Assembly: GCA_009746045.1 (NCBI GenBank)
Contig: RPFO01000114.1
Location: 1,997,411-2,061,410 of the forward strand
Direction: 5' to 3'
DNA from: Mesostigma viride
Taxonomy: Eukaryota; Streptophyta; Mesostigmatophyceae; Mesostigmatales; Mesostigmataceae
Length of the DNA: 64,000 nt
Shown: piece by piece, positions 1-64,000 of the stretch
Position numbering within the stretch: the stretch's first letter is position 1
Layout of the letters: each line of letters begins with the position of its first letter
Made by a program: the position numbers and the translations under genes
The notes under the pieces: model-generated
What the model was told of the DNA's origin: nothing
What the model saw: the letters and a program-made list of their open reading frames with translations, nothing else
Databases searched by the model: none

Positions 1-79
1 CTGCATGTGGCAACTTAACATGGAATGCCTGCATGTGAAAATATTACGAGCGTTGCGCATCATATCCTACAAGCCGCAC

Positions 80-203
80 CTTTCTCGTAGACAGTTCCCT
101 TGGCACCAGGCTGAGAGACCTTGGCCCCACCACCGCCACCACCGCCACCGCCACCGCCTCCTCCACCGCCACCGCTAGGAGCGCCCTTCTTCTTCTTGGC
201 CAT
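80..203 (-). CDS. putative first exon of a gene running off the left edge
   Basis: On the minus strand an ATG at 203 opens a short frame beginning MAKKKKGAPS. A run of about 17 glycines follows, then a non-repetitive stretch ending in VYEK. A GT donor (AAAG/GTGCGG) follows at 79-78, after which the frame soon stops, so the rest of the gene would lie left of base 1. The Lys-rich start and Gly linker match no family I can name. The Gly run is a (GGT/GGC)n repeat and may vary in length. The alternative is a chance frame through a trinucleotide repeat, so confidence is modest. Confidence 0.33.
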
Positions 204-692
204 GGCGACGGTTGGGGTGAGAACGATTGAGCGAGAGGCATGGCGGCGGCTAGGGCACGGCACCACCGGACATCCAGTAAAGTTAGACTTCCGTGCCTTA
301 GCCAGGTCGCTGGTGCGGAATGCCGACGGGGCTGGTCCCAGCGCGGCAATTCTGGCGGACATGAGAATCTGCTGCCCTGAAGCCAACATTTTCGACGTTG
401 TCCTCCTCTGAAATCCCGCCTTTTGGGGCGACCAATCGTCAATCCCTTCCAGAAAATACAATTATGAAAGCAAGCCTGGCTGGTGGCAGGGCCACCGGAA
501 TGCCACCCGAATGCGTGCTCGGATATAATTTATCAACGCCTTCATGCAGGCACCGCGACGTAGTTATTGAGGTTGTTTGGGTTGCCAGCTTTACTAACTG
601 CTCGGGGTCCGTTGGTGGATCGTCGAGTAAGTACAGGTTCCTGTTAAAAAACGGGTCCGTAACTCCGTACATATAGACCTTGCGGCGTGGAC
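204..692. other. no gene recognised; upstream of the left-edge gene
   Basis: An open frame continues upstream of the ATG at 203 to about 461, but has no recognisable domain. The rest looks like ordinary intergenic sequence. Confidence 0.4.
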
Positions 693-846
693 GCGTTGCT
701 CATGTGTGGGCGGTTCCGCTTACGGCACTGTAGATAGCAGCTGATGGGAACATGCAGAAAACTTAGGACCGCTAGCCCCTGCGCGGGTTTGAACTGGGGA
801 CTTCCGGATCCGACGGAACGACCAGTAAAAACTCCCACTTTATTTT
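693..846. repeat. one copy of a 218-bp tandem repeat, cut by a LINE insertion
   Basis: This copy matches the units at 2489-3233 (TGTGGGCGGTTCCGCTTACG... CCCACTTTATTT). Its end carries the left 16-bp target duplication of the adjacent LINE, at 831-846. It belongs to the same array as 2445-3233, split by the insertion. Confidence 0.85.
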
Positions 847-2428
847 CCGGTGAAATGGGTGTTAGTTTATTTCCATATAACAGTTAAGGTGACCCAGGTA
901 TGCCAGAAATAGCCTGAAATGCCTAGATGTGCCTAAATTGGGTTGCCCGCATTAATAAGGCGCGCCCTGCGACCAAGGTAGCCATTGTACTGTAGATATA
1001 TCGTCATCTGATCCGGCATACGTGTTCGGTTTGCACCGTGTGCAGTTCTTGGACGTTTGGAATCATGGCATGGCTAACGTGATGACTGACTAGCTAGACC
1101 TTTTCAGTGGTTTTCCATTTGCGGGTATTTCCTCGTAAATGGTGGGAGAGCGATCGCAGCAATGGTGCTCACCACTAGACACTCCCGGCCAGTTAGGCTA
1201 GAAACACACGCCCTGATCAAGCATGCTGTTTCCGGCCCCACCGTCTAGGTCATCTAGTCGCTCCACACGTAAGCCAGCCATAATTTCAATGCACAAGGAT
1301 ACACATTTCCATCACCATTCATCTTCATCATCCTGAACGACTCGAAAACGCGGAAAAGATAACGGCAGGCTCGAGCTACCATGGTCCGGATTCTCCCGAT
1401 TTCTGGCCTGCGCTGGTTGTCTCTTTGATACGTGTAAAGACCTGGTTCATGCCCATGAGTGCATGGAAGACTTCCAGTGGGCTGGGGGTGTCATTGTTAG
1501 GGCCCGGGTCCCATACTTTGTGTTGTTCCGTCGCCAGGAGCCAGTAACGACGCATAGCCAGGTTCCAAGATGAGATAAACCGGCGGACCACGGCACCTCT
1601 CGTGTACGCGGCACGTAACGTGAATACGGTCTCGTTGCGAACTTGCCATATGGTGTGAAGCATCGTCGTGCGGAGCCATATCCATGCCATCTGGTTGGCT
1701 GTGAGGCTCGCGTCCCGTAATCCCGTGATGCCGAAAATAACCGTAGATAGTGTGACGGTGGTGGGGGGAGCTGTAATAGCCATCCACTTGGCCCATATAC
1801 CCAGCAGCCATTGCCACACCCCTGCGAGTTGGCAGTCCAGAAATCTGTGCTCAATTGTTTCATCTGGAAAGTTGCATAAGCACGCCGCCGCGTGGGAGTA
1901 CCGGTGGTGCAGTTGGGAATTGACCCCGATGGCCCGATGCATAAGCAGGTGCTGGACGTCGGTGGCCCGTTTGTCAACCAATGGGTGATCAACTGCCAAG
2001 GTAATGTTCTTGATCCAGGTGTAGCCCGGCCACTCGGGGTGCCAACGCAGGCGACCCGGGTGCATCCTATGATTTTTATGTAGAAGTAGCCGGTATCCCC
2101 AGTCTGCCGTGTACTCGAATAGGCATTTCGTCATGGGGGTGCCGCCAGATGTGAGGACCCACCCAAATTCTAGCGGGTCTAGAGCAAGCGTGTCCAGTCG
2201 CCCCTTGCCAACATGTAGCCATGTGGTGTCGCGTATCACTGTGGTGGGGTCCAGGGGTAACATGCACGCCTGTGACAGTGACCACGGGACCACTCGAATA
2301 CGGTGACATTGAAATGCTGGAATGTAGGCGTACGATGTAATTAATTTGCCGAGAAGTCCTTGACCGTTGGGTGTCTCCTGGAGCAATTGTATGGTAACGC
2401 CCGTCGACGCGACCGCAACGATGCAGCC
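847..2428 (-). mobile_element. 5'-truncated LINE (non-LTR retrotransposon) with 16-bp TSD
   Basis: The 1,582-bp insertion is flanked by perfect direct repeats ACTCCCACTTTATTTT at 831-846 and 2429-2444. Length and flanks fit target-primed reverse transcription. The coding strand is minus: a C-terminal LINE ORF lies at 1376-2386 and about 530 bp of 3' untranslated sequence at 847-1375. The 5' end, with endonuclease and RT core, is missing, so this is a dead copy. Related 3' fragments occur at 15331-15733, 25683-25878, 53050-53190 and 54056-54170. Confidence 0.85.
1376..2386 (-). CDS. C-terminal fragment of LINE ORF2, zf-RVT-like region
   Basis: A 336-residue frame ends in QKSGESGPW. About residue 168 it carries CLCNFPDETIEHRFLDC, a C-x-C...H-x4-C pattern typical of the zinc-binding region downstream of the RT in plant and algal LINEs. 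It is followed by VWQWLLGIWAKW and a C-terminal tail. No RT catalytic motif is present, as expected for 5' truncation. The frame stays open to the 5' break of the insertion, so the listed Met is only the first in the surviving piece. The same C-terminal peptide recurs in the other copies in this window, showing that the family's 3' coding end is conserved. Confidence 0.75.
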   Translation of the reverse strand: MLQETPNGQGLLGKLITSYAYIPAFQCHRIRVVPWSLSQACMLPLDPTTVIRDTTWLHVGKGRLDTLALDPLEFGWVLTSGGTPMTKCLFEYTADWGYRLLLHKNHRMHPGRLRWHPEWPGYTWIKNITLAVDHPLVDKRATDVQHLLMHRAIGVNSQLHHRYSHAAACLCNFPDETIEHRFLDCQLAGVWQWLLGIWAKWMAITAPPTTVTLSTVIFGITGLRDASLTANQMAWIWLRTTMLHTIWQVRNETVFTLRAAYTRGAVVRRFISSWNLAMRRYWLLATEQHKVWDPGPNNDTPSPLEVFHALMGMNQVFTRIKETTSAGQKSGESGPW

Positions 2429-2444
2429 ACTCCCACTTTATTTT

Positions 2445-3233
2445 ATGCTCCGCGTTGCTCATGTGTGGGCGGTTCCGCGTTGCTCATGTGTGGGCGGTTC
2501 CGCTTACGGCACTGTAGATAGCAGCTGATGGGAACATGCAGAAAACTTAGGACCGCTAGCCCCTGCGCGGGTTTGAACTGGGGACTTCCGGATCCGACGG
2601 AACGACCAGTAAAAACTCCCACTTTATTTGCGCAATGCTTCTTGCCGGGAAGGTGGGCGAGTAAGTTTTCATTGCTATCCAGCCGAGGTGGGTTCCTATA
2701 AGGGAGTGTGGGCGGTTCCGCTTACGGCACTGTAGATAGCAGCTGATGGGAACATGCAGAAAACTTAGGACCGCTAGCCCCTGCGCGGGTTTGAACTGGG
2801 GACTTCCGGATCCGACGGAACGACCAGTAAAAACTCCCACTTTATTTGCGCAATGCTTCTTGCCGGGAAGGTGGGCGAGTAAGTTTTCATTGCTATCCAG
2901 CCGAGGTGGGTTCCTTTAAGGGAGTGTGGGCGGTTCCGCTTACGGCACTGTAGATAGCAGCTGATGGGAACATGCAGAAAACTTAGGACCGCTAGCCCCT
3001 GCGCGGGTTTGAACTGGGGACTTCCGGATCCGACGGAACGACCAGTAAAAACTCCCACTTTATTTGCGCAATGCTTCTTGCCGGGAAGGTGGGCGAGTAA
3101 GTTTTCATTGCTATCCAGCCGAGGTGGGTTCCTATAAGGGAGTGTGGGCGGTTCCGCTTACGGCACTGTAGATAGCAGCTGATGGGAACATGCAGAAAAC
3201 TTAGGACCGCTAGCCCCTAGGACCGCTAGCCCC
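2445..3233. repeat. 218-bp tandem repeat array (about 3.5 units)
   Basis: Units start with TGTGGGCGGTTCCGCTTACG at 2489, 2707, 2925 and 3143, a period of 218 bp, with near-identical sequence. The last unit is truncated and ends in small duplications of GACCGCTAGCCCCTAG. Each unit contains GCGGGTTTGAACTGGGGA, which includes a B-box-like motif on the minus strand, but no tRNA fold. Confidence 0.9.
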
Positions 3234-3656
3234 TAGGACCGCGTTGCTCATGTAAGCGTGGCTGCGCGTTGGCAGCCAGCAAGCAGAAGTGTAGTTCATG
3301 TAAGTACTTTTAGTTGTTGTTCCTACGCGAAGGTAGCTACTGGATTATAAAGAGAAGATACTTATTCAAAAGATAATTTAGAAACTGTACCAACCTAGTA
3401 CCTTTACTACGATCGCCGGGTACCAATATTCCTACTGTAGATATTTCTGATTAATCATCCTGATCAATCAGAGCTTTTTATTACTGTAGCGCGCGAGAGG
3501 ATGTTACAATATTTGCAGCCGACCCAGGCACACCGCGACGTGACATCTATATTTCCCGTCGGACGGCTGCAGGAAGGACTGGCAGCTCCGCCAATTTCAA
3601 CCATAGCTCTCAGGGGGGATATTTTTGCACCCGGCCTTGCCTAAACATCAATAATC
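3234..3656 (+). promoter_or_regulatory. upstream region of the DUF3531 gene
   Basis: The 420 bp of non-repetitive sequence before the ATG should hold the promoter and 5' UTR. GCCAAT is seen about 65 bp upstream of the start. A TATAAAG lies near 3354 but is rather distant. The start context AATAATCATGG has G at +4. Assignment is by position only. Confidence 0.35.
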
Positions 3657-6600
3657 ATGGCCCTTCAACGCTGCGTACAAAATTGCGTGGAATTTTCGCA
3701 ACAGATTCGTCACAATTATAGGTCGCCGTTTGGAGGCAAGGCTGCTCCATTCCCGGCGCACCGTCGTAGCCTGGCCTCGAAGAAAGTTAATGCGCCTGCC
3801 CCTGTAGCCCAACTTGCGGATGGTTTCTCAAAAAGCGATGGACCTATTTCTTCGTCATCCCAAAGAGCCGTCGTGCCACCTTTGCAAGCGAGCAAAAAAG
3901 GAGCATATGGTGGCATTGACCGATCTGACGTTCCGGAATGGGTCAAGTAAGTTGGCCACCGAGGTGCTCGGAATGAAGCAATATGCCTTGCAGGTTGCGG
4001 TAGGAGCTACAACGACCTCGCAGTCAAGCGACTTTACAGCAACCCTCTTAGCGCCCGTTGCAGTCCCTTCGAACTCCCTGACTCTCAATTACCCCCAGCA
4101 CTCCAGCAGTTACCGAATTCCCGATCAAGCGTTTGTAGGAGCGCGTCTAGCCTACGTCTATGATGGGACCTTGACTGCTTCTGTAGCACGTTTTTTAAAG
4201 TGACAGAATTGGCCATGCAATGTTATTTCATTGCCACATTTGCACGCTTAGGTTCACATTTGCGCAGGTTATGGTTCTCTTCTTGCCATGTAGAGGCATT
4301 TTTAACCATCTGATCAGCCGCGGCTTGGTAGAACTTCGCGTTGAAATCTTCTCGCCTTTTGAAGCACGCTGATGCTGCACCACACGGTAGGACTCGTCCA
4401 GTCACTTCACTTGTTGCCACAACTTCAATTTATGGGCTGTCTGCCCGATTTTATAATGCAACTGATCTACAACATCTCGTACAAAATGGCAGGCTGTCAG
4501 GGTATCCCATGCGGCCGACAAAGGTTCCAGGCATCGTTTATCACAGTTGTCCCTGGTCGTGGGATGCAGGGACATCTTCCAAGTGCCAGGGGAAGAAGTG
4601 GCAATCTGTATTCCCTAGCGTACAATTATAATAGTAGTATGTACAGTAGTATCTATATATGCCACGGTAGTATGTGCCACGTAGTTTTGTACGTTGCGTT
4701 GGCTTGAGCCTTGCTCGCCAGTGATTATTTTCTGTAGGGTTCTACCTCTTTTGGGGGATTTCCTTATGTTGCATGCCGATCTCGATAATTTACCATTATC
4801 AATACATATATATGCCATGCCCCTGCAAGAGAACTCGATGCACATGCGTGCTAATGTGGTGTAGTGCGATGGTAAGGTTGAGATGATCATCGCCAACGCC
4901 AGATGTTTATGCTGGCACGACACCATGTCATGGTCTCCCCCCTGGCCTACTTTCCTTTTCTCTTCACTGCCCCCTCGCTTGCCTCCTCCCTCGCTCCTCA
5001 TTTCTCTTCCTCCACCCCATCTGGCCCCCATGCTTGCCTTCCTTCACCATGGCCCTCCCTCCCTCCCTCCCTCCCTCCCTCCTTCCCCAACGGTTTCGCA
5101 AGGCACCACCCTTCCATCGGGCTGACGGCAGTGTCCCCATCCGTCACCATCACCAACCACATCCCGTCCACCACCACCACCCACGACACCCCATCGGCCA
5201 CCATCACCAACCACTCCCCATCGGCCACCCTGATCACACGCACCCTACCCCTTGCAATGTTGTACCCACACCCACACACACATCACACCTTGCAATGTTG
5301 CAGTACCTAATGTGATGTAATCCGGCCCACCCCACACCCCTTTTCCTTCCCCCCTGCCAGGGTGCTGGAGGAGGGCGCCCAGTCGGACGAGGAGCTGATG
5401 CACATCATCAAGGGGACTAACGGGGACCCTGCGCTCATCGAGGCCAGGGTGCGGCCCTTTACTCTTACATCCTTTTTTCCCCCCCTTTTTCAAGTCTCTT
5501 TTACCCACACCCTATTCTGTGACATCCTATCTATCTGCATTTCTTCTTTCTTTTGACCTTTTACCCGCGCTGGTCAGAGGTTGTTTAAGAGGTGCACGAT
5601 GTTCAACCCATCGATGCCAGTTGTTGCATCGTAGAGGTTGTTCATGAGGTCGCAACGTGCCAGTGTTGCCCTTCTGAACATGGCGCACACAGCGGTCATG
5701 GAGGCCAGGACACGGCCCTTTTTCCCTTTACGTCTATTTTCCCTTGTTTTTCTCTTCCCCACCCCACCACCACCAACACATTCGCACCCACATACATTGT
5801 TAAAAAGAATAACCGCGCACGGACGAGTACTTCTGGCTGGGGTCAATGACTTGCTTGGGTTATCATTTACATCTTATAACATTGCATTGCATCTTATAAC
5901 ATTGCATTACATGGGTCAATGACTTGCTTGGGTTATCATTTATATCTTATAACATTGCATTGCATCTTATAACATTGCATTACATGGGTCAATGACTTGC
6001 TTGGGTTATCATTTATATCTTATAACATTGCATTGCATCTTAGAACATTGCATTACATCTTATAACATGACATTATTTGCTTGATGGCCGGCCCCCCCTG
6101 GCACCAGGTGCGCTCCCACTTCGAAGCGCGCACGGACGAGTACCTTCGGCTGGGGTCAGGTCTGGCCCCCGACATCATGAAGGTCTCCTTCCGCGAGTGA
6201 GTGGTCTTTAAATGGAATAACCCTCCGCGAGTGAGTGGTCTTTAAATAGAATAACCCTCCGCGAGTGAGTGGTCTTTAAATAGAATAACCCTCCGCGAGT
6301 GAGTGGCCTTTAAATAGAATAACCCTCCGCGAGTGAGTGGTCTTTAAATAGTATAACCCTCCGCGAGTGAGTGGTCTTTAAATAGAATAACCCTCCGCGA
6401 GTGAGTGGTCTTTAAATAGAATAACAGCTGTCTTTTGTGTGGGAGCGGCCCTTTCTCGTGCATGTCCTACACAATCCGCCCTCATATACCTCCCCTGATA
6501 CTCTCTTATGCTAGTGTTGACGCTGGACTCTGTGGCCTATCACGCATTTACCCCCGTTGGTGGCATGTACGACATAACCCTCTCTGATACTCTCTAGAGC

Positions 6601-9600
6601 CAATGCTATTAGTACATGATGCCATGAGTACATAACCCTCTCTAATACTCTCCAGTGCTAATGCTATTAGTACATGATGCTATGAGTACACAACCCTCTC
6701 TAATACTCTCTAGTTCTAATGCTATCAGTACATAATGTTTGTAGTACATAACCCTCTCATACTCTCCAGTGCTAATGCTAACGCCTGACTCGCTGACCCA
6801 CCATGCCTTGCCCATGCTTCATGCACATCCCACATGCACCTGCCCGTATTTGATTCTGTTATCCTCATTTATCCTTCATGCAGGTACGACCCGTTTGACC
6901 TCGTCATCTGGTGGCAGTTCTACAGCATCCCCTCGGAGAAGGAGATGGAGCTGTTTGAGGAGGTAAGGTTATCTACTATTGTACTATATCATAGCCTACG
7001 AGCATGCCCCTATCTGTCAGAAAAAGGGTATTGAGCTGTTGGAGGAGGTACTGTCACATAAGGATAAGCCTATATCTATACCCTTATAGCCAGATAAAGA
7101 GATGGAGCTGTTCAAGGAAGTACTGTTTTTCCTTCTACGAGGCTCTCCTACCTGGCACGGTGTTCTCCCTTTGCCGTTTTCATGCCGCCGCGCTGTGCAT
7201 GCCCTGCGCTAGGTGGCATGTCCTGCACCATGTGCCGTGCCCATCCTCTGAACGACGACATCCCAAGCTGACTGCTTCCATGCTGTTGTCTGCGACGCCT
7301 TCATCGCATACAAGCCATGTCAAGTTTATACTATCACTATATGTAGTGAATATACACGCACCAGGTGGTCAAGTCTTGGTTTATTATCGACGAGCTGAGC
7401 TATCGCAGAGTCTCGCCTTCATCTAATATCCTTCATGACCTTGTGTGCCTTCCTTAAGTATTATTAGCTATTTACTCTCCTCTTCTCCCTCTGCCTTGGG
7501 CCAGGTTGTCACGCGCCTGGTCCTGGTTGGTCATCGGCAAGCACCGCTGTAGGACAGGCTCTCGTTCTTACCATTCTTGTCCCCTTGTACCGTGACCACG
7601 GGCCAGGTGGTCAAGTCTTGGTTTGTCATCGGCAAGCTGGGCGGCTACAACGCGGACAACCTGCAGGTGATGGACAAGGAGGCGGAGGTGTCGGGAATGG
7701 AGTACGACAACGAGACGGCGCGCAACCTGGAGCCGGCCATGTTCCTCAACATGGGCGATTTCGAGTACCAGGGCGACTGGGCACGCTGCTGGTTGGTGGG
7801 AGGGGCACAGATGTTTGGGGTGGTGGGGTCTTGTTTCTTTTGGGGGGGGAGAAATGTAGGGGTTGTGTAGCTGGGTGTTAGAAGAAAGCAGCAACCTGGA
7901 GCCAGCCAGGTTCCTCGACAGGGTGATTTTGAGTACCAGGGCGACTGGGCACGCTGCTTGTGGGTGGCTAGACTTTTTGTGGGAGGGTTGGATGTTGGTG
8001 GGTGTGATCCTGATGAGACTGTATGACAGCATGTTTTCAATGAATGAGTGCTGGATTGGTGGCAAGTGCTCCTGCAGGCGAGCGGATAACCCTTGCAAAG
8101 CCAAGAAGTGGCCAAGTAGTGGCCAAGTAGTGGTCAAGTAGTGGCCAAGTAGTAGCAAAGCCTCGTGTTTTGAGTGTGCTGAGTGCTCCTGGCTTCCCCT
8201 ATGCCCACTGGTTAAGAACGTCAAGAAGGGAAACCAACCCCCCCCCCATGCGCATTGGATCCTCCATACATGTTGGTTGGGCCCCTCAGGTCTTGGTTGG
8301 GCTCCTTAAGTGTCGGGCTCGTTAACTGTTCGTTTGGCCCTCTAAGGCCGCGTGCTTGTCTGGCTGTTGTTGAACACCAACCTGTGTTTAACTCAACGTG
8401 GCTAGCACCAACCTGTGATGTGCGATACCAACCTGTGAATCTCTTTCTGGTTAATCTTTACATAAACTCTACCTTTATCGCGCCCTATTTTATCCTCCAC
8501 GCCTGCATGATGCACTGGTGTTTGCCTCGTATGCCCCGTGACTCCCACCACGCCGCAGGTTTAACCTGGCGACCGCAGACCAGATAGCGATGGACATTTT
8601 GATCAACGCGATGACGACGTTCAGCGTGAGGTGGGAGCAGGGTTGTTAGGACCGTACCCCTACCCTCCAAAGGGCAAAGACCAAACATGTTGAGACTGGA
8701 CCATCACCCTCCTTGGAGCACAGTCACCAGCTATGCATGTAGATGAATGCCACGACGACGTCCAGTGTCAGGTGGCCGCGATAGACCCCAGGACAGGGGA
8801 GTGAGCGAAGCATGGAATTAGGTGGCCGCGATAGACCCCAGGACTGGGGAATGAGCGAAGCATGGAATTAGGTGGCCGCGATAAACCCCAGGACTGGGGA
8901 ATGAGCGAAGCATGGAATAAGGTGGCTGCGATAGACCCCAGGACTTGGGAGTGAGCGAAGCATGGAATTAGGTGGCCGCGATAGACCCCAGGACTAGGGA
9001 GTGAGCGAAGCATGGAATTAGGTGGCCGCGATAGACCCCAGGACTGGGGAGTGAGCGAAGCATGGAATTAGGTGGCCACGATAGACCCCAGGACTGGGGA
9101 GTGAGCGGAGCGTTAGCGGCATAAGCATAGCATTGGCAGCCCCCTGCCTACCTGAAACATTATCATTCTATACTACTATAATACTATCATTATTTTACTA
9201 TATGATATTATCATTATCATACTATATAGTATTATCATTATTTAACTATATAATATTATCATTAATTTACTATACTACTATAATATTATCATTGTCATAC
9301 TATATAGTATAATCATTATCATACTATATGATATTATCATTAATTTACTATATAATATTATCATTGTCATACTATATAGTATTATCATTATCATACTATA
9401 CAATATTATCATTATCATACTACATAGTATTATCACTATCATACTATATAATATTATCATTATTTTACTATATAATATTATCATTATCATACTATATAGT
9501 ATTATACTAGAGTAGTTGGTCATGCGAACCCCATGGGGTGAGTGTGGCTCAGGACCTTAGCACCACCCCCTCTTCCTTAGCTCTTCCTTTTTTGCTGGAA

Positions 9601-10896
9601 TTGTGTCATGGAGCGCGATGGCCAGCTCTGTATGTTGATCATCGCAATGGCGAGGTGGAACGTGAGGTGGGCGCGCGAATGTCTAGCATAATAGACACCA
9701 ACAGTTTTGGGGGCTGAGAACTGCGACAGCACTTTTGTGGGCTGAGAACGGACAAATACTTGGAGTGTTCCCCTTACTTAACAGCCACGGGCAACCCCGA
9801 CTGGTCGGTACCCTGGTTCGCCACTGTCTCTTTCCTCTTCCTTTCCATTTTAAGTTTCTGCCATTTCCAGCTTTAGCTTACTGCCCTTTCAAGCTTCACT
9901 TACTGCCCTTGCTCTTGGCCCTATTCGATGAGCGCAAATGGGTCTCGTTCCCGTTGGAGTTAGTTATGTATTTGTTGGTCTTTGTCCCTTTCTTTTTGTT
10001 GGTCTTGATCACTCTTCCGAGCAGCTGCACGGGTCACAAGCAGATTTTTTCATCGGCGGCGTCAACCATGACTCACCACTTTTTCCTCTTCGGCCCTCTG
10101 TCTCTTTATTCGGTGCCACCATGGTGGCCTCAATCTGTTGGTCATGGGCGGTGTCAACCAGCACTTTCTTCCCAGGACTTACTGTCACCCCCTTTGATAA
10201 CTGTCACCGCCTCCATGTTCCATCCTTTGTTCTCGTTCCTGTGTTTTCACTCGCCCCTGTCACCCCCATCCTTTGTTCTCGGTTCCTGTGTTTTCACTCG
10301 CCCCTGTCACCCCCATCCTTTGTTCTCGGTTCCTGTGTTTTCACTCGCCCCTGTCACCCCCATCCTTTGTTCTCGGTTCCTGTGTTTTCACTCGCCCCTG
10401 TCACCCCCATCCTTTGTTCTCGGTTCCTGTGTTTTCACTCGCCCCTGTCACCCCCATCCTTTGTTCTCGGTTCCTGTGTTTTCACTCGCCCCTGTCATCC
10501 CCATCCTTTGTTCTCGGTTCCTGTGTTTTCACTCGCCCCTGTCACCCCCATCCTTTGTTCTCGGTTCCTGTGTTTTCATTTCACTCGCCCCTGTCACCCC
10601 CATCCTTTGTTCTCGGTTCCTGTGTTTTCACTCGCCCCTGTCACCCCCATCCTTTGTTCTCGGTTCCTGTGTGACGCAGCCACGTGGGCCTGAAGCAGAT
10701 GGTTGTTGGCGGCGTCAACCAGGACTGGGCGGACGGCCTGGACGCGGTCGATGAGCTGGACGACGTGGACGACTTCCTATTGGACGATGAATTCACCAAC
10801 TCGGTCTGGAGCCGCTTCGCCAACAAGCGCAAGGGATACCCAGAGAGGCTGATGCAGGGGGGGGGGGACGATGAGGAAGAGGAGGACGATGATTAA
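3657..10896 (+). CDS. DUF3531 family plastid protein, seven exons, complete
   Basis: The exon chain is 3657-3946, 5361-5448, 6108-6196, 6884-6962, 7607-7791, 8559-8630 and 10680-10896. All junctions are GT-AG, phases agree, and the total is 1,020 nt (339 aa). Residues 1-60 are Ser/Arg/Ala-rich with few acidic residues, like a chloroplast transit peptide. Residues about 150-280 match the DUF3531 (PF12049) core shared by cyanobacteria and plastids: YDPFDLVIWWQFYS, SWFVIGKLGGYNADNLQV, the MGDFEYQGDWARCWFNL region, then VGGVNQDWAD. The tail is acidic (DDEEEEDDD) after an 11-G run that could slip. Function is uncharacterised; plastid location is inferred. The first ATG is used because the transit-like sequence follows it directly. 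Introns are long, repeat-filled and contain degraded copies of adjoining exons. Exon 6 was ended at AG/GTGGGA rather than the upstream GTGAGG because only that keeps the frame into exon 7. Confidence 0.9.
5689..5848 (+). pseudogene. degenerate copies of DUF3531 exon 2 end and exon 3 core inside intron 2
   Basis: 5689-5748 (GGTCATGGAGGCCAGGACAC, then GGCCCTTT) resembles the exon 2 3' end plus intron start at 5428-5484. 5814-5848 (GCGCACGGACGAGTACTTCT) is a near copy of the exon 3 segment at 6128-6160. Neither preserves splice sites and frame, so they are relics rather than exons. Confidence 0.7.
5841..6060. repeat. 73-74-bp tandem repeat, intron 2
   Basis: About 2.7 units of CTTGCTTGGGTTATCATTTA... 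repeat at 5841, 5913 and 5987. Each has internal duplication of ATCTTATAACATTGCATT. Confidence 0.9.
6191..6425 (+). repeat. 34-bp tandem repeat that multiplies the exon 3 donor splice site
   Basis: There are seven units of CCGCGAGTGAGTGGTCTTTA plus AATAGAATAACCCT. The first unit begins with the last six bases of exon 3, so each unit recreates the CGCGA/GTGAGT donor. The frame meets TGA immediately in the intron, so use of any later donor would truncate the protein. Confidence 0.92.
6560..6775. repeat. ~57-bp degenerate tandem repeat, intron 3
   Basis: Four imperfect units contain CATAACCCTCTCTAATACTC followed by a TAATGCTATTAGTACATGAT-type segment. Confidence 0.8.
7016..7128 (+). pseudogene. 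two degraded copies of the DUF3531 exon 4 3' end in intron 4
   Basis: 7026-7052 (GGTATTGAGCTGTTGGAGGA) and 7092-7128 (AAAGAGATGGAGCTGTTCAA) repeat the exon 4 end GAGATGGAGCTGTTTGAGGA and its GTA donor. Both follow the real exon within 170 bp. Confidence 0.75.
7361..7550 (+). pseudogene. two degraded copies of the DUF3531 exon 5 5' end in intron 4
   Basis: 7361-7400 repeats CCAGGTGGTCAAGTCTTGGT including an acceptor AG, then diverges into ATTATCGACGAGCTGAGC. 7501-7550 is a weaker copy with GGTTGGTCATCGGCAAGCAC. The functional exon starts at 7607. Use of either copy would hit stops. Confidence 0.75.
7887..7970 (+). pseudogene. degraded copy of the DUF3531 exon 5 3' end in intron 5
   Basis: The segment from AGCAACCTGGAGCCAGCCAG to GGGCGACTGGGCACGCTGCT repeats exon 5 positions 7718-7795. 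It carries substitutions and an indel that break the frame. It also carries over the flanking GTGGGTGG intron start. Confidence 0.85.
8731..9110. repeat. ~50-60-bp minisatellite in intron 6, preceded by an exon 6 relic
   Basis: 8739-8770 (CACGACGACGTCCAGTGTCA) resembles the exon 6 end and donor. Then about six units of GGTGGCCGCGATAGACCCCA ... GAGTGAGCGAAGCATGGAAT follow. The first bases of each unit resemble the post-exon-6 intron start, suggesting the array grew from that junction. Confidence 0.85.
9160..9510. repeat. AT-rich tandem repeat, intron 6
   Basis: Iterations of TATCATTATCATACTATATA and close variants have a basic period near 24 bp and alternation at about 48 bp. Reading frames through it are artefacts. 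Confidence 0.9.
9608..9680 (+). pseudogene. second exon 6 relic in intron 6
   Basis: GAGCGCGATGGCCAGCTCTG ... GATCATCGCAATGGCGAGGT ... GTGAGGTGGG parallels exon 6 (GCGATGGACATTTTGATCAA ... GTGAGGTGGG), with gaps. It is about 1 kb downstream of the real exon. Confidence 0.6.
10040..10172 (+). pseudogene. two short relics of the exon 7 5' end in intron 6
   Basis: 10049-10075 (ATCGGCGGCGTCAACCATGA) and 10142-10165 (ATGGGCGGTGTCAACCAGCA) echo exon 7 GTTGGCGGCGTCAACCAGGA. They lie about 600 bp upstream of the functional exon. Confidence 0.6.
10218..10672. repeat. 47-bp minisatellite abutting the exon 7 acceptor
   Basis: About ten near-perfect units of CCTTTGTTCTCGGTTCCTGT plus GTTTTCACTCGCCCCTGTCACCCCCAT are present. 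The pyrimidine-rich array runs into the acceptor GTGTGACGCAG/C at 10679, so the functional pyrimidine tract is the last repeat unit. Confidence 0.93.
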
Positions 10897-11350
10897 CTTA
10901 ATTGCACAATGATAATCAGACAATTGGAATCAATAGCTCTCAATCAAAAGATTATAATAGAAAGCGATACATGGAACCGAGAAGAGAGGAAAAGAAATTT
11001 ACTGTCATGAGGACGCTGACTGTATTGGTACATGCAATGCCATTGGTCGATTGAGAATATGCCAGCCTGGATAGCTGGAGCGCTGCTGCTTTTCAATTTT
11101 TTTTTTCGGGTGCTGTGGATGGCATTTTGCGTAGAGTGCTGTTTTGCACACACTTTGTGTGTGCTGCCTGTGGGCTTTTGAAGTTTGCATCATATCGTAT
11201 GTGACATGTTCGTTATTGAATTATTAATTAATTATTAATTCGTTATTGAATCATTAAGTGAGACAACTAGGCTCGTATGTGACATTTTCGTTATGAATGC
11301 CCATACCGCCTGTGCCCATAGCTGTCTGACTTAATAAATTATCTAATTAA
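10897..11350. other. 3' flank of the DUF3531 gene; nothing further recognised
   Basis: AT-rich sequence with TTATTAATTAATTAT runs. No coding region is recognised, and no clear polyadenylation signal could be singled out. Confidence 0.4.
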
Positions 11351-11354
11351 TTAA

Positions 11355-12008
11355 ACTCGTGCTCCCGTTGGGGAGTCATGGAGTAGTATAAACCCGACGG
11401 ATGGATGAACGGGCGCGCATATAATCCTACTATTCTATTCTATCTAGATGCAGCCAGCTATGCCCTAGCCAGTGGTCTCTCCTAGGTAGCATTCTTCCCA
11501 TGGAGGGGCGGGGACCTGATGATCAACCACAAGATGTGGACGCCCCCAGCGGGCTAGAACAATAGCCCTAGTTTGTATCCATTGGTAGTCAATGCCGCTC
11601 TGGCAGCCATGCTTAGAATGGTTGCCTCGCTGTGCCAACACACCTAGTCACGTGCACCGCTAACGCACGGTGCACAACCAGCCATAGCCTTAGTCCTAGT
11701 ACAGCCATGCTACGTCCTGGCTATGATCAGTTTACTAGCCCGAAGCCATAACCTAAGCTTAGTCCTTGTACAGCCATGCTACGTCCTGGCTATGATCAGA
11801 TTACTCGCCCACGCTCCTTGTTATGCCTTGCTCACATGGGTCTTATTGCACCGGCCCACAGACTGCCGGATCGTTAGCGTGTCCGTTTAGCTAGCGTGCC
11901 CGCATGCAGCTGTGGCATGCCTTAGGCATGAAGGAGACTGGGGGTCTCTGCCCTTTCTCCTGTTGTGCACACTCCGGTGGTCCATGACTCCCCAACGGGA
12001 GCACGAGT
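11355..12008. mobile_element. 654-bp inverted-repeat element flanked by TTAA
   Basis: Terminal inverted repeats begin ACTCGTGCTCCCGTTGGGGA and end in the complementary sequence before GAGT. TTAA lies on both sides (11351-11354, 12009-12012). No transposase is seen, so it is a MITE-like non-autonomous copy. Internally it holds a tandem duplicate (TAGTACAGCCATGCTACGTC at about 11696 and 11763). A shortened, rearranged relative lies at 43780-44070. Confidence 0.75.
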
Positions 12009-12012
12009 TTAA

Positions 12013-14294
12013 GGGGAGGGGACACCCCTAAAGGGCACTTTTCTGGAAACCATACCTATGCATGAGCTAAAAATCCAATTATGATTGGGGACCATAAATA
12101 TGATAAAAAAAAAATTTTCCAGCCACTTGGGGGGGGTACTAGCCCCCACCATACACCGGTAACGCGCTAAAAATAGAAAAAGACGCTATTTTAGTCACAT
12201 TTTTTCTAGGACAATGGGCAAACATATTGGGACCAAATCATATATTTCCATATAGTTCCCTGACTTTTGAGAAAGTCTGCCTAATTTTGAGCACAAAATA
12301 ACCATGTTTAGACACATTGATGGATTTCCCCGCAAAAAGGGTACTTTTTTAAACAAAAAAAAATAAAACAAATCATAAACACATGCAATAGTGCCAAATC
12401 ATATATTTTCAAATATTACACGTTGGGAGACATGCAGCCCCAAATTTTCAGGTCATTCTGACAAGCGCAGCCCTATTTGATGGATATTCCTAGATTGCCA
12501 CCTGTGACGAAGCTAAGGGAGGTGTTAGCTAGTATTTAACCACACTAACACCCCTTTATACATCTAAGCCTCATGAAAACTGGCCAAACCACATACTACC
12601 ATTCTCTGCACATATGGTACCTCCTATGTTCAAGGTTTGACGCCATTCTGACAAGAACTGCCCAAGTTGCAACCATTCCAAGACGGCCACCCATGTAGAC
12701 GCTACAAGGAAATTAGAGTAACCATTTAGCCACACTAGCACCTCCTTCTTCATCAAAGACATCTGCAAACTGACCAAAGCACACATAATCAACTCTTGCA
12801 CGCTGACGGCAACGCATGCTCAATGTGGGGGGTCATTGCGACAAGAACTGCTCAAGTTGATGGGTTTCCTATATGACCACATGACAAGGCGCTAAGGACC
12901 ACTCAGTAAGTTAGTAACCCCACAGTGCCACTTAATATGCCATCCAACATGCACCAAAACCATGCAGAGTATGTTTACAAAGTACAAAGGGGTGGCCACG
13001 CACCTCATATGTCTTCATCATCCCTCCAGCATGGCCAGCCTTGTAAATATGTGCATAGCCTTGACGATGGTAGCCCTAACATGCCTAAGCGGCATTTCCT
13101 ATGTTTCTCCCAGGTTAGAGTGTAAGGTTGATGCCAACCAAGCTAATCAACACAACAACACCTCCTAAACTGTCCTCCCCGGCATGGATGACAAACTGGG
13201 ACTATGGAGGGCAAGGAACCAAGTAAGAACATGGTATATATAGCTTGCATGCAGTCATGCATGTCAACCATGGTTGGCTCAGCACATTGTAGTCTTGTCA
13301 CATCATCATAACAAAGGAAAGCTCAAACAACCATTGGTGCCAGCTATCTACATGCAGTCACACAAATGCAATATCTCCAACATCATCATCACTATAACAC
13401 TTCCATCCCTGCACGATAAAATGCAAAGAAACCATTGGCGGCCCTTCACCGCATGAGCGCTGTGATGCCGCTGCGGCCTGTGAGGGTGCGTCACTCTCAA
13501 ACAACAAGAAGCGTCCATACGCACAACATCCTTGCCAGAACACGTTTTATGAAATGCCTTATACCTTCCCGAAGAGCTATAGGCTGCGACTGAAGCGGCC
13601 CTGATCACGACATCAACGAAAACAATCTAAAGCTGCCAGGTATTCGACAACACAACGGCAAGCGACGGCGAGCTAGCTGGCGGAAACTGCCCAAAAAGAA
13701 CGCAAAAAACCTCGAACGATGAGCTCATAGAAGAAAGCACCGATAGCAGATAACGTTCGCGACAAATCTGTACCTTGCCCTCGTAAATACCTCGCCCAGG
13801 CGCGCAACAACAGCCGTTCTTCCATGGACAGGTCAGACACGCACTGCGCAGGTCTGAACAATTACTTACCGATAATGGCCGAAAATCTGGCAAAAAGCAC
13901 CAGCTCGGTTTAGAATTCGATGCAACCGATATTAATGCCTGCTTCAAGGTCAGAACAGCCCCCAAAACCGCTATTTTACAGCCGCTATCATAAATTCTAT
14001 TTCATTCCGCGCGACCAAAAAATTCAGATTACCCCCCATGCCGATGGCATAAAAAAACAACAGCGATATTGTAAACCAGCTGATTTCCGCCACAAACTAA
14101 CATCATAAACTCATCTACTTTTAGATTCGAGTAAAATTTTTGCATTTCGCCTGCCCTAGTGTGGTAGTTTCGCCTGAACGCAGTCGCCATGGCCACTTCC
14201 GCAAGGGGTGCGCGCACCGTGCACGTGAAATTTGTGACCTTCGGCTCCGGCGCGAATTTTTTGGCGCCAAAAAATTCGGGGGTGTCCCGTCCCC
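12013..14294. mobile_element. 2.28-kb inverted-repeat element with TTAA target duplication
   Basis: The termini are GGGGAGGGGACACCCC on the left and GGGGTGTCCCGTCCCC on the right, flanked by TTAA at 12009-12012 and 14295-14298. The left half holds degenerate ~180-200-bp repeats: a 'TCATTCTGACAAG'-like motif recurs near 12452, 12648 and 12830. The right half holds coding-like fragments on the minus strand. TTAA duplication resembles piggyBac-type insertion, but the termini do not match the canonical ones and no DDE triad was recognised. Confidence 0.7.
13675..14189 (-). pseudogene. coding-like fragments of an unrecognised protein inside the TTAA element
   Basis: From the right terminus inward on the minus strand, an ATG at 14189 opens MATAFRRNYHTRAGEMQKFY. 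Near 13900 lies an exon-like piece ending FLPDFRPLS before a GTAAGT. Near 13850-13675 a third piece reads SMEERLLLRAWARYLRG... GAFFYELIVRGF. The gaps between them could be tiny introns or frameshifts. Composition looks coding, but I recognise no family. It may be the element's own protein in decayed form. Confidence 0.3.
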
Positions 14295-14298
14295 TTAA

Positions 14299-14679
14299 TT
14301 TATTTATTAATTAATTCTTCCCATGTAGCTGCACACATGCTTCCTCCCCACACCGGGGGGGTCATTGTCCTCTACCGGCTATACCTGGGCCCAGTTGCGC
14401 CTTGTCCTGCATCTTCTTCCATCAATCAGGGAGAGGCCTAGGCCCCCCATATCCTCTACGTACTGGTCAGTTGCTCCTTATTGAATGGGCTCTCCATGGC
14501 AGACCATTGTTCAGGACCACACACCAGCCCCTACAGGCTACACGTGGGCGAGCCCCCCCCCAGAGGAGGAAGGGGCGCTTTGCTGAAGTACAGTAGCTAG
14601 GATTTTTCGTAGATTCGCTTATAGAGTTAGGTTAGTTAGGTTTTGCGGCTTTGCTCAACCCCATCCATCAGCACCCCTG
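14299..14679. other. no gene recognised
   Basis: The sequence contains a short C-run and CCTAGG-rich stretches. It runs into the retroposon tail at 14680. Confidence 0.4.
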
Positions 14680-14802
14680 TAACTAGGACCTACTAGTAGA
14701 TAGCTTATACCATCCATTCCATCCCATGTTCCCCTCCCACTGAGGACTTGTGCTCACGTGACGCAGTCACGTGTCTATTAATTAATTAATTAATTAATCC
14801 AT
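14680..14802 (+). mobile_element. 3' end of a (TTAA)n-tailed retroposon
   Basis: It shares AACTAGGACCTA... CACTGAGGACTTGTGCTCAC with the copies at 29629-29988 and 53607-54052. It includes the hairpin CACGTGACGCAGTCACGTG (14755-14773) and ends in a TTAATTAATTAA tail. It is strongly 5'-truncated. Confidence 0.75.
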
Positions 14803-14876
14803 CAGCAAGGGAATACGTGCTACATGATCTCCCAACGGAATCATGTTATAATTTAATTTTAATTTTAATCCAGTGA

Positions 14877-15235
14877 ATGGGTGGATGGGCGGATGGGTAT
14901 ATGGGCGGATGGGTGGATAGGTGGATGGGTGGATGGGTGGATGGGTGGATGGGTGGATGGGTGGATGGGTGGATGGGTGGATGGGTGGATGGGTGGATGG
15001 GTGCATGGATGGGTGGATGGGTGGATGGGTGGATGGGTGGATGGGTGGATGGGTGGATGGGTGGATGGGTGGATGGGTGGATGGGTGGATGGGTGGATGG
15101 GTGGATGGGTGGGTGGGTGGATGGGTGGGTGGGTGGACGGGTGGATGGGTGGATGGGCGGATGGGTGGATGGGTGGAAGGGTGGATGGGAGGATGGGTGG
15201 ATCGATCGTGGGTGGATGGGTCGGTGGATACATGG
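14877..15235. repeat. (GGATGGGT)n microsatellite, outermost left palindrome arm
   Basis: About 44 units of the 8-mer GGATGGGT occur with sporadic variants. It is the inverse of the (ATCCACCC)n tract at 49190-49310. Frames such as WMGGWVDG come from the repeat. Confidence 0.93.
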
Positions 15236-15330
15236 GGGGATGGGGGGATGGCATACAATCCAGCAAGCTGCTTATGAGCGAGCGCCCAGCACTAGTGAGT
15301 GTCCAGCACTAGTGAGCGTCCAGCACTAGC

Positions 15331-15733
15331 TATCAAAGAGACAACCAGCGCAGGCCAGAAATCGGGAGAATCCGGACCATGGTAGCTCGAGCCTGCCGTT
15401 ATCTTTTCCGCGTTTTCGAGTCGTTCAGGATGATGAAGATGAATGGTGATGGAAATGTGTATCCTTGTGCATTGAAATTATGGCTGGCTTACGTGTGGAG
15501 CGACTAGATGACCTAGACGGTGGGGCCGGAAACAGCATGCTTGATCAGGGCGTGTGTTTCTAGCCTAACTGGCCGGGAGTGTCTAGTGGTGAGCACCATT
15601 GCTGCGATCGCTCTCCCACCATTTACGAGGAAATACCCGCAAATGGAAAACCACTGAAAAGGTCTAGCTAGTCAGTCATCACGTTAGCCATGCCATGATT
15701 CCAAACGTCCAAGAACTGCACACGGTGCAAAGG
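15331..15733 (+). mobile_element. LINE 3'-end fragment
   Basis: TATCAAAGAGACAACCAGCG through CTGCACACGGTGCAAA matches the reverse complement of 1029-1436 in the LINE at 847-2428. It inserts between CAGCACTAG minisatellite units of the left palindrome arm and abuts the Penelope-like RT region. Confidence 0.8.
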
Positions 15734-15889
15734 CAAAAAGCCGGAGGACAGCACTTTCAAATGTGCGGCGGGAACCAAAAGCCCGCGGATGCCAGAAAAC
15801 ATCGTGTTGCGGCAGCGACGCGACGATGTGGACAACGAATCCAGTGCCAAGCTCGGAACGGCCGCAAAGGAGATCTGGCATCACAGGGT

Positions 15890-17701
15890 TCAGATGTGCG
15901 GAGATACTATGCGATCCAGCCGGTCCACGACCTGTTTGTAGAGCTTGTGCCAAGGGGCAGCACCGAACAGATGTGGGTGACGTTGCAAAAAACATCGGAC
16001 TTGACGGAGCATAATGGCTCGGTCATAGTCTTTGACCAATAAACGCTGCAAGAGTTCAACAAGAGTCGTGATGAAATCAACACGATAAGAACAAAGACGG
16101 GAAAAACGATGTAACTGAGAAAGAACAACACCATATTTTGCTGTGTGGGAAAGGAGACTGTGAATATCGGGGTAACGAATAAAAGGAATTTGCTGGTATT
16201 TAGGATCCTTGCGCTTATCATAGATAGCCGTACGCCAGCCCTTCTTGTTATGGGTAATGTTAAGATCGAGGTAATTGCAATGAGTATCCTCCGACGTGAG
16301 CTTTAATGTGAGGGACGCTTGCGGGTAGATGCCAGGCAGACCAGCGGTGATATACAAATGGGTTGCGAAATCAGGGTTGTCGAAAGCGATGACATCATCA
16401 ATGTATCGACATGTATGGATAAAACGCCTGATGAGAACATCATCGTTTGAGGCAATGAGATTCTCCATGAATGCAAGCTCATAAGTGTATAGATAGAGGT
16501 TTGCAAGGAGCCCGGCACAGTTAGTGCCCATAGGGATGCCGATAGCTTGTTGGTATACATTGCCCGCAAAACAGATGAAGGTGTTATCAACAAGATAAGA
16601 GATCCAATGGACAAGGTCAGCCTTCGTGATAATATAATTATAACCATCCCGCACGATAGCACCTGCCGCGATCCCTGAGAGCCACGTTGCCGTGGGCTTG
16701 GTCTGAGAAACACGCACGTGCAGGTGGTTGCGCCCGTGAGGCCTACGTGCATACAGACGAGTAAGGAGGCTATCTAAACGAGCTTTCAAATCGTGCAAAT
16801 CTAGTGTGGTATATAGAGTGGTGAAATCATAGGTGGCTATGGGCATAGGTATACGTTTCTCTGCTGCTGTCTTAGAACGGCTAAGGGCGGCAAGGCGTAG
16901 GCGTACTTGGGCTGAGTCTATGACGATCCAACTACCAGCGCATTCATACCCGGCATTCGACAGCACCTCCACCCATAATGCATTGGCTTCGGGGAGAAGA
17001 GCATTCAAAGCATGGCAGATGAGTTTCGAGAGAGGCATCAGTGGGGCTGAATGCGACGCAGCAATGGTGCGCAAAGCAACAGGAGTTTTGTGCAGCTTAA
17101 GAGTGAGATACAGATATGGGAACGTAGTGGTGGTGGCGCGTCGCTGCCGCTTAAGGAATGCCCGAGCAAAAATGTTTTGGCTGTGCAGAAAAGCCCGATG
17201 AGCAGCGGTGATACTGGCGGTGGACTGTGCACGCTGAACATAGGTAGGGCTGGACGCCAACTCGTGTTGCAAAGTAGCAAGGTAGTGCTTCTTGCATATG
17301 AAAGCAAAGTTGTTGGCACTCTTGTCAACACACGTGATGATAAAGTCCTGCTTGAAGTGGTCAAGAAGTGCTTTATCTGTGGTGTTGAGCCAGGTGGTGC
17401 GGTGGACCTGCTGGAGACGGTAATCAAGCCTGGTGAGACGTGCATTGCATTCGTGAATGACGGCGCGAAACCACGGTTCCATGGCAAGGGGAGCAAGCTG
17501 TAGGTCCGTGCTCATGGCATTGCAAAATTTGCGCAGTGATGTGGAGAGCAGTGCATTCACCTCTTTGGCACACGTGCGCTGGACCCACGGCCGAAACTTG
17601 GTGCCTTTGGCAAAAAGGTCTACAAGCGTGTGGCTCGGCAGGATGCTGAGGTCAGCGGTCATGACGTGCTGTGAGGTGGGATCAAGGTACTTGAGCGCCA
17701 A
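15890..17701 (-). CDS. Penelope-like reverse transcriptase, N-terminally truncated
   Basis: A 603-codon frame has no true start. It opens directly at the CAGCACTAG minisatellite boundary, so the N terminus is lost. RT landmarks in order are VDKSANNFAFICKK, FPYLYLTLKLHKTP, RTIAASHSAPLMPLSK, TYDFTTLYTTLDL (first catalytic Asp), GIPMGTNCAGLLANLYLY and CRYIDDVIAFDN (YIDD catalytic pair), then LDLNITHNKKGWRTAIYDKR. These resemble the GIPMGTNCA/YIDD group of Penelope-like or stand-alone RTs known from several algae and animals, rather than LINE, copia or gypsy RTs. No GIY-YIG endonuclease was found downstream, so the copy is either EN-minus or truncated at both ends. The uninterrupted frame suggests fairly recent activity. 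Confidence 0.75.
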   Translation of the reverse strand: MALKYLDPTSQHVMTADLSILPSHTLVDLFAKGTKFRPWVQRTCAKEVNALLSTSLRKFCNAMSTDLQLAPLAMEPWFRAVIHECNARLTRLDYRLQQVHRTTWLNTTDKALLDHFKQDFIITCVDKSANNFAFICKKHYLATLQHELASSPTYVQRAQSTASITAAHRAFLHSQNIFARAFLKRQRRATTTTFPYLYLTLKLHKTPVALRTIAASHSAPLMPLSKLICHALNALLPEANALWVEVLSNAGYECAGSWIVIDSAQVRLRLAALSRSKTAAEKRIPMPIATYDFTTLYTTLDLHDLKARLDSLLTRLYARRPHGRNHLHVRVSQTKPTATWLSGIAAGAIVRDGYNYIITKADLVHWISYLVDNTFICFAGNVYQQAIGIPMGTNCAGLLANLYLYTYELAFMENLIASNDDVLIRRFIHTCRYIDDVIAFDNPDFATHLYITAGLPGIYPQASLTLKLTSEDTHCNYLDLNITHNKKGWRTAIYDKRKDPKYQQIPFIRYPDIHSLLSHTAKYGVVLSQLHRFSRLCSYRVDFITTLVELLQRLLVKDYDRAIMLRQVRCFLQRHPHLFGAAPWHKLYKQVVDRLDRIVSPHI

Positions 17702-17905
17702 GCACTAGTGAGCTCCCAGCACAAGTGAGCGTCCAGCACTAGCGAGCGTCCAGCACTATCAAGCATCCAGCGCTAGTGAGCGTCCAGCACTAGAGAACAT
17801 GCAGCACTATTGAGCATCCAGCACTAGTAAGCGCCCGGCACTAGCGAACATGCAGCACTAGTGAGCGCTCGTCCAGCACTAGGCAGCAGCCAGCACTAGG
17901 GAGCA
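17697..17905. repeat. CAGCACTAGTGAGCGTC minisatellite
   Basis: About a dozen imperfect 17-20-bp units lie here. A few more lie at 15276-15330 on the other side of the LINE/RT insertion, and the inverse array is at 49015-49120. This shows that the RT and LINE split one array. Confidence 0.88.
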
Positions 17906-19277
17906 GGCGGCACTGCTTACGAGCAACCACGCTGTCCTCGGCGCCACTCGCTGCCACCCCGACGCCCTCCTGCTGTTGGGGAAAGGATCCAGTTGGGATT
18001 GACAACCAGACTAAGGGGTTGGGGGGTGGACTGGAAGGGCACTCATGCGGAGGCAAACGCAGCACAGGCCGGCAGGCTTCAAAGGGAGATCTAATGAACA
18101 CCGTGCTGGCAACCTGTCGCGCAAAATTCAAGGCACCACTTTACATTAAGGCCAAGCCAAAGTGGTGCCAAATGTAGGGAGTAAATGTGCGAACTAAAAC
18201 CTACTAGGCAATGGCATCCTTTGCATTAGTAAATCAATGGAAAACTCGACAACTTTACCATAGGCTTTTGGTTTTGTTCTTAACCAGAGTGCCAGGCGCC
18301 GCGCCCCCGGTGCTGGGTGAGTTGACTTCGTTCTCCCCGGATCCCACGGTGGTATAAGCATTTTCGTCGTGGTTTCAGGTACCCACGCTGGAGCAGAGGT
18401 CTCCATAGGTTCATACCAGAGTGGGGGCCAGCGTGCAGCGGGCGGAATCAAGCAGGCTCCCAACCAGATTTAAGGCAGGGCGAAGCCCGTACGGGTAGGC
18501 TGGTCCATGTTGGAATTGGCCAACATATTCATTTGACGACTCATTTGCAACCAGCGCTGACAGCCTGCTGTTGTGATGGAGGCATGCAGCGGGTTCTCCA
18601 CGAGCGATGTATGTGTGCATCGTGTGCAGTGAACACGGAATTCTGCACGAAGAGTAGGTTTACCGTTGAGCCCCCAGGTATGCAATATCCGGCTCGACGA
18701 GGCAAAGTCCAGAAGAACGACGCGATTGGACTGGGATAGCGAGAGAATAAATCGAGGGCTCTGTCTTACCTGCGTCGGCGCGACAGGGACGGCGCAGAGC
18801 GCCATGGCGAATAGGAACAGGATCCCAGCACACCTCATTGGAGGTGGACCAACGCAATTCAAAAACAACACCGAAAGGTTTGTGGATGAAGGAAAGACGG
18901 ACGCCCATCAATTGGGCGCACGCACCTGACTGCACCAAAAGGCCCAAGGAGGCCAGAGTAAAAAATACAGGGAAATAGACATTTTAATACGATTTCGCCG
19001 AATTGGCAATAAAGAACTTCAGGTTGTTATTTCTGGTTTTTACATGGGTTGAAGGCTTGAAGCCCGGGCAATTTACCAACAGCGACAATGTTCTCGGTGG
19101 ACAAGACTTTTCCGGGTAAATGGGTATCTTTATTTTCCAATAGGGAGACCTTAGAGAAAGGACAAGACTGACTTTCTCAACGAACTTCGGTTTTGCGAGG
19201 TAAAATGACGATACAGTATGTTCAGACCGCCAACAACAACAACAACACAACTCCACACCCCGTCCTGTAGGGGTTTT
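17906..19277. repeat. left outer arm of the large palindrome
   Basis: This is inverted with respect to 47719-49015, with scattered substitutions and indels. It ends at the copia LTR; the arm resumes at 40717. It contains a signal-peptide ORF on the minus strand. Confidence 0.85.
18470..18838 (-). CDS. putative secreted protein ORF, palindrome left copy, frameshifted
   Basis: ATG at 18838 opens MRCAGILFLFAMALCAVP, a good signal peptide. Then come SQSNRVVLLDFASSSRILHT and a Cys-containing stretch. Compared with the inverted copy at 48066-48500, this copy lacks seven bases (GAGTGTC) near 18555, so the shared C-terminal segment (NEYVGQ... GLRPALNLVG) falls out of frame. A GTAAGA donor lies right after the signal peptide codons, so the real transcript may instead be spliced there. 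The family is unrecognised. Confidence 0.35.
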   Translation of the reverse strand: MRCAGILFLFAMALCAVPVAPTQVRQSPRFILSLSQSNRVVLLDFASSSRILHTWGLNGKPTLRAEFRVHCTRCTHTSLVENPLHASITTAGCQRWLQMSRQMNMLANSNMDQPTRTGFALP

Positions 19278-19709
19278 TGTTAGGAGTGAGAAAACAATGT
19301 TTGCCACAAAGTTTTACTTTATTTCACTCAGATAAAAATAAGTCTCAGTCGGCAGCTGGCCGGCTGCTAGTTCCACCACAGGAGTGTGTGAGGTGTGAGG
19401 TACTGAGAGAGCAAACAAGGTGCGTAGCTTCGCCTTTTAAACAATTCCAGGCTCAGCTACTGGGTAGCAGTTATGATCTACCTACAACGTGGCCACACCA
19501 AACCGGTTCTTTTCTGACTGTGTGGCAGTTACAATCATAACGTGATCTCAAGCCAACCATTCACAACCAAAGTTCAAGGTCAGTCACAGAATGACTGGGT
19601 CACTTATGGAACAGAACTTAAACATGCGGCACATGCCCGTCCATGTAGTCCAGAGCTAGCACTAAACTATAAGTACTAGTTTCAGGCAGGTGTGTCGATA
19701 CTTCTGACA
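19278..19709 (-). repeat. 3' LTR of the copia element
   Basis: 432 bp with TG/CA ends (TGTTAGGAGTG... CTTCTGACA on the plus strand), identical by eye to 40285-40716. The flanking base run GTTTT (19273-19277) is the left half of a 5-bp target duplication. Confidence 0.95.
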
Positions 19710-19718
19710 CCCCCCTTA
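19710..19718 (-). promoter_or_regulatory. polypurine tract of the copia element
   Basis: On the minus strand AAGGGGGG lies immediately before the TGTCAG start of the 3' LTR. This is the usual plus-strand primer position. Confidence 0.75.
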
Positions 19719-19860
19719 CTCGGCACACAGGCCGGACGGAAAACAAACTCAAGCAAGCCAGAACAAATGTTCACTAAATAAAAGAACTGTAGTATGGGAC
19801 CACTGTCACAGGCTAGCAAGTGTGTCCAGTTATGTTGTCTCATCACGAATTGCCAGTAAC

Positions 19861-21918
19861 TCAAATACCCAACAACTTGTGTCTGAGCTCCACAAAACGT
19901 GGCTCGGGTAGTGCCTTGGTGAGCATGTCGGCGATCATCGCTGCCCCAGGAAGGTGAGACACCTGAACGGTGCCATCCGCGACCTTCGCGCGAATGTAGT
20001 GGTACTTGACGTCGATGTGCTTGGTACGCCGAGGGTGAACAGGGTCTCGTGACAGAGCCACAGCACCAGTGTTGTCGCAAAACACCTGAATTGGCCCTGA
20101 GGCCGGGTCACCCAACTCCTTGGTGATGGTGAGAAGGGGAACCACCTGCTGCGTGACACCGCACAGGGCCATGTACTCGGCCTCACAGGTGGACAGGGCT
20201 GGAGTGGGCTGCTTGCGACTGGTCCACTCCACCGCAGCACCGCGGTACATGACCACGTTGCCAGTGATTGACTTGCGGTCCACAGGATCGTTTGCCCAGT
20301 CGGCATCCGAGTAGGCCACCAGCCCCCCCTGCCCCGAGTAGGACAGACCCAGGTCCTTGGTGTGTACCGCGTACTGAAGCACCCGGCGTGCCAGCCCAAG
20401 GTCGCTTACAGTAGGGTTTTTCATATTCTGAGTCAGCAGGTTGACTGCGAATGCCAGGTCAGGCCGAGTGCATCCCATCGCATACAGGAGTGCCCCGGTG
20501 ATCGCTTGGTAGACGCGAGTGTCGTCCGCGTTGAGAAGCCCCCCCTCACCACGGGGGGTGTTGGGGACAATGGGCGTCTTCACCGCCCGTGGGGAGACCC
20601 CAAAGCGCTCAGCGAGGGCCTCCAGGTACGGGCCTTGGTGCAGAAAAACTGTGCGCGCCGGCGGGTCGAGGACCAGGGAGACCCCCAGAAAGAGGGAGGG
20701 GGCATCCGTCTCGGTGATCTGGAAGCGCTGGGACACCCGTTGGGTCCACTGCGATAGCCACTCCGCCGAGGAGTGGGAGACCAGGAGATCGTCGACATGG
20801 ACGAAGGCAAAACCACCAACATACAGGAACAGACACGTGTCCGTGGTGCTCTGGACAGCGCCAGTCTCATGGATGAGGTAGTCCCGGAGCGTGTGGTGCC
20901 AGTTCCGGGGCGCCTGTTTGAGCCCATAGAGGCTCCGCCGGAGGCGCCAGAGGTACGTTTGGCCAGTGGGGTCGCGCTCCTCAAAGCCCTTGGGGGGAAG
21001 GACATACACGTCCTCCTCCAACTCAGCATAGAGGAACGCGGTGCGGACATCCAGCTGCCGGATGGGGTGGCCAGCAGTGCCAGCACGAGCCAAGCCCAGG
21101 CGCACGGTGGCAGCACGGACGGTGGGAGCAAAAGTCTCACCGAAATCAATGCCCTCGCGCTGTGCAAACCCCTTGCACACAAACCGGGCCTTGCACCGCC
21201 CATCAGCTTTCTGGGCGAAGACCCACTTGGTGGGTAGGAGCTTGGCACCGCGCGGAAGATCACGCATATGCAGAAGCTCGTAAACCTGGTGCTCCTGGAG
21301 GCTGGCCAGCTCACTCTCCATGGCCGTGCGCCATTCCGGCAAGGCAAGGGCGGCAGCGGGAGAGGAGGGCACGGACGCAGGCTGGCTATGAAAAGCAGCA
21401 GCGAAGCACAGGTCGGCGACAAGTGAGTGATGCGCGTGGATCCGTGCAGCCTTGGTGACAGGTTGATCCGGCCAGGAAGAAAGCGCGTCATCCAATACAT
21501 CATCGCCCCCGAAACCAGGGGGAGCGGGGGTGTTACTGCCATGAGAAAGGTCGCCACACAAGGCAGCACCACGGGAACCCCACACGGGGAGGAGACCTGC
21601 AGAGGCACCAGGGGACGCCGGAGGAGAATAGCCGGTGCTGTCAGCCGTGCTCTCCAGGTCAACCGAGGTACTCAAATGCGGCGGAGGCATCCCCGCCCCG
21701 GCGTGTTCATATGACGCCGCAGAACGCGAGGGGCCAGAGGCCTGCCCGCGCAACAGAGGGGCATGCTGTCGAGCATCTGACACGGTGAGGTAAGATGTCG
21801 GCGCCGAGGCAGGAGCCGGAGCCGTCGGAGCAGGGCCGTTCCGCACAAGTGCCTGGATGGCCGCAGCGGCGGCCGGGGGGAGAACGAAACGCTCAGGAGT
21901 CCCCCCGATGCTGACATA
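19861..21918 (-). CDS. copia polyprotein, 3' part: reverse transcriptase and RNase H
   Basis: About 685 residues remain after the insertion point. An acid- and proline-rich linker leads into the copia RT: KWVFAQKADGRCKARFVCKG, then IRQLDVRTAFLYAEL (first catalytic Asp), RSLYGLKQAPRNWH, and FVHVDDLLVSH (VDD in place of the common YVDD). RNase H follows with YSDADWANDPVDRKSITG, SRKQPTPALSTCEAEYMAL, CDNTGAV and the C-terminal TKHIDVKYHYIR... HLPGAAMIADMLTK. The stop is 151 bp before the LTR. All catalytic landmarks look intact. The upstream coding part lies at 36982-40040; the frame is continuous across the insertion when one TAT target copy is counted once. Confidence 0.95.
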   Translation of the reverse strand, partial: YVSIGGTPERFVLPPAAAAAIQALVRNGPAPTAPAPASAPTSYLTVSDARQHAPLLRGQASGPSRSAASYEHAGAGMPPPHLSTSVDLESTADSTGYSPPASPGASAGLLPVWGSRGAALCGDLSHGSNTPAPPGFGGDDVLDDALSSWPDQPVTKAARIHAHHSLVADLCFAAAFHSQPASVPSSPAAALALPEWRTAMESELASLQEHQVYELLHMRDLPRGAKLLPTKWVFAQKADGRCKARFVCKGFAQREGIDFGETFAPTVRAATVRLGLARAGTAGHPIRQLDVRTAFLYAELEEDVYVLPPKGFEERDPTGQTYLWRLRRSLYGLKQAPRNWHHTLRDYLIHETGAVQSTTDTCLFLYVGGFAFVHVDDLLVSHSSAEWLSQWTQRVSQRFQITETDAPSLFLGVSLVLDPPARTVFLHQGPYLEALAERFGVSPRAVKTPIVPNTPRGEGGLLNADDTRVYQAITGALLYAMGCTRPDLAFAVNLLTQNMKNPTVSDLGLARRVLQYAVHTKDLGLSYSGQGGLVAYSDADWANDPVDRKSITGNVVMYRGAAVEWTSRKQPTPALSTCEAEYMALCGVTQQVVPLLTITKELGDPASGPIQVFCDNTGAVALSRDPVHPRRTKHIDVKYHYIRAKVADGTVQVSHLPGAAMIADMLTKALPEPRFVELRHKLLGI

Positions 21919-22059
21919 CCCCAAACACCCGTAGGTTTGGTAAATTACCACATTTTTGGTAAAATTTTAAAAACTGAATATTTTTGCTTGTCTGACTCAT
22001 ACTTGGTGCAGGATGCCTCGAGAAATGTATTTGGACCAAAAAACCTTACCCCCCCCCAC

Positions 22060-24577
22060 GAAATTGACGTGAAGGTGCTTTTCAGGGCATTTTGTGCCAA
22101 ATATGACATGTCAATTTTTCCTGACTGCAGTTTTGCTCATACATAGGCCCATATGTGGTGGTTAAGGTCTATCTAGTGCCCCAAGAGGGATTGCAAAGTT
22201 GCACATTTTTTGGATACCTGCAGGGGTCCCAACGGTGACGTCAAGTAGCATAAAAACCGCGATGTGGCACGATTTTAGCCCGTTTAGGCACCCTAGACCA
22301 TGCAAATGAGCTCAGATTGCAGCCAAACTTGGCAGCTGCCCTTGCCATGCTGATAAAAGAACATGTGCAAAGTTGCACATTTTTTGGATGCCTGCAGGGC
22401 ACCCTGGGTGACGTCAAATAGCATAAAAACCGCGTTTTTGCTCGGTTTTAGCCCATTTCGGCACCCTAGACCATGCAAATGAGCTCAGATTGGAGCCAAA
22501 CTTGGCAGCTGCCCTTGGCATGCTGATAAAAGAACATGTGCAAAGTTGCACATTTTTTGGATGCCTGCAGGGCACCCTGGGTGACGTCAAATAGCATAAA
22601 AAATGCATTTTTGCTCAGTTTTAGCCCATTTATGCACCCTAGACCATGCAAATGAGCTCAGATTGGAGCCAAACTTGGCAGCTGCCCTTGCCATGCTGAT
22701 AAAAGAACATGTGCAAAGTTGCACATTTTTTGGATGCCTGCAGGGCACCCTGGGTGACGCCAAGTAGCATAAAAATAATTGACGTGAAGGCGCAAATACG
22801 ACATGTCAATTTTTTCTGGCTGCAGTTTTGCTCTAAACATGGCCCATATGTGGTGGTTAAGGTCTATCTAGTACCCCAAGAGGGATTGCAAAGTTGCACA
22901 TTTTTTGGATACCTGCAGGGGTCCCAACGGTGACGTCAAGTAGCATAAAACCGCATTTTTGCTCGGTTTTAGCCTGTTTAGGCACCCTAGACCATGCAAA
23001 TGAGCTCAGATTGCAGCCAAACTTGGCAGCTGCCCTTGCCATGCTGATAAAAGAACATGTGCAAAGTTGCACATTTTTTGGATGCCTGCAGGGGTCCCAA
23101 CGGTGACGTCAAATAGCATAAAAACCGCGTTTTTGCTCGGTTTTAGCCCATTTAGGCACCCTAGACCATGCAAATGAGCTCAGATTGGAGCCAAACTTGG
23201 CAGCTGCCCTTGCCATGCTGATACACGAACATGTGCAAAGTTGCACATTTTTTGGATGCCTGCAGGGCACCCTGGGTGACGTCAAATAGCCTAAAAACCG
23301 CATTTTTGCTCGGTTTTAGCCCATTTAGGCACCCTAGACCATGCAAATGAGCTCAGATTGCAATCAAACTTGGCAGCTGCTCTTGCCATGCTGATAAAAG
23401 AACATGTGCAAAGTTGCACATTTTTTGGATGCCTGCAGGGCACCCTGGGTGACGTCAAGTAGCATAAAATTAATTGACGTGAAGGCGCAAATACGACATG
23501 TCAATTTTTTCTGGCTGCAGTTTTGCTCTAAATATGACTCATATGTGGTGGTTAAGGTCTATCTAGTACCCCAAGAGGGATTGTAAAGTTGCACATTTTT
23601 TGGATACCTGCAGGGGTCCCAACGGTGACGTCAAGTAGCATAAAACCGCATTTTTGCTCGGTTTTAGCCCATTTAGGCACCCTAGACCATGCAAATGAGC
23701 TCAGATTGCAGCCAAACTTGGCAGCTGCCCTTGGCATGCTGATAAAAGAACATGTGCAAAGTTGCACATTTTTTGGATGCCTGCAGGGCACCCTGGGTGA
23801 CGTCAAATAGCATAAAAACCGCGTTTTTGCTCGGTTTTAGCCCATTTCGGCACCCTAGACCATGCAAATGAGCTCAGATTGGAGCCAAACTTGGCAGCTG
23901 CCCTTGGCATGCTGATAAAAGAACATGTGCAAAGTTGCACATTTTTTGGATGCCTGCAGGGCACCCTGGGTGACGTCAAATAGCAATAAAAATGCATTTT
24001 TGCTCGGTTTTAGCCCATTTATGCACCCTAGACCATGCAAATGAGCTCAGATTGCAACCAAACTTGGCAGCTGCTCTTGCCATGCTGATAAAAGAACATG
24101 TGCAAAGTTGCACATGTTTTGGATACCTGCAGGGCACCCTGGGTGACGCCAAGTAGCATAAAATTAATTGACGTGAAGGCGCAAATACGACATGTCAATT
24201 TTTTCTGGCTGCAGTTTTGCTCTAAATATGACTCATATGTGGTGGTTAAGGTCTATCTAGTACCCCAAGAGGGATTGTAAAGTTGCACATTTTTTGGATA
24301 CCTGCAGGGGTCCCAACGGTGACGTCAAGTAGCATAAAACCGCGGTTTTGCTCGGTTTTAGCCCATTTTGGCACCCTAGACCATGCAAATGAGCTCAGAT
24401 TGCAGCCAAACTTGGCAGCTGCCCTTGCCATGATGAAAAAAGAACATGTGCAAAGTTGCACATTTTTTGGATGCCTGCAGGGCACCCTGGGTGACGTCAA
24501 ATAGCATAAAAGCCGCATTTTTGCTCGGTTTTAGTCCGTTTAGGCACCCTAGACCATGCAAATGAGCTCAGATTTCA
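22060..24577 (+). repeat. left satellite arm: ~173-bp monomers in a ~694-bp higher-order repeat
   Basis: The A-type anchor CCATGCAAATGAGCTCAGAT recurs at 22299, 22471, 22644, 22991, 23167, 23339, 23686, 23859, 24033, 24380 and 24553. Spacings are about 173 bp, with every fourth gap about 347 bp. The long gaps contain a B-type monomer (TTGACGTGAAGGCGCAAATA... GGTGGTTAAGGTCTATCTAG). Pattern: three A plus one B, period 692-695 bp. Both types share AAAGTTGCACATTTTTTGGA and a GTGACGTCAA core. Confidence 0.93.
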
Positions 24578-24853
24578 CCCTAACTTTCCATATTGCAAAA
24601 AGAACACAAGTCCATGCATGCTCAGTACTGGCCAATCAATGGATTTCACATATCAGTTATCTTTGCGTAATTGACACATGGCCCCGTGCCAACCATTAAT
24701 TGATATATTGACATGACATGACATGACATGAAATCAATAAATCAAAAACGTGTGTGCATGAGGTATAGGCACATTAAAAAACATGGATAGGCAGGGAATC
24801 ATGACGACACCATTACCAAGGCGTGCGCATGCTGCGCCACCAGCCTATTATGA
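24578..24853. other. no feature recognised
   Basis: Single-copy-looking sequence with a short GACAT run near 24710-24730. Confidence 0.4.
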
Positions 24854-25670
24854 TCAATCGCGCTCCGCCTCATCCGCCTCATCATCACTGTCTACACTAA
24901 TGTCATCAATGTTTTCCATATCCGATTCATCGTCACTTGAGTGGACATCGTGGTGGATGTCGACTGTGGTGGCATTACACACCGGAGGCACAGCAGGAGC
25001 TCCCGTAGAACTGCCAGCACCATTGTCAACTTGGTACTGCTGCAAGACTTGCTCACGGCCAAAAGCATTTACACCGTAAGGGCACCCACACACAAATTTC
25101 AGCACGTCCTCTAGCTTGCTATACTCCTCATACTGCCCATCACTCCATACAAGTTTGAAAGCATGGCCCACCTTTGTAACCCACCCATGGAACCTCTTTT
25201 GCCTTCTTGGCTTGCCCGCTAAAAAGAGTGCGCATTTCCGCATGCCTATAGCAATGCAGCACTCCCTCTCTCACGGAAGTAAGATTCACATGCCACCTGG
25301 GTCGTACGTTCTGAGGCTTGCACTGTCTTGTACCCCTCAAAGTCAATGTCAGGATGAAGCTTCAAGGCATCTAGCGTCCCTTGGTTGAGCTTCCTTGCCC
25401 CCGTCAGCTTTGGCGTATGGACTACCGCCCCATTTCCAACGGTCCAGTGTTGCAAAACAATGTCGTTATATGGAACAACTAACCCCTGGTTGCTTTGCCC
25501 ACTGGCCGACCCTGCCCCCAGGTGCACCTTATTGAACTGCCCGGTCCACGAGCTGGCGTGATATGGCGCAACCACGATGGAATCTGGGGTTGGCCCATCC
25601 AAGTCAATAACCTGCGCCAACATGTGGCCCATCCAAAACACGTGCATCGCAAAATCCCACCAAAAGCAAT
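24854..25670 (-). pseudogene. unrecognised ORF pair with an acidic tail, possible remnant of the 15-kb element's own protein
   Basis: Two minus-strand frames lie head to tail. 25647-25246 includes MHVFWMGHMLAQVIDLDGPT and ends CESYFRERGSAALL. 25243-24854 begins MRKCALFLAGKPRRQKRFHG, continues GWVTKVGHAFKLVWSDGQYE and ends in an Asp/Glu/Ser-rich tail. Together they look like one protein with a frameshift or short intron at about 25245. The W...V...Y/F...V.SDG..EEY spacing is loosely Tudor/chromo-like, which is inference only. A LINE fragment lies directly upstream at 25683. Family unknown. Confidence 0.4.
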
Positions 25671-25682
25671 ATTAAGTATTAT

Positions 25683-25878
25683 CAAGGAGACAACCAGCGC
25701 AGGCCAGAAATCGGGAGAATCCGGACCATGGTAGCTCGAGCCTGCCGTTATCTTGTCCGCGTGTTCGAGTCGTTCAGGATGATGAAGATGAATGGTGATG
25801 GAAATGTGTTGCCTTGTGCATTGAAATAAAGGCTGGCTTACGTGTAGAGCGACTAGATTACCTAGACGGTGGGGCCTA
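25683..25878 (+). mobile_element. 196-bp LINE 3' fragment with 12-bp TSD
   Basis: It is flanked by perfect ATTAAGTATTAT at 25671-25682 and 25879-25890. The body (GGAGACAACCAGCGCAGGCC ... GACGGTGGGGCC) matches the LINE family at 1376 and 15331. This is a very short 5'-truncated insertion inside the 15-kb element. Confidence 0.88.
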
Positions 25879-26208
25879 ATTAAGTATTATGATCACAACA
25901 GAAATACTGCGACGACAGCGGCCGGCAAGACCGCTATCACCCAAGGTTTCGGTGACTGCGGCCATTCGGAGAATTCGACCGATCGCGCGCATCGTACGCC
26001 TTCTGTCAGCAAGGCAACCGCCATCAATATTAATCGAATGTCTAGCATTCTCGCTCAGCCTCGCGTGTCGCTTATAGAGCACCTTTAACTTACGACGGCT
26101 ATGCGAGAAAATTGCTGCCCGAGTGCTGGGATGGTATTGCAGGCTGCATAATTCACACCAGCCCCGGCACCTTCTGCATACGCAGTGCCCGTGCACGCTG
26201 GCACGCAC
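25876..26208 (-). pseudogene. coding-like fragment upstream of the LINE insertion
   Basis: A 110-residue minus-strand frame includes VCRRCRGWCELCSLQYHP, with closely spaced Cys residues, and NIDGGCLADRRRTMRAIGRI. It could be an upstream part of the ORF pair at 24854-25670, separated by the LINE. Not recognised. Confidence 0.3.
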
Positions 26209-26220
26209 CGCCTGGTTGGC

Positions 26221-26484
26221 CAGCCTGTCAATTATGTCAATTATGTCAATTATGTCAATTATTTGTTTGGGAGCATTTGTAAAGTATTAGAATCTTACGT
26301 AGTTACATGGTCAAAACTACATAGTCAAAATTACTAGGTCTTGGTATCAAAGCCCTTAGAAAGTGCAGATTTTAGTGATTTTCCTTGGAAAATAAAACTT
26401 TAACATTGAAAGTCTAGCAAAAGTTTTCGCAAACAAATAATTGACATAATTGACATAATTGACATAATTGACATAATTGACAGG
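26221..26484. mobile_element. 264-bp MITE-like element with iterated inverted termini
   Basis: The left end CCTGTCAATTATGTCAATTA... TTTGTTTG is mirrored at the right end (CAAACAAATAATTGACATAA... TTGACAGG). The termini are built from a ~10-bp iteration (TGTCAATTAT). A third partial terminus (ACAAACAAATAATTGACAGA) lies at 26571-26590. No clear TSD. Confidence 0.7.
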
Positions 26485-27876
26485 TCGGACGAGGACGAGG
26501 CCAGGCCTCGGCCTGGTGAGTCGAGACAAAATATAGCCAGCATTGTACGATACCTAATAATGACAGACTGTACAAACAAATAATTGACAGACTCGTGATG
26601 CGACACGAGGACACAGTAAACTGGACAGGACATGCACGTGGTCGCAGTGGCCCCTGCCCAAAAGCCGCCATTTCACAAGCAGCCAACTGCCAAGCAACGT
26701 CGAAGGATTGTTCGTCGCAATGCTATGAATCTGTATAGTCGTATAGACGGCAACATGCGAATTCGGCAGAGGACTACCCATTCCGGCTCAAACCATGTCT
26801 ATTTTATTTGCCATCAATGAGTAATGCGAATTGGTCGTTGGTCAACGGTTTAGTTTTCGTTGCTCAGTCGTTTCGAAGAGGTTTTATTTATAGGCAGCTG
26901 GCAGAATGACATACTTCGGAGGTCCTGGGGTAATGGGTTCTCTTGCGTCCTGGAATGTTGCTATTAAACATCTAGAGACACTGCATGACGGGAGAAAGTC
27001 CGGTTGCTGGCTTGGCTAATACCACACCGCGGAAGTACGGTGAAAGGTAGCGCGCTGACCAACCGAGAGTTCGAGTATATTTACAGATCTGCTGTTATAA
27101 TAATAATGAATGTTTTGGCATTTTCTCAAGGGGAAATTCTTTTTTTCCCGTGCGAGCACGAGGACTGGCTGCTGATCAATTTTGCAACTCGTGCAGGCCC
27201 TTGATGAATCGAACTTGAGCAGCTGAATACTGCAAGCTGCTGGTGATGCTCACGAGAACGGCTATGTTGGCATTCTCGGCACCATCCATTGGAAACGTGC
27301 AGTCGCGGAACCTATTCCTGGTGAAATGAAGTTTCGGGCAATGGGATTGCAGACTGGACCGGAAGTGGTCGAACCTTGACCCCGATGGCGGTGATGACCA
27401 GTTGTCCTATTGTGACACGCGATCGAGGCAATCAAAAGGTAAGAAGGGCGGGTGTTTTCGAGGCTGAAGCTGTTAAAAAATATGGGCTTAAGTGCGCATG
27501 CAGCATGACCAGGCGTGGACCCTGAGGAGGAAATCAAACTTAGCCCTGCACTTTCTTGGCGTACTTTTGGTTAAGCATTGGCTGGCCGAGTGGCCGTTAC
27601 CACAGTCCGTTGCTTACCACAGTGGCAGGAAGAAATTCGCTTTATTTGCAATGATGAACATGTTAATTGATGTGGGGAAGCATTTTTAGGTGATAGTACA
27701 TTGCAACATCTTACTAGGGCCTATCTATAGATTTATCGTTGTGTGAGGCACACCAATCCCTATCCACAACTGTAGCGGCCATCCAGCTGTGTGAGACTCA
27801 CTCATGCGAGCACATATGCTCGATTGGGTAATGCGTAGACTAAGTACTAACAGAGGCAGGCCTCCCGACGGCACCC
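26485..27876. other. no gene recognised inside the 15-kb element's middle segment
   Basis: Short frames occur on both strands, without domain, splice or codon signals that I would support. Confidence 0.4.
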
Positions 27877-28396
27877 ACCCACCCACCCACCCACCCACCC
27901 ACCCACCCACCCGCCCACCCGCCCGCCCGCCCGCGCCCGCCCGCCCGCCCCCGCCCGCCCACCCGCCCGCCCGCCCGCGCCCGCCCGCCCGCCCGCCCCG
28001 CCCGCCACCCACCCACCCACCCACCCACCCACCCACCCACCCACCCACCCACCCACCCACCCACCCACCCACCCACCCACCCACCCACCCACCCACCCAC
28101 CCATGACCCACCCACCCACCCACCGGCCACCCACCCACCCACCGGCCACCCACCCACCCACCCACCCACCCACCCACCCACCCACCCACCCACCCACCCA
28201 CCCACCCACCCACCCACCCACCCACCCACCCACCCACCCACCCACCCACCCACCCACCCACCCACCCACCCACCCACCCACCCACCCACCCACCCGCCCA
28301 CCCACCCACCCACCCGCCCACCCACGCACCCACCCACCTGCACCTACCCACCTGCACCTACCCACGGGCCACCCACGTACCACCCACCCACCCACC
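27877..28396. repeat. (CCCA)n/(CCCG)n microsatellite, ~520 bp
   Basis: Nearly uninterrupted CCCA repeats have a CCCG-rich block near 27910-28005. It abuts the right satellite arm. The long VGGW and THPP frames are repeat artefacts. Confidence 0.95.
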
Positions 28397-28403
28397 CATT
28401 TGA

Positions 28404-31400
28404 AATGTCGTATTCGCGCCTTCACGTCAAATAATCTTATGCTACTTGGCATCAGCCAGGGTGCCCTGCAGGTATCCAAAAATGTGCAACGTTGCAAATG
28501 TGCTTTTTGCAGCATACCAAGGGCAGCTGCCGAGTTTGGCTGCAATCTTCAGGAGCTCATTTGCATGGTCTACGGTGCCTAAGCGGGCTGAAATCGTGCG
28601 ACATCGTGGTTTTTATGCTACTAAACGTCACCGTTGGGACCCCTGCAGGTATCCAAAAAATGTGCAACTTTGCAATCCCTCTTGGGGTACTAGAGAGACC
28701 TTAACCACCACATATGGGCCATGTTTAGAGCAAAACTGCAGCTAGGAAAAATTGACATGTCGTATTTGCACCTTTCACGTCAATTATTTTTATGCTGCTT
28801 GATGTCACCCAGGGTGCCCTGCAGGTATCCAAAACATGTGCAACTTTGCACATGTGCTTTTTGCAGCATGGCAAGGGCAGCTGCCAAGTTTGGCTGCAAT
28901 CTGAGCTCATTTGCACGGTCTAGGGTGCCTAAATGGGCTAAAACCGAGCAAAAACGCGGTTTTTATGCTATTTGACGTCACCCAGGGTGCCCTGCAGGCA
29001 TCCAAAAAATGTGCAACTTTGCACATGTTCTTTTATCAGCATGGCAAGGGCAGCTGCCAAGTTTGGCTGCAATCTGAGCTCATTTGCGTGCACGGTCTAG
29101 GGTGCCTAAACGGGCTAAAACCGAGCAAAAACGCGGTTTTTATGCTATTTGACGTCACCCAGGGTGCCCTGCAGGCATCCAAAAAATGTGCAACTTTGCA
29201 CATGTTCTTTTATCAGCATGGCAAGGGCAGCTGCCAAGTTTGGCTGCAATCTGAGCTCATTTGCATGGTCTAGGGTGCCTAAACAGGCTAAAACCGAGCA
29301 AAAATGCGGTTTTATGCTACTTGACGTCACCGTTGGGACCCCTGCAGGTATCCAAAAAATGTGCAACTTTGCAATCCCTCTTGGGGTACTAGATAGACCT
29401 TAACCACCACATATGGGCCATGTTTAGAGCAAAACTGCAGCCAGGAAAAATTGACATGTCGTATTTGCGCCTTCGCGTCAATTAATTTTATGCTACTTGG
29501 CGTCACCCAGGGTGCCCTGCAGGTATCCAAAACATGTGCAACTTTGCACATGTTCTTTTACCAGCATGGCAAGAGCAGCTGCCAAGTTTGGTTGCAATCT
29601 GAGCTCATTTGCATGGTCTAGGGTGCCTCCGGCCGCGCGCGGCAGGGCCGCCACCCGTGGACTTTTCGTGATAGACTCGGCATGGACATGTGCTACACTA
29701 GACGTGACGGGCTCACCCCCGGGCAGCCTCCTGGTTTGTCTGTAATATGGAGGCAGATGGTGCGCAAGGATAGATGGCAAGTAGTGATGAAGGAGACCAC
29801 CCCCAAGCCTGTGGGGGCTCCGCGTGTGACCAAGTATGGCATTCATAGCGATTCGGGCCGCGGTGCCCACACCCCTGTAACTAGGACCTAGATAGCTTAT
29901 ACCATCCATTCCATCCCATGTTCCCCTCCCACTGAGGACTTATGCTCACGTGACGCAGTCACGTGTCTATTAATTAATTAATTAATTAAGGGTGCCTAAA
30001 TGGGCTAAAACCGAGCAAAAACGCGGTTTTATGCTACTTGACGTCACCGTTGGGACCCCTGCAGGTATCCAAAAAATGTGCAACTTTGCAATCCCTCTTG
30101 GGGTACTAGATAGACCTTAACCACCACATATGAGTCATATTTAGAGCAAAACTGCAGCCAGAAAAAATTGACATGTCGTATTTGCGCCTTCACGTCAATT
30201 ATTTTTATGCTACTTGGCGTCACCCAGGGTGCCCTGCAGGCATCCAAAAAATGTGCAACTTTGCACATGTTCTTTTATCAGCATGGCAAGGGCAGCTGCC
30301 AAGTTTGGCTCCAATCTGAGCTCATTTGCATGGTCTAGGGTGCCTAAATGGGCTAAAACCGAGCAAAAATGCATTTTTTATGCTATTTGACGTCACCCAG
30401 GGTGCCCTGCAGGCATCCAAAACATGTGCAACTTTGCACATGTTCGTGTTTCAGCATGGCAAGAGCAGCTGCCAAGTTTGGCTGCAATCTGAGCTCATTT
30501 GCATGGTCTAGGGTGCCTAAACAGGCTAAAACCGAGCAAAAATGCGGTTTTATGCTACTTGACGTCACCGTTGGGACCCCTGCAGGTATCCAAAAAATGT
30601 GCAACTTTGCAATCCCTCTTGGGGTACTAGAGAGACCTTAACCACCACATATGGGCCATGTTTAGAGCAAAACTGCAGCCAGAAAAAATTGACATGTCGT
30701 ATTTGCGCCTTCACGTCAATTAATTTTATGCTACTTGGCGTCACCCAGGGTGCCCTGCAGGCATCCAAAAAATGTGCAACTTTGCACATGTTCTTTTATC
30801 AGCATGGCAAGGGCAGCTGCCAAGTTTGGCTCCAATCTGAGCTCATTTGCATGGTCTAGGGTGCCTAAATGGGCTAAAACCGAGCAAAAATGCATTTTTT
30901 ATGCTAGTTGACGTCACCCAGGGTGCCCTGCAGGCATCCAAAACATGTGCAACTTTGCACATGTTCGTGTTTCAGCATGGCAAGGGCAGCTGCCAAGTTT
31001 GGCTGCAATCTGAGCTCATTTGCATGGTCTAGGGTGCCTAAACAGGCTAAAACCGAGCAAAAATGCGGTTTTATGCTACTTGACGTCACCGTTGGGACCC
31101 CTGCAGGTATCCAAAAAATGTGCAACTTTGCAATCCCTCTTGGGGTACTAGATAGACCTTAACCACCACATATGGGCCATGTTTAGAGCAAAACTGCAGC
31201 CAGAAAAAATTGACATGTCGTATTTGCGCCTTCACGTCAATTAATTTTATGCTACTTGGCGTCACCCAGGGTGCCCTGCAGGCATCCAAAAAATGTGCAA
31301 CTTTGCACATGTTCTTTTATCAGCATGGCAAGGGCAGCTGCCAAGTTTGGCTCCAATCTGAGCTCATTTGCATGGTCTAGGGTGCCTAAATGGGCTAAAA

Positions 31401-31667
31401 CCGAGCAAAAATGCATTTTTTATGCTATTTGACGTCACCCAGGGTGCCCTGCAGGCATCCAAAACATGTGCAACTTTGCACATGTTCGTGTATCAGCATG
31501 GCAAGAGCAGCTGCCAAGTTTGGCTGCAATCTGAGCTCATTTGCATGGTCTAGGGTGCCTAAACAGGCTAAAACCGAGCAAAAATGCGGTTTTATGCTAC
31601 TTGACGTCACCGTTGGGACCCCTGCAGGTATCCAAAAAATGTGCAACTTTGCAATCCCTCTTGGGGT
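28404..31667 (-). repeat. right satellite arm, part 1: ~173-bp monomers in a ~520-bp higher-order repeat
   Basis: Same monomers as 22060-24577 in inverse orientation. Anchors (GAGCTCATTTGCATGGTCTA) near 30315, 30488, 30835, 31010, 31357 and 31530 give a two-A plus one-B pattern, period 520-522 bp. A retroposon (29629-29988) is inserted. The array breaks at CTTGGGGTAC and resumes at 35504 with the next bases of the same monomer. Confidence 0.92.
29629..29988 (+). mobile_element. (TTAA)n-tailed retroposon inserted in a satellite monomer, 9-bp TSD
   Basis: It is flanked by AGGGTGCCT at 29620-29628 and 29989-29997, which is monomer sequence. Body and tail match 53607-54052. It has hairpin CACGTGACGCAGTCACGTG at 29947-29965 and a tail of five TTAA units. 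A 70-codon frame (29682-29891) is shared with the other copy, so it may be a residual ORF end of a LINE. Confidence 0.88.
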
Positions 31668-31839
31668 ACCACATCATTCCAAAAAGCCATTTTTCCACCC
31701 TGAAAATTATTCTAGGATAGGCTAATGATTAGTTTGGCCTCAAATTTGGCACCAAGGTGCCTAATCAGATATCTTATGGTGGCATGTGGTCAAATAATTT
31801 TTTGGGAGTCGGCAGCATGGTAACATGGTGACATTTGCT

Positions 31840-32600
31840 AGCATAAAAATACCGAATTTTCAGCACTTTCTGGCATGTATGCGTATATAATGACATCAAA
31901 TGAACTCAGTTGGGCCTGGAACTTTGCACATGTTATAAACACATCCCATGCAGCATGCCCACAAAGTTTCAGGCTGGTTGGATCACAAAATGGTGACAGA
32001 TGCTAGCATAAATACCCCCAAAATGCAGTTTTTCAGGGTTTTCCAAGGGTTTCATCACACATATGCATATATAATGACACCAAATGAACTCAGTTGGGCG
32101 TGGAACTTTGCATATGTTCTAAACACATCCCATGCAGCATGCCCACAAAGTTTCAGGCTGGTTGGATGACAAATTGGTGACAGATGCTAGCATAAACACC
32201 ACAAAAATGCAGTTTTTCAGGGTTTTCCAAGGGTTTCATCACACATTTGCATATATAATGACATCAAATGAACTCAGTTGGACCTGGGACTTGGCACATG
32301 TTCGAAACACATCCCATGCAGCCTGCCCACAAAGCTTCAGGCTGGTTGGATGACAAACTGGTGACAAATGCTAGCATAAATACCACAAAAATGCAGTTTT
32401 TCATGGTTTTCAAGGGTTTCATCACACATGTGCATATATAATGACATCAAATGAACTCAGTTGGACCTGGAACTTGGCACATGTTCGAAACACATCCCAT
32501 GCAGCCTGCCCACAAAGCTTCAGGCTGGTTGGATAACAAATTGGTGACAGATGCTAGCATAAATACCACAGAAAAAGCAGCTTTCTATGTTCTTCCAAGG
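31840..32600. repeat. 184-bp satellite, about four units
   Basis: The anchor ATCAAATGAACTCAGTTGG recurs near 31896, 32080, 32264 and 32447 (period 184). It shares faint similarity with the 173-bp family around AAATGA(A/G)CTCAG and the following 'AACTT(T/G)GCA' segment, which suggests distant kinship. Confidence 0.9.
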
Positions 32601-33140
32601 GTTTCATGGCAATCATTCCACCTTGGTGTACAGAAGGTTCCAAACAACACATCATTACATTATGCATCATATTTACAATGCAGGAAGGCATACTTGGGGG
32701 CACATGCCTATAGTACAATGCATTAATAACAAAGCTCTAGCCAGCTAGCTAGCTATATAGTGGCTAATGCCACACCCGGGGGCACGTTCTCACGGCCCTG
32801 CATCCTTTTCCTTTTCTTCTTCTCTGCATCTGACAGGGGCCTGCCCCCCACCTTCTCATCCACCAGCCTGGTGAGCACCCTGACGTTGGTGACTTGCGTC
32901 AGCTACCCTACCCCCATGGCACGCTTGGCCTTACGCTTGGTGAAGGTGGAGGGGACCGTGGGTGCGACAGTTGGTCTGGGTTTTCATCACCCCCTTCCTA
33001 CAGTACATGCGTGTGCTCCAACGCCTAAGCAGAGAAGCACACACACACACATACACACACACACACACGTCGATCCCTTACCCACCCACCCACACACACA
33101 CACACACGTACACATGTATCCACCCACCCATGCATACACG
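32601..33140. other. low-complexity and unassigned sequence in the nested element
   Basis: Single-copy-looking sequence to about 33030, then CA-rich microsatellite (ACACACAC, ACCCACCC). No gene supported. Confidence 0.5.
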
Positions 33141-33310
<170 letters not shown>

Positions 33311-33316
33311 GTCATA

Positions 33317-34491
33317 CCCTCCCTCCCTCCCTCCCTCCCTCCCTCCCTCCCTCCCTCCCTCCCTCCCTCCCTCCCTCCCTCCCTCCCTCCCTCCTCCCTC
33401 CCTCCCTCCCTCCCTCCCTCCCTCCCTCCCTCCCTCCCTCCCTCCTCCCTCCCTCCCTCCCTCCCTCCCTCCCTCCCTCCCTCCCTCCCTCCTCCTCCCT
33501 CCCTCCCTCCCTCCCTCCCTCCCTCCCTCCCTCCCTCCCTCCCTCCCTCCCTCCCTCCCTCCCTCCTCCCTCCCTCCCTCCCTCCCTCCCTCCCTCCCTC
33601 CCTCCCTCCCTCCCTCCCTCCTCCCTCCCTCCCTCCCTCCCTCCCTCCCTCCCTCCCTCCCTCCCTCCCTCCCTCCCTCCTCCCTCCCTCCCTCCCTCCC
33701 TCCCTCCCTCCCTCCCTCCCTCCCTCCCTCCCTCCCTCCCTCCCTCCCTCCCTCCCTCCTCCCTCCCTCCTCCCTCCCTCCCTCCCTCCCTCCCTCCCTC
33801 CCTCCCTCCCTCCCTCCCTCCCTCCCTCCCTCCTCCCTCCCTCCCTCCTCCCTCCCTCCCTCCCTCCCTCCCTCCCTCCCTCCCTCCCCCTCCCTCCCTC
33901 CCTCCCTCCTCCCTCCCTCCCTCCCTCCCTCCCTCCTCCCTCCCTCCCTCCCTCCCTCCCTCCTCCTCCCTCCCTCCCTCCCTCCCTCCCTCCCTCCCTC
34001 CCTCCCTCCCTCCCTCCCTCCCTCCCTCCCTCCCTCCCTCCCTCCCTCCTCCTCCCTCCCTCCCTCCCTCCCTCCCTCCCTCCCTCCCTCCCTCCCTCCC
34101 TCCCTCCCTCCCTCCCTCCCTCCCTCCCTCCCTCCCTCCTCCCTCCCTCCCTCCCTCCCTCCCTCCCTCCCTCCCTCCCTCCCTCCCTCCCTCCCTCCCT
34201 CCCTCCCTCCCTCCCTCCCTCCCTCCCTCCCTCCCTCCCTCCCTCCCTCCCTCCTCCCTCCCTCCCTCCCTCCCTCCCTCCTCCCTCCCTCCCTCCCTCC
34301 CTCCCTCCCTCCCTCCCTCCCTCCCTCCCTCCCTCCCTCCCTCCCTCCCTCCCTCCCTCCCTCCCTCCCTCCCTCCCTCCCTCCCTCCCTCCCTCCCTCC
34401 CTCCCTCCTCCCTCCCTCCCTCCCTCCCTCCCTCCCTCCCTCCTCCCTCCTCCCTCCCTCCCTCCCTCCCTCCCTCCCTCCCTCCCCCCTC
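33317..34491. repeat. (CCCT)n microsatellite, ~1.17 kb
   Basis: Almost pure CCCT repeats with occasional 3-base units (CCT) that shift phase. The 490-525-codon 'PPSLPPS' and 'GREGGREG' frames are artefacts, because four-base units keep all frames free of stops. Confidence 0.98.
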
Positions 34492-35501
34492 CCTCATTCA
34501 TACACCCGTTCATTCATGCATGCAGCCGCTCATCATTAACACGCCTCCGTTGGGAAACTCACGGGGTATGAACTATGAAACGGGCGGTAAGAAAGGAAGA
34601 AGGAGCCGCCTCCCCAACATGCCGCCCGGCAAAGGCAGCGATGGGCCGTCCAGGAGGGAAACACTGCGCTTTCCCTTGTACGCCGGGGTGCGCAGGCGAC
34701 GTGCGGGCACTGTCGCGTGTAAATTTGCCTGCCCGCCCCAGTCCTTCTCGGAACGCCTCCCCAGAGCATGCCGTCATGGTAAGAGCTCTTTTCGCCCGTC
34801 GCCGGAAGCTTAAACAACAAGAATACGCCGGTTAATGACCAGAAAATGGGGGGTTGTCGACGTTATAAACCAGTAGCTGTGGTTTTTCCCGCACCCCGAG
34901 CACACTCCGGACGGGGCCAGCAAGCCCCGCCCGCAGGATAAACACCGGCGATGTTGCTGCGCCCAAGGTAAGTCATATAGCTGCAAGAAAAGACGTAAAA
35001 GCGATTAAAAGCACGACATGCAGTGTTGCCCCTGTCAGCGCTCCTATAATTCTCACTTTTTCGCGGAAGGGGCGTAAAAATCGGAAACGCAAAATTAAGG
35101 GAAATCCATCGCTGGGTTTCTTTGAAATGATGTTAGGAACTGGTAGAATGTGTCCATAACCAACGAGAGCATGTTTTTCCTGTCTGTGTTTTACCTTGCA
35201 CACACACGGGTCGGGCCGGTTGGTGTGCAAAACGCCCGCCTGCTGCCCACGTGCCCTCGCTGCAGAAAAAAAAGAAACTGTTTTTCAGGTTTTTTAATGT
35301 ACGATAATTTTCCTTATGTAATTGCCGTCCGAACAAGCGAAATAACGTCCAAAATGGTTGCGTAATCAGCTCGCAATAAATTTTCGCGTCACCATAGCCG
35401 TGCACACCGAATTTCAGTCAACATTGCACGGCACACCGAATTTCGTCAAATTTCGCGCGGGAATTACCGGGGTGCGCAAGGCGCGGCGTCGGACTGATGT
35501 G
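34492..35501. other. no gene recognised; right end of the nested element
   Basis: Moderately GC-rich sequence with open frames on both strands around 34536-34835 but no recognisable domain. Confidence 0.4.
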
Positions 35502-35503
35502 AC

Positions 35504-36828
35504 TAGAGAGACCTTAACCACCACATATGGGCCATGTTTAGAGCAAAACTGCAGTCAGGAAAAATTGACATGTCGTATTTGCGCCTTCACGTCAATTATT
35601 TTTATGCTACTTGGCGTCACCCAGGGTGCCCTGCAGGCATCCAAAACATGTGCAACTTTGCACATGTTCTTTTATCAGCATGGCAAGGGCAGCTGCCAAG
35701 TTTGGCTCCAATCTGACCTCATTTGCATGGTCTAGGGTGCCTAAATGGGCTAAACCGAGCAAAACTGCATTTTTTATGCTATTTGACGTCACCCAGGGTG
35801 CCCTGCAGGCATCCAAAAAATGTGCAACTTTGCACATGTTCGTGTATCAGCATGGCAAGGGCAGCTGCCAAGTTTGGCTCCAATCTGAGCTCATTTGCAT
35901 GGTCTAGGGTGCCTAAATGGGCTAAAACCGAGCAAAAACGCGGTTTTTATGCTATTTGACGTCACCCAGGGTGCCCTGCAGGCATCCAAAAAATGTGCAA
36001 CTTTGCACATGTTCGTTTATCAGCATGGCAAGGGCAGCTGCCAAGTTTGGCTGCAATCTGAGCTCATTTGCATGGTCTAGGGTGCCTAAACAGGCTAAAA
36101 CCGAGCAAAAATGCGGTTTTATGCTACTTGACGTCACCGTTGGGACCCCTGCAGGTATCCAAAAAATGTGCAACTTTGCAATCCCTCTTGGGGTACTAGA
36201 TAGACCTTAACCACCACATATGGGCCATGTTTAGAGCAAAACTGCAGCCAGAAAAAATTGACATGTCGTATTTGCGCCTTCACGTCAATTATTTGTATGC
36301 TACTTGGCGTCACCCAGGGTGCCCTGCAGGCATCCAAAAAATGTGCAACTTTGCACATGTTCTTTTACCAGCATGGCAAGGGCAGCTGCCAAGTTTGGCT
36401 CCAATCTGAGCTCATTTGCATGGTCTAGGGTGCCTAAATGGGCTAAACCGAGCAAAAACGCGGTTTTTATGCTATTTGACGTCACCCAGGGTGCCCTGCA
36501 GGCATCCAAAAAATGTGCAACTTTGCACATGTTCTTTTATCAGCATGGCAAGGGCAGCTGCCAAGTTTGGCTGCAATCTGAGCTCATTTGCATGGTCTAG
36601 GGTGCCTAAACAGGCTAAAACCGAGCAAAACCGCGGTTTTTATGCTACTTGACGTCACCGTTGGGACCCCTGCAGGTATCCAAAAAATGTGCAACTTTGC
36701 AATCCCTCTTGGGGCACTAGATAGACCTTTACCACCACATATGAGTCATATTTAGAGCAAAACTGCAGTCAGGAAAAATTGACATGTCATATATTTGGCA
36801 CCAAATGCCCTGAAAAGCACCTTCACGT
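35504..36828 (-). repeat. right satellite arm, part 2
   Basis: It continues the monomer broken at 31669. Anchors near 35885, 36057, 36405 and 36578 again give ~520-bp periodicity. The outer end (CTGAAAAGCACCTTCACGTC) is the inverse of 22060-22100, so this part forms the terminal inverted arm with the left array. Confidence 0.92.
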
Positions 36829-36981
36829 CAATTTTCTGACACAAGCCATAAAAAATTTTTGGTCAGAACATTGTTTTGGTGTTTTTCCCAACCATATGCG
36901 TCATTGAAGACCAAAAAACGCATATCTCAAAAAATTTGGTTTTGGTAAATGCAAATTTACCAAACCTACGGGTGTTTGGGG

Positions 36982-38964
36982 ATAGCTGTCCTCACGGCCT
37001 GCGGGCAAGGCAGTGGAGGGCGTTGCCGGCCCCCCAGAGTCCTCGGCAGAGGCAGAGGGTAACTGCAAAGGGGCAGGAGTCAGCATGTCGGCGGGAAAGA
37101 GGTCGGCCTCCGCAAAGGGGGCCGCCGGAAGCCACTGCGCAGCCTGCGGGGCCCGGTTGCGCCACGTCTCGTCGAACTGCACGTGCTTGCGCTCGATGAC
37201 ACGCCCGCCGCCCGTCGCCTTGTCGGGCACCCACACGAGGTAGGCCGGGGAGTCAAGCTTGTATCCCACGAAGAGGCCATCCTCAGCGCGAGAATCAAAC
37301 TTCTCACGGGCTGCCCCCTCAACCAAGACGTGGGAGGGGCAGCCAAACACACGCATGCCGGATAAATCCGCAGGGCGCCCATACATGAGGAAGTAGGGCG
37401 TTGCGTGCTCCGGGTTGCTGCGGCAGGGCAGCCTGTTGATGATGTAGATGGCGCATGCAAAGGCTAGAGCCCAGAACTCCTTGCCGAGGCCAGCATGCGC
37501 CAGCATGCTCCTGGTCATGCTAACTGCGACGCCCCAGAATCGCTCCGCCACGCCGTTCTGCTCCGGCGTATAGGGGGACGAGAACTCTTGCCGCACGCCA
37601 TACTCGGCGCAGACGGCGCGCCAGTCCTGGCCAGTGAAAACCGCGTCTTGGTCGGAGCGAAGCTCCACAGGCGCCGTGGCCGCGGACGCCCGGAACGGCT
37701 TGATCTCCGTGGCCAGGAAGTGACGCAGGCTCCCAACGGCAGCGTCCTTCGTCTTCAAGAAGTAAACCCAGTGAAAACGAGTGGCTTCATCCGTGATGCC
37801 CAGGACATACCGCCAGTCCCCCAACACGGCAGGGGTCCGCATGGGACCTAGCAGGTCGCAGTGCAGGCGATGGCGAGGGGTCGCGCAGCGTGGCGTCGTG
37901 CTGGGGGGAAAGCTGCTCCGCCGCAAGTGACCGGCAGGGCAGGAAGGACACGTGGGAGCCTTGGGACCGTGGGTCACCATGTTTGAGGCGGGGTCGGCGG
38001 CTAGCCGAGCAATACGATCCGCGCCAGCGTGTCCGAGGCGCAGGTGCCACTGCATCAGGTCCACGGGGGCGGCTGATGTGGCGAGGGCATGGGGCGCCAC
38101 CCCGCGGAGCAAGTAAATGCCGTCACACTCCACGAGGGGGAACGTGCGGGTCCCCAAAGTGAGGCGCAGGTGCTTAAAGTCCACATCATGGCCGGCTTTA
38201 AAGAGCTGGCTCACCGAGAGTAGGCGGGCCTGAAGGCCTGGGACATACAAAGCTGGGCCGAGGTGCACGTCCGGGGTGCCGAGCCGGAGAAGCAGAGGGC
38301 CCCTGCCGCCCGCATGCAGATTGCCGCCCGAGCCGGTGATGCGCAGCCGGAAGGCGGGATCAAATCCATCGCCAAAGTCCGCCCGGTGAGGCGTCATGTG
38401 GTACGTGGCACCCGTGTCAACCACCCACTCCGGGGCACACCTAGCCGAGGCCGTTGCGGCCGTGTGAAGCACAGAAGGAGCGGTGGTTGAGGAACCAGCC
38501 GTCGAGTCCGAGGAGGTGCTGGGGCGGGGTGCCGAGAGACGACTGCCCGAGCGGGACGGGGAAGGCGCAAGGCCGTGCACTGGACGAAGCGAGGCCTGCC
38601 CGTGAGGCTGCACACCGTCGCGCAGGGAAGCACCTAAAGGGTTGGCGCGCAGGGAAGCACACAAAGGGCCTCGACCCACGTGGAACGCGTACGTCGTCTC
38701 CAAGGGAGGCAGGCCTGCGTCGGTGTGATGGGCGTGCCCGGCGCCGTCACCGCGGAGGTGAGCAGGGCGCTGGGCGGGATGGGCAGTCCAGCAGGTGGCG
38801 GCGTCATGTCCAGGCTTGGCGCAGACGGAGCAGGGCGGCCCGCGACCACGCCCGACCCCTGCGCCACCACCGCGACCACCACCGCGCCCGCCGCGCCCCC
38901 CGCTGCTACCGCCATGGCCGTGGCCGTTGCCGTGGCCATTGCCGTGGGCGCGGCCGTTGCCGTG

Positions 38965-39034
<70 letters not shown>

Positions 39035-40040
39035 CTTCCGGTGCCGTTGCTGTTGCCGTTGCCGTTGCCGCGGGCACCGCCATTCCGTGGGCCACGCCCC
39101 CGGCCAGGGGTATGGTACGCGTGGTTGGAGGCAGAGCCAGAATCTGCAGGGGACGGGAGGCCACCCGTCAGCAGATCTTCAACTTCCATCAGGCGCTGCC
39201 GCAGGACCGGAACAGTCTCGACCTCGTCAAGACGGAGGGAGATTAGCGCGGGCCGGTACTCGGCGCGCAGACCGCTGAGGACGCTGGCAATGAAGGCAGC
39301 GACTGGGAACGTAATGCCTGCAGCCTGTAGCTTGGCGTACAGCAGTTCCGAGCGGTTCACATACGGCTCCACAGTCTCGCGAGCAGTTTGACGAAGTTGG
39401 GCCATTTGTTTCCACAAGTCCAGACGCATGGACTTGGTGAGCTTGCCATGCTCATAGACCTGGATGAGCTTGGTGATGGCCAGACTGCCCAGGCGACGAT
39501 CCAGGGGGAGCGTCTGCATCAAGGCACGCGCAGGCCCATCGACGACGGCCAACAAGGCAACGTAAAGGAGCCGATCCAGTTGCACGTTCTGGACAACACC
39601 TGCCAGCACTCCAAGGAGGCCAGCATAAAGGGAAACAAGGCCCAAAAAATGGTCCTTAAAAGGGATCCACAGCGTCCAATCTGAGCCGGTAAAAACCTTG
39701 ACCCCACGAACATCCTTCAAAAGCTCCTTGCAAGCCACAAAGGAGGCTCGGGCGGGGCCCCCCCCCGCCGTACCGCGGCTCAAACCACCACCGTCAACCG
39801 CCCGATTCTCACCATCGGGAGCACCGAGGGCGGCGTCCTCGTCACCACCGGGCGGGGCAAAGCCAGGGCAGCCAGCCCAGCTGCTGCGTCAAAAAATACT
39901 TCGCCTGGGAGACCCGAATCGGTTAGAGTTACGGATGTTGCAGTCAAAGCGGCCAGACCGGCAGAGTCGTCGGCATCAAAATCGTTACTGCCAGCAGCGC
40001 GACTCGCGGAAGCGACCTGGCTACGAGTGCCGGAAGCCAT
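36982..40040 (-). CDS. copia polyprotein, 5' part: gag, protease, integrase (one frameshift)
   Basis: The long frame runs from 39783. A likely true start, MASGTRSQ at 40040, lies in another frame, and the frames change near 39870, so gag carries one indel. Gag contains a DWTLWIPFKDHFLG-type region and a Gly-Asn hexanucleotide repeat (38935-39075). A canonical CCHC knuckle follows: CSVCAKPGHDAATC (C-x2-C-x4-H-x4-C). Protease: WVVDTGATYHMTPH. Integrase: HLRLGH...CPSC zinc-binding pattern, then a core with LHCDLLGPM, RSDQDAVF and PYTPEQNGVAERFWG (D, D, E). The frame ends where the 15-kb element starts and resumes in phase at 21918. A copia family with intact catalytic motifs, currently split. 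Confidence 0.93.
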
Positions 40041-40264
40041 TCCAGCAAAAAACAGCAGAAAACTCCGAAAAAAAGGTAACGTTGACCAAGAGATTCCGGC
40101 CAGGAATCGAACCAAGCACCTTTTGTATTACGCGCCAGACGGGAATCAAACCTCCGCCTACGCTGTCGTCATGCAAATCTTGCCGAAATACACAAATCTA
40201 AAGTCAACCGCGAGCAGAGCCTCGGAAACGACTTTTACCAGCGGTAAGCAGGTCGAAAGGCGTG

Positions 40265-40284
40265 CGAACCGCACTCCGATGCCA
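40265..40284 (-). promoter_or_regulatory. primer-binding site of the copia element
   Basis: On the minus strand TGGCATCGGAGTGCGG directly follows the 5' LTR end. It begins with TGG as for a tRNA 3' CCA. It resembles the TGGTATC... site of plant copia elements but differs enough that the primer tRNA is uncertain. Confidence 0.65.
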
Positions 40285-40716
40285 TGTTAGGAGTGAGAAA
40301 ACAATGTTTGCCACAAAGTTTTACTTTATTTCACTCAGATAAAAATAAGTCTCAGTCGGCAGCTGGCCGGCTGCTAGTTCCACCACAGGAGTGTGTGAGG
40401 TGTGAGGTACTGAGAGAGCAAACAAGGTGCGTAGCTTCGCCTTTTAAACAATTCCAGGCTCAGCTACTGGGTAGCAGTTATGATCTACCTACAACGTGGC
40501 CACACCAAACCGGTTCTTTTCTGACTGTGTGGCAGTTACAATCATAACGTGATCTCAAGCCAACCATTCACAACCAAAGTTCAAGGTCAGTCACAGAATG
40601 ACTGGGTCACTTATGGAACAGAACTTAAACATGCGGCACATGCCCGTCCATGTAGTCCAGAGCTAGCACTAAACTATAAGTACTAGTTTCAGGCAGGTGT
40701 GTCGATACTTCTGACA
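40285..40716 (-). repeat. 5' LTR of the copia element
   Basis: 432 bp, identical by eye to 19278-19709. The right target copy GTTTT follows at 40717-40721. Confidence 0.95.
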
Positions 40717-41439
40717 GTTTTCTTATTCCGGCGCCCAATGGCCTCCGGGACAGGCGCGCCGCGCCAGACTCGCCCGCCTTTGGGCTTTGGGCGTCTTGGA
40801 ATTTGGCTTTGGGCGTCTTGGAAGTTGGCTTTGGGCGTTTGCTCTTTTGGCAGATTTCTACACTACACTGGTACTACGTAAAAAAGCACAGACTGGTGCG
40901 GCGTAACATTTTTAAACTTGGTAAAATTACCGCCGCACAGCCAGCCAGAACTGGACAAGGTGATGGCCGCAAGTAGTCGTTGCTGGGCTATCGTATTTGT
41001 AGCATGGGGCGTTTCACCGAGTCTACGGTTAGCATGATGGGGAGGATTCCTAACCTTCATTATGTGGGTTAAGTAGGGGTGGTCATAGTGGCCGGTTTCC
41101 CTCGCTTCCTTGTAAACCAGGCTCTGCGTCAAGATCACAGACGACCGGGTAAGTAGTTGTTCCAGTCTGTTCTAGTTTGTATGACGCCTGCTATTAGGCG
41201 TTCTTGTTATTGTCGTTCATCATCGCCGTGACCGTCGTGGCCAGCAGCGTGCTTTTTTTACATACCGGATGGTGTCGACTTGTGTATTGATAGCGCATTG
41301 GTGAATATCGCTGCATGGAGGAATATCGGCTACAACCCGCGGGAAAGTGCTGGCTCCAATGTTCTTTTTGTATGCAGGCTGACGGCACTGCCAAGCCGGA
41401 GACGAATATGACGCTCGTTAAAATGCCAGTCATTCAGAC

Positions 41440-42430
41440 CGACTGCGCGACTGGTTGTGGGATACACGTTCCTGGTTTTGGGATGTGTTCCTTGTTGTGG
41501 GATACTTGTTCCTGGTTGTGGGATACACGTTCCTAGTTGTGGGATAGTCGTTCCTGGTTGTGGGATACTTGTTCCTGGTTGTGGGATGTGTTCCTTGTTG
41601 TGCGATACTTGTTCCTGGTTGTGGGATAGCAGTTCTTGGTTGTGGGATGTGTTCCTGGTTGTGGGATGCACGGTCCTGGTTGTGAGATAGTCGTTCCTGG
41701 TTGTGGGAAACACGTTCCTGGTTGTGGGATGTGTTCCTTGTTGTGGGATACTTGTTCCTGGTTGTGGGATAGTCGTTCCTGGTTGTGGGATACTTGTTCA
41801 TGGTGGTGGGAAGCACGTTCCTGGTTGTGGGATACTTGTTCCTGGTTGTGGGATACTTGTTCCTGGTGGTGGGAAACACGTTCCTGGTTGTGGGATACTT
41901 GTTCCTGGTGGTGGGAAACACGTTCCTGGTTGTGGGATACTTGTTCCTGGTTGTGGGAAACACGTTCCTGGTTGTGGGATGCACGTTCCTGGTTGTGGGA
42001 TAGTCGTTCCTGGTTGTGGGATACTTGTTCCTGGTTGTGGGAAACACGTTCCTGGTTGTGGGATACTTATTCCTGGTTGTGGGATACTTGTTCCTGGTTG
42101 TGGGAAACACGTTCCTGGTTGTGGGATAGTCGTTCCTGGTTGTGGGATACTTGTTCCTAGTGGTGGGAAACACGTTCCTGGTTGTGGGATACTTGTTCCT
42201 GGTTGTGGGATACTTGTTCCTGGTTGTGGGAAACACGTTCCTGGTTGTGGGAAACACGTTCCTGGTTGTGGGAAACTTGTTCCTGGTTGTGGGAAACATG
42301 TTCCTGGTTGTGGGAAACACGTTCCTGGTTGTGGGAAACACGTTCCTGGTTGTGGGATACTTGTTCCTGGTTGTGGGATAGCAGTTCTTGGTTGTGGGAT
42401 AGTCGTTCCTGGTTGTGGGATAGTTGAGCA
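41440..42430. repeat. 21-bp minisatellite (left copy)
   Basis: About 47 units of GTTCCTGGTTGTGGGATACTT and variants (AAACAC, AGTC, GCAC before GTTCC). Because 21 is divisible by 3, all frames can stay open; the frames are not genes. A short extra block lies at 43530-43690. Confidence 0.95.
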
Positions 42431-42459
42431 AAGTTGTGAGTGTTCCTGGTCCAAATATA

Positions 42460-43050
42460 AAGGGGCACGGGAATTAGCGATAGCAGAGGGGGCTCGGGAA
42501 TAACGTTAGCAGAGGGGCACGGGCACTAACGTTAGTGAAGGGGCACGGGCACTAACGTTAGCAGAGGGGGCTGGGCACTAACGTTAGTAAAGGGGCACGG
42601 GCACTAACGTTAGCAGAGGGGGCTGGGCACTAACGTTAGTAAAGGGGCACGGGCACTAACGATAGGAGAGGGGGCTGGGCACTAACGTTAGTAAAGGGGC
42701 ACGGGCACTGACGTTAGCAGAGGGGCTGGGCACTAACGTTAGTAAAGGGGCATGGGCACTAACGATAGCAGAGGGGGTGTGGGAATTAAAGTTTATTAGC
42801 ATAGGGGGGAAATAATTATAGTAGAGGGGGGGGGCACTAACGTTAGCAGAGGGGCACGAGCACTAACGTTAGTAAAGGGGCGCGGGCACTAACGTTAGTG
42901 AAGGGGGGTGGGCATTAACGATAGCAGGGGGGGGGGAGGGCACTTACGTTAGGAGAGGGGTGTGGGAACTAATGTTAGCAAAGGAGGGGGGGCACTAACG
43001 TTAGCAGAGGGGGCTGGGCACTAACGTTAGCATAGGGGGTGTGGGAATTA
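42460..43050. repeat. ~29-bp GGGCACTAACGTTAG minisatellite
   Basis: Units of GGGCACTAACGTTAGCAGAG with alternating G-rich spacers. Each holds the palindrome TAACGTTA. The inverse array is at 44663-45020, with fewer units. Confidence 0.92.
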
Positions 43051-43051
43051 A

Positions 43052-43528
43052 CGTTAGGGCCACGCACTGCCGGCAGTTACCACTCCCTGTGATGATTGCA
43101 TGGATGGCTTGTGGGTTCTGGCATGGGGTAGCACTGCCGGCAGTTACCACTCCTTGTGATGACTGCATGTCCCCGGCTTGGTTGTTCTTGCATGGGGTGG
43201 CACTGCCGGCAGTTACCACTCCTTGTGATGACTGCATGTCCCCTTGACGCAAGGACGGCTTGTGTGTTCTTGCATGGCGTGGCACTGCCGGCAGTCACCA
43301 CTCCTTGTGATGACTGCATGTCCCCGGCTTGTGTGTTCTTGAATGGGGTGGCACTGCCGGCAGTTACCACTCCTTGTGATGACTGCATGTCCCCTTGACG
43401 CAAGGACGGCTTGTGGGGTCTTGCATGGCGTGGCACTGCCGGCAGTCACCACTCCTTGTGATGACTGCATGTCCCCTTTATGCAAGGACGGCTTGTGGGG
43501 TCTTGCATGGGGTGGCACTGCCGGCAGA
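43052..43528. repeat. ~75-bp repeat in the palindrome spacer
   Basis: About six units of GGCACTGCCGGCAGTTACCA plus CTCCTTGTGATGACTGCATG, with optional insertion of CCTTGACGCAAGGACGGC. Present only in the spacer, not mirrored. Confidence 0.9.
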
Positions 43529-43779
43529 GGATACTTGTTCCTGGTTGTGGGATACACGTTCCTAGTTGTGGGATAGTCGTTCCTGGTTGTGGGATACTTG
43601 TTCGTGGTGGTGGGAAACACGTTCCTGCTTGTGGGATACTCGTTCCTGGTTGTGGGATGCACGTTCCTGGTTGTGGGATACTTGTTCCTTGACATGTTCG
43701 CCGTTATTCCTCCATGCAGTTTTTCCTACACGCACATCAAGATAGAGCTATTAAATATTTCCTTGTACATCCAATGATG

Positions 43780-44070
43780 CTACGTCTTGGCTATGCTCAC
43801 ATTACTTGCCCACGCTCCTTGTTATGATAAGCTCACATGGGTCTCATTGCACCCACAGATCTTGTGCACAGGATCGTTTAGCGTGTCCGATTGCAGCTGT
43901 GGCATTAATTAATTAATTAATTAGACTCGTGCTCCCGTTTGGGAGTCACGCAAGTGTGGCATGCCTCTAGCATGAAGGAGAAAGGGGGTCTCTGACCTTC
44001 CTTCCTGTTGTGCAAACAAAGGGATGAAAGGCAGTTCGGGCTCCGTGACTCCCCAACGGGAGCATGAGTC
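43780..44070. mobile_element. rearranged relative of the TTAA-flanked MITE at 11355
   Basis: It shares GATGCTACGTCTTGGCTATG and the right-end TGACTCCCCAACGGGAGCAT with 11763-12008. It has an additional internal terminus GACTCGTGCTCCCGTTTGGG at 43924, forming a 144-bp inverted-repeat unit to 44068. TTAATTAA runs lie on both sides. Confidence 0.6.
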
Positions 44071-44662
44071 TATTTAATTAATTAATTAATTACCTACCTA
44101 CCTGACCTACCTATCAAGTTCTAACTAGCTCACTAGCTAACTAACTGACTAACTATTTTAACCAAGTAAGTACTAACTAACTACTAACTAAACAACCCCC
44201 GTTGCTCTGCCGAACTAAGTAGATGCCCTTCGATTAAAACGCACAAATCGTGAATGATGCAAGCTACCGTGCCGACGCACAATTGATTCTTGCCCCCCTA
44301 CGCGTCTAAATCTTGTATTGTTGTCATTAAGCGCTCAACGTGCATGGGGCTAGCTGCCCCAATATGAGATTCCACGGACAACACCGAAAATGAGAAACCA
44401 CAGTAGCTACCAGCAAGTTACGAACACAGGACCTCCCTAAATCTAGTATCAAGTAACGTTATTTCCCCGTTTCGACGAACTTGGTCCATTCACATTTATA
44501 GCGGTGAATTAACTGTCACACCTTGCTCAGGCAAAGTGCGCCAAGTCCTACAGCATGTCTCCCCATGTCATTCACTTAAATAAGGAAGGGAAATGTAAAG
44601 CCATGCATCGTGAAGCCGTATGAAAGGGCATAACCACCCAAAAAATCAAGTTGGTACGTATA
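44071..44662. other. palindrome spacer, nothing recognised
   Basis: ACTAACTA-rich short repeats at 44095-44200, then unremarkable sequence. Confidence 0.4.
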
Positions 44663-47205
44663 GTGTCAACCCCCTCTGCTAACGTTAGTGCCCGCGCCCC
44701 TTTACTAACGTTAGTGCTCGTGCCCCTCTGCTAACGTTAGTGCCCCCCCCCTCTACTATAATTATTTTCCCCCTCTGCTAATAAACTATAAATTAATTCC
44801 CACACCCCCTCTGCTATCGTTAGTGCCCGTGCCCCTTTACTAACGTTAGTGCCCAGCCCCCTCTGCTAATGTTAGTGCCTGTGCCCCTTTACTAACGTTA
44901 GTGCCCAGCCCCCTCTGCTAACGTTAGTGCCCGTGCCCCTTCACTAACGTTAGTGCCCGTGCCCCTCTGCTAACGTTATTCCCGAGCCCCCTCTGCTATC
45001 GCTAATTCCCGTGCCCCTTTATATTTGGACCAGGAACACATCCCACAACTAGGCTCGACTATCCCACAACCAAGAACGTGTTTCCCACAACCAGGAACGT
45101 GTATCCCACAACCAGGAACGACTATCCCACAACCAAGAACGTGTTTCCCACAACCAGGTTCGTGTTTCCCACAACCAGGAACGTGTATCCCACAACCAGG
45201 AACGTGTTTCCCACAACCAGGAGCGTGTTTCCCACAACCAGGAACAAGTATCCCACAACCAGGAACGTGTATCCCACAACCAGGAACGTGTATCCCACAA
45301 CCAGGAACGTGTATCCCACAACCAGGAACGTGTTTCCCACAACCAGGAACGTGTTTCCCACAACCAGGAACGTGTTTCCCACAACCAAGAACAAGTATCG
45401 CACAACCAGGAACGTGTTTCCCACCACCAGGAACATGTTTCCCACAACCAGGAACGTGTATCCCACAACCAGGAACAAGTATCCTACAACCTGGAACGTG
45501 TTTCCCACAACCAGGAACGTGTATCCCACAACCAGGAACAAGTATCCCACAACCAGGAACGTGTTTCCCACCACCAGGAACAAGTATCCCACAACCAGGA
45601 ACGTGTTTCCCACAACCAGGAACAAGTATCCCACAACCAGGAACGTGTATCCCACAACCAGGAACAAGTATCCCACAACCAGGAACGTGTTTCCCACCAC
45701 CAGGAACGTGTTTCCCACAACCAGGAACATGTTTCCCACAACCAGGAACAAGTTTCCCACAACCAGGAACGTGTTTCCCACAACCAGGAACGACTATCCC
45801 ACAACCAGGAACACATCCCACAACCAGGAACAAGTTTCCCACAACCAGGAACGTGCATCCCACAACCAGGAACAAGTATCCCACAACCAGGAACGTGTTT
45901 CCCACCACCAGGAACAAGTATCCCACAACCAGGAACACATCCCACAACCAGGAACAAGTATCCCACAACCAGGAACGTGTATCCCACAACCAAGAACGTG
46001 TTTCCCACAACCAAGAACAAGTATCCCACAACCAGGAACGTGTTTCCCACCACCAGGAACATGTTTCCCACAACCAGGAACGTGCATCCCACAACCAGGA
46101 ACAAGTATCCCACAACCAGGAACGTGTTTCCCACCACCAGGAACGTGTTTCCCACCACCAGGAACGTGTTTCCCACCACCAGGAACAAGTATCCCACAAC
46201 CAAGAACGTGTTTCCCACAACCAGGAACAAGTATCGCACAACAAGGAACACATCCCACCACCAGGAACAAGTATCCCACAACCAGGAACGTGTTTCCCAC
46301 AACCAGGAACGTGTTTCCCACAACCAAGAACAAGTATCCCACAACCAGGAACGTGTTTCCCACCACCAGGAACATGTTTCCCACAACCAGGAACGTGCAT
46401 CCCACAACCAGGAACAAGTATCCCACAACAAGGAACACATCCCACAACCAGGAACGTGTATCCCACAACCAGTCGCGCAGTCGGTCTGAATGACTGGCAT
46501 TATAACGAGCGTCATATTCGTCTCCGGCTTGGCAGTGCCGTCAGCCTGCATACAAAAAGAACATTGGAGCCAGCACTTTCCCGCGGGTTGTAGCCGATAT
46601 TCCTCCATGCAGCGATATTCACCAATGCGCTATCAATAAACAAGTCGACACCATCCGGTATGTAAAAAAAGCACGCTGCTGGCCACGACGGTCACGGCGA
46701 TGATGAACGACAATAACAAGAACGCCTAATAGCAGGCGTCATACAAACTAGAACAGACTGGAACAACTACTTACCCGGTCGTCTGTGATCTTGACGCAGA
46801 GCCTGGTTTACAAGGAAGCGAGGGAAACCGGCCACTATGACCACCCCTACTTAACCCACATAATGAAGGTTAGGAATCCTCCCCATCATGCTAACCGTAG
46901 ACTCGGTGAAACGCCCCATGCTACAAATACGATAGCCCAGCAACGACTACTTGCGGCCATCACCTTGTCCAGTTCTGGCTGGCTGTGCGGCGGTAATTTT
47001 ACCAAGTTTAAAAATGTTACGCCGCACCAGTCTGTGCTTTTTTACGTAGTACCAGTGTAGTGCAGAAATCTGCCAAAAGAGCAAACGCCCAAAGGCAAAT
47101 TCCAAGACGCCCAAAGCCAAATTCCAAGACGCCCAAAGCCCAAAGGCGGGCGAGTCTGGCGCGGCGCGCCTGTCCTGGAGGCCATTGGGCGCCGGAATAA
47201 GAAAT
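44663..47205. repeat. right inner arm of the large palindrome
   Basis: It contains the inverse minisatellites 44663-45020 and 45040-46475, then the inverse of 40722-41445. Array lengths differ from the left arm while the single-copy flank is almost identical. Confidence 0.9.
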
Positions 47206-47718
47206 CCCGGTACTGTAGTCGTGCAATTGCCGCTCATTTTAGTTTCAGCCAAAAGGCAATCAGATGCCATCCCTGTGCATCGGGAAATTCACGCACCTGT
47301 GCCACGTGGCTTGCATGCATCATTATTGTACAGTCAGTCATGATCAGCCACTATGTTTGTGGTAGTGTTTGTACAGTAGCTCTTGACGAGCCAACACGTG
47401 TCTTGTGATCCCATCGGTGGTCGGTGGGCGCACAAATTAACCAGTCAACACGGATGTTGTATCTCCGATGGAGGCAAACACAGACACATATTCTCATAGG
47501 TCATAAGAGGTCTGGAACGGACCGCAGCATTCACCGGCCATAGCATCCGACGCGACGTCAGGAATGTCGACATTACGTATGCCAGTTGCCAGGGAAACCT
47601 TTGTAGAAAACACTTCCTGCGAAGCTATCGTCAGCCGCTGTCGTCGGCTAGCGGCCTCATCGCTTCCCTTTGATTCAAACGGCGATGGGCAGCGATCATA
47701 ACACGACAAGTACTGGGG
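47206..47718. mobile_element. ~513-bp inverted-repeat insertion present only in the right arm
   Basis: The left arm lacks this segment: there GAATAAGAAAACCCC joins the sequence resembling CACAACTCC/TTGGCGG directly. Ends CCCGGTACTGTAGTCGTG and CACGACAAGTACTGGGG are imperfect inverted repeats. No transposase is seen. Confidence 0.5.
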
Positions 47719-49120
47719 AGGGTTGAGGTGTTGGCGGTTTGAATCTATCGTCATTTTACTTCGCAAAGTCGGCTGCTTGTTTGTCTCGTAAAGCTCCTGG
47801 GGAAAAAGTCTTGTCCACCAAGAACATTGTCGCTGTTGGTAATTTGCGGGGCTTCAACCCATGTTAATACCAGACATTATGTTTCCCCTTTTCCGATTCG
47901 ACGAAATCGTTTTAAAATGTCTATTTCCCTGAATATTTTTTACTCTGGCCTCCTTGGGCTTTTTGGTGCAGCTGTCAGGTGCGTGCGCTAAATTGACGGG
48001 CGTCCGTCTTTCCTTCATCCACAAACCTTTCGGTGTTGTTTTTGAATTGCGTTGGTCCAGCTCCAATGAGGCGTGCTGGGATCCTGTTCCTATTCGCCAT
48101 GGCGCTCTGCGCCGTCCCTGTCGTGCCGACGCAGGTAAGACAGAGCCCTCGATTTGCACTCTCGCTATCCCAGTCCAATCGCGTCGTTCTTCTGGACTTT
48201 GCCTCGTCGAGCCGGATATTGCATACCTGGGGGCTCAACGGTAAACCTACTCTTCGTGCAGAATTCCGTGTTCACTGCACACGATGCACACATACATCGC
48301 TCGTGGAGAACCCGCTGCATGCCTCCATTACAACAGTAGGCTGTCGAGTGTCAGCGCTGGTTGCAAATGAGTCGTCAAATGAATATGTTGGCCAATGCCA
48401 ACATGGACCAGCCTACCCGTACGGGCTTCGCCCTGCCTTAAATCTGGTTGGGAGCCTGCTTGATTCCGCCCGCTGCACGCTGGCCCCCACTCTGGTATGA
48501 ACCTATGGAGACCTCTGCTCCAGCGTGGGTAACTGAAACCACGACGAAAATGCTTATACTACCTTGGGATCCGGGGAGAACGAAGTCAACTTACCCAGCA
48601 CCGGGTGCGTGGCGCCTGGCACTCTGGTTAAGAACAAAACCAAAAGCCTATGGTAAAGTTGTCGAGTTTTCCATTGATTTACTAATGAAAAGGATGACAT
48701 TGCCTAGTAGGTTTTAGTTCGCACATTTACTCCCTACATTTGGCACCACTTTGGCTTGGCCTTAATGTAAAGTGGTGCCTTGAATTTTGCGCGACAGGTT
48801 GCCAGCACGGTGTACATTAGATCCTCCTTTGAAGCCTGCCGGCCTGTGCTGCGTTTGCCCCCACATGAGTGCCCTTCCAGTCCACCCCCCCACCCCTTAA
48901 TCTGGTTGTCAATCCCAACTTGATCCTTTTCCCCAACAGCAGGAGGGCGTCGGGGTGGCAGCGAGTGGCGCCGAGGACAGCGTGGTTGCTCGTAAGCAGT
49001 GCCGCCTGCTCCCTATTGCTGGACGCTCGCTAGTGCTGGACGCTCGCTAGTGCTGGACGCTAGCTAGTGCGGGACGCTCGCTAGTGCTGGGCGCTCACTA
49101 GTGCTGGGCGCTGTGCAGCT
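47719..49120. repeat. right outer arm of the large palindrome
   Basis: Inverse of 17697-19277 with more substitutions and indels than the inner arms. The CAGCACTAG minisatellite is uninterrupted here, giving the empty-site state for the LINE/RT insertion of the left arm. Confidence 0.87.
48066..48500 (+). CDS. putative secreted protein ORF, palindrome right copy
   Basis: ATG at 48066 opens MRRAGILFLFAMALCAVP (signal peptide), followed by about 125 residues with several Cys, ending LDSARCTLAPTLV. 145 codons. It is the intact counterpart of 18470-18838. A GTAAGA after the signal peptide (48135) and a GTAAAC after TWGLNG are possible donors, so the ORF may be only partly exonic. Preservation of the N-terminal sequence in both arms with mainly conservative changes is mild evidence for coding. 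No family recognised. Confidence 0.4.
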   Translation: MRRAGILFLFAMALCAVPVVPTQVRQSPRFALSLSQSNRVVLLDFASSSRILHTWGLNGKPTLRAEFRVHCTRCTHTSLVENPLHASITTVGCRVSALVANESSNEYVGQCQHGPAYPYGLRPALNLVGSLLDSARCTLAPTLV

Positions 49121-49139
49121 TGCTGGATTACATGGCATT

Positions 49140-49345
49140 GACCCACCCACCCGTCCACCCACCCATCCACGCATTCACGCACGATCGACCCATCCATCCA
49201 CCCCTCCACCCCTCCACCCCTCCACCCATCCACCCATCCACCCATCCACCCATCCACCCATCCACCCATCCACCCATCCACCCATCCACCCATCCACCCA
49301 TCCACCCATCAGACCATCTGCCCATCCACGCATCCACCCATTCAC
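49140..49345. repeat. (ATCCACCC)n microsatellite, outermost right arm
   Basis: Mirror of 14877-15235, shorter (about 20 units). Confidence 0.93.
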
Positions 49346-50350
49346 TGGATGCCATTACTTTATGTGGATAATTATATGTCCGCCAAATATCAATCAGACA
49401 ACCTGATGGACCGTTTGCTTGTTTTCCTATAATATAGTTCCAATGGCACAAACAATAGGGCCATCTGATAGATCGTTTGCAAGTATCCATGAGACGGGCA
49501 GGTATCAGCTCATGCGTATATCATTCGCACAGACTAGTAGCTAGGGCACAGGCGATCTGGGCACCCAGTTGATAGCTTGCACGGTGCCAATCATCATTCA
49601 CCATCGTTTAGTGATGTCATACTTACGCAAATAGCTCATGCCTAGCTCATAGACTCGTTGATGTACGGCTTGTTCTGGGAAAAGGCACTGTGAATGCTCA
49701 TTTGTATACTACTGTGTGGAATGGCCCGCCTATTATGGCCGGCTTGATAACATCGTCATGCAAGACCATTATTATTGGAATGTAAAGCCACCCATGCAAA
49801 TAGATACCAACAACAAACTTAACCATCTGGTATTGGCGCAATCGGTGGCCTCGAGGGCACTGGCATGTCACAGTCGTACGTTGGTTTTGTATCGTGCATT
49901 TGAGCAGTCAATCAAGGAGGCATCCGGGCCTTTAGTGCCTCTTTTGGGTATCTTAATTGACATGAGACAGCATTTGTTTGCTAACAAGGATCCATGTGTG
50001 AACGTCATATCTCCACTGGGTAAGTGGGTACGTGGGCGTATTTGTAGAAAAGTGCCTTGCTTTTAGCTGGTTGTCACAATCCCTCTATTAGATGGATTTG
50101 TAAGTAGCCAATCTGCCAGTTCTTGGCTTGACACGACTCCTTAAATACGCTAAGGACGGAAGTTTAGCATCGATGACCTCAGCATAGATATGACTAACAA
50201 ACAAATATAAACTGCTACTAAACTGCTGCTACCCATGACCTAGACAGATCATGTAATCTAGCACCCATAGTTCGTGAAGCGTATCTCGTTGCATCGTGTA
50301 GAAAAGTCTCTTTTTTACATTTTTGTGCCTGCTTGTCTATTTTTATTCAG
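49346..50350. other. no gene supported between palindrome and secreted-protein gene
   Basis: A 116-codon frame at 49716-50066 (+) has no recognisable domain. The 5' exon with the start codon of the gene at 50351 should lie here or further left, but I could not place it. Confidence 0.35.
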
Positions 50351-53300
50351 GTCTACCTCTGGATTCTGCCCTCTTGCCTGCTGTCCCGTGCAGCCATCAT
50401 CGCATGCCCCGCGACGTTCGAGGAGCTCTTCGCCCAGGTCAACGACTCCAGGGGGTGCAAATTTGTGGCGGGAAGGGGCGGCGAGCAAAGCCCCATCATC
50501 AAGCTCTTTAACACTGGGAACCACGTGTATGGCGTGCCTATCTATTTTTGGTAAGGCCGTCATTTACCCGTTTGTTTGTATCGCATACCTTGTACGCTTT
50601 TCTATCAGTTTATCTGCCTCTCCATGGCCGTTCACCTGCCAAGGGTAAATGGTAATCCTACTACTACTATCGACATTGTTGTAATTGTTTGAAAAACGCA
50701 AACTCCTTGCCGGTTCCCCCCTACCGACCGACCGACCGACCGACCGACCGACCGACCGACCGACCGACCGACCGACCGACCGACCGACCGACCGACCGAC
50801 CGACCGACCGACCGACCGACCGACCGACCGACCGACCGACCGACCGACCGACCGACCGACCGACCGACCCACCGACCGACCGACCGACCGACCGACCCAC
50901 CGACCGACCGACCGACCGACCGACCCACCGACCGACCCACCCACCCACCCACCCACCCACCCACCCACCCACCCACCCACCCACCCACCCACCCACCCAC
51001 CCACCCACCCACCCACCCACCCACCCACCCACCCACCCACCCACCCACCCACCCACCCACCTACCTACCTACCTAGGGTAGGGTAGGGTAGGGTAGGGTA
51101 GGGTAGGGTAGGCTAGGGTAGGGTAGGGTAGGGTAGGGTAGGGTAGGGTAGGGTAGGGTAGGGTAGGGTAGGGTAGGGTAGGGTAGGGTAGGGTAGGGTA
51201 GGGTAGGGTAGGGTAGGGTAGGGTAGGGTAGGATTGTTTAGGGTAGGATTGGATAGGATAGGATAGGGGTAGGGTAGGGTAGGATTGAATAGGGTAGGAT
51301 TGGATAGGATAGGATAGGATAGGATAGGATAGGATAGGATAGGATAGGATAGGATAGGATAGGATAGGATAGGATAGGATAGGATAGGATAGGATAGGAT
51401 AGGATAGGATAGGATAGGATAGGATAGGGTAGGGTAGGGTAGGGTAGGGTAGGGTAGGGTAGGGTAGGGTAGGGTAGGGTAGGGTAGGGTAGGGTAGGGT
51501 AGGGTAGGGTAGGGTAGGGTAGGGTAGGGTAGGGTAGGGTAGGGTAGGGTAGGGTAGGTAGGGTAGGGTAGGGTAGGGTAGGGTAGGGTAGGGTAGGGTA
51601 GGGTAGGGTAGGGTAGGGTAGGGTAGGGTAGGGTAGGGTAGGGTAGGGTAGGGTAGGGTAGGGTAGGGTAAGATTGAATAGGGTAGGATTGGATAGGATA
51701 GGATAGGATAGGATAGGATAGGATAGGATAGGATAGGATAGGATAGGATAGGATAGGATAGGATAGGATAGGATAGGATAGGATAGGATAGGATAGGATA
51801 GGATAGGATAGGATAGGATAGGGTAGGGTAGGGTAGGGTAGGGTAGGGTAGGGTAGGGTAGGGTAGGGTAGGGTAGGGTAGGGTAGGGTAGGGTAGGGTA
51901 GGGTAGGGTAGGGTAGGGTAGGGTAGGGTAGGGTAGGGTAGGGTAGGGTAGGGTAGGGTAGGGTAGGGTAGGGTAGGGTAGGGTAGGGTAGGGTAGGTAG
52001 GGTAGGGTAGGGTAGGGTAGGGTAGGGTAGGGTAGGGTAGGGTAGGGTAGGGTAGGGTAGGGTAGGGTAGGGTAGGGTAGGGTAGGGAGGGAGGGGAGGG
52101 GGGGGAGGGGAGGGGAGGGGAGGGGAGGGGTGGGGTGGGGTGGGGTGGGGTGGGGTGGGTGGGGGGGGTGGGGTGGGGTGGGTGGGGGGTGGGGTGGGGT
52201 GGGGTGGGGTGGGTGGGGTGGGGTGGGTGGGGTGGGGTGGGGTGGGGTGGGGTGGGGTGGGGTGGGGTGGGGTGGGGTGGGGTGGGGTGGGGTGGGGTGG
52301 GGAGAGGAGAGGAGAGGAGAGGAGAGGAGAGGAGAGGAGAGGAGAGGAGAGGAGAGGAGAGGATTATTGCTCTAGTGCCAGTTGCGCTGTGCAGGTTGCC
52401 ATCTAGTTTGTGTCAATTTGACGTCGTCTAAGCGCATTACCCGTACATTATGGTCTCCATACCACCACACATACACACGCAGATGCGGAACCTCGTTAAA
52501 AGCGCACATGCAGGTTTAGTATCTCTTCGTCAGTATCTGTTAGTATCTAGTCAGGTTTTGTGTACATGCCTGTAGTGATGAGGGCCCATGCTGGTCCATA
52601 TCGAATGGTGGTCCATATCTATTGGTGCTTCATATCTAATGGTGGTCCATATCGAATGGTGGTCCATGCCACACTTACATGCACCTGCAGGAACGGAACC
52701 TCGCTGGTCCGCGTGAGATCTGGTTCCGGCCACGGCTGGTACTCATGCCGCTCTGCCCCTGCAGCGGGCTCCACCACCTCGAATCGGTGCCACCTCTACG
52801 ACAATAGGGATGGCTCGCGTAATAAGCCCCTCGCAGACTGGCTGTTTGTAGGCCTGACGAAGAAGTTCAACGGCACTGCGGTGAGTGAGAGAGATGTGTT
52901 ATTGAGACGGACAGCCTGTGTGTGTGAGGAGTTCCAGGTAGAAACATTTACTTTCAGTTTCTTTCTTGAGCTTACGGGTAACTGGCCGTGTGCTGCCAGT
53001 CATCATCAGTAGATTTGAACTGTGTGCATTTGGATATGTATACAGGCTACACATTTCCAACTCCATTCATGTACATCATCCCGAAGGACTCGACAAACGC
53101 GGATATAAGATAGCGGCAGGCTCGAGCTACCATGGTCCGGATTCTCCAGATTTTCTGGCATGTGCTGGTTGTCTCATTGATATAGCCCTCACTGTCAAAA
53201 CCCTCATCGGCATGATCTTCTTGGGATGACCTGCAGCAATTGGCCGTATCATTTTGTTGTGTCCATCGCCAAGCTGCTGCGTGAATAGAACACCTTGTTC

Positions 53301-53599
53301 TTCAACGAGGCTGTGTTGCAAAATGAGTGGTTTGCTCAAGTGAATGGCATGTTGCGCATGTTGCTATTCCTTTGCAGATCCAATCCCGCCCCCTGGCTGG
53401 GCCTCGTAATCGCAAACTGTACCCGTCCACGCTGCGAGGAGTGTGCGTAAAGCTGCAGATCCAGACAGCTTTTATTCCTGTCATGAGCCCGAAGGTATTG
53501 GTTGGGCCACCAGAGGACAAGGGCACCGGCGGGTCAGGTGGAGATAAGCGCAACGGTTGGTGTGTATATGCAGAAGTGTCGCCAGATTCTGAAGCATAG
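50351..53599 (+). CDS. unrecognised secreted protein, three C-terminal exons
   Basis: Exons 50351-50550, 52691-52880 and 53378-53599 have clean junctions (TTTATTCAG/G, TTTTTG/GTAAGG, CACCTGCAG/G, GCG/GTGAGT, TTTGCAG/A). Their phases agree and give 203 codons to TAG. Exon a starts with a hydrophobic stretch (VYLWILPSCLLSRAAIIACP) like a signal peptide core whose Met is upstream. Then ATFEELFAQVNDSRGCKFVA and NTGNHVYGVPIYF. Exon b has NGTSLVRVRSGSGHGWYSC and RCHLYDNRDGSRNKPLADW. Exon c has RKLYPSTLRGVCVKLQIQTA and a Gly-rich linker before the stop. Four or five spaced Cys suggest an extracellular disulfide-bonded domain. Intron 50551-52690 is almost all microsatellite; intron 52881-53377 contains a LINE fragment. 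A donor-like AAG/GTATTG at 53492 leaves open a further exon. Family unknown. Confidence 0.62.
50724..51074. repeat. (CCGA)n then (CCCA)n microsatellite in intron
   Basis: About 50 CCGA units grade through mixed units into about 33 CCCA units and CCTA, consistent with stepwise conversion of one tetramer to another. Confidence 0.96.
51075..52086 (+). repeat. (TAGGG)n/(TAGGA)n alternating array, ~1 kb, in intron
   Basis: Blocks of TAGGG (51075-51230, 51426-51668, 51812-52086) alternate with TAGGA (51297-51425, 51690-51812). The same boundary, GATTGAATAGGGTAGGATTG, occurs twice (about 51284 and 51672), as does a one-unit slip TAGGGTAGGTAGGG (about 51553 and 51993). This shows a block duplication. 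Sense strand is G-rich. Confidence 0.95.
52087..52362 (+). repeat. (GGGGT)n and (GGAGA)n microsatellite in intron
   Basis: GGGGT pentamers to about 52300, then GGAGA pentamers. The GWGG frames are artefacts. Confidence 0.95.
53050..53190 (-). mobile_element. LINE 3' fragment in intron
   Basis: GCAGGCTCGAGCTACCATGG ... TGCTGGTTGTCTCATTGATA matches the LINE family end in minus orientation, more diverged than the copy at 1376. It lies inside intron 52881-53377. Confidence 0.75.
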
Positions 53600-53606
53600 A
53601 TAAAGC

Positions 53607-54052
53607 CAACCGTGGACTTTTGGTGATAGACTCGGCATAGACCGTGTGCCGGCTACACTAGACTGGGTGATATGTCCTCACCTGGCGTGCCCCAGGCCGC
53701 GCGCGGCAGGGCCGCCACCCGTGGACTTTCCGTGATATAACTCGGCATGGACATGTGCTACACTAGACGTGACGGGCTCACACCCGGGCAGCCTCCTGGT
53801 TTGTCTGTAATATGGAGGCAGATGGTACGCAAGGATGGATGGCAAGTAGTGATGAAGGAGACCACCCCCAAGTCTGTGGGGGCTCCGCGTGTTACCGCGT
53901 ATGGCATTCATAGCGATTCGGGCCGTGGTGCCCACGCCCCTGTAACTAGGACCTAGATAGCTTACACCATCCATTCCATCCCACTTTCCCCTCCAACTGA
54001 GGACTTATGCTCACGTGACGCAGCCACGTGTCTGTTAAGTAATTAATTAATT
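53607..54052 (+). mobile_element. (TTAA)n-tailed retroposon copy, with tandem 5' part
   Basis: From 53697 on it parallels 29629-29988, including a shared ~70-codon frame at 53747-53956 and hairpin CACGTGACGCAGCCACGTG (54012-54030, one change), then a TTAA-rich tail. 53607-53690 repeats the CCGTGGACTTT... CTACACTAGAC segment once more upstream. Confidence 0.8.
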
Positions 54053-54055
54053 AAT

Positions 54056-54170
54056 CTCCATTCATATTCATCATCCTGAACGACTCGAAAACGCGGACAA
54101 CATAACGCCAGGCTCGAGCTACCATGGTCCGGATTCTCTCGATTTCTGGCCTGCGCTGGTTGTCTCCATG
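54056..54170 (-). mobile_element. LINE 3' fragment
   Basis: CATCATCCTGAACGACTCGA ... CTGGCCTGCGCTGGTTGTCT, closely matching 1325-1425, directly after the retroposon tail. Confidence 0.78.
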
Positions 54171-54430
54171 ATATTCTGATTTGTCTCCATGATATAGATA
54201 GTCACTAGAGGGGGACATAATCCTCATGACTGAGCTGTCCTCTACTGCATTCCCGGTTTAGTGGCAGATGAGGGGGTGCAGTGTAGCAATCATCCTTGAT
54301 CAGGGGCAGCTAGTAAACTCCGCCTGCGGACTTCTACCCTGGCTAGCAATTGACCGCGGCCGGCCCATGGGGAAAAAACAGGAGCATGCCCCTCAGGAAG
54401 GTGCTTATCGCAGAAGGCGGCCCATTTCTC

Positions 54431-54955
54431 CTAATTGTCTATCATGCGGGCGCAGATCGAGTACGGATAGTCCCAGAAGAAGCCCTGCATCCTCAAGCAG
54501 TTGTGTCTCCGATAGGTACAAGTGCGCCGCGTCGGTGCGGGGCGCGCACAACTAGTATGCCTGAGTGGGTTGCAACGGGACAAGGGGACCCCGTGCGATC
54601 GATAGGAGGAGGCATGTCTACCTGCATGGTGGCCGGCCGGTCTGAAGCCCCCCGTCGGCAGGGCCCACATCGGTATTCACCTGGTCTGTGCGGGCAAGAT
54701 CAGGCCGGCTGCACAGAGGAGGTGGCGGCGTCGGATGGTGCGCCGTATGCAGGCCGTGACAAGAGGGAGCTCGCAGTAGAGCAGCCTCGGCCCCGGTGCG
54801 GCGCTAGCGCTCTTGGTATCGGACGCGTAGGATAAGACGGAGCCATCTATAGTGACGGTGCCATCAAGCTGCCATTGCCCAGCGCCTGGGCCATGTGGGG
54901 TCCATGCCTCGCAGCCGATAAGGATGAGGATGCTGAGGACAAGGGCCTTGAACAT
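54431..54955 (-). CDS. tentative small secreted protein, two exons
   Basis: ATG at 54955 opens MFKALVLSILILIGCEA, a convincing signal peptide, followed by WTPHGPGAGQWQLDGTVTID. A donor ACCAG/GTGAAT at 54680 and an acceptor CGGAG/A at 54507 join in phase to a second exon reading HNCLRMQGFFWDYPYSICAR before TAG at 54431. The acceptor lacks a good pyrimidine tract. The frame also runs a few codons past the donor to a stop, so a single-exon version is possible. No family recognised. Confidence 0.3.
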
Positions 54956-55019
54956 GCAGAATGCGCTTGCGCCGCTCACGTAGGTAGCGACATCAGTCCA
55001 AAAACCTGCCTATTTTAAG

Positions 55020-56012
55020 GTATAAAGATACATGCCCCCAATGAAACACGTGCTCCCGTCGGCGAGTCACGAAGTGTTAACCCCAACGGATGAATGGTTG
55101 GACAAACCATGTCCCCAATCCCCACCGGCACCCAGGAACTGCTTACTTTGATCAACATTTTTACACCATCAATACACATGGGCTGCTGTGTCCCTGCCCA
55201 CTTGTGGCCGTGATCGAGAGAAGCTAGGGCGCCCTCCCTCGTTGTGTATAGGGGTTTCAAGAAAGTTCCTTAATTTACTCTGTACATTGGCAGGTCCACG
55301 TTACACAGTCACGTGCTTAATGGGATGCCTTATAGTATTTGCACCCACGCTTGCACCCACACCATGATGGAGAGAGCGCTCTGCGGCCTGCCGCCCACTT
55401 GGGGCAGTGAGAGAAGCTAGGGCGCCTTCCCTAGCTCCTTCGATCTCATTGTGTACAGAGAGCTCTAGGTTCCTTTCTTGGTACATACCCACGTGACACA
55501 GTCTACGTGATGAATGGGCTGCCGTCATTGAGCTGATATTGATCGCAAAGAAAGGAATTACTTGCAGTTCTAAGTCTTGACTGCGGGCCTGCCTGGGATG
55601 ATGAACTCGAACATGTCAGGGCACAATGGATGCTCCGCAACACAGTTGAAAGTGCACGCACTTCAAGCAGGCCGGCGTACCTGGCCTGCTGAAACTACAA
55701 ACAGATCGAAATGTCCATTAGCTACTAGCTAGTTGCTGCATAAGCTGGTTGACGCATAAGCTGGTTGACGCATAAGCTGTGCGTCAGCCTACCTATGGTA
55801 TTGCATGGTTGTATTGCACGGCCACAGTGTTGCGCCCTGGCACCATGCTGTGGAGAGATCGAGCGCTCTGTGGCCTGCCCACTTGTGGCAGTGAGAGAAG
55901 CCTAGGGTGCCCTCCCTCTTTCTCGTTGTGTATAGGGTCGAAGGGTCCTTTACTCTGTATTGGCACCGGTCGGCCACTTGACGCAGTCACGTGCTTATCA
56001 ATTAATTGATTA
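55020..56012. repeat. three decayed dispersed-repeat copies sharing the CAGTCACGTG end
   Basis: Segments at about 55190-55320, 55340-55515 and 55840-56012 share CTTGTGGCAGTGAGAGAAGC, GCCCTCCCT...GTGTATAG and an end TTACTCTGTA ... GCAGTCACGTGCTTA. The last is followed by AATTAATTGATTAG, echoing the hairpin-plus-TTAA end of the retroposon family. Confidence 0.6.
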
Positions 56013-57286
56013 GTTGCCGCAGGCAAACACTGCATGCCAGGTCCTGTTGGCCATGTGAGTGGCCCATGACTTCTCATTCCCTGCCCCCCCGGCCCCCGCA
56101 CAACTGTGCCTTGGTGACCATGGTTCCACGGGTCCAACATCTGGTATCCCTCGTTAAAGCCCATGCAGCTCTAGACATTTTTTAAGAACAGTGGCCTTCT
56201 TTAGAAAAAGCAAAGGGCAACCACATTATAGGTTTAAGTTGGCCAAAAGCCTGTAATAGTTGGGTATAAAACTGCTTTGGGGCGCTGCCACGTGCTGGTG
56301 CCGCAGACTCCCCCATTTTGAACAGTGCCGGTCCACCCCCCCACCCCAATCCTCACCATACCCCGGTGGGTTGGCTTACTGTCCCAGCAACATTGCGCCG
56401 CGGTGCATCCTTCGATCATGTGTTAACACCATGCACTGCAGTGACAGGTGCATGCTCGGACCTGCAAGCCCTGCAGGCCCTGCAAGCTTCCGCTTCCGGT
56501 TTGTCTGTCTCAAGCTGCAGCAAGTTGAGCCTTATCGCAAGCCGACCTTCCCGCTGCTGTGGTGTGGCCACATATCCTTGCAGCCTACCTGCCTGCACCT
56601 GTAACTTGCAAGTCTACCAACTCACGTGCATAGTGCAAATCTAGTAGCGAAGCATACTAGTCAGTGACCACTATTACCCTCCGCACCCACAGTCTTGTGA
56701 ACGTGCATGTGTCTTGACACCAGGCTACTGCCAGGCTGCTGACTGAGTCGCGCTTCTTGGCGTCCAATAACTCGTGCATGCGACTGTGTATGGCAGTATG
56801 TGCATGCAAATCGACAATTCTAGCATACCCTGTTACGTCTATAGTACAGGTGTATGCATATCATGCTCGCCTGCACCACCCTATGTATGTACAGCGATGC
56901 GTATCTAATTTTCTGCACCCCCCCTTCATGCGAGGAGCTCATGTGCACTATTAATCGCAAACTGGTTTGATGTGCATCAAATGATTCAAATCTACCCAAG
57001 AACCGGTGAAGGCAGTATGTTACAGTGGACAGAATACTATCAGTGCTAAAGTATAATACAAAAATATATAATACAAAAGTATACAGCCTGGATTGCATCC
57101 CCCAGCAATCGGTGAGATAAACCTCAAAGCACATGCACACAAACCACACTGCGACCTAGCATACCTTGGTGCACATACCAGCTTGACTTTACGCTGCCGA
57201 CCGTGCAGCAACCAAGTGCTTTTGTAGTGCCTGAAGGCCCACGTTTTGGACTCAATTGAGTGCAAAGGGCCTATAGACAACAGATG
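56013..57286. other. no gene recognised downstream of the large secreted-protein gene
   Basis: Mixed sequence with a short GCCCTGCAGGCCCTGCAAGC repeat near 56465. Presumably 3' flank and intergenic. Confidence 0.4.
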
Positions 57287-57291
57287 TTACA
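57287..57291 (-). terminator. possible TGTAA polyadenylation signal
   Basis: TGTAA on the minus strand lies 14 nt past the TGA of the gene at 57305-64000. TGTAA is the common signal in chlorophycean algae. Spacing is short, so this is tentative. Confidence 0.3.
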
Positions 57292-57304
57292 CAGTGCTGC
57301 TTGC

Positions 57305-60300
57305 TCATGCAGCGGGGACGCAGGCATCTGTGGCTTCATCGCAGAATTCGCCGAATCGGCACAGTAGTAGATCGGGGCTGCTCACGCACACACCATCACG
57401 GCACTTATCCGCTGTGCACAATTGGCCATCGTCGCAGTCGCCGTCATAAGCACACTCCGCCAAGGCTGCCACATGCAGGCACGTGAAACAGACAATCAAT
57501 AGAAAGGTCTGACAGCCAGTGTCAACACACGGCACGATGCCTGAGTAGGGGTGCAAGCTCAAACATATCAATCAAATAATGTTAATAACAAACATGTGGT
57601 GAGAAAACCAGCCATGGGGTGATAAACATCACGTACACACAGGAAGGTATGATCTGGGCTGAGCACACAAAACTCAGTGGGATGTTAGAGTTTGTATGTG
57701 TGACACAAGAGAGCGGTCTATCATAACGGCGTTGAATAAATACTAGGCAAGGAATGTGGCCGTGAGCGGAGTTGGAAGCATATTTATTTATTTTTGGAAA
57801 CAATTTCAATTTTATTTATGTCGGAAAGAATGTGAGGGCACGCCGGTCTTGAAACGCTGGCATGCGGATGGTCCGAAGCACAGTAAGGGGGAGGTAAAAT
57901 GCTTGATCACAGTTCCAGACCGTTTTCACAAGACCAGGAAATAATGGTCTATGCCGGAAGCTGCATGTTGCTATTCTCACTCGGCTGCCGGCCTGCGTAG
58001 TCTATTCCACAGAGGCTAGCAAGCATTCTTCTGCAGGATGTATTCATCATGCTGCACGCATGCACGTAGCCAATTCACAGCCTATTCACTGAGCACTCCC
58101 AAAACCTGTTCGCATGCCTTCATATAGCTTGTACTTTGGAACTAAGCCAGGGTTCTGGCACACTCCAACCAATTAAAGTGCACTGCGTGGACAGATGCAA
58201 TCAGCGATTAGGCATGCATTCAGCACGGTGTCGGTCACGCCAGACCAAGGGACGATAAGGGAAATGGTTAACATACGAAAGGAGAAATGGTCAAGAGACC
58301 GTCCAAGGGCAGCACCGTCACTGCTGGCGCTTCCCTTTGCAACTAAGGTGTGACCTCGCGCCAGCGTAATAGTCAGATAGTAAGGGACTGACTGATAGTC
58401 ACAAAGGCCCAATCGTCGCAATATTAGGCAGCAGCACCGTGAGCAAGGAGCGGTACCCTGTACGGCTGACAGTACATACCCCACCTCGCGGTCTAGTACA
58501 CAGTGTACGCCGATGGCATTCCCCCACAGTGCTATACCATCCAATCACAAATGGGCAGGTAGGGGGGGGGGGGAGGGAAGGACCAATGAATCAACCCAAC
58601 GTACAGGGGAGGACCAATGCATCAACCCAACGTAGAGGGGAGGACCAATAAATCAACCCAACCTAGAATACCCACCATGGCAGCTCTTAAAGCGCATCGC
58701 GCCCATGTACGTGGCCGAGCGGGACGCCCCCCACGGACCCAGCAGGTACAGGGTGCAGCCGTCCACCGGGTCGACGCGCACCTCGGTGCGCCCGCCGAAG
58801 GAAGCCGTGACGGACGCCGTCGTCCCCGCAACCAACTGCACCTCCGGAGTGGTCATGCGTCCTAGGGGCGCCACGGCCGCGCGCCCCGTGTAGAAGAGGC
58901 TAGGGAGGACACTACTGGGGGCGGCATTGCTCTGCACGGCAACGTAGCCCATCGCAATGTTGCCCTGTCGGTCAATGCTGGCACTCGGGAGCCAGCGGTC
59001 CTTGCCGTCAGGGGCGTGAAAGCCCTGCTGGTGCAGCTCCCAGGTGGAGCCGGTTCCTAGCTTTGACCGCCGCAGCTCCACCCACGTGATTGATGCCTGG
59101 GGAGTGGAGAGGAGAGGCATGAGGCAGGAGGCACGAGGCACGAGGCAGGAGGCAGGAGGCAGGAGGCAGGAGGCAGGAGGCAGGAGGCAGGAGGCAGGAG
59201 GCAGGAGGCAGGAGGCAGGAGGCAGGAGGCAGGAGGCAGGAGGCAGGAGGCAGGAGGCAGGAGGCAGGAGGCAGGAGGCAGGAGGCAGGAGGCAGGAGGC
59301 AGGAGGCAGGAGGCAGGAGGCAGGAGGCAGGAGGCAGGAGGCAGGAGGCAGGAGGCAGGAGGCAGGAGGCAGGAGGCAGGAGGCAGGAGGCAGGAGGCAG
59401 GAGGCAGGAGGCAGGAGGCAGGAGGCAGGAGGCAGGAGGCAGGAGGCAGGAGGCAGGAGGCAGGAGGCAAAAGCACGTACAAGCAAGGGTGTGGCATGAG
59501 GACTATGCCGTACTATACACCACCTTCACTTCTTTACCAAACCTAGGCTAGGTGCTCGCCGGTTTAAGACGCTGTATGAAACGAGACATAACAAAACACT
59601 TTTATGTACTGGGTCATCATTCAGCACTATGTACTCGATCTGAGCCGACCCAGCCATATATGCAGGGGGGACGTCAATCCATACAATGGCGCACTATGAC
59701 ACGGATGAATGAACGCCCCCATTGAACCAAACGCATCATCCAGATAATACCAGGTCCAGCAGAACATGATGTCATCATCACATGCATGAGTGGCATCAAT
59801 TCGCTGCCACGCATGCCTGGCTCACCTGGCCGCTGCCCCCCTTGGCCAAGAACGTGCCCAGCAGCGCCTCGTAGTCCCCAAAGTCCCGGTACGCCACCCG
59901 CGACCTCACGCTGTCCTGGTAGGGCAGCAGCTTGACGCTTGACCCTGGCTGTGCGAAGCATGCCACGTCTTGTGCTGATCCGCAGAATGTGACATCAAAC
60001 TCGGCGACCCGAACGAGCGCCGTGCGATTTAACGTGGCCCCACCAGGGACCGCGAACTTTGGACACGCCTGCCACACCTCCACATAGTCACCGGTCGCGT
60101 CATTCGCCCCTGCTGGTCCTGCGGTAACCTCATCATCCACTTGGCGCATGAGAAAGTTGCAAGCTGTGAGCGAGCCATCCGCGCCACTTGGCCGTATCCG
60201 GCCCTCCAGGTGCGCGGGCATGAGCCCCTGTAGCTGGAAGCCCAGCAGCGGGGGCGCCTCCAGCCGCACCATCGTGCGCGGCGTCTGCTGCGCCACCAGG

Positions 60301-63300
60301 CGCTCGCGGTCTATGGCGTACACCACGGGCGGGTTCTCGGTCGTGGCGACGTAGTAGCCGTCCGGCATGAGGGCCACGGCTACATGGCCCGGACTGCCGA
60401 TCAGCGGGAAGGTGAACCCTCGGAAGAGCAGGCCATAGGGGATATTGGTCAGCGAGCGGAGCATGCACAGGCTGGTCACCCCATTGGCGCGGGAGACCTC
60501 CATGATGAGCCAGATGTCTGCCAGGTGGTCATAGATCACCGCGGGCGCTCCCGCAAAGGGTCCGATGCGGCAGGGGGTGCCCGACCGGTGGAACTGGGTT
60601 AGGAAGGACTGTTTGAGGAGCAGCCAGGGCTGGCGTGCGTACACGCGGTAGATGGCTCGGTTGAAGTTGGAGTTCACGATGGAGATGATGTGGGCGGGGC
60701 CGATTGCAAATGCCGGCATGGGGGGGTTGGCCCCCTGCCCCCGCTCACTGTACGTGAGCACCGGGGGTGTGAGCGTCTCGCCAGCTGCAAGGAGAGCTCG
60801 AGCGCCACAAATAGGGGTGGCAGCGCTGCTATCATATATACACACCTTATAGAATTTTGCAAGGGAGACTTCACAATCACATGCGAGAGCAAATCTCGAC
60901 ATACAATATAAGAACATCAAGTAGCAGCCATTCTTGATGGAGGGCTTGAATTCCACTTCAATAGCAGAGCACATTCTTATAGTAGGCATTCTTGAGTGAG
61001 GGCTTGAATTCAATAGAGCACATTCTTATAGAAGTAACCAATCAAGGCTGGGGGAACCTATGCCTGGCGGAATCCCCTTATTTGCCCTTTTACCTTACCC
61101 CGACAGACAGGCACTTACTCAGGATGGCGTTCAAGCCGCTGATCGCTGACACCACGCTGGGCGACCGGGTCGCATCCGTGCCGTTGCAAGCTCCCGCTGC
61201 TTCCAGGTACGAGCTCAGCGGGCAGTCCTCAATCACAAACGCCCGCCCGCACTCCACCAGCGTCTGGATGTACCGCGAGCCTGTGGTGGGTGACGTTGCG
61301 GTTGTCAGAACCTCGATGACCTTGCTCAGGCAACCGCAGCAGCTCTGGCCGGAGCTGCCTGGGCCCCAACAATCTGGGCTGGGGCACCCGAGGTCGTCTC
61401 TCTTGAATAAGGGGAACTGGCAGGCTCCGTTCTCCGATTCCAGCAGGATCAGGGCGTACTCCAATCCGAGGGCAGCCTCCTCACAGACTGCTCGGATGGG
61501 AGGGGAGGAGGGAGGGGGAGAAAGGGGAGGAGGAAGTCCTGAGCTGGGTAGAGGCAGTGGGGACGGAGGCGGAGGAATCGGCTTGGGAGGAGGTGGATTT
61601 GGGTTGGGAGGAGGTGGGGGAGGAAACCTTGGGCTCTGGGGTGGAGGGGGGGGATGCATCTGCGGAGGCGGCAGTGGCACGCCCACGGCGGCAAACAGGT
61701 TGTTCATCTGGGTGGTGAAGCTGCACTGCTCCGCATATTCCACAATGTTGCCGATGGGGCATCCCGCGATGGTGCTGCGCCCACAGGCGAACAGCTGCCG
61801 AAGCGAGGTGACGTTGAGAGCGGCGGTGTCGACCTGTGCGCGGAGGCCTGGGGGATGGCACACCCAAGGGGGTAGAAGGTAGACGCAGACAGGGACCAAA
61901 CGATGGGTGAAAGAAAAGGAACTCGATTTTCGATGTTATTTATGGGTAGATCCAGGCGCCCGCAGAGGGTAGATAGCGACGGGGACCAACACCCCGATGT
62001 GTAAAGAACATTACAGCGCCAGTGAAACAAGAGTATTCATACCCATAGAGGACTCAAAGAACAAGTGGGTCCACTGAATATTCCAATATCTAAAAACGTA
62101 GATCCTCACGAAAAGCTCCACTACAAGGCTCTGCCCAAGCATGAACAGGTGAGCACAGACCCCAGTGACTTGGTATGCCAAGGATTTGGGGAACCAAATT
62201 ATGATTTAGTATTGTGACATTATGACCATGTCATCGGAGCGTTGTTGGCCACTATGCACATTGCACGCGGCACCAATGGAGGATGTATCTCCAAGACACA
62301 ATCTGATCCAGGATCAAGGCCTTTTTGTCATGATAACAGAAAATAGTAGCAGTATATATGATGGCCTAGTGTCTCCTATCATGGACTAGTGTGCCAACCA
62401 GGCCTTCCCTAGCGCGGAAGCATGTGCTTCACCGTAGAGGCTGGATGATGGCTCCAAGGCAGCGGCTCTTTCCAGATAACATTTTATAAGATAAGGTCAG
62501 AAAGATCAACGACACCCACAAGGGCTGAGGCCTTCTAATCCTCAACAAGCACACCTTGACCTTATTCTCGGGCACACCGTGACTAATTATTAAAAAGTTA
62601 GGACCTTACTATCGAGATGTTCCACCCCACCCCACCCCACCCCACCCCACCCCACCCCACCCCACCCCACCCCACCCCACCCCACCCACCACCCCACCCA
62701 CCCCACCCACCCCACCCCACCCACCCCACCCCACCCCACCCCACCCCACCACCCAGCCCACCCCACCCCACCCCACCCACCCCACCCCACCCCAGCCCAC
62801 CCCACCCCACCCCAGCCCACCCCACCCCACCCCAGCCCAGCCCACCCCACCCCACCCCACCCCAGCCCACCCCACCCCAGCCCAGCCCACCCACCCCACC
62901 CCAGCCCACCCCACCCCACCCCACCCCACCCCACCCACCCCACCCCACCCCACCCCACCCCACCCACCCCACCCCAGCCCACCCCACCCCACCCCACCCC
63001 ACCCCACCCACCCCACCCCACCCCACCCCACCCACCCCACCCCACCCCACCCCAGCCCAGCCCAGCCCACCCCAGCCCAGCCCACCCCACCCCACCCCAC
63101 CCCAGCCCACCCCACCCCACCCCACCCCCCAGCCCACCCCACCCCACCCCAGCCCAGCCCACCCACCCCACCCCACCCACCCCACCCCACCCCACCCAGC
63201 CCACCCCACCCCACCCCAGCCCACCCCACCCCACCCCACCCCACCCCACCCACCCACCCCCAGCCCACCCCACCCCACCCCAGCCCACCCCACCCACCCC

Positions 63301-64000
63301 AGCCCACCCCACCCCACCCCAGCCCACCCCACCCACCCCACCCCACCCACCCCACCCCACCCCACCCCACCCCACCCACCCCACCCACCCCACCCACCCC
63401 ACCCCACCCCACCCACCCACCCCACCCACCCCACCCCACCCCACCCACCCCACCCCACCCCACCCACCCCACCCACCCCACCCCACCCCACCCCACCCCA
63501 CCCCACCCCACCCACCCACCCCACCCACCCACCCACCCACCCCACCCCACCCCACCCCACCCCACCCCACCCCACCCCACCCCACCCCACCAAAATTATG
63601 CTTAATTAGCCTTACAACTTAACTGACCTTAACACGGCACTGTTAACGCTACCATTAAGCGCGGATTTCTCGTTTCGCGCTTGCTATAAACCATCCATGC
63701 CTGCACTCTTCTGACGACCTGATCCAAGAAAGTGCATTTATGAGACTCACAAGGGCACGGGTTCTGGCAGTTATTGATGCGTTGCTTGCAGTCGGACGCG
63801 GGGCAGAAACTGTCATCCCAGTTGTACTGGCCAAACGTGCACTCTCCCAATGGGGTGATGGCCCGGACCAGAGCAGCCGTCAACTCATCATCCAAAAGTT
63901 GACATTCCTGCTCCGACAACCCCGACCTCGGTGGTGGAGGCGGTGGTGGGCGTGGGGTGGTGCTGGGGGGAGGGCGTGGGGCCGGGGCAGAGCCTTGTGG
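57305..64000 (-). CDS. large extracellular Pro-rich, propeller-like and EGF-like protein, 5' end outside window
   Basis: Exons in transcript order are >64000-63751, 61847-61119, 60784-59826, 59096-58676 and 57465-57305 (stop). All are GT-AG with matching phases, giving about 839 residues in the window. Exon 1: proline-rich (RPPPPPPP) then a Cys module with CTFGQYNWDDSFCPASDC. Exon 2: a second module with SLRQLFACGRSTIAGCPIGN, a PPPPPNPNPPPPKP hinge, and a related CQFPLFKRDDLGCPSPDCW plus CCGC. Exons 3-4: about 460 residues like bacterial and algal secreted propeller-type proteins, with DYVEVWQACPKFAVPGG, VRSRVAYRDFGDYEALLG, ITWVELRR, WLPSASIDRQGNIAMGYVA and RVDPVDGCTLYLL. Last exon: ECAYDGDCDDGQLCTADKC, an EGF/Dickkopf-like Cys motif. 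The hinge-and-module plan recalls pherophorins and other volvocine wall proteins. A cell-wall or surface role is inferred. Confidence 0.8.
58563..58670. repeat. ~30-bp tandem repeat beside an exon donor
   Basis: Three units of GGAGGACCAATGCATCAACC lie directly intronward of the donor at 58675 (minus strand gene). Confidence 0.8.
59103..59468. repeat. (GGAGGCA)n heptamer minisatellite adjoining an acceptor
   Basis: About 45 units. On the transcript strand it is (TGCCTCC)n and runs into the acceptor CACTCCCCAG at 59097, so it is an expanded pyrimidine tract. It lies wholly within intron 59097-59825. Confidence 0.95.
61870..62612. other. intron sequence without recognised features
   Basis: Part of intron 61848-63750 of the large secreted-protein gene. 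No repeats or relics recognised here. Confidence 0.45.
62613..63595. repeat. (CCCCA)n/(CCCA)n microsatellite in intron, ~980 bp
   Basis: Pentamers CCCCA mixed with CCCA and CCCAG variants lie in intron 61848-63750 of the minus-strand gene; the transcript strand is (TGGGG)n. The ~330-codon GVGWGG and PHPTPP frames are artefacts. Confidence 0.96.

Follow-up and report, generated by a model that had tools for sequence, protein, structure and literature searches.

F1, a young and apparently non-autonomous transposon family of Mesostigma viride whose inverted 173-bp arrays are its own subterminal repeats and probably binding sites for a shared factor

We found that a 15-kb element inserted in a retrotransposon of Mesostigma viride belongs to a family, here called F1, which is of the foldback/subterminal-array kind, as judged by comparison with open-access literature descriptions of known families. 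F1 is a family of young, apparently non-autonomous cut-and-paste transposons. The long inverted arms consist of a 173-bp subterminal unit that belongs to the element itself and is repeated in tandem; they are no genomic satellite that the element has captured. We consider it probable that these arms are expanded sets of binding sites for a shared element-encoded factor, with the box TATGCTA-N6-GTCAC as the candidate site.

The window, i.e., the whole 64,000-nucleotide stretch of contig RPFO01000114.1 that was analysed, holds the element and its host at the following positions:

19278..40716, minus strand: host copia element, with identical 432-bp LTRs and the 5-bp duplication GTTTT at its own bounds
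21916..21918, no strand: left copy of the target-site duplication ATA
21919..36981, minus strand relative to most copies: F1 element, 15,063 bp
21919..21946, plus strand: 28-bp terminal inverted repeat (TIR), end type TTTGGTAAATTACCACATTT
36954..36981, minus strand: 28-bp TIR, end type TTTGGTAAATTTGCATTTACC
36982..36984, no strand: right copy of the target-site duplication ATA

The initial annotation had described a recent mobile element, cleanly inserted into a young retrotransposon, and this description holds in each of its parts. The two TIRs match over all 28 bp and are flanked by ATA on either side; the copia LTRs (19278-19709 and 40285-40716) show 0 mismatches; and copia pol is interrupted by the insertion, its two reading frames being in phase across the ATA duplication. 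In addition, the genome contains 90 instances of the predicted empty site with a single ATA, and the control 0. The window also contains proline-rich, pherophorin-like frames, two of them without a Pfam match; a volvocine host, to which such frames might point, is not supported, and a search for the pherophorin domain PF12499 gave 0 hits, as did its controls.

F1 TIRs are 28 bp long and begin CCCCAAAC, with variants such as CCCTAAAC and CCCCTTGC. In the genome, 45 sites match the 20-bp terminus exactly, versus 0 for the reversed control; in IMG/VR viral contigs, the F1 terminus has 0 exact matches. A search for inverted pairs of the termini, which the initial annotation had suggested as a check, found 20 of them at spacings of 8-48 kb. 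An exact 3-bp duplication flanks 16 of them, against 0.3 expected at 1/64 each, and is missing from the other 4. The central base of the duplication is A or T in 15 of the 16 cases (p = 1.8e-5, uncorrected, for a pattern noticed post hoc), and the target preference around it reads S-NWN-S. Eleven copies were read (C1648 except for about 1 kb of its right side), and the ends alone were examined in C1793, C1857 (the 48.4-kb pair), C2043, C2111, C2133, C1421, C1579, C1923 and C1324. All 19 pairs with standard termini contain the same 3.3-kb core. In the eight uninterrupted cores aligned (the copies read other than C655 and C1435, which carry insertions, and C446), differences amount to 0.03-0.88%, with a mean of 0.48% over 28 comparisons; C446 is 94-98% identical to the window copy. 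Repetitive arms are difficult to assemble and the array lengths may be inexact, which could suggest that a satellite block was wrongly joined into the copia copy. We reject such a misassembly as scarcely credible because of the 90 empty sites and the 16 matching duplications in different flanks, to which the 19 pairs with the same termini and core are added.

The interior of the window copy is organized as follows:

22192..24586, minus strand: canonical right arm, 173-bp array
24587..27871, minus strand: 3.3-kb core
27872..28398, minus strand: (TGGG)n microsatellite between core and arm, reported here in 10 of the 11 copies
28437..29628, minus strand: canonical left arm, inner piece, 173-bp array
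29629..29987, no strand: 359-bp dispersed repeat inserted in the arm
29988..31669, minus strand: canonical left arm, middle piece, 173-bp array
31670..35501, minus strand: nested element of a further family (F3), with terminus CACATCA, 184-bp box-bearing repeats and GT on both sides
35502..36701, minus strand: canonical left arm, outer piece, 173-bp array

Inverted 173-bp arrays flank the core on both sides in all 11 copies read, in agreement with the earlier suggestion of foldback-like arms made of tandem repeats. For the window copy, the arrays and their inverted orientation were correctly recognized, but the arms are no single clean pair. Two sequences interrupt the canonical left arm, on the right side of the window: the nested 3.8-kb element and the 359-bp repeat. 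The arms of the copies read carry 8-44 boxes each, and the unit is repeated up to about 53 times in a single arm.

A 173-bp unit in such numbers is satellite-like, and the initial annotation proposed that genomic satellite DNA moves here as transposon cargo. Capture of a chromosomal satellite, now spread by the transposon, has a possible parallel in the CACTA element Jozin of Chenopodium, which in the excerpts of PMC8978399 has an array of a 171-bp satellite close to one of its ends. The distribution of F1 monomers speaks against it. For two exact-match monomer classes with a complete genome-wide listing (71 and 51 places), 122 of 122 monomers are associated with F1 elements: TIR pairs enclose 106 of them, and 16 lie inward of a lone terminus; none lies in a chromosomal array outside mobile elements, with the reservation that assembly may collapse arrays. 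Of 468 exact 33-mers, 248 fall in the 11 elements read, and among the first 100 of the 468 all are on element contigs. Moreover, in either arm the box always points the same way relative to the terminus, and box-bearing repeats are also found in two other mobile families. Because the monomers of both classes are confined to F1 elements, we reject the cargo reading; satellite capture is already largely refuted and appears very unlikely.

Within one arm, nearest-neighbor monomers show offset peaks at 3, 4, 12 and 18 monomers. When the nearest relative of each monomer is sought (ties counted in both classes), it lies in another copy in 130 versus 110 cases in the own arm for left-arm monomers, and in 97 versus 55 cases for right-arm monomers. 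Since many monomers are closest to one of another copy, much of the array is inherited and not freshly amplified. Arms might lengthen and shorten via unequal exchange of multi-monomer blocks.

The box is present in 368 of about 413 F1 monomers, a number estimated from array length, so that about 89% have all 12 of its defining bases. It faces the terminus in both arms, with 0 cases of the other orientation. The box nearest the right end is located 334-337 bp from it in nine of ten copies (682 bp in one), and the box nearest the left end 331-341 bp away. Genome-wide, there are 3,176 boxes versus 4 in the control, counted irrespective of family. Of the two other mobile families, one copy of F2 and the nested copy of F3 were examined; they have three and five boxes, respectively, and the background sequence (42.6 + 25.3 kb) contains none. 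The F2 boxes are near its right end only, at a box-to-end distance of 336 bp, as in F1, and the F3 distance is about 176 bp. The F2 repeat aligns to the F1 and F3 repeats with 59-65% identity over 79-394 bp, higher over shorter pieces, and the box could in principle be kept by common descent.

Such descent from a common ancestral repeat is the core of a second explanation, in which the arms are functionless, selfish by-products of slippage and unequal exchange among subterminal repeats. It would account for arms that vary from 8 to 44 boxes while differences among the eight aligned cores stay below 1%, and for the block-wise duplications. We ranked spaced 12-mers of the F1 monomer without an anchor, because a box-anchored conservation profile is biased by its anchor; the box came only fourth, and another block, CCCTGCA-N6-CAAAA, is commoner within F1 (410 versus 368) and as constant as the box. 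Against this explanation, the bases of the box, besides being so often intact in F1, are found again in F2 and F3, even though outside the box the F2 repeat resembles the others at only about 60%, and the 336-bp spacing is the same in F1 and F2. On balance, we regard the by-product explanation as possible, but rather doubtful.

The period of 173-184 bp corresponds to about one nucleosome, and the F1 consensus box, TATGCTACTTGACGTCAC, spells TGACGTCA, which we take to be a bZIP/CRE-type palindrome. Both features would suit a box that recruits a host factor for the control of expression or chromatin instead of transposition. However, the palindrome is kept neither in F2 (AAACGTCAC) nor in F3 (e.g., ATCTGTCAC), and a palindromic host site is not expected to show strict orientation to the termini, which makes this role unlikely.

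The F1 arms are better read, in our opinion, as enlarged arrays of putative binding sites for a shared element-encoded factor, and what is apparently a remnant of the candidate protein lies in the F1 core, as two open frames:

24857..25270, minus strand: 138-codon frame, in which the likeness of the next frame continues in another reading frame (read by eye)
25249..25671, minus strand: 141-codon frame, 53-54% identical to the F2 protein, encoded at 125 further places

By their sequence, the two are apparently a decayed C-terminal remnant of the F2 protein. The abundant F2 protein may be the factor in question. The 141-codon frame is the longest across the four F1 cores listed; a comparison of the core frames with Pfam and NCBIfam was uninformative, and in the PDB nothing matched the 138-codon frame. 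Neither the 626-codon frame of F2 nor the 172-codon frame upstream of it gave anything useful in Pfam or PDB, and no recognized DNA-binding domain was found in the F2 protein (one Pfam match below the cut-off; low-complexity or weak PDB matches).

A search for two transposase families revealed no transposase-bearing relative between F1 termini. As for Transposase_21 (PF02992), none is located inside any of the 20 pairs among the 150 of 239 candidates scored. Two PF02992 groups sampled at four partial loci have no box, and no CCCC terminus is visible at the divergence points of their aligned copies, whose ends were seen in part; within this sample, no link between F1 and a CACTA driver emerged. 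PIF/Harbinger elements duplicate TWA at the target. TAA or TTA is found in 0 of the 16 F1 duplications, though the central base is A or T in 15, and scoring of all 84 DDE_Tnp_4 candidates gave 80 matches, none of them inside any of the 20 pairs; a Harbinger driver showed no link to F1 either. F1 would depend on a transposase encoded by another element and acting in trans.

Membership in the P superfamily, which includes Galileo, is recognized by a P-type transposase with a THAP domain. In foldback-like Galileo, tandem repeats in the long TIRs hold further transposase binding sites, and the proximal site was located by DNase I footprinting, according to excerpts of PMC3688188; Galileo has the P-type transposase, whereas F1 is linked to none and its binding is inferred. 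Tetris, a Drosophila virilis foldback element (excerpts of PMC4079207), resembles F1 in being non-autonomous, in having tandem repeats in its TIRs (a variable number of ~220-bp units) and in that no transposase copy was found. It differs in its 8-10 bp duplication, against 3 bp in 16 of 20 F1 pairs, which sets F1 apart from Mutator-like foldback elements, in its variable middle, where F1 has a constant core, and in repeats that also form free satellite arrays, none of which were seen for the F1 monomers. CACTA elements, whose subterminal repeats are bound by TNPA-like proteins, share with F1 the 3-bp duplication (16 of 20 F1 pairs), a repeated motif near the ends (putatively cis-acting in F1), large size and non-autonomous members (PMC2613891, in excerpts). 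F1 termini, however, begin CCCCAAAC and not CACTA/CACTG, the motif recurs at 173-bp intervals along as much as about 9 kb, in place of short repeats within several hundred bp (PMC2613891, same excerpts), and F1 pairs, unlike autonomous CACTA copies, contain no Transposase_21 among the matches listed. Jozin, a CACTA element of 16.5 kb, contains an internal array in which a ~171-bp unit is repeated (PMC8978399, PMC7320549, both in excerpts); the array is single, near the 3' end, and a transposase is present (PMC8978399), as opposed to two inverted arms in 11 of 11 F1 copies read and no linked transposase.

If the box binds such a factor, more boxes per arm could raise the chance of end pairing and mobilisation. 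We put forward, tentatively, a wider proposal: a single trans-acting factor may serve a guild of unrelated-looking transposons via the terminus-facing box, placed once per nucleosome-sized unit, and satellite-like arms may result from selection for more binding sites, the array being a direct readout of the competition of families for the factor.

It is an open question by what route satellite-like arrays come about and what makes some transposons carry them. F1 provides a set of recent insertions with differing array lengths around nearly identical cores, and the short box common to three families represents a concrete, testable candidate site. The reason for the repetitive arms of foldback elements would thereby become a question for a binding and transposition experiment.

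We determined that the window copy of F1, a transposon family with 28-bp terminal inverted repeats (TIRs) and arms of 173-bp arrays, lies within a copia element and itself houses a member of another family, F3:

19278–40716, minus strand: copia host element, LTRs identical (432/432), duplication GTTTT
21919–36981, read on the minus strand: F1 unit, 15,063 bp
31670–35501: F3 element nested in the F1 copy, terminus CACATCA, 184-bp repeats

As proposed in the initial annotation, the F1 TIRs are identical at both ends and flanked by an ATA/ATA duplication, and the unit interrupts the pol frame of a copia element with identical LTRs; the pol frames upstream and downstream are in equal phase at the duplication. 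Genome-wide, the predicted 39-base pre-insertion sequence, in which ATA stands once, has 90 matches (one with a mismatch), while its reversed control is absent, which is direct evidence that F1 inserted cleanly into a young, multi-copy host. The copia element seems, in turn, to lie within an arm of a further, large inverted-repeat structure (17802–19277 plus 40717–43700 versus 45000–49106), the main blocks of which are 93% alike and which contains 17-, 21- and 26-bp minisatellite arrays; with this structure included, nesting in the window would reach four levels.

F1 is a mobile family, and the inverted pairs with 3-bp duplications anticipated in the initial annotation were recovered genome-wide. 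The 22-bp terminus (≤3 mismatches) gave 54 matches versus one for the reversed control; 40 of these combine by position into 20 inverted pairs, 8–48 kb apart, and 14 are unpaired. Exact 3-bp duplications flank 16 of the 20 pairs (ATT, CTC, TTG, GTA, GAC, ATG, AAG, TTG, CAC, ATA, CTG, GAG, GTG, CTG, TAG, CCC), the exceptions being C1648, C2111, C1421 (one end mutated) and C1324 (a variant-terminus pair). An A/T base occupies the centre of the duplication in 15/16 cases (binomial p 1.8e-5, uncorrected, given a flank A/T content of 0.414), and G/C stands at −2 in 13/16 and at +2 in 14/16. In all 19 standard pairs one terminus continues as TTTGGTAAATTTGC and the opposite one as TTTGGTAAATTACC; thus, the two ends are distinct. 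The pair at C1857:743555-791926 (duplication GAG) spans 48.4 kb, with about 36 kb beside the core.

Eleven copies were read, ten from genome contigs and the one in the window (the last 1.4 kb of C1648 as an end piece only), and the remaining nine pairs at their ends only. All 11 share a common plan: TIR, ~278 bp, 173-bp array, 3.3-kb core, inverted 173-bp array, ~275 bp, TIR. A (TGGG)n run separates the first array from the core in 10/11, several copies carry extra insertions in arm or core, and the terminal 275 bp of both arms are 76% alike in the one copy compared. The core was recovered from 19/19 standard pairs and also next to three unpaired termini (C280, C1531, C1846); further copies, partial or older, match at 84–97%. 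Divergence among eight aligned cores is 0.03–0.88%, this alignment leaving aside C655 and C1435 (insertions) and C446 (more divergent, 94–98% to the window). A ~200-bp dispersed sequence in the core (25680–25876), absent from the cores of C239 and C1613, has 96–98% matches elsewhere in the genome and recurs in the window at 1234–1430 and 15331–15527. Likewise, a 359-bp dispersed repeat in the arm (29629–29987) has a 94% match at 53687–54054 and is 99–100% identical in copies C113 and C1368.

Distances between a monomer and its nearest relatives in the arm peak at 3, 4, 12 or 18 monomers, a pattern consistent with duplication of multi-monomer blocks. More often, the nearest relative lies in another F1 copy, so a large part of every array is inherited. 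The idea that satellite arrays move as transposon cargo was not upheld, and the 173-bp satellite is not free, as judged from exact matches of two monomer classes, all listed and placed by hand against the terminus list. Of 71 matches of the first (a 30-mer), 59 fall within F1 pairs and 12 lie inward of an unpaired terminus, at most 25 kb from it; for the second, these numbers are 47 and 4 of 51. None of the 71 and 51 matches lies away from F1, although arrays may have dropped out of the assembly. A 33-mer that most monomers share matches the genome 468 times, with 248 of these matches in the 11 copies read and the first 100 of the 468, as listed, all on contigs with elements.

An autonomous relative did not emerge: no listed Transposase_21 match (150/239 candidates scored) and no DDE_Tnp_4 match (84/84) falls inside any F1 pair. 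Two Transposase_21 matches ~9.74 kb apart in opposite orientation occur at C143:4398-14673 and again at C2042:36277-46552. The 141-codon frame of the core is 53–54% identical to a protein encoded at at least 125 further places (150/412 candidates scored), the protein of a second mobile family, F2. The F2 copy at C1106 is 8,655 bp long, with CCCTRCCAGCC ends, a CTT/CTT duplication, a 626-codon open frame and a 173-bp repeat of its own, present in 2.7 copies near the right end; another locus matches it at 99% and shares the base at which the right end falls. Judged by eye, the 141- and 138-codon frames of the F1 core together correspond to a single uninterrupted segment of the F2 protein, so the core appears to hold a decayed relic of its gene. 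Midway along the F2 copy (L049:1723-2337) lies a 615-bp near-perfect palindrome holding motifs also found at the F2 ends. A 172-codon frame upstream of the 626-codon one (L049:2252-2767) has a cysteine cluster, one weak PDB match and no match in a Pfam search. As for F3, its terminus was found in 4/4 other places fetched, with different flanks, and F3 is bordered by GT at either end, pointing to a possible 2-bp duplication; the element also holds (CCCT)n and (GCAC)n runs.

The repeats of all three families share the box TATGCTA-N6-GTCAC, in equal orientation relative to the near end. It occurs 3,176 times genome-wide versus 4 for the reversed pattern, and a looser form is absent from 42,561 and 25,307 bp of background. 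Among 100 listed places, not assigned to elements, spacing is mostly 173 or 184 bp. In F1, the box is found in 368 of ~413 monomers and never in the opposite orientation (11–44 per canonical left arm, the right-hand one in the window, and 8–28 per right arm, that of C1648 being incompletely read). The box nearest the right end lies 334–337 bp off in 9/10 copies (682 in C1435) and 336 bp off in the F2 copy. The box is a putative binding site. Tandem repeats in the long TIRs of Galileo hold further transposase binding sites (PMC3688188), and TNPA-like proteins bind subterminal repeats of CACTA elements (PMC2613891); these are the closest tested precedents. Common descent could account for the box without any function. 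Also counting against this reading are the four pairs without a duplication and the F2 copy, where boxes stand at one end only. Furthermore, the box ranks only fourth among spaced 12-mers within F1, so another monomer block is at least as constant.

Foldback arms of tandem repeats are already known from Tetris, whose ~220-bp repeats gave rise to free satellites (PMC4079207), whereas the two F1 monomer classes are confined; Jozin carries a 171-bp array (PMC8978399). As far as open-access literature searches went, what is new in F1 is the 3-bp duplication combined with CCCC ends, the inverted arms in every copy read, the confinement of these two monomer classes and a box common to three families.
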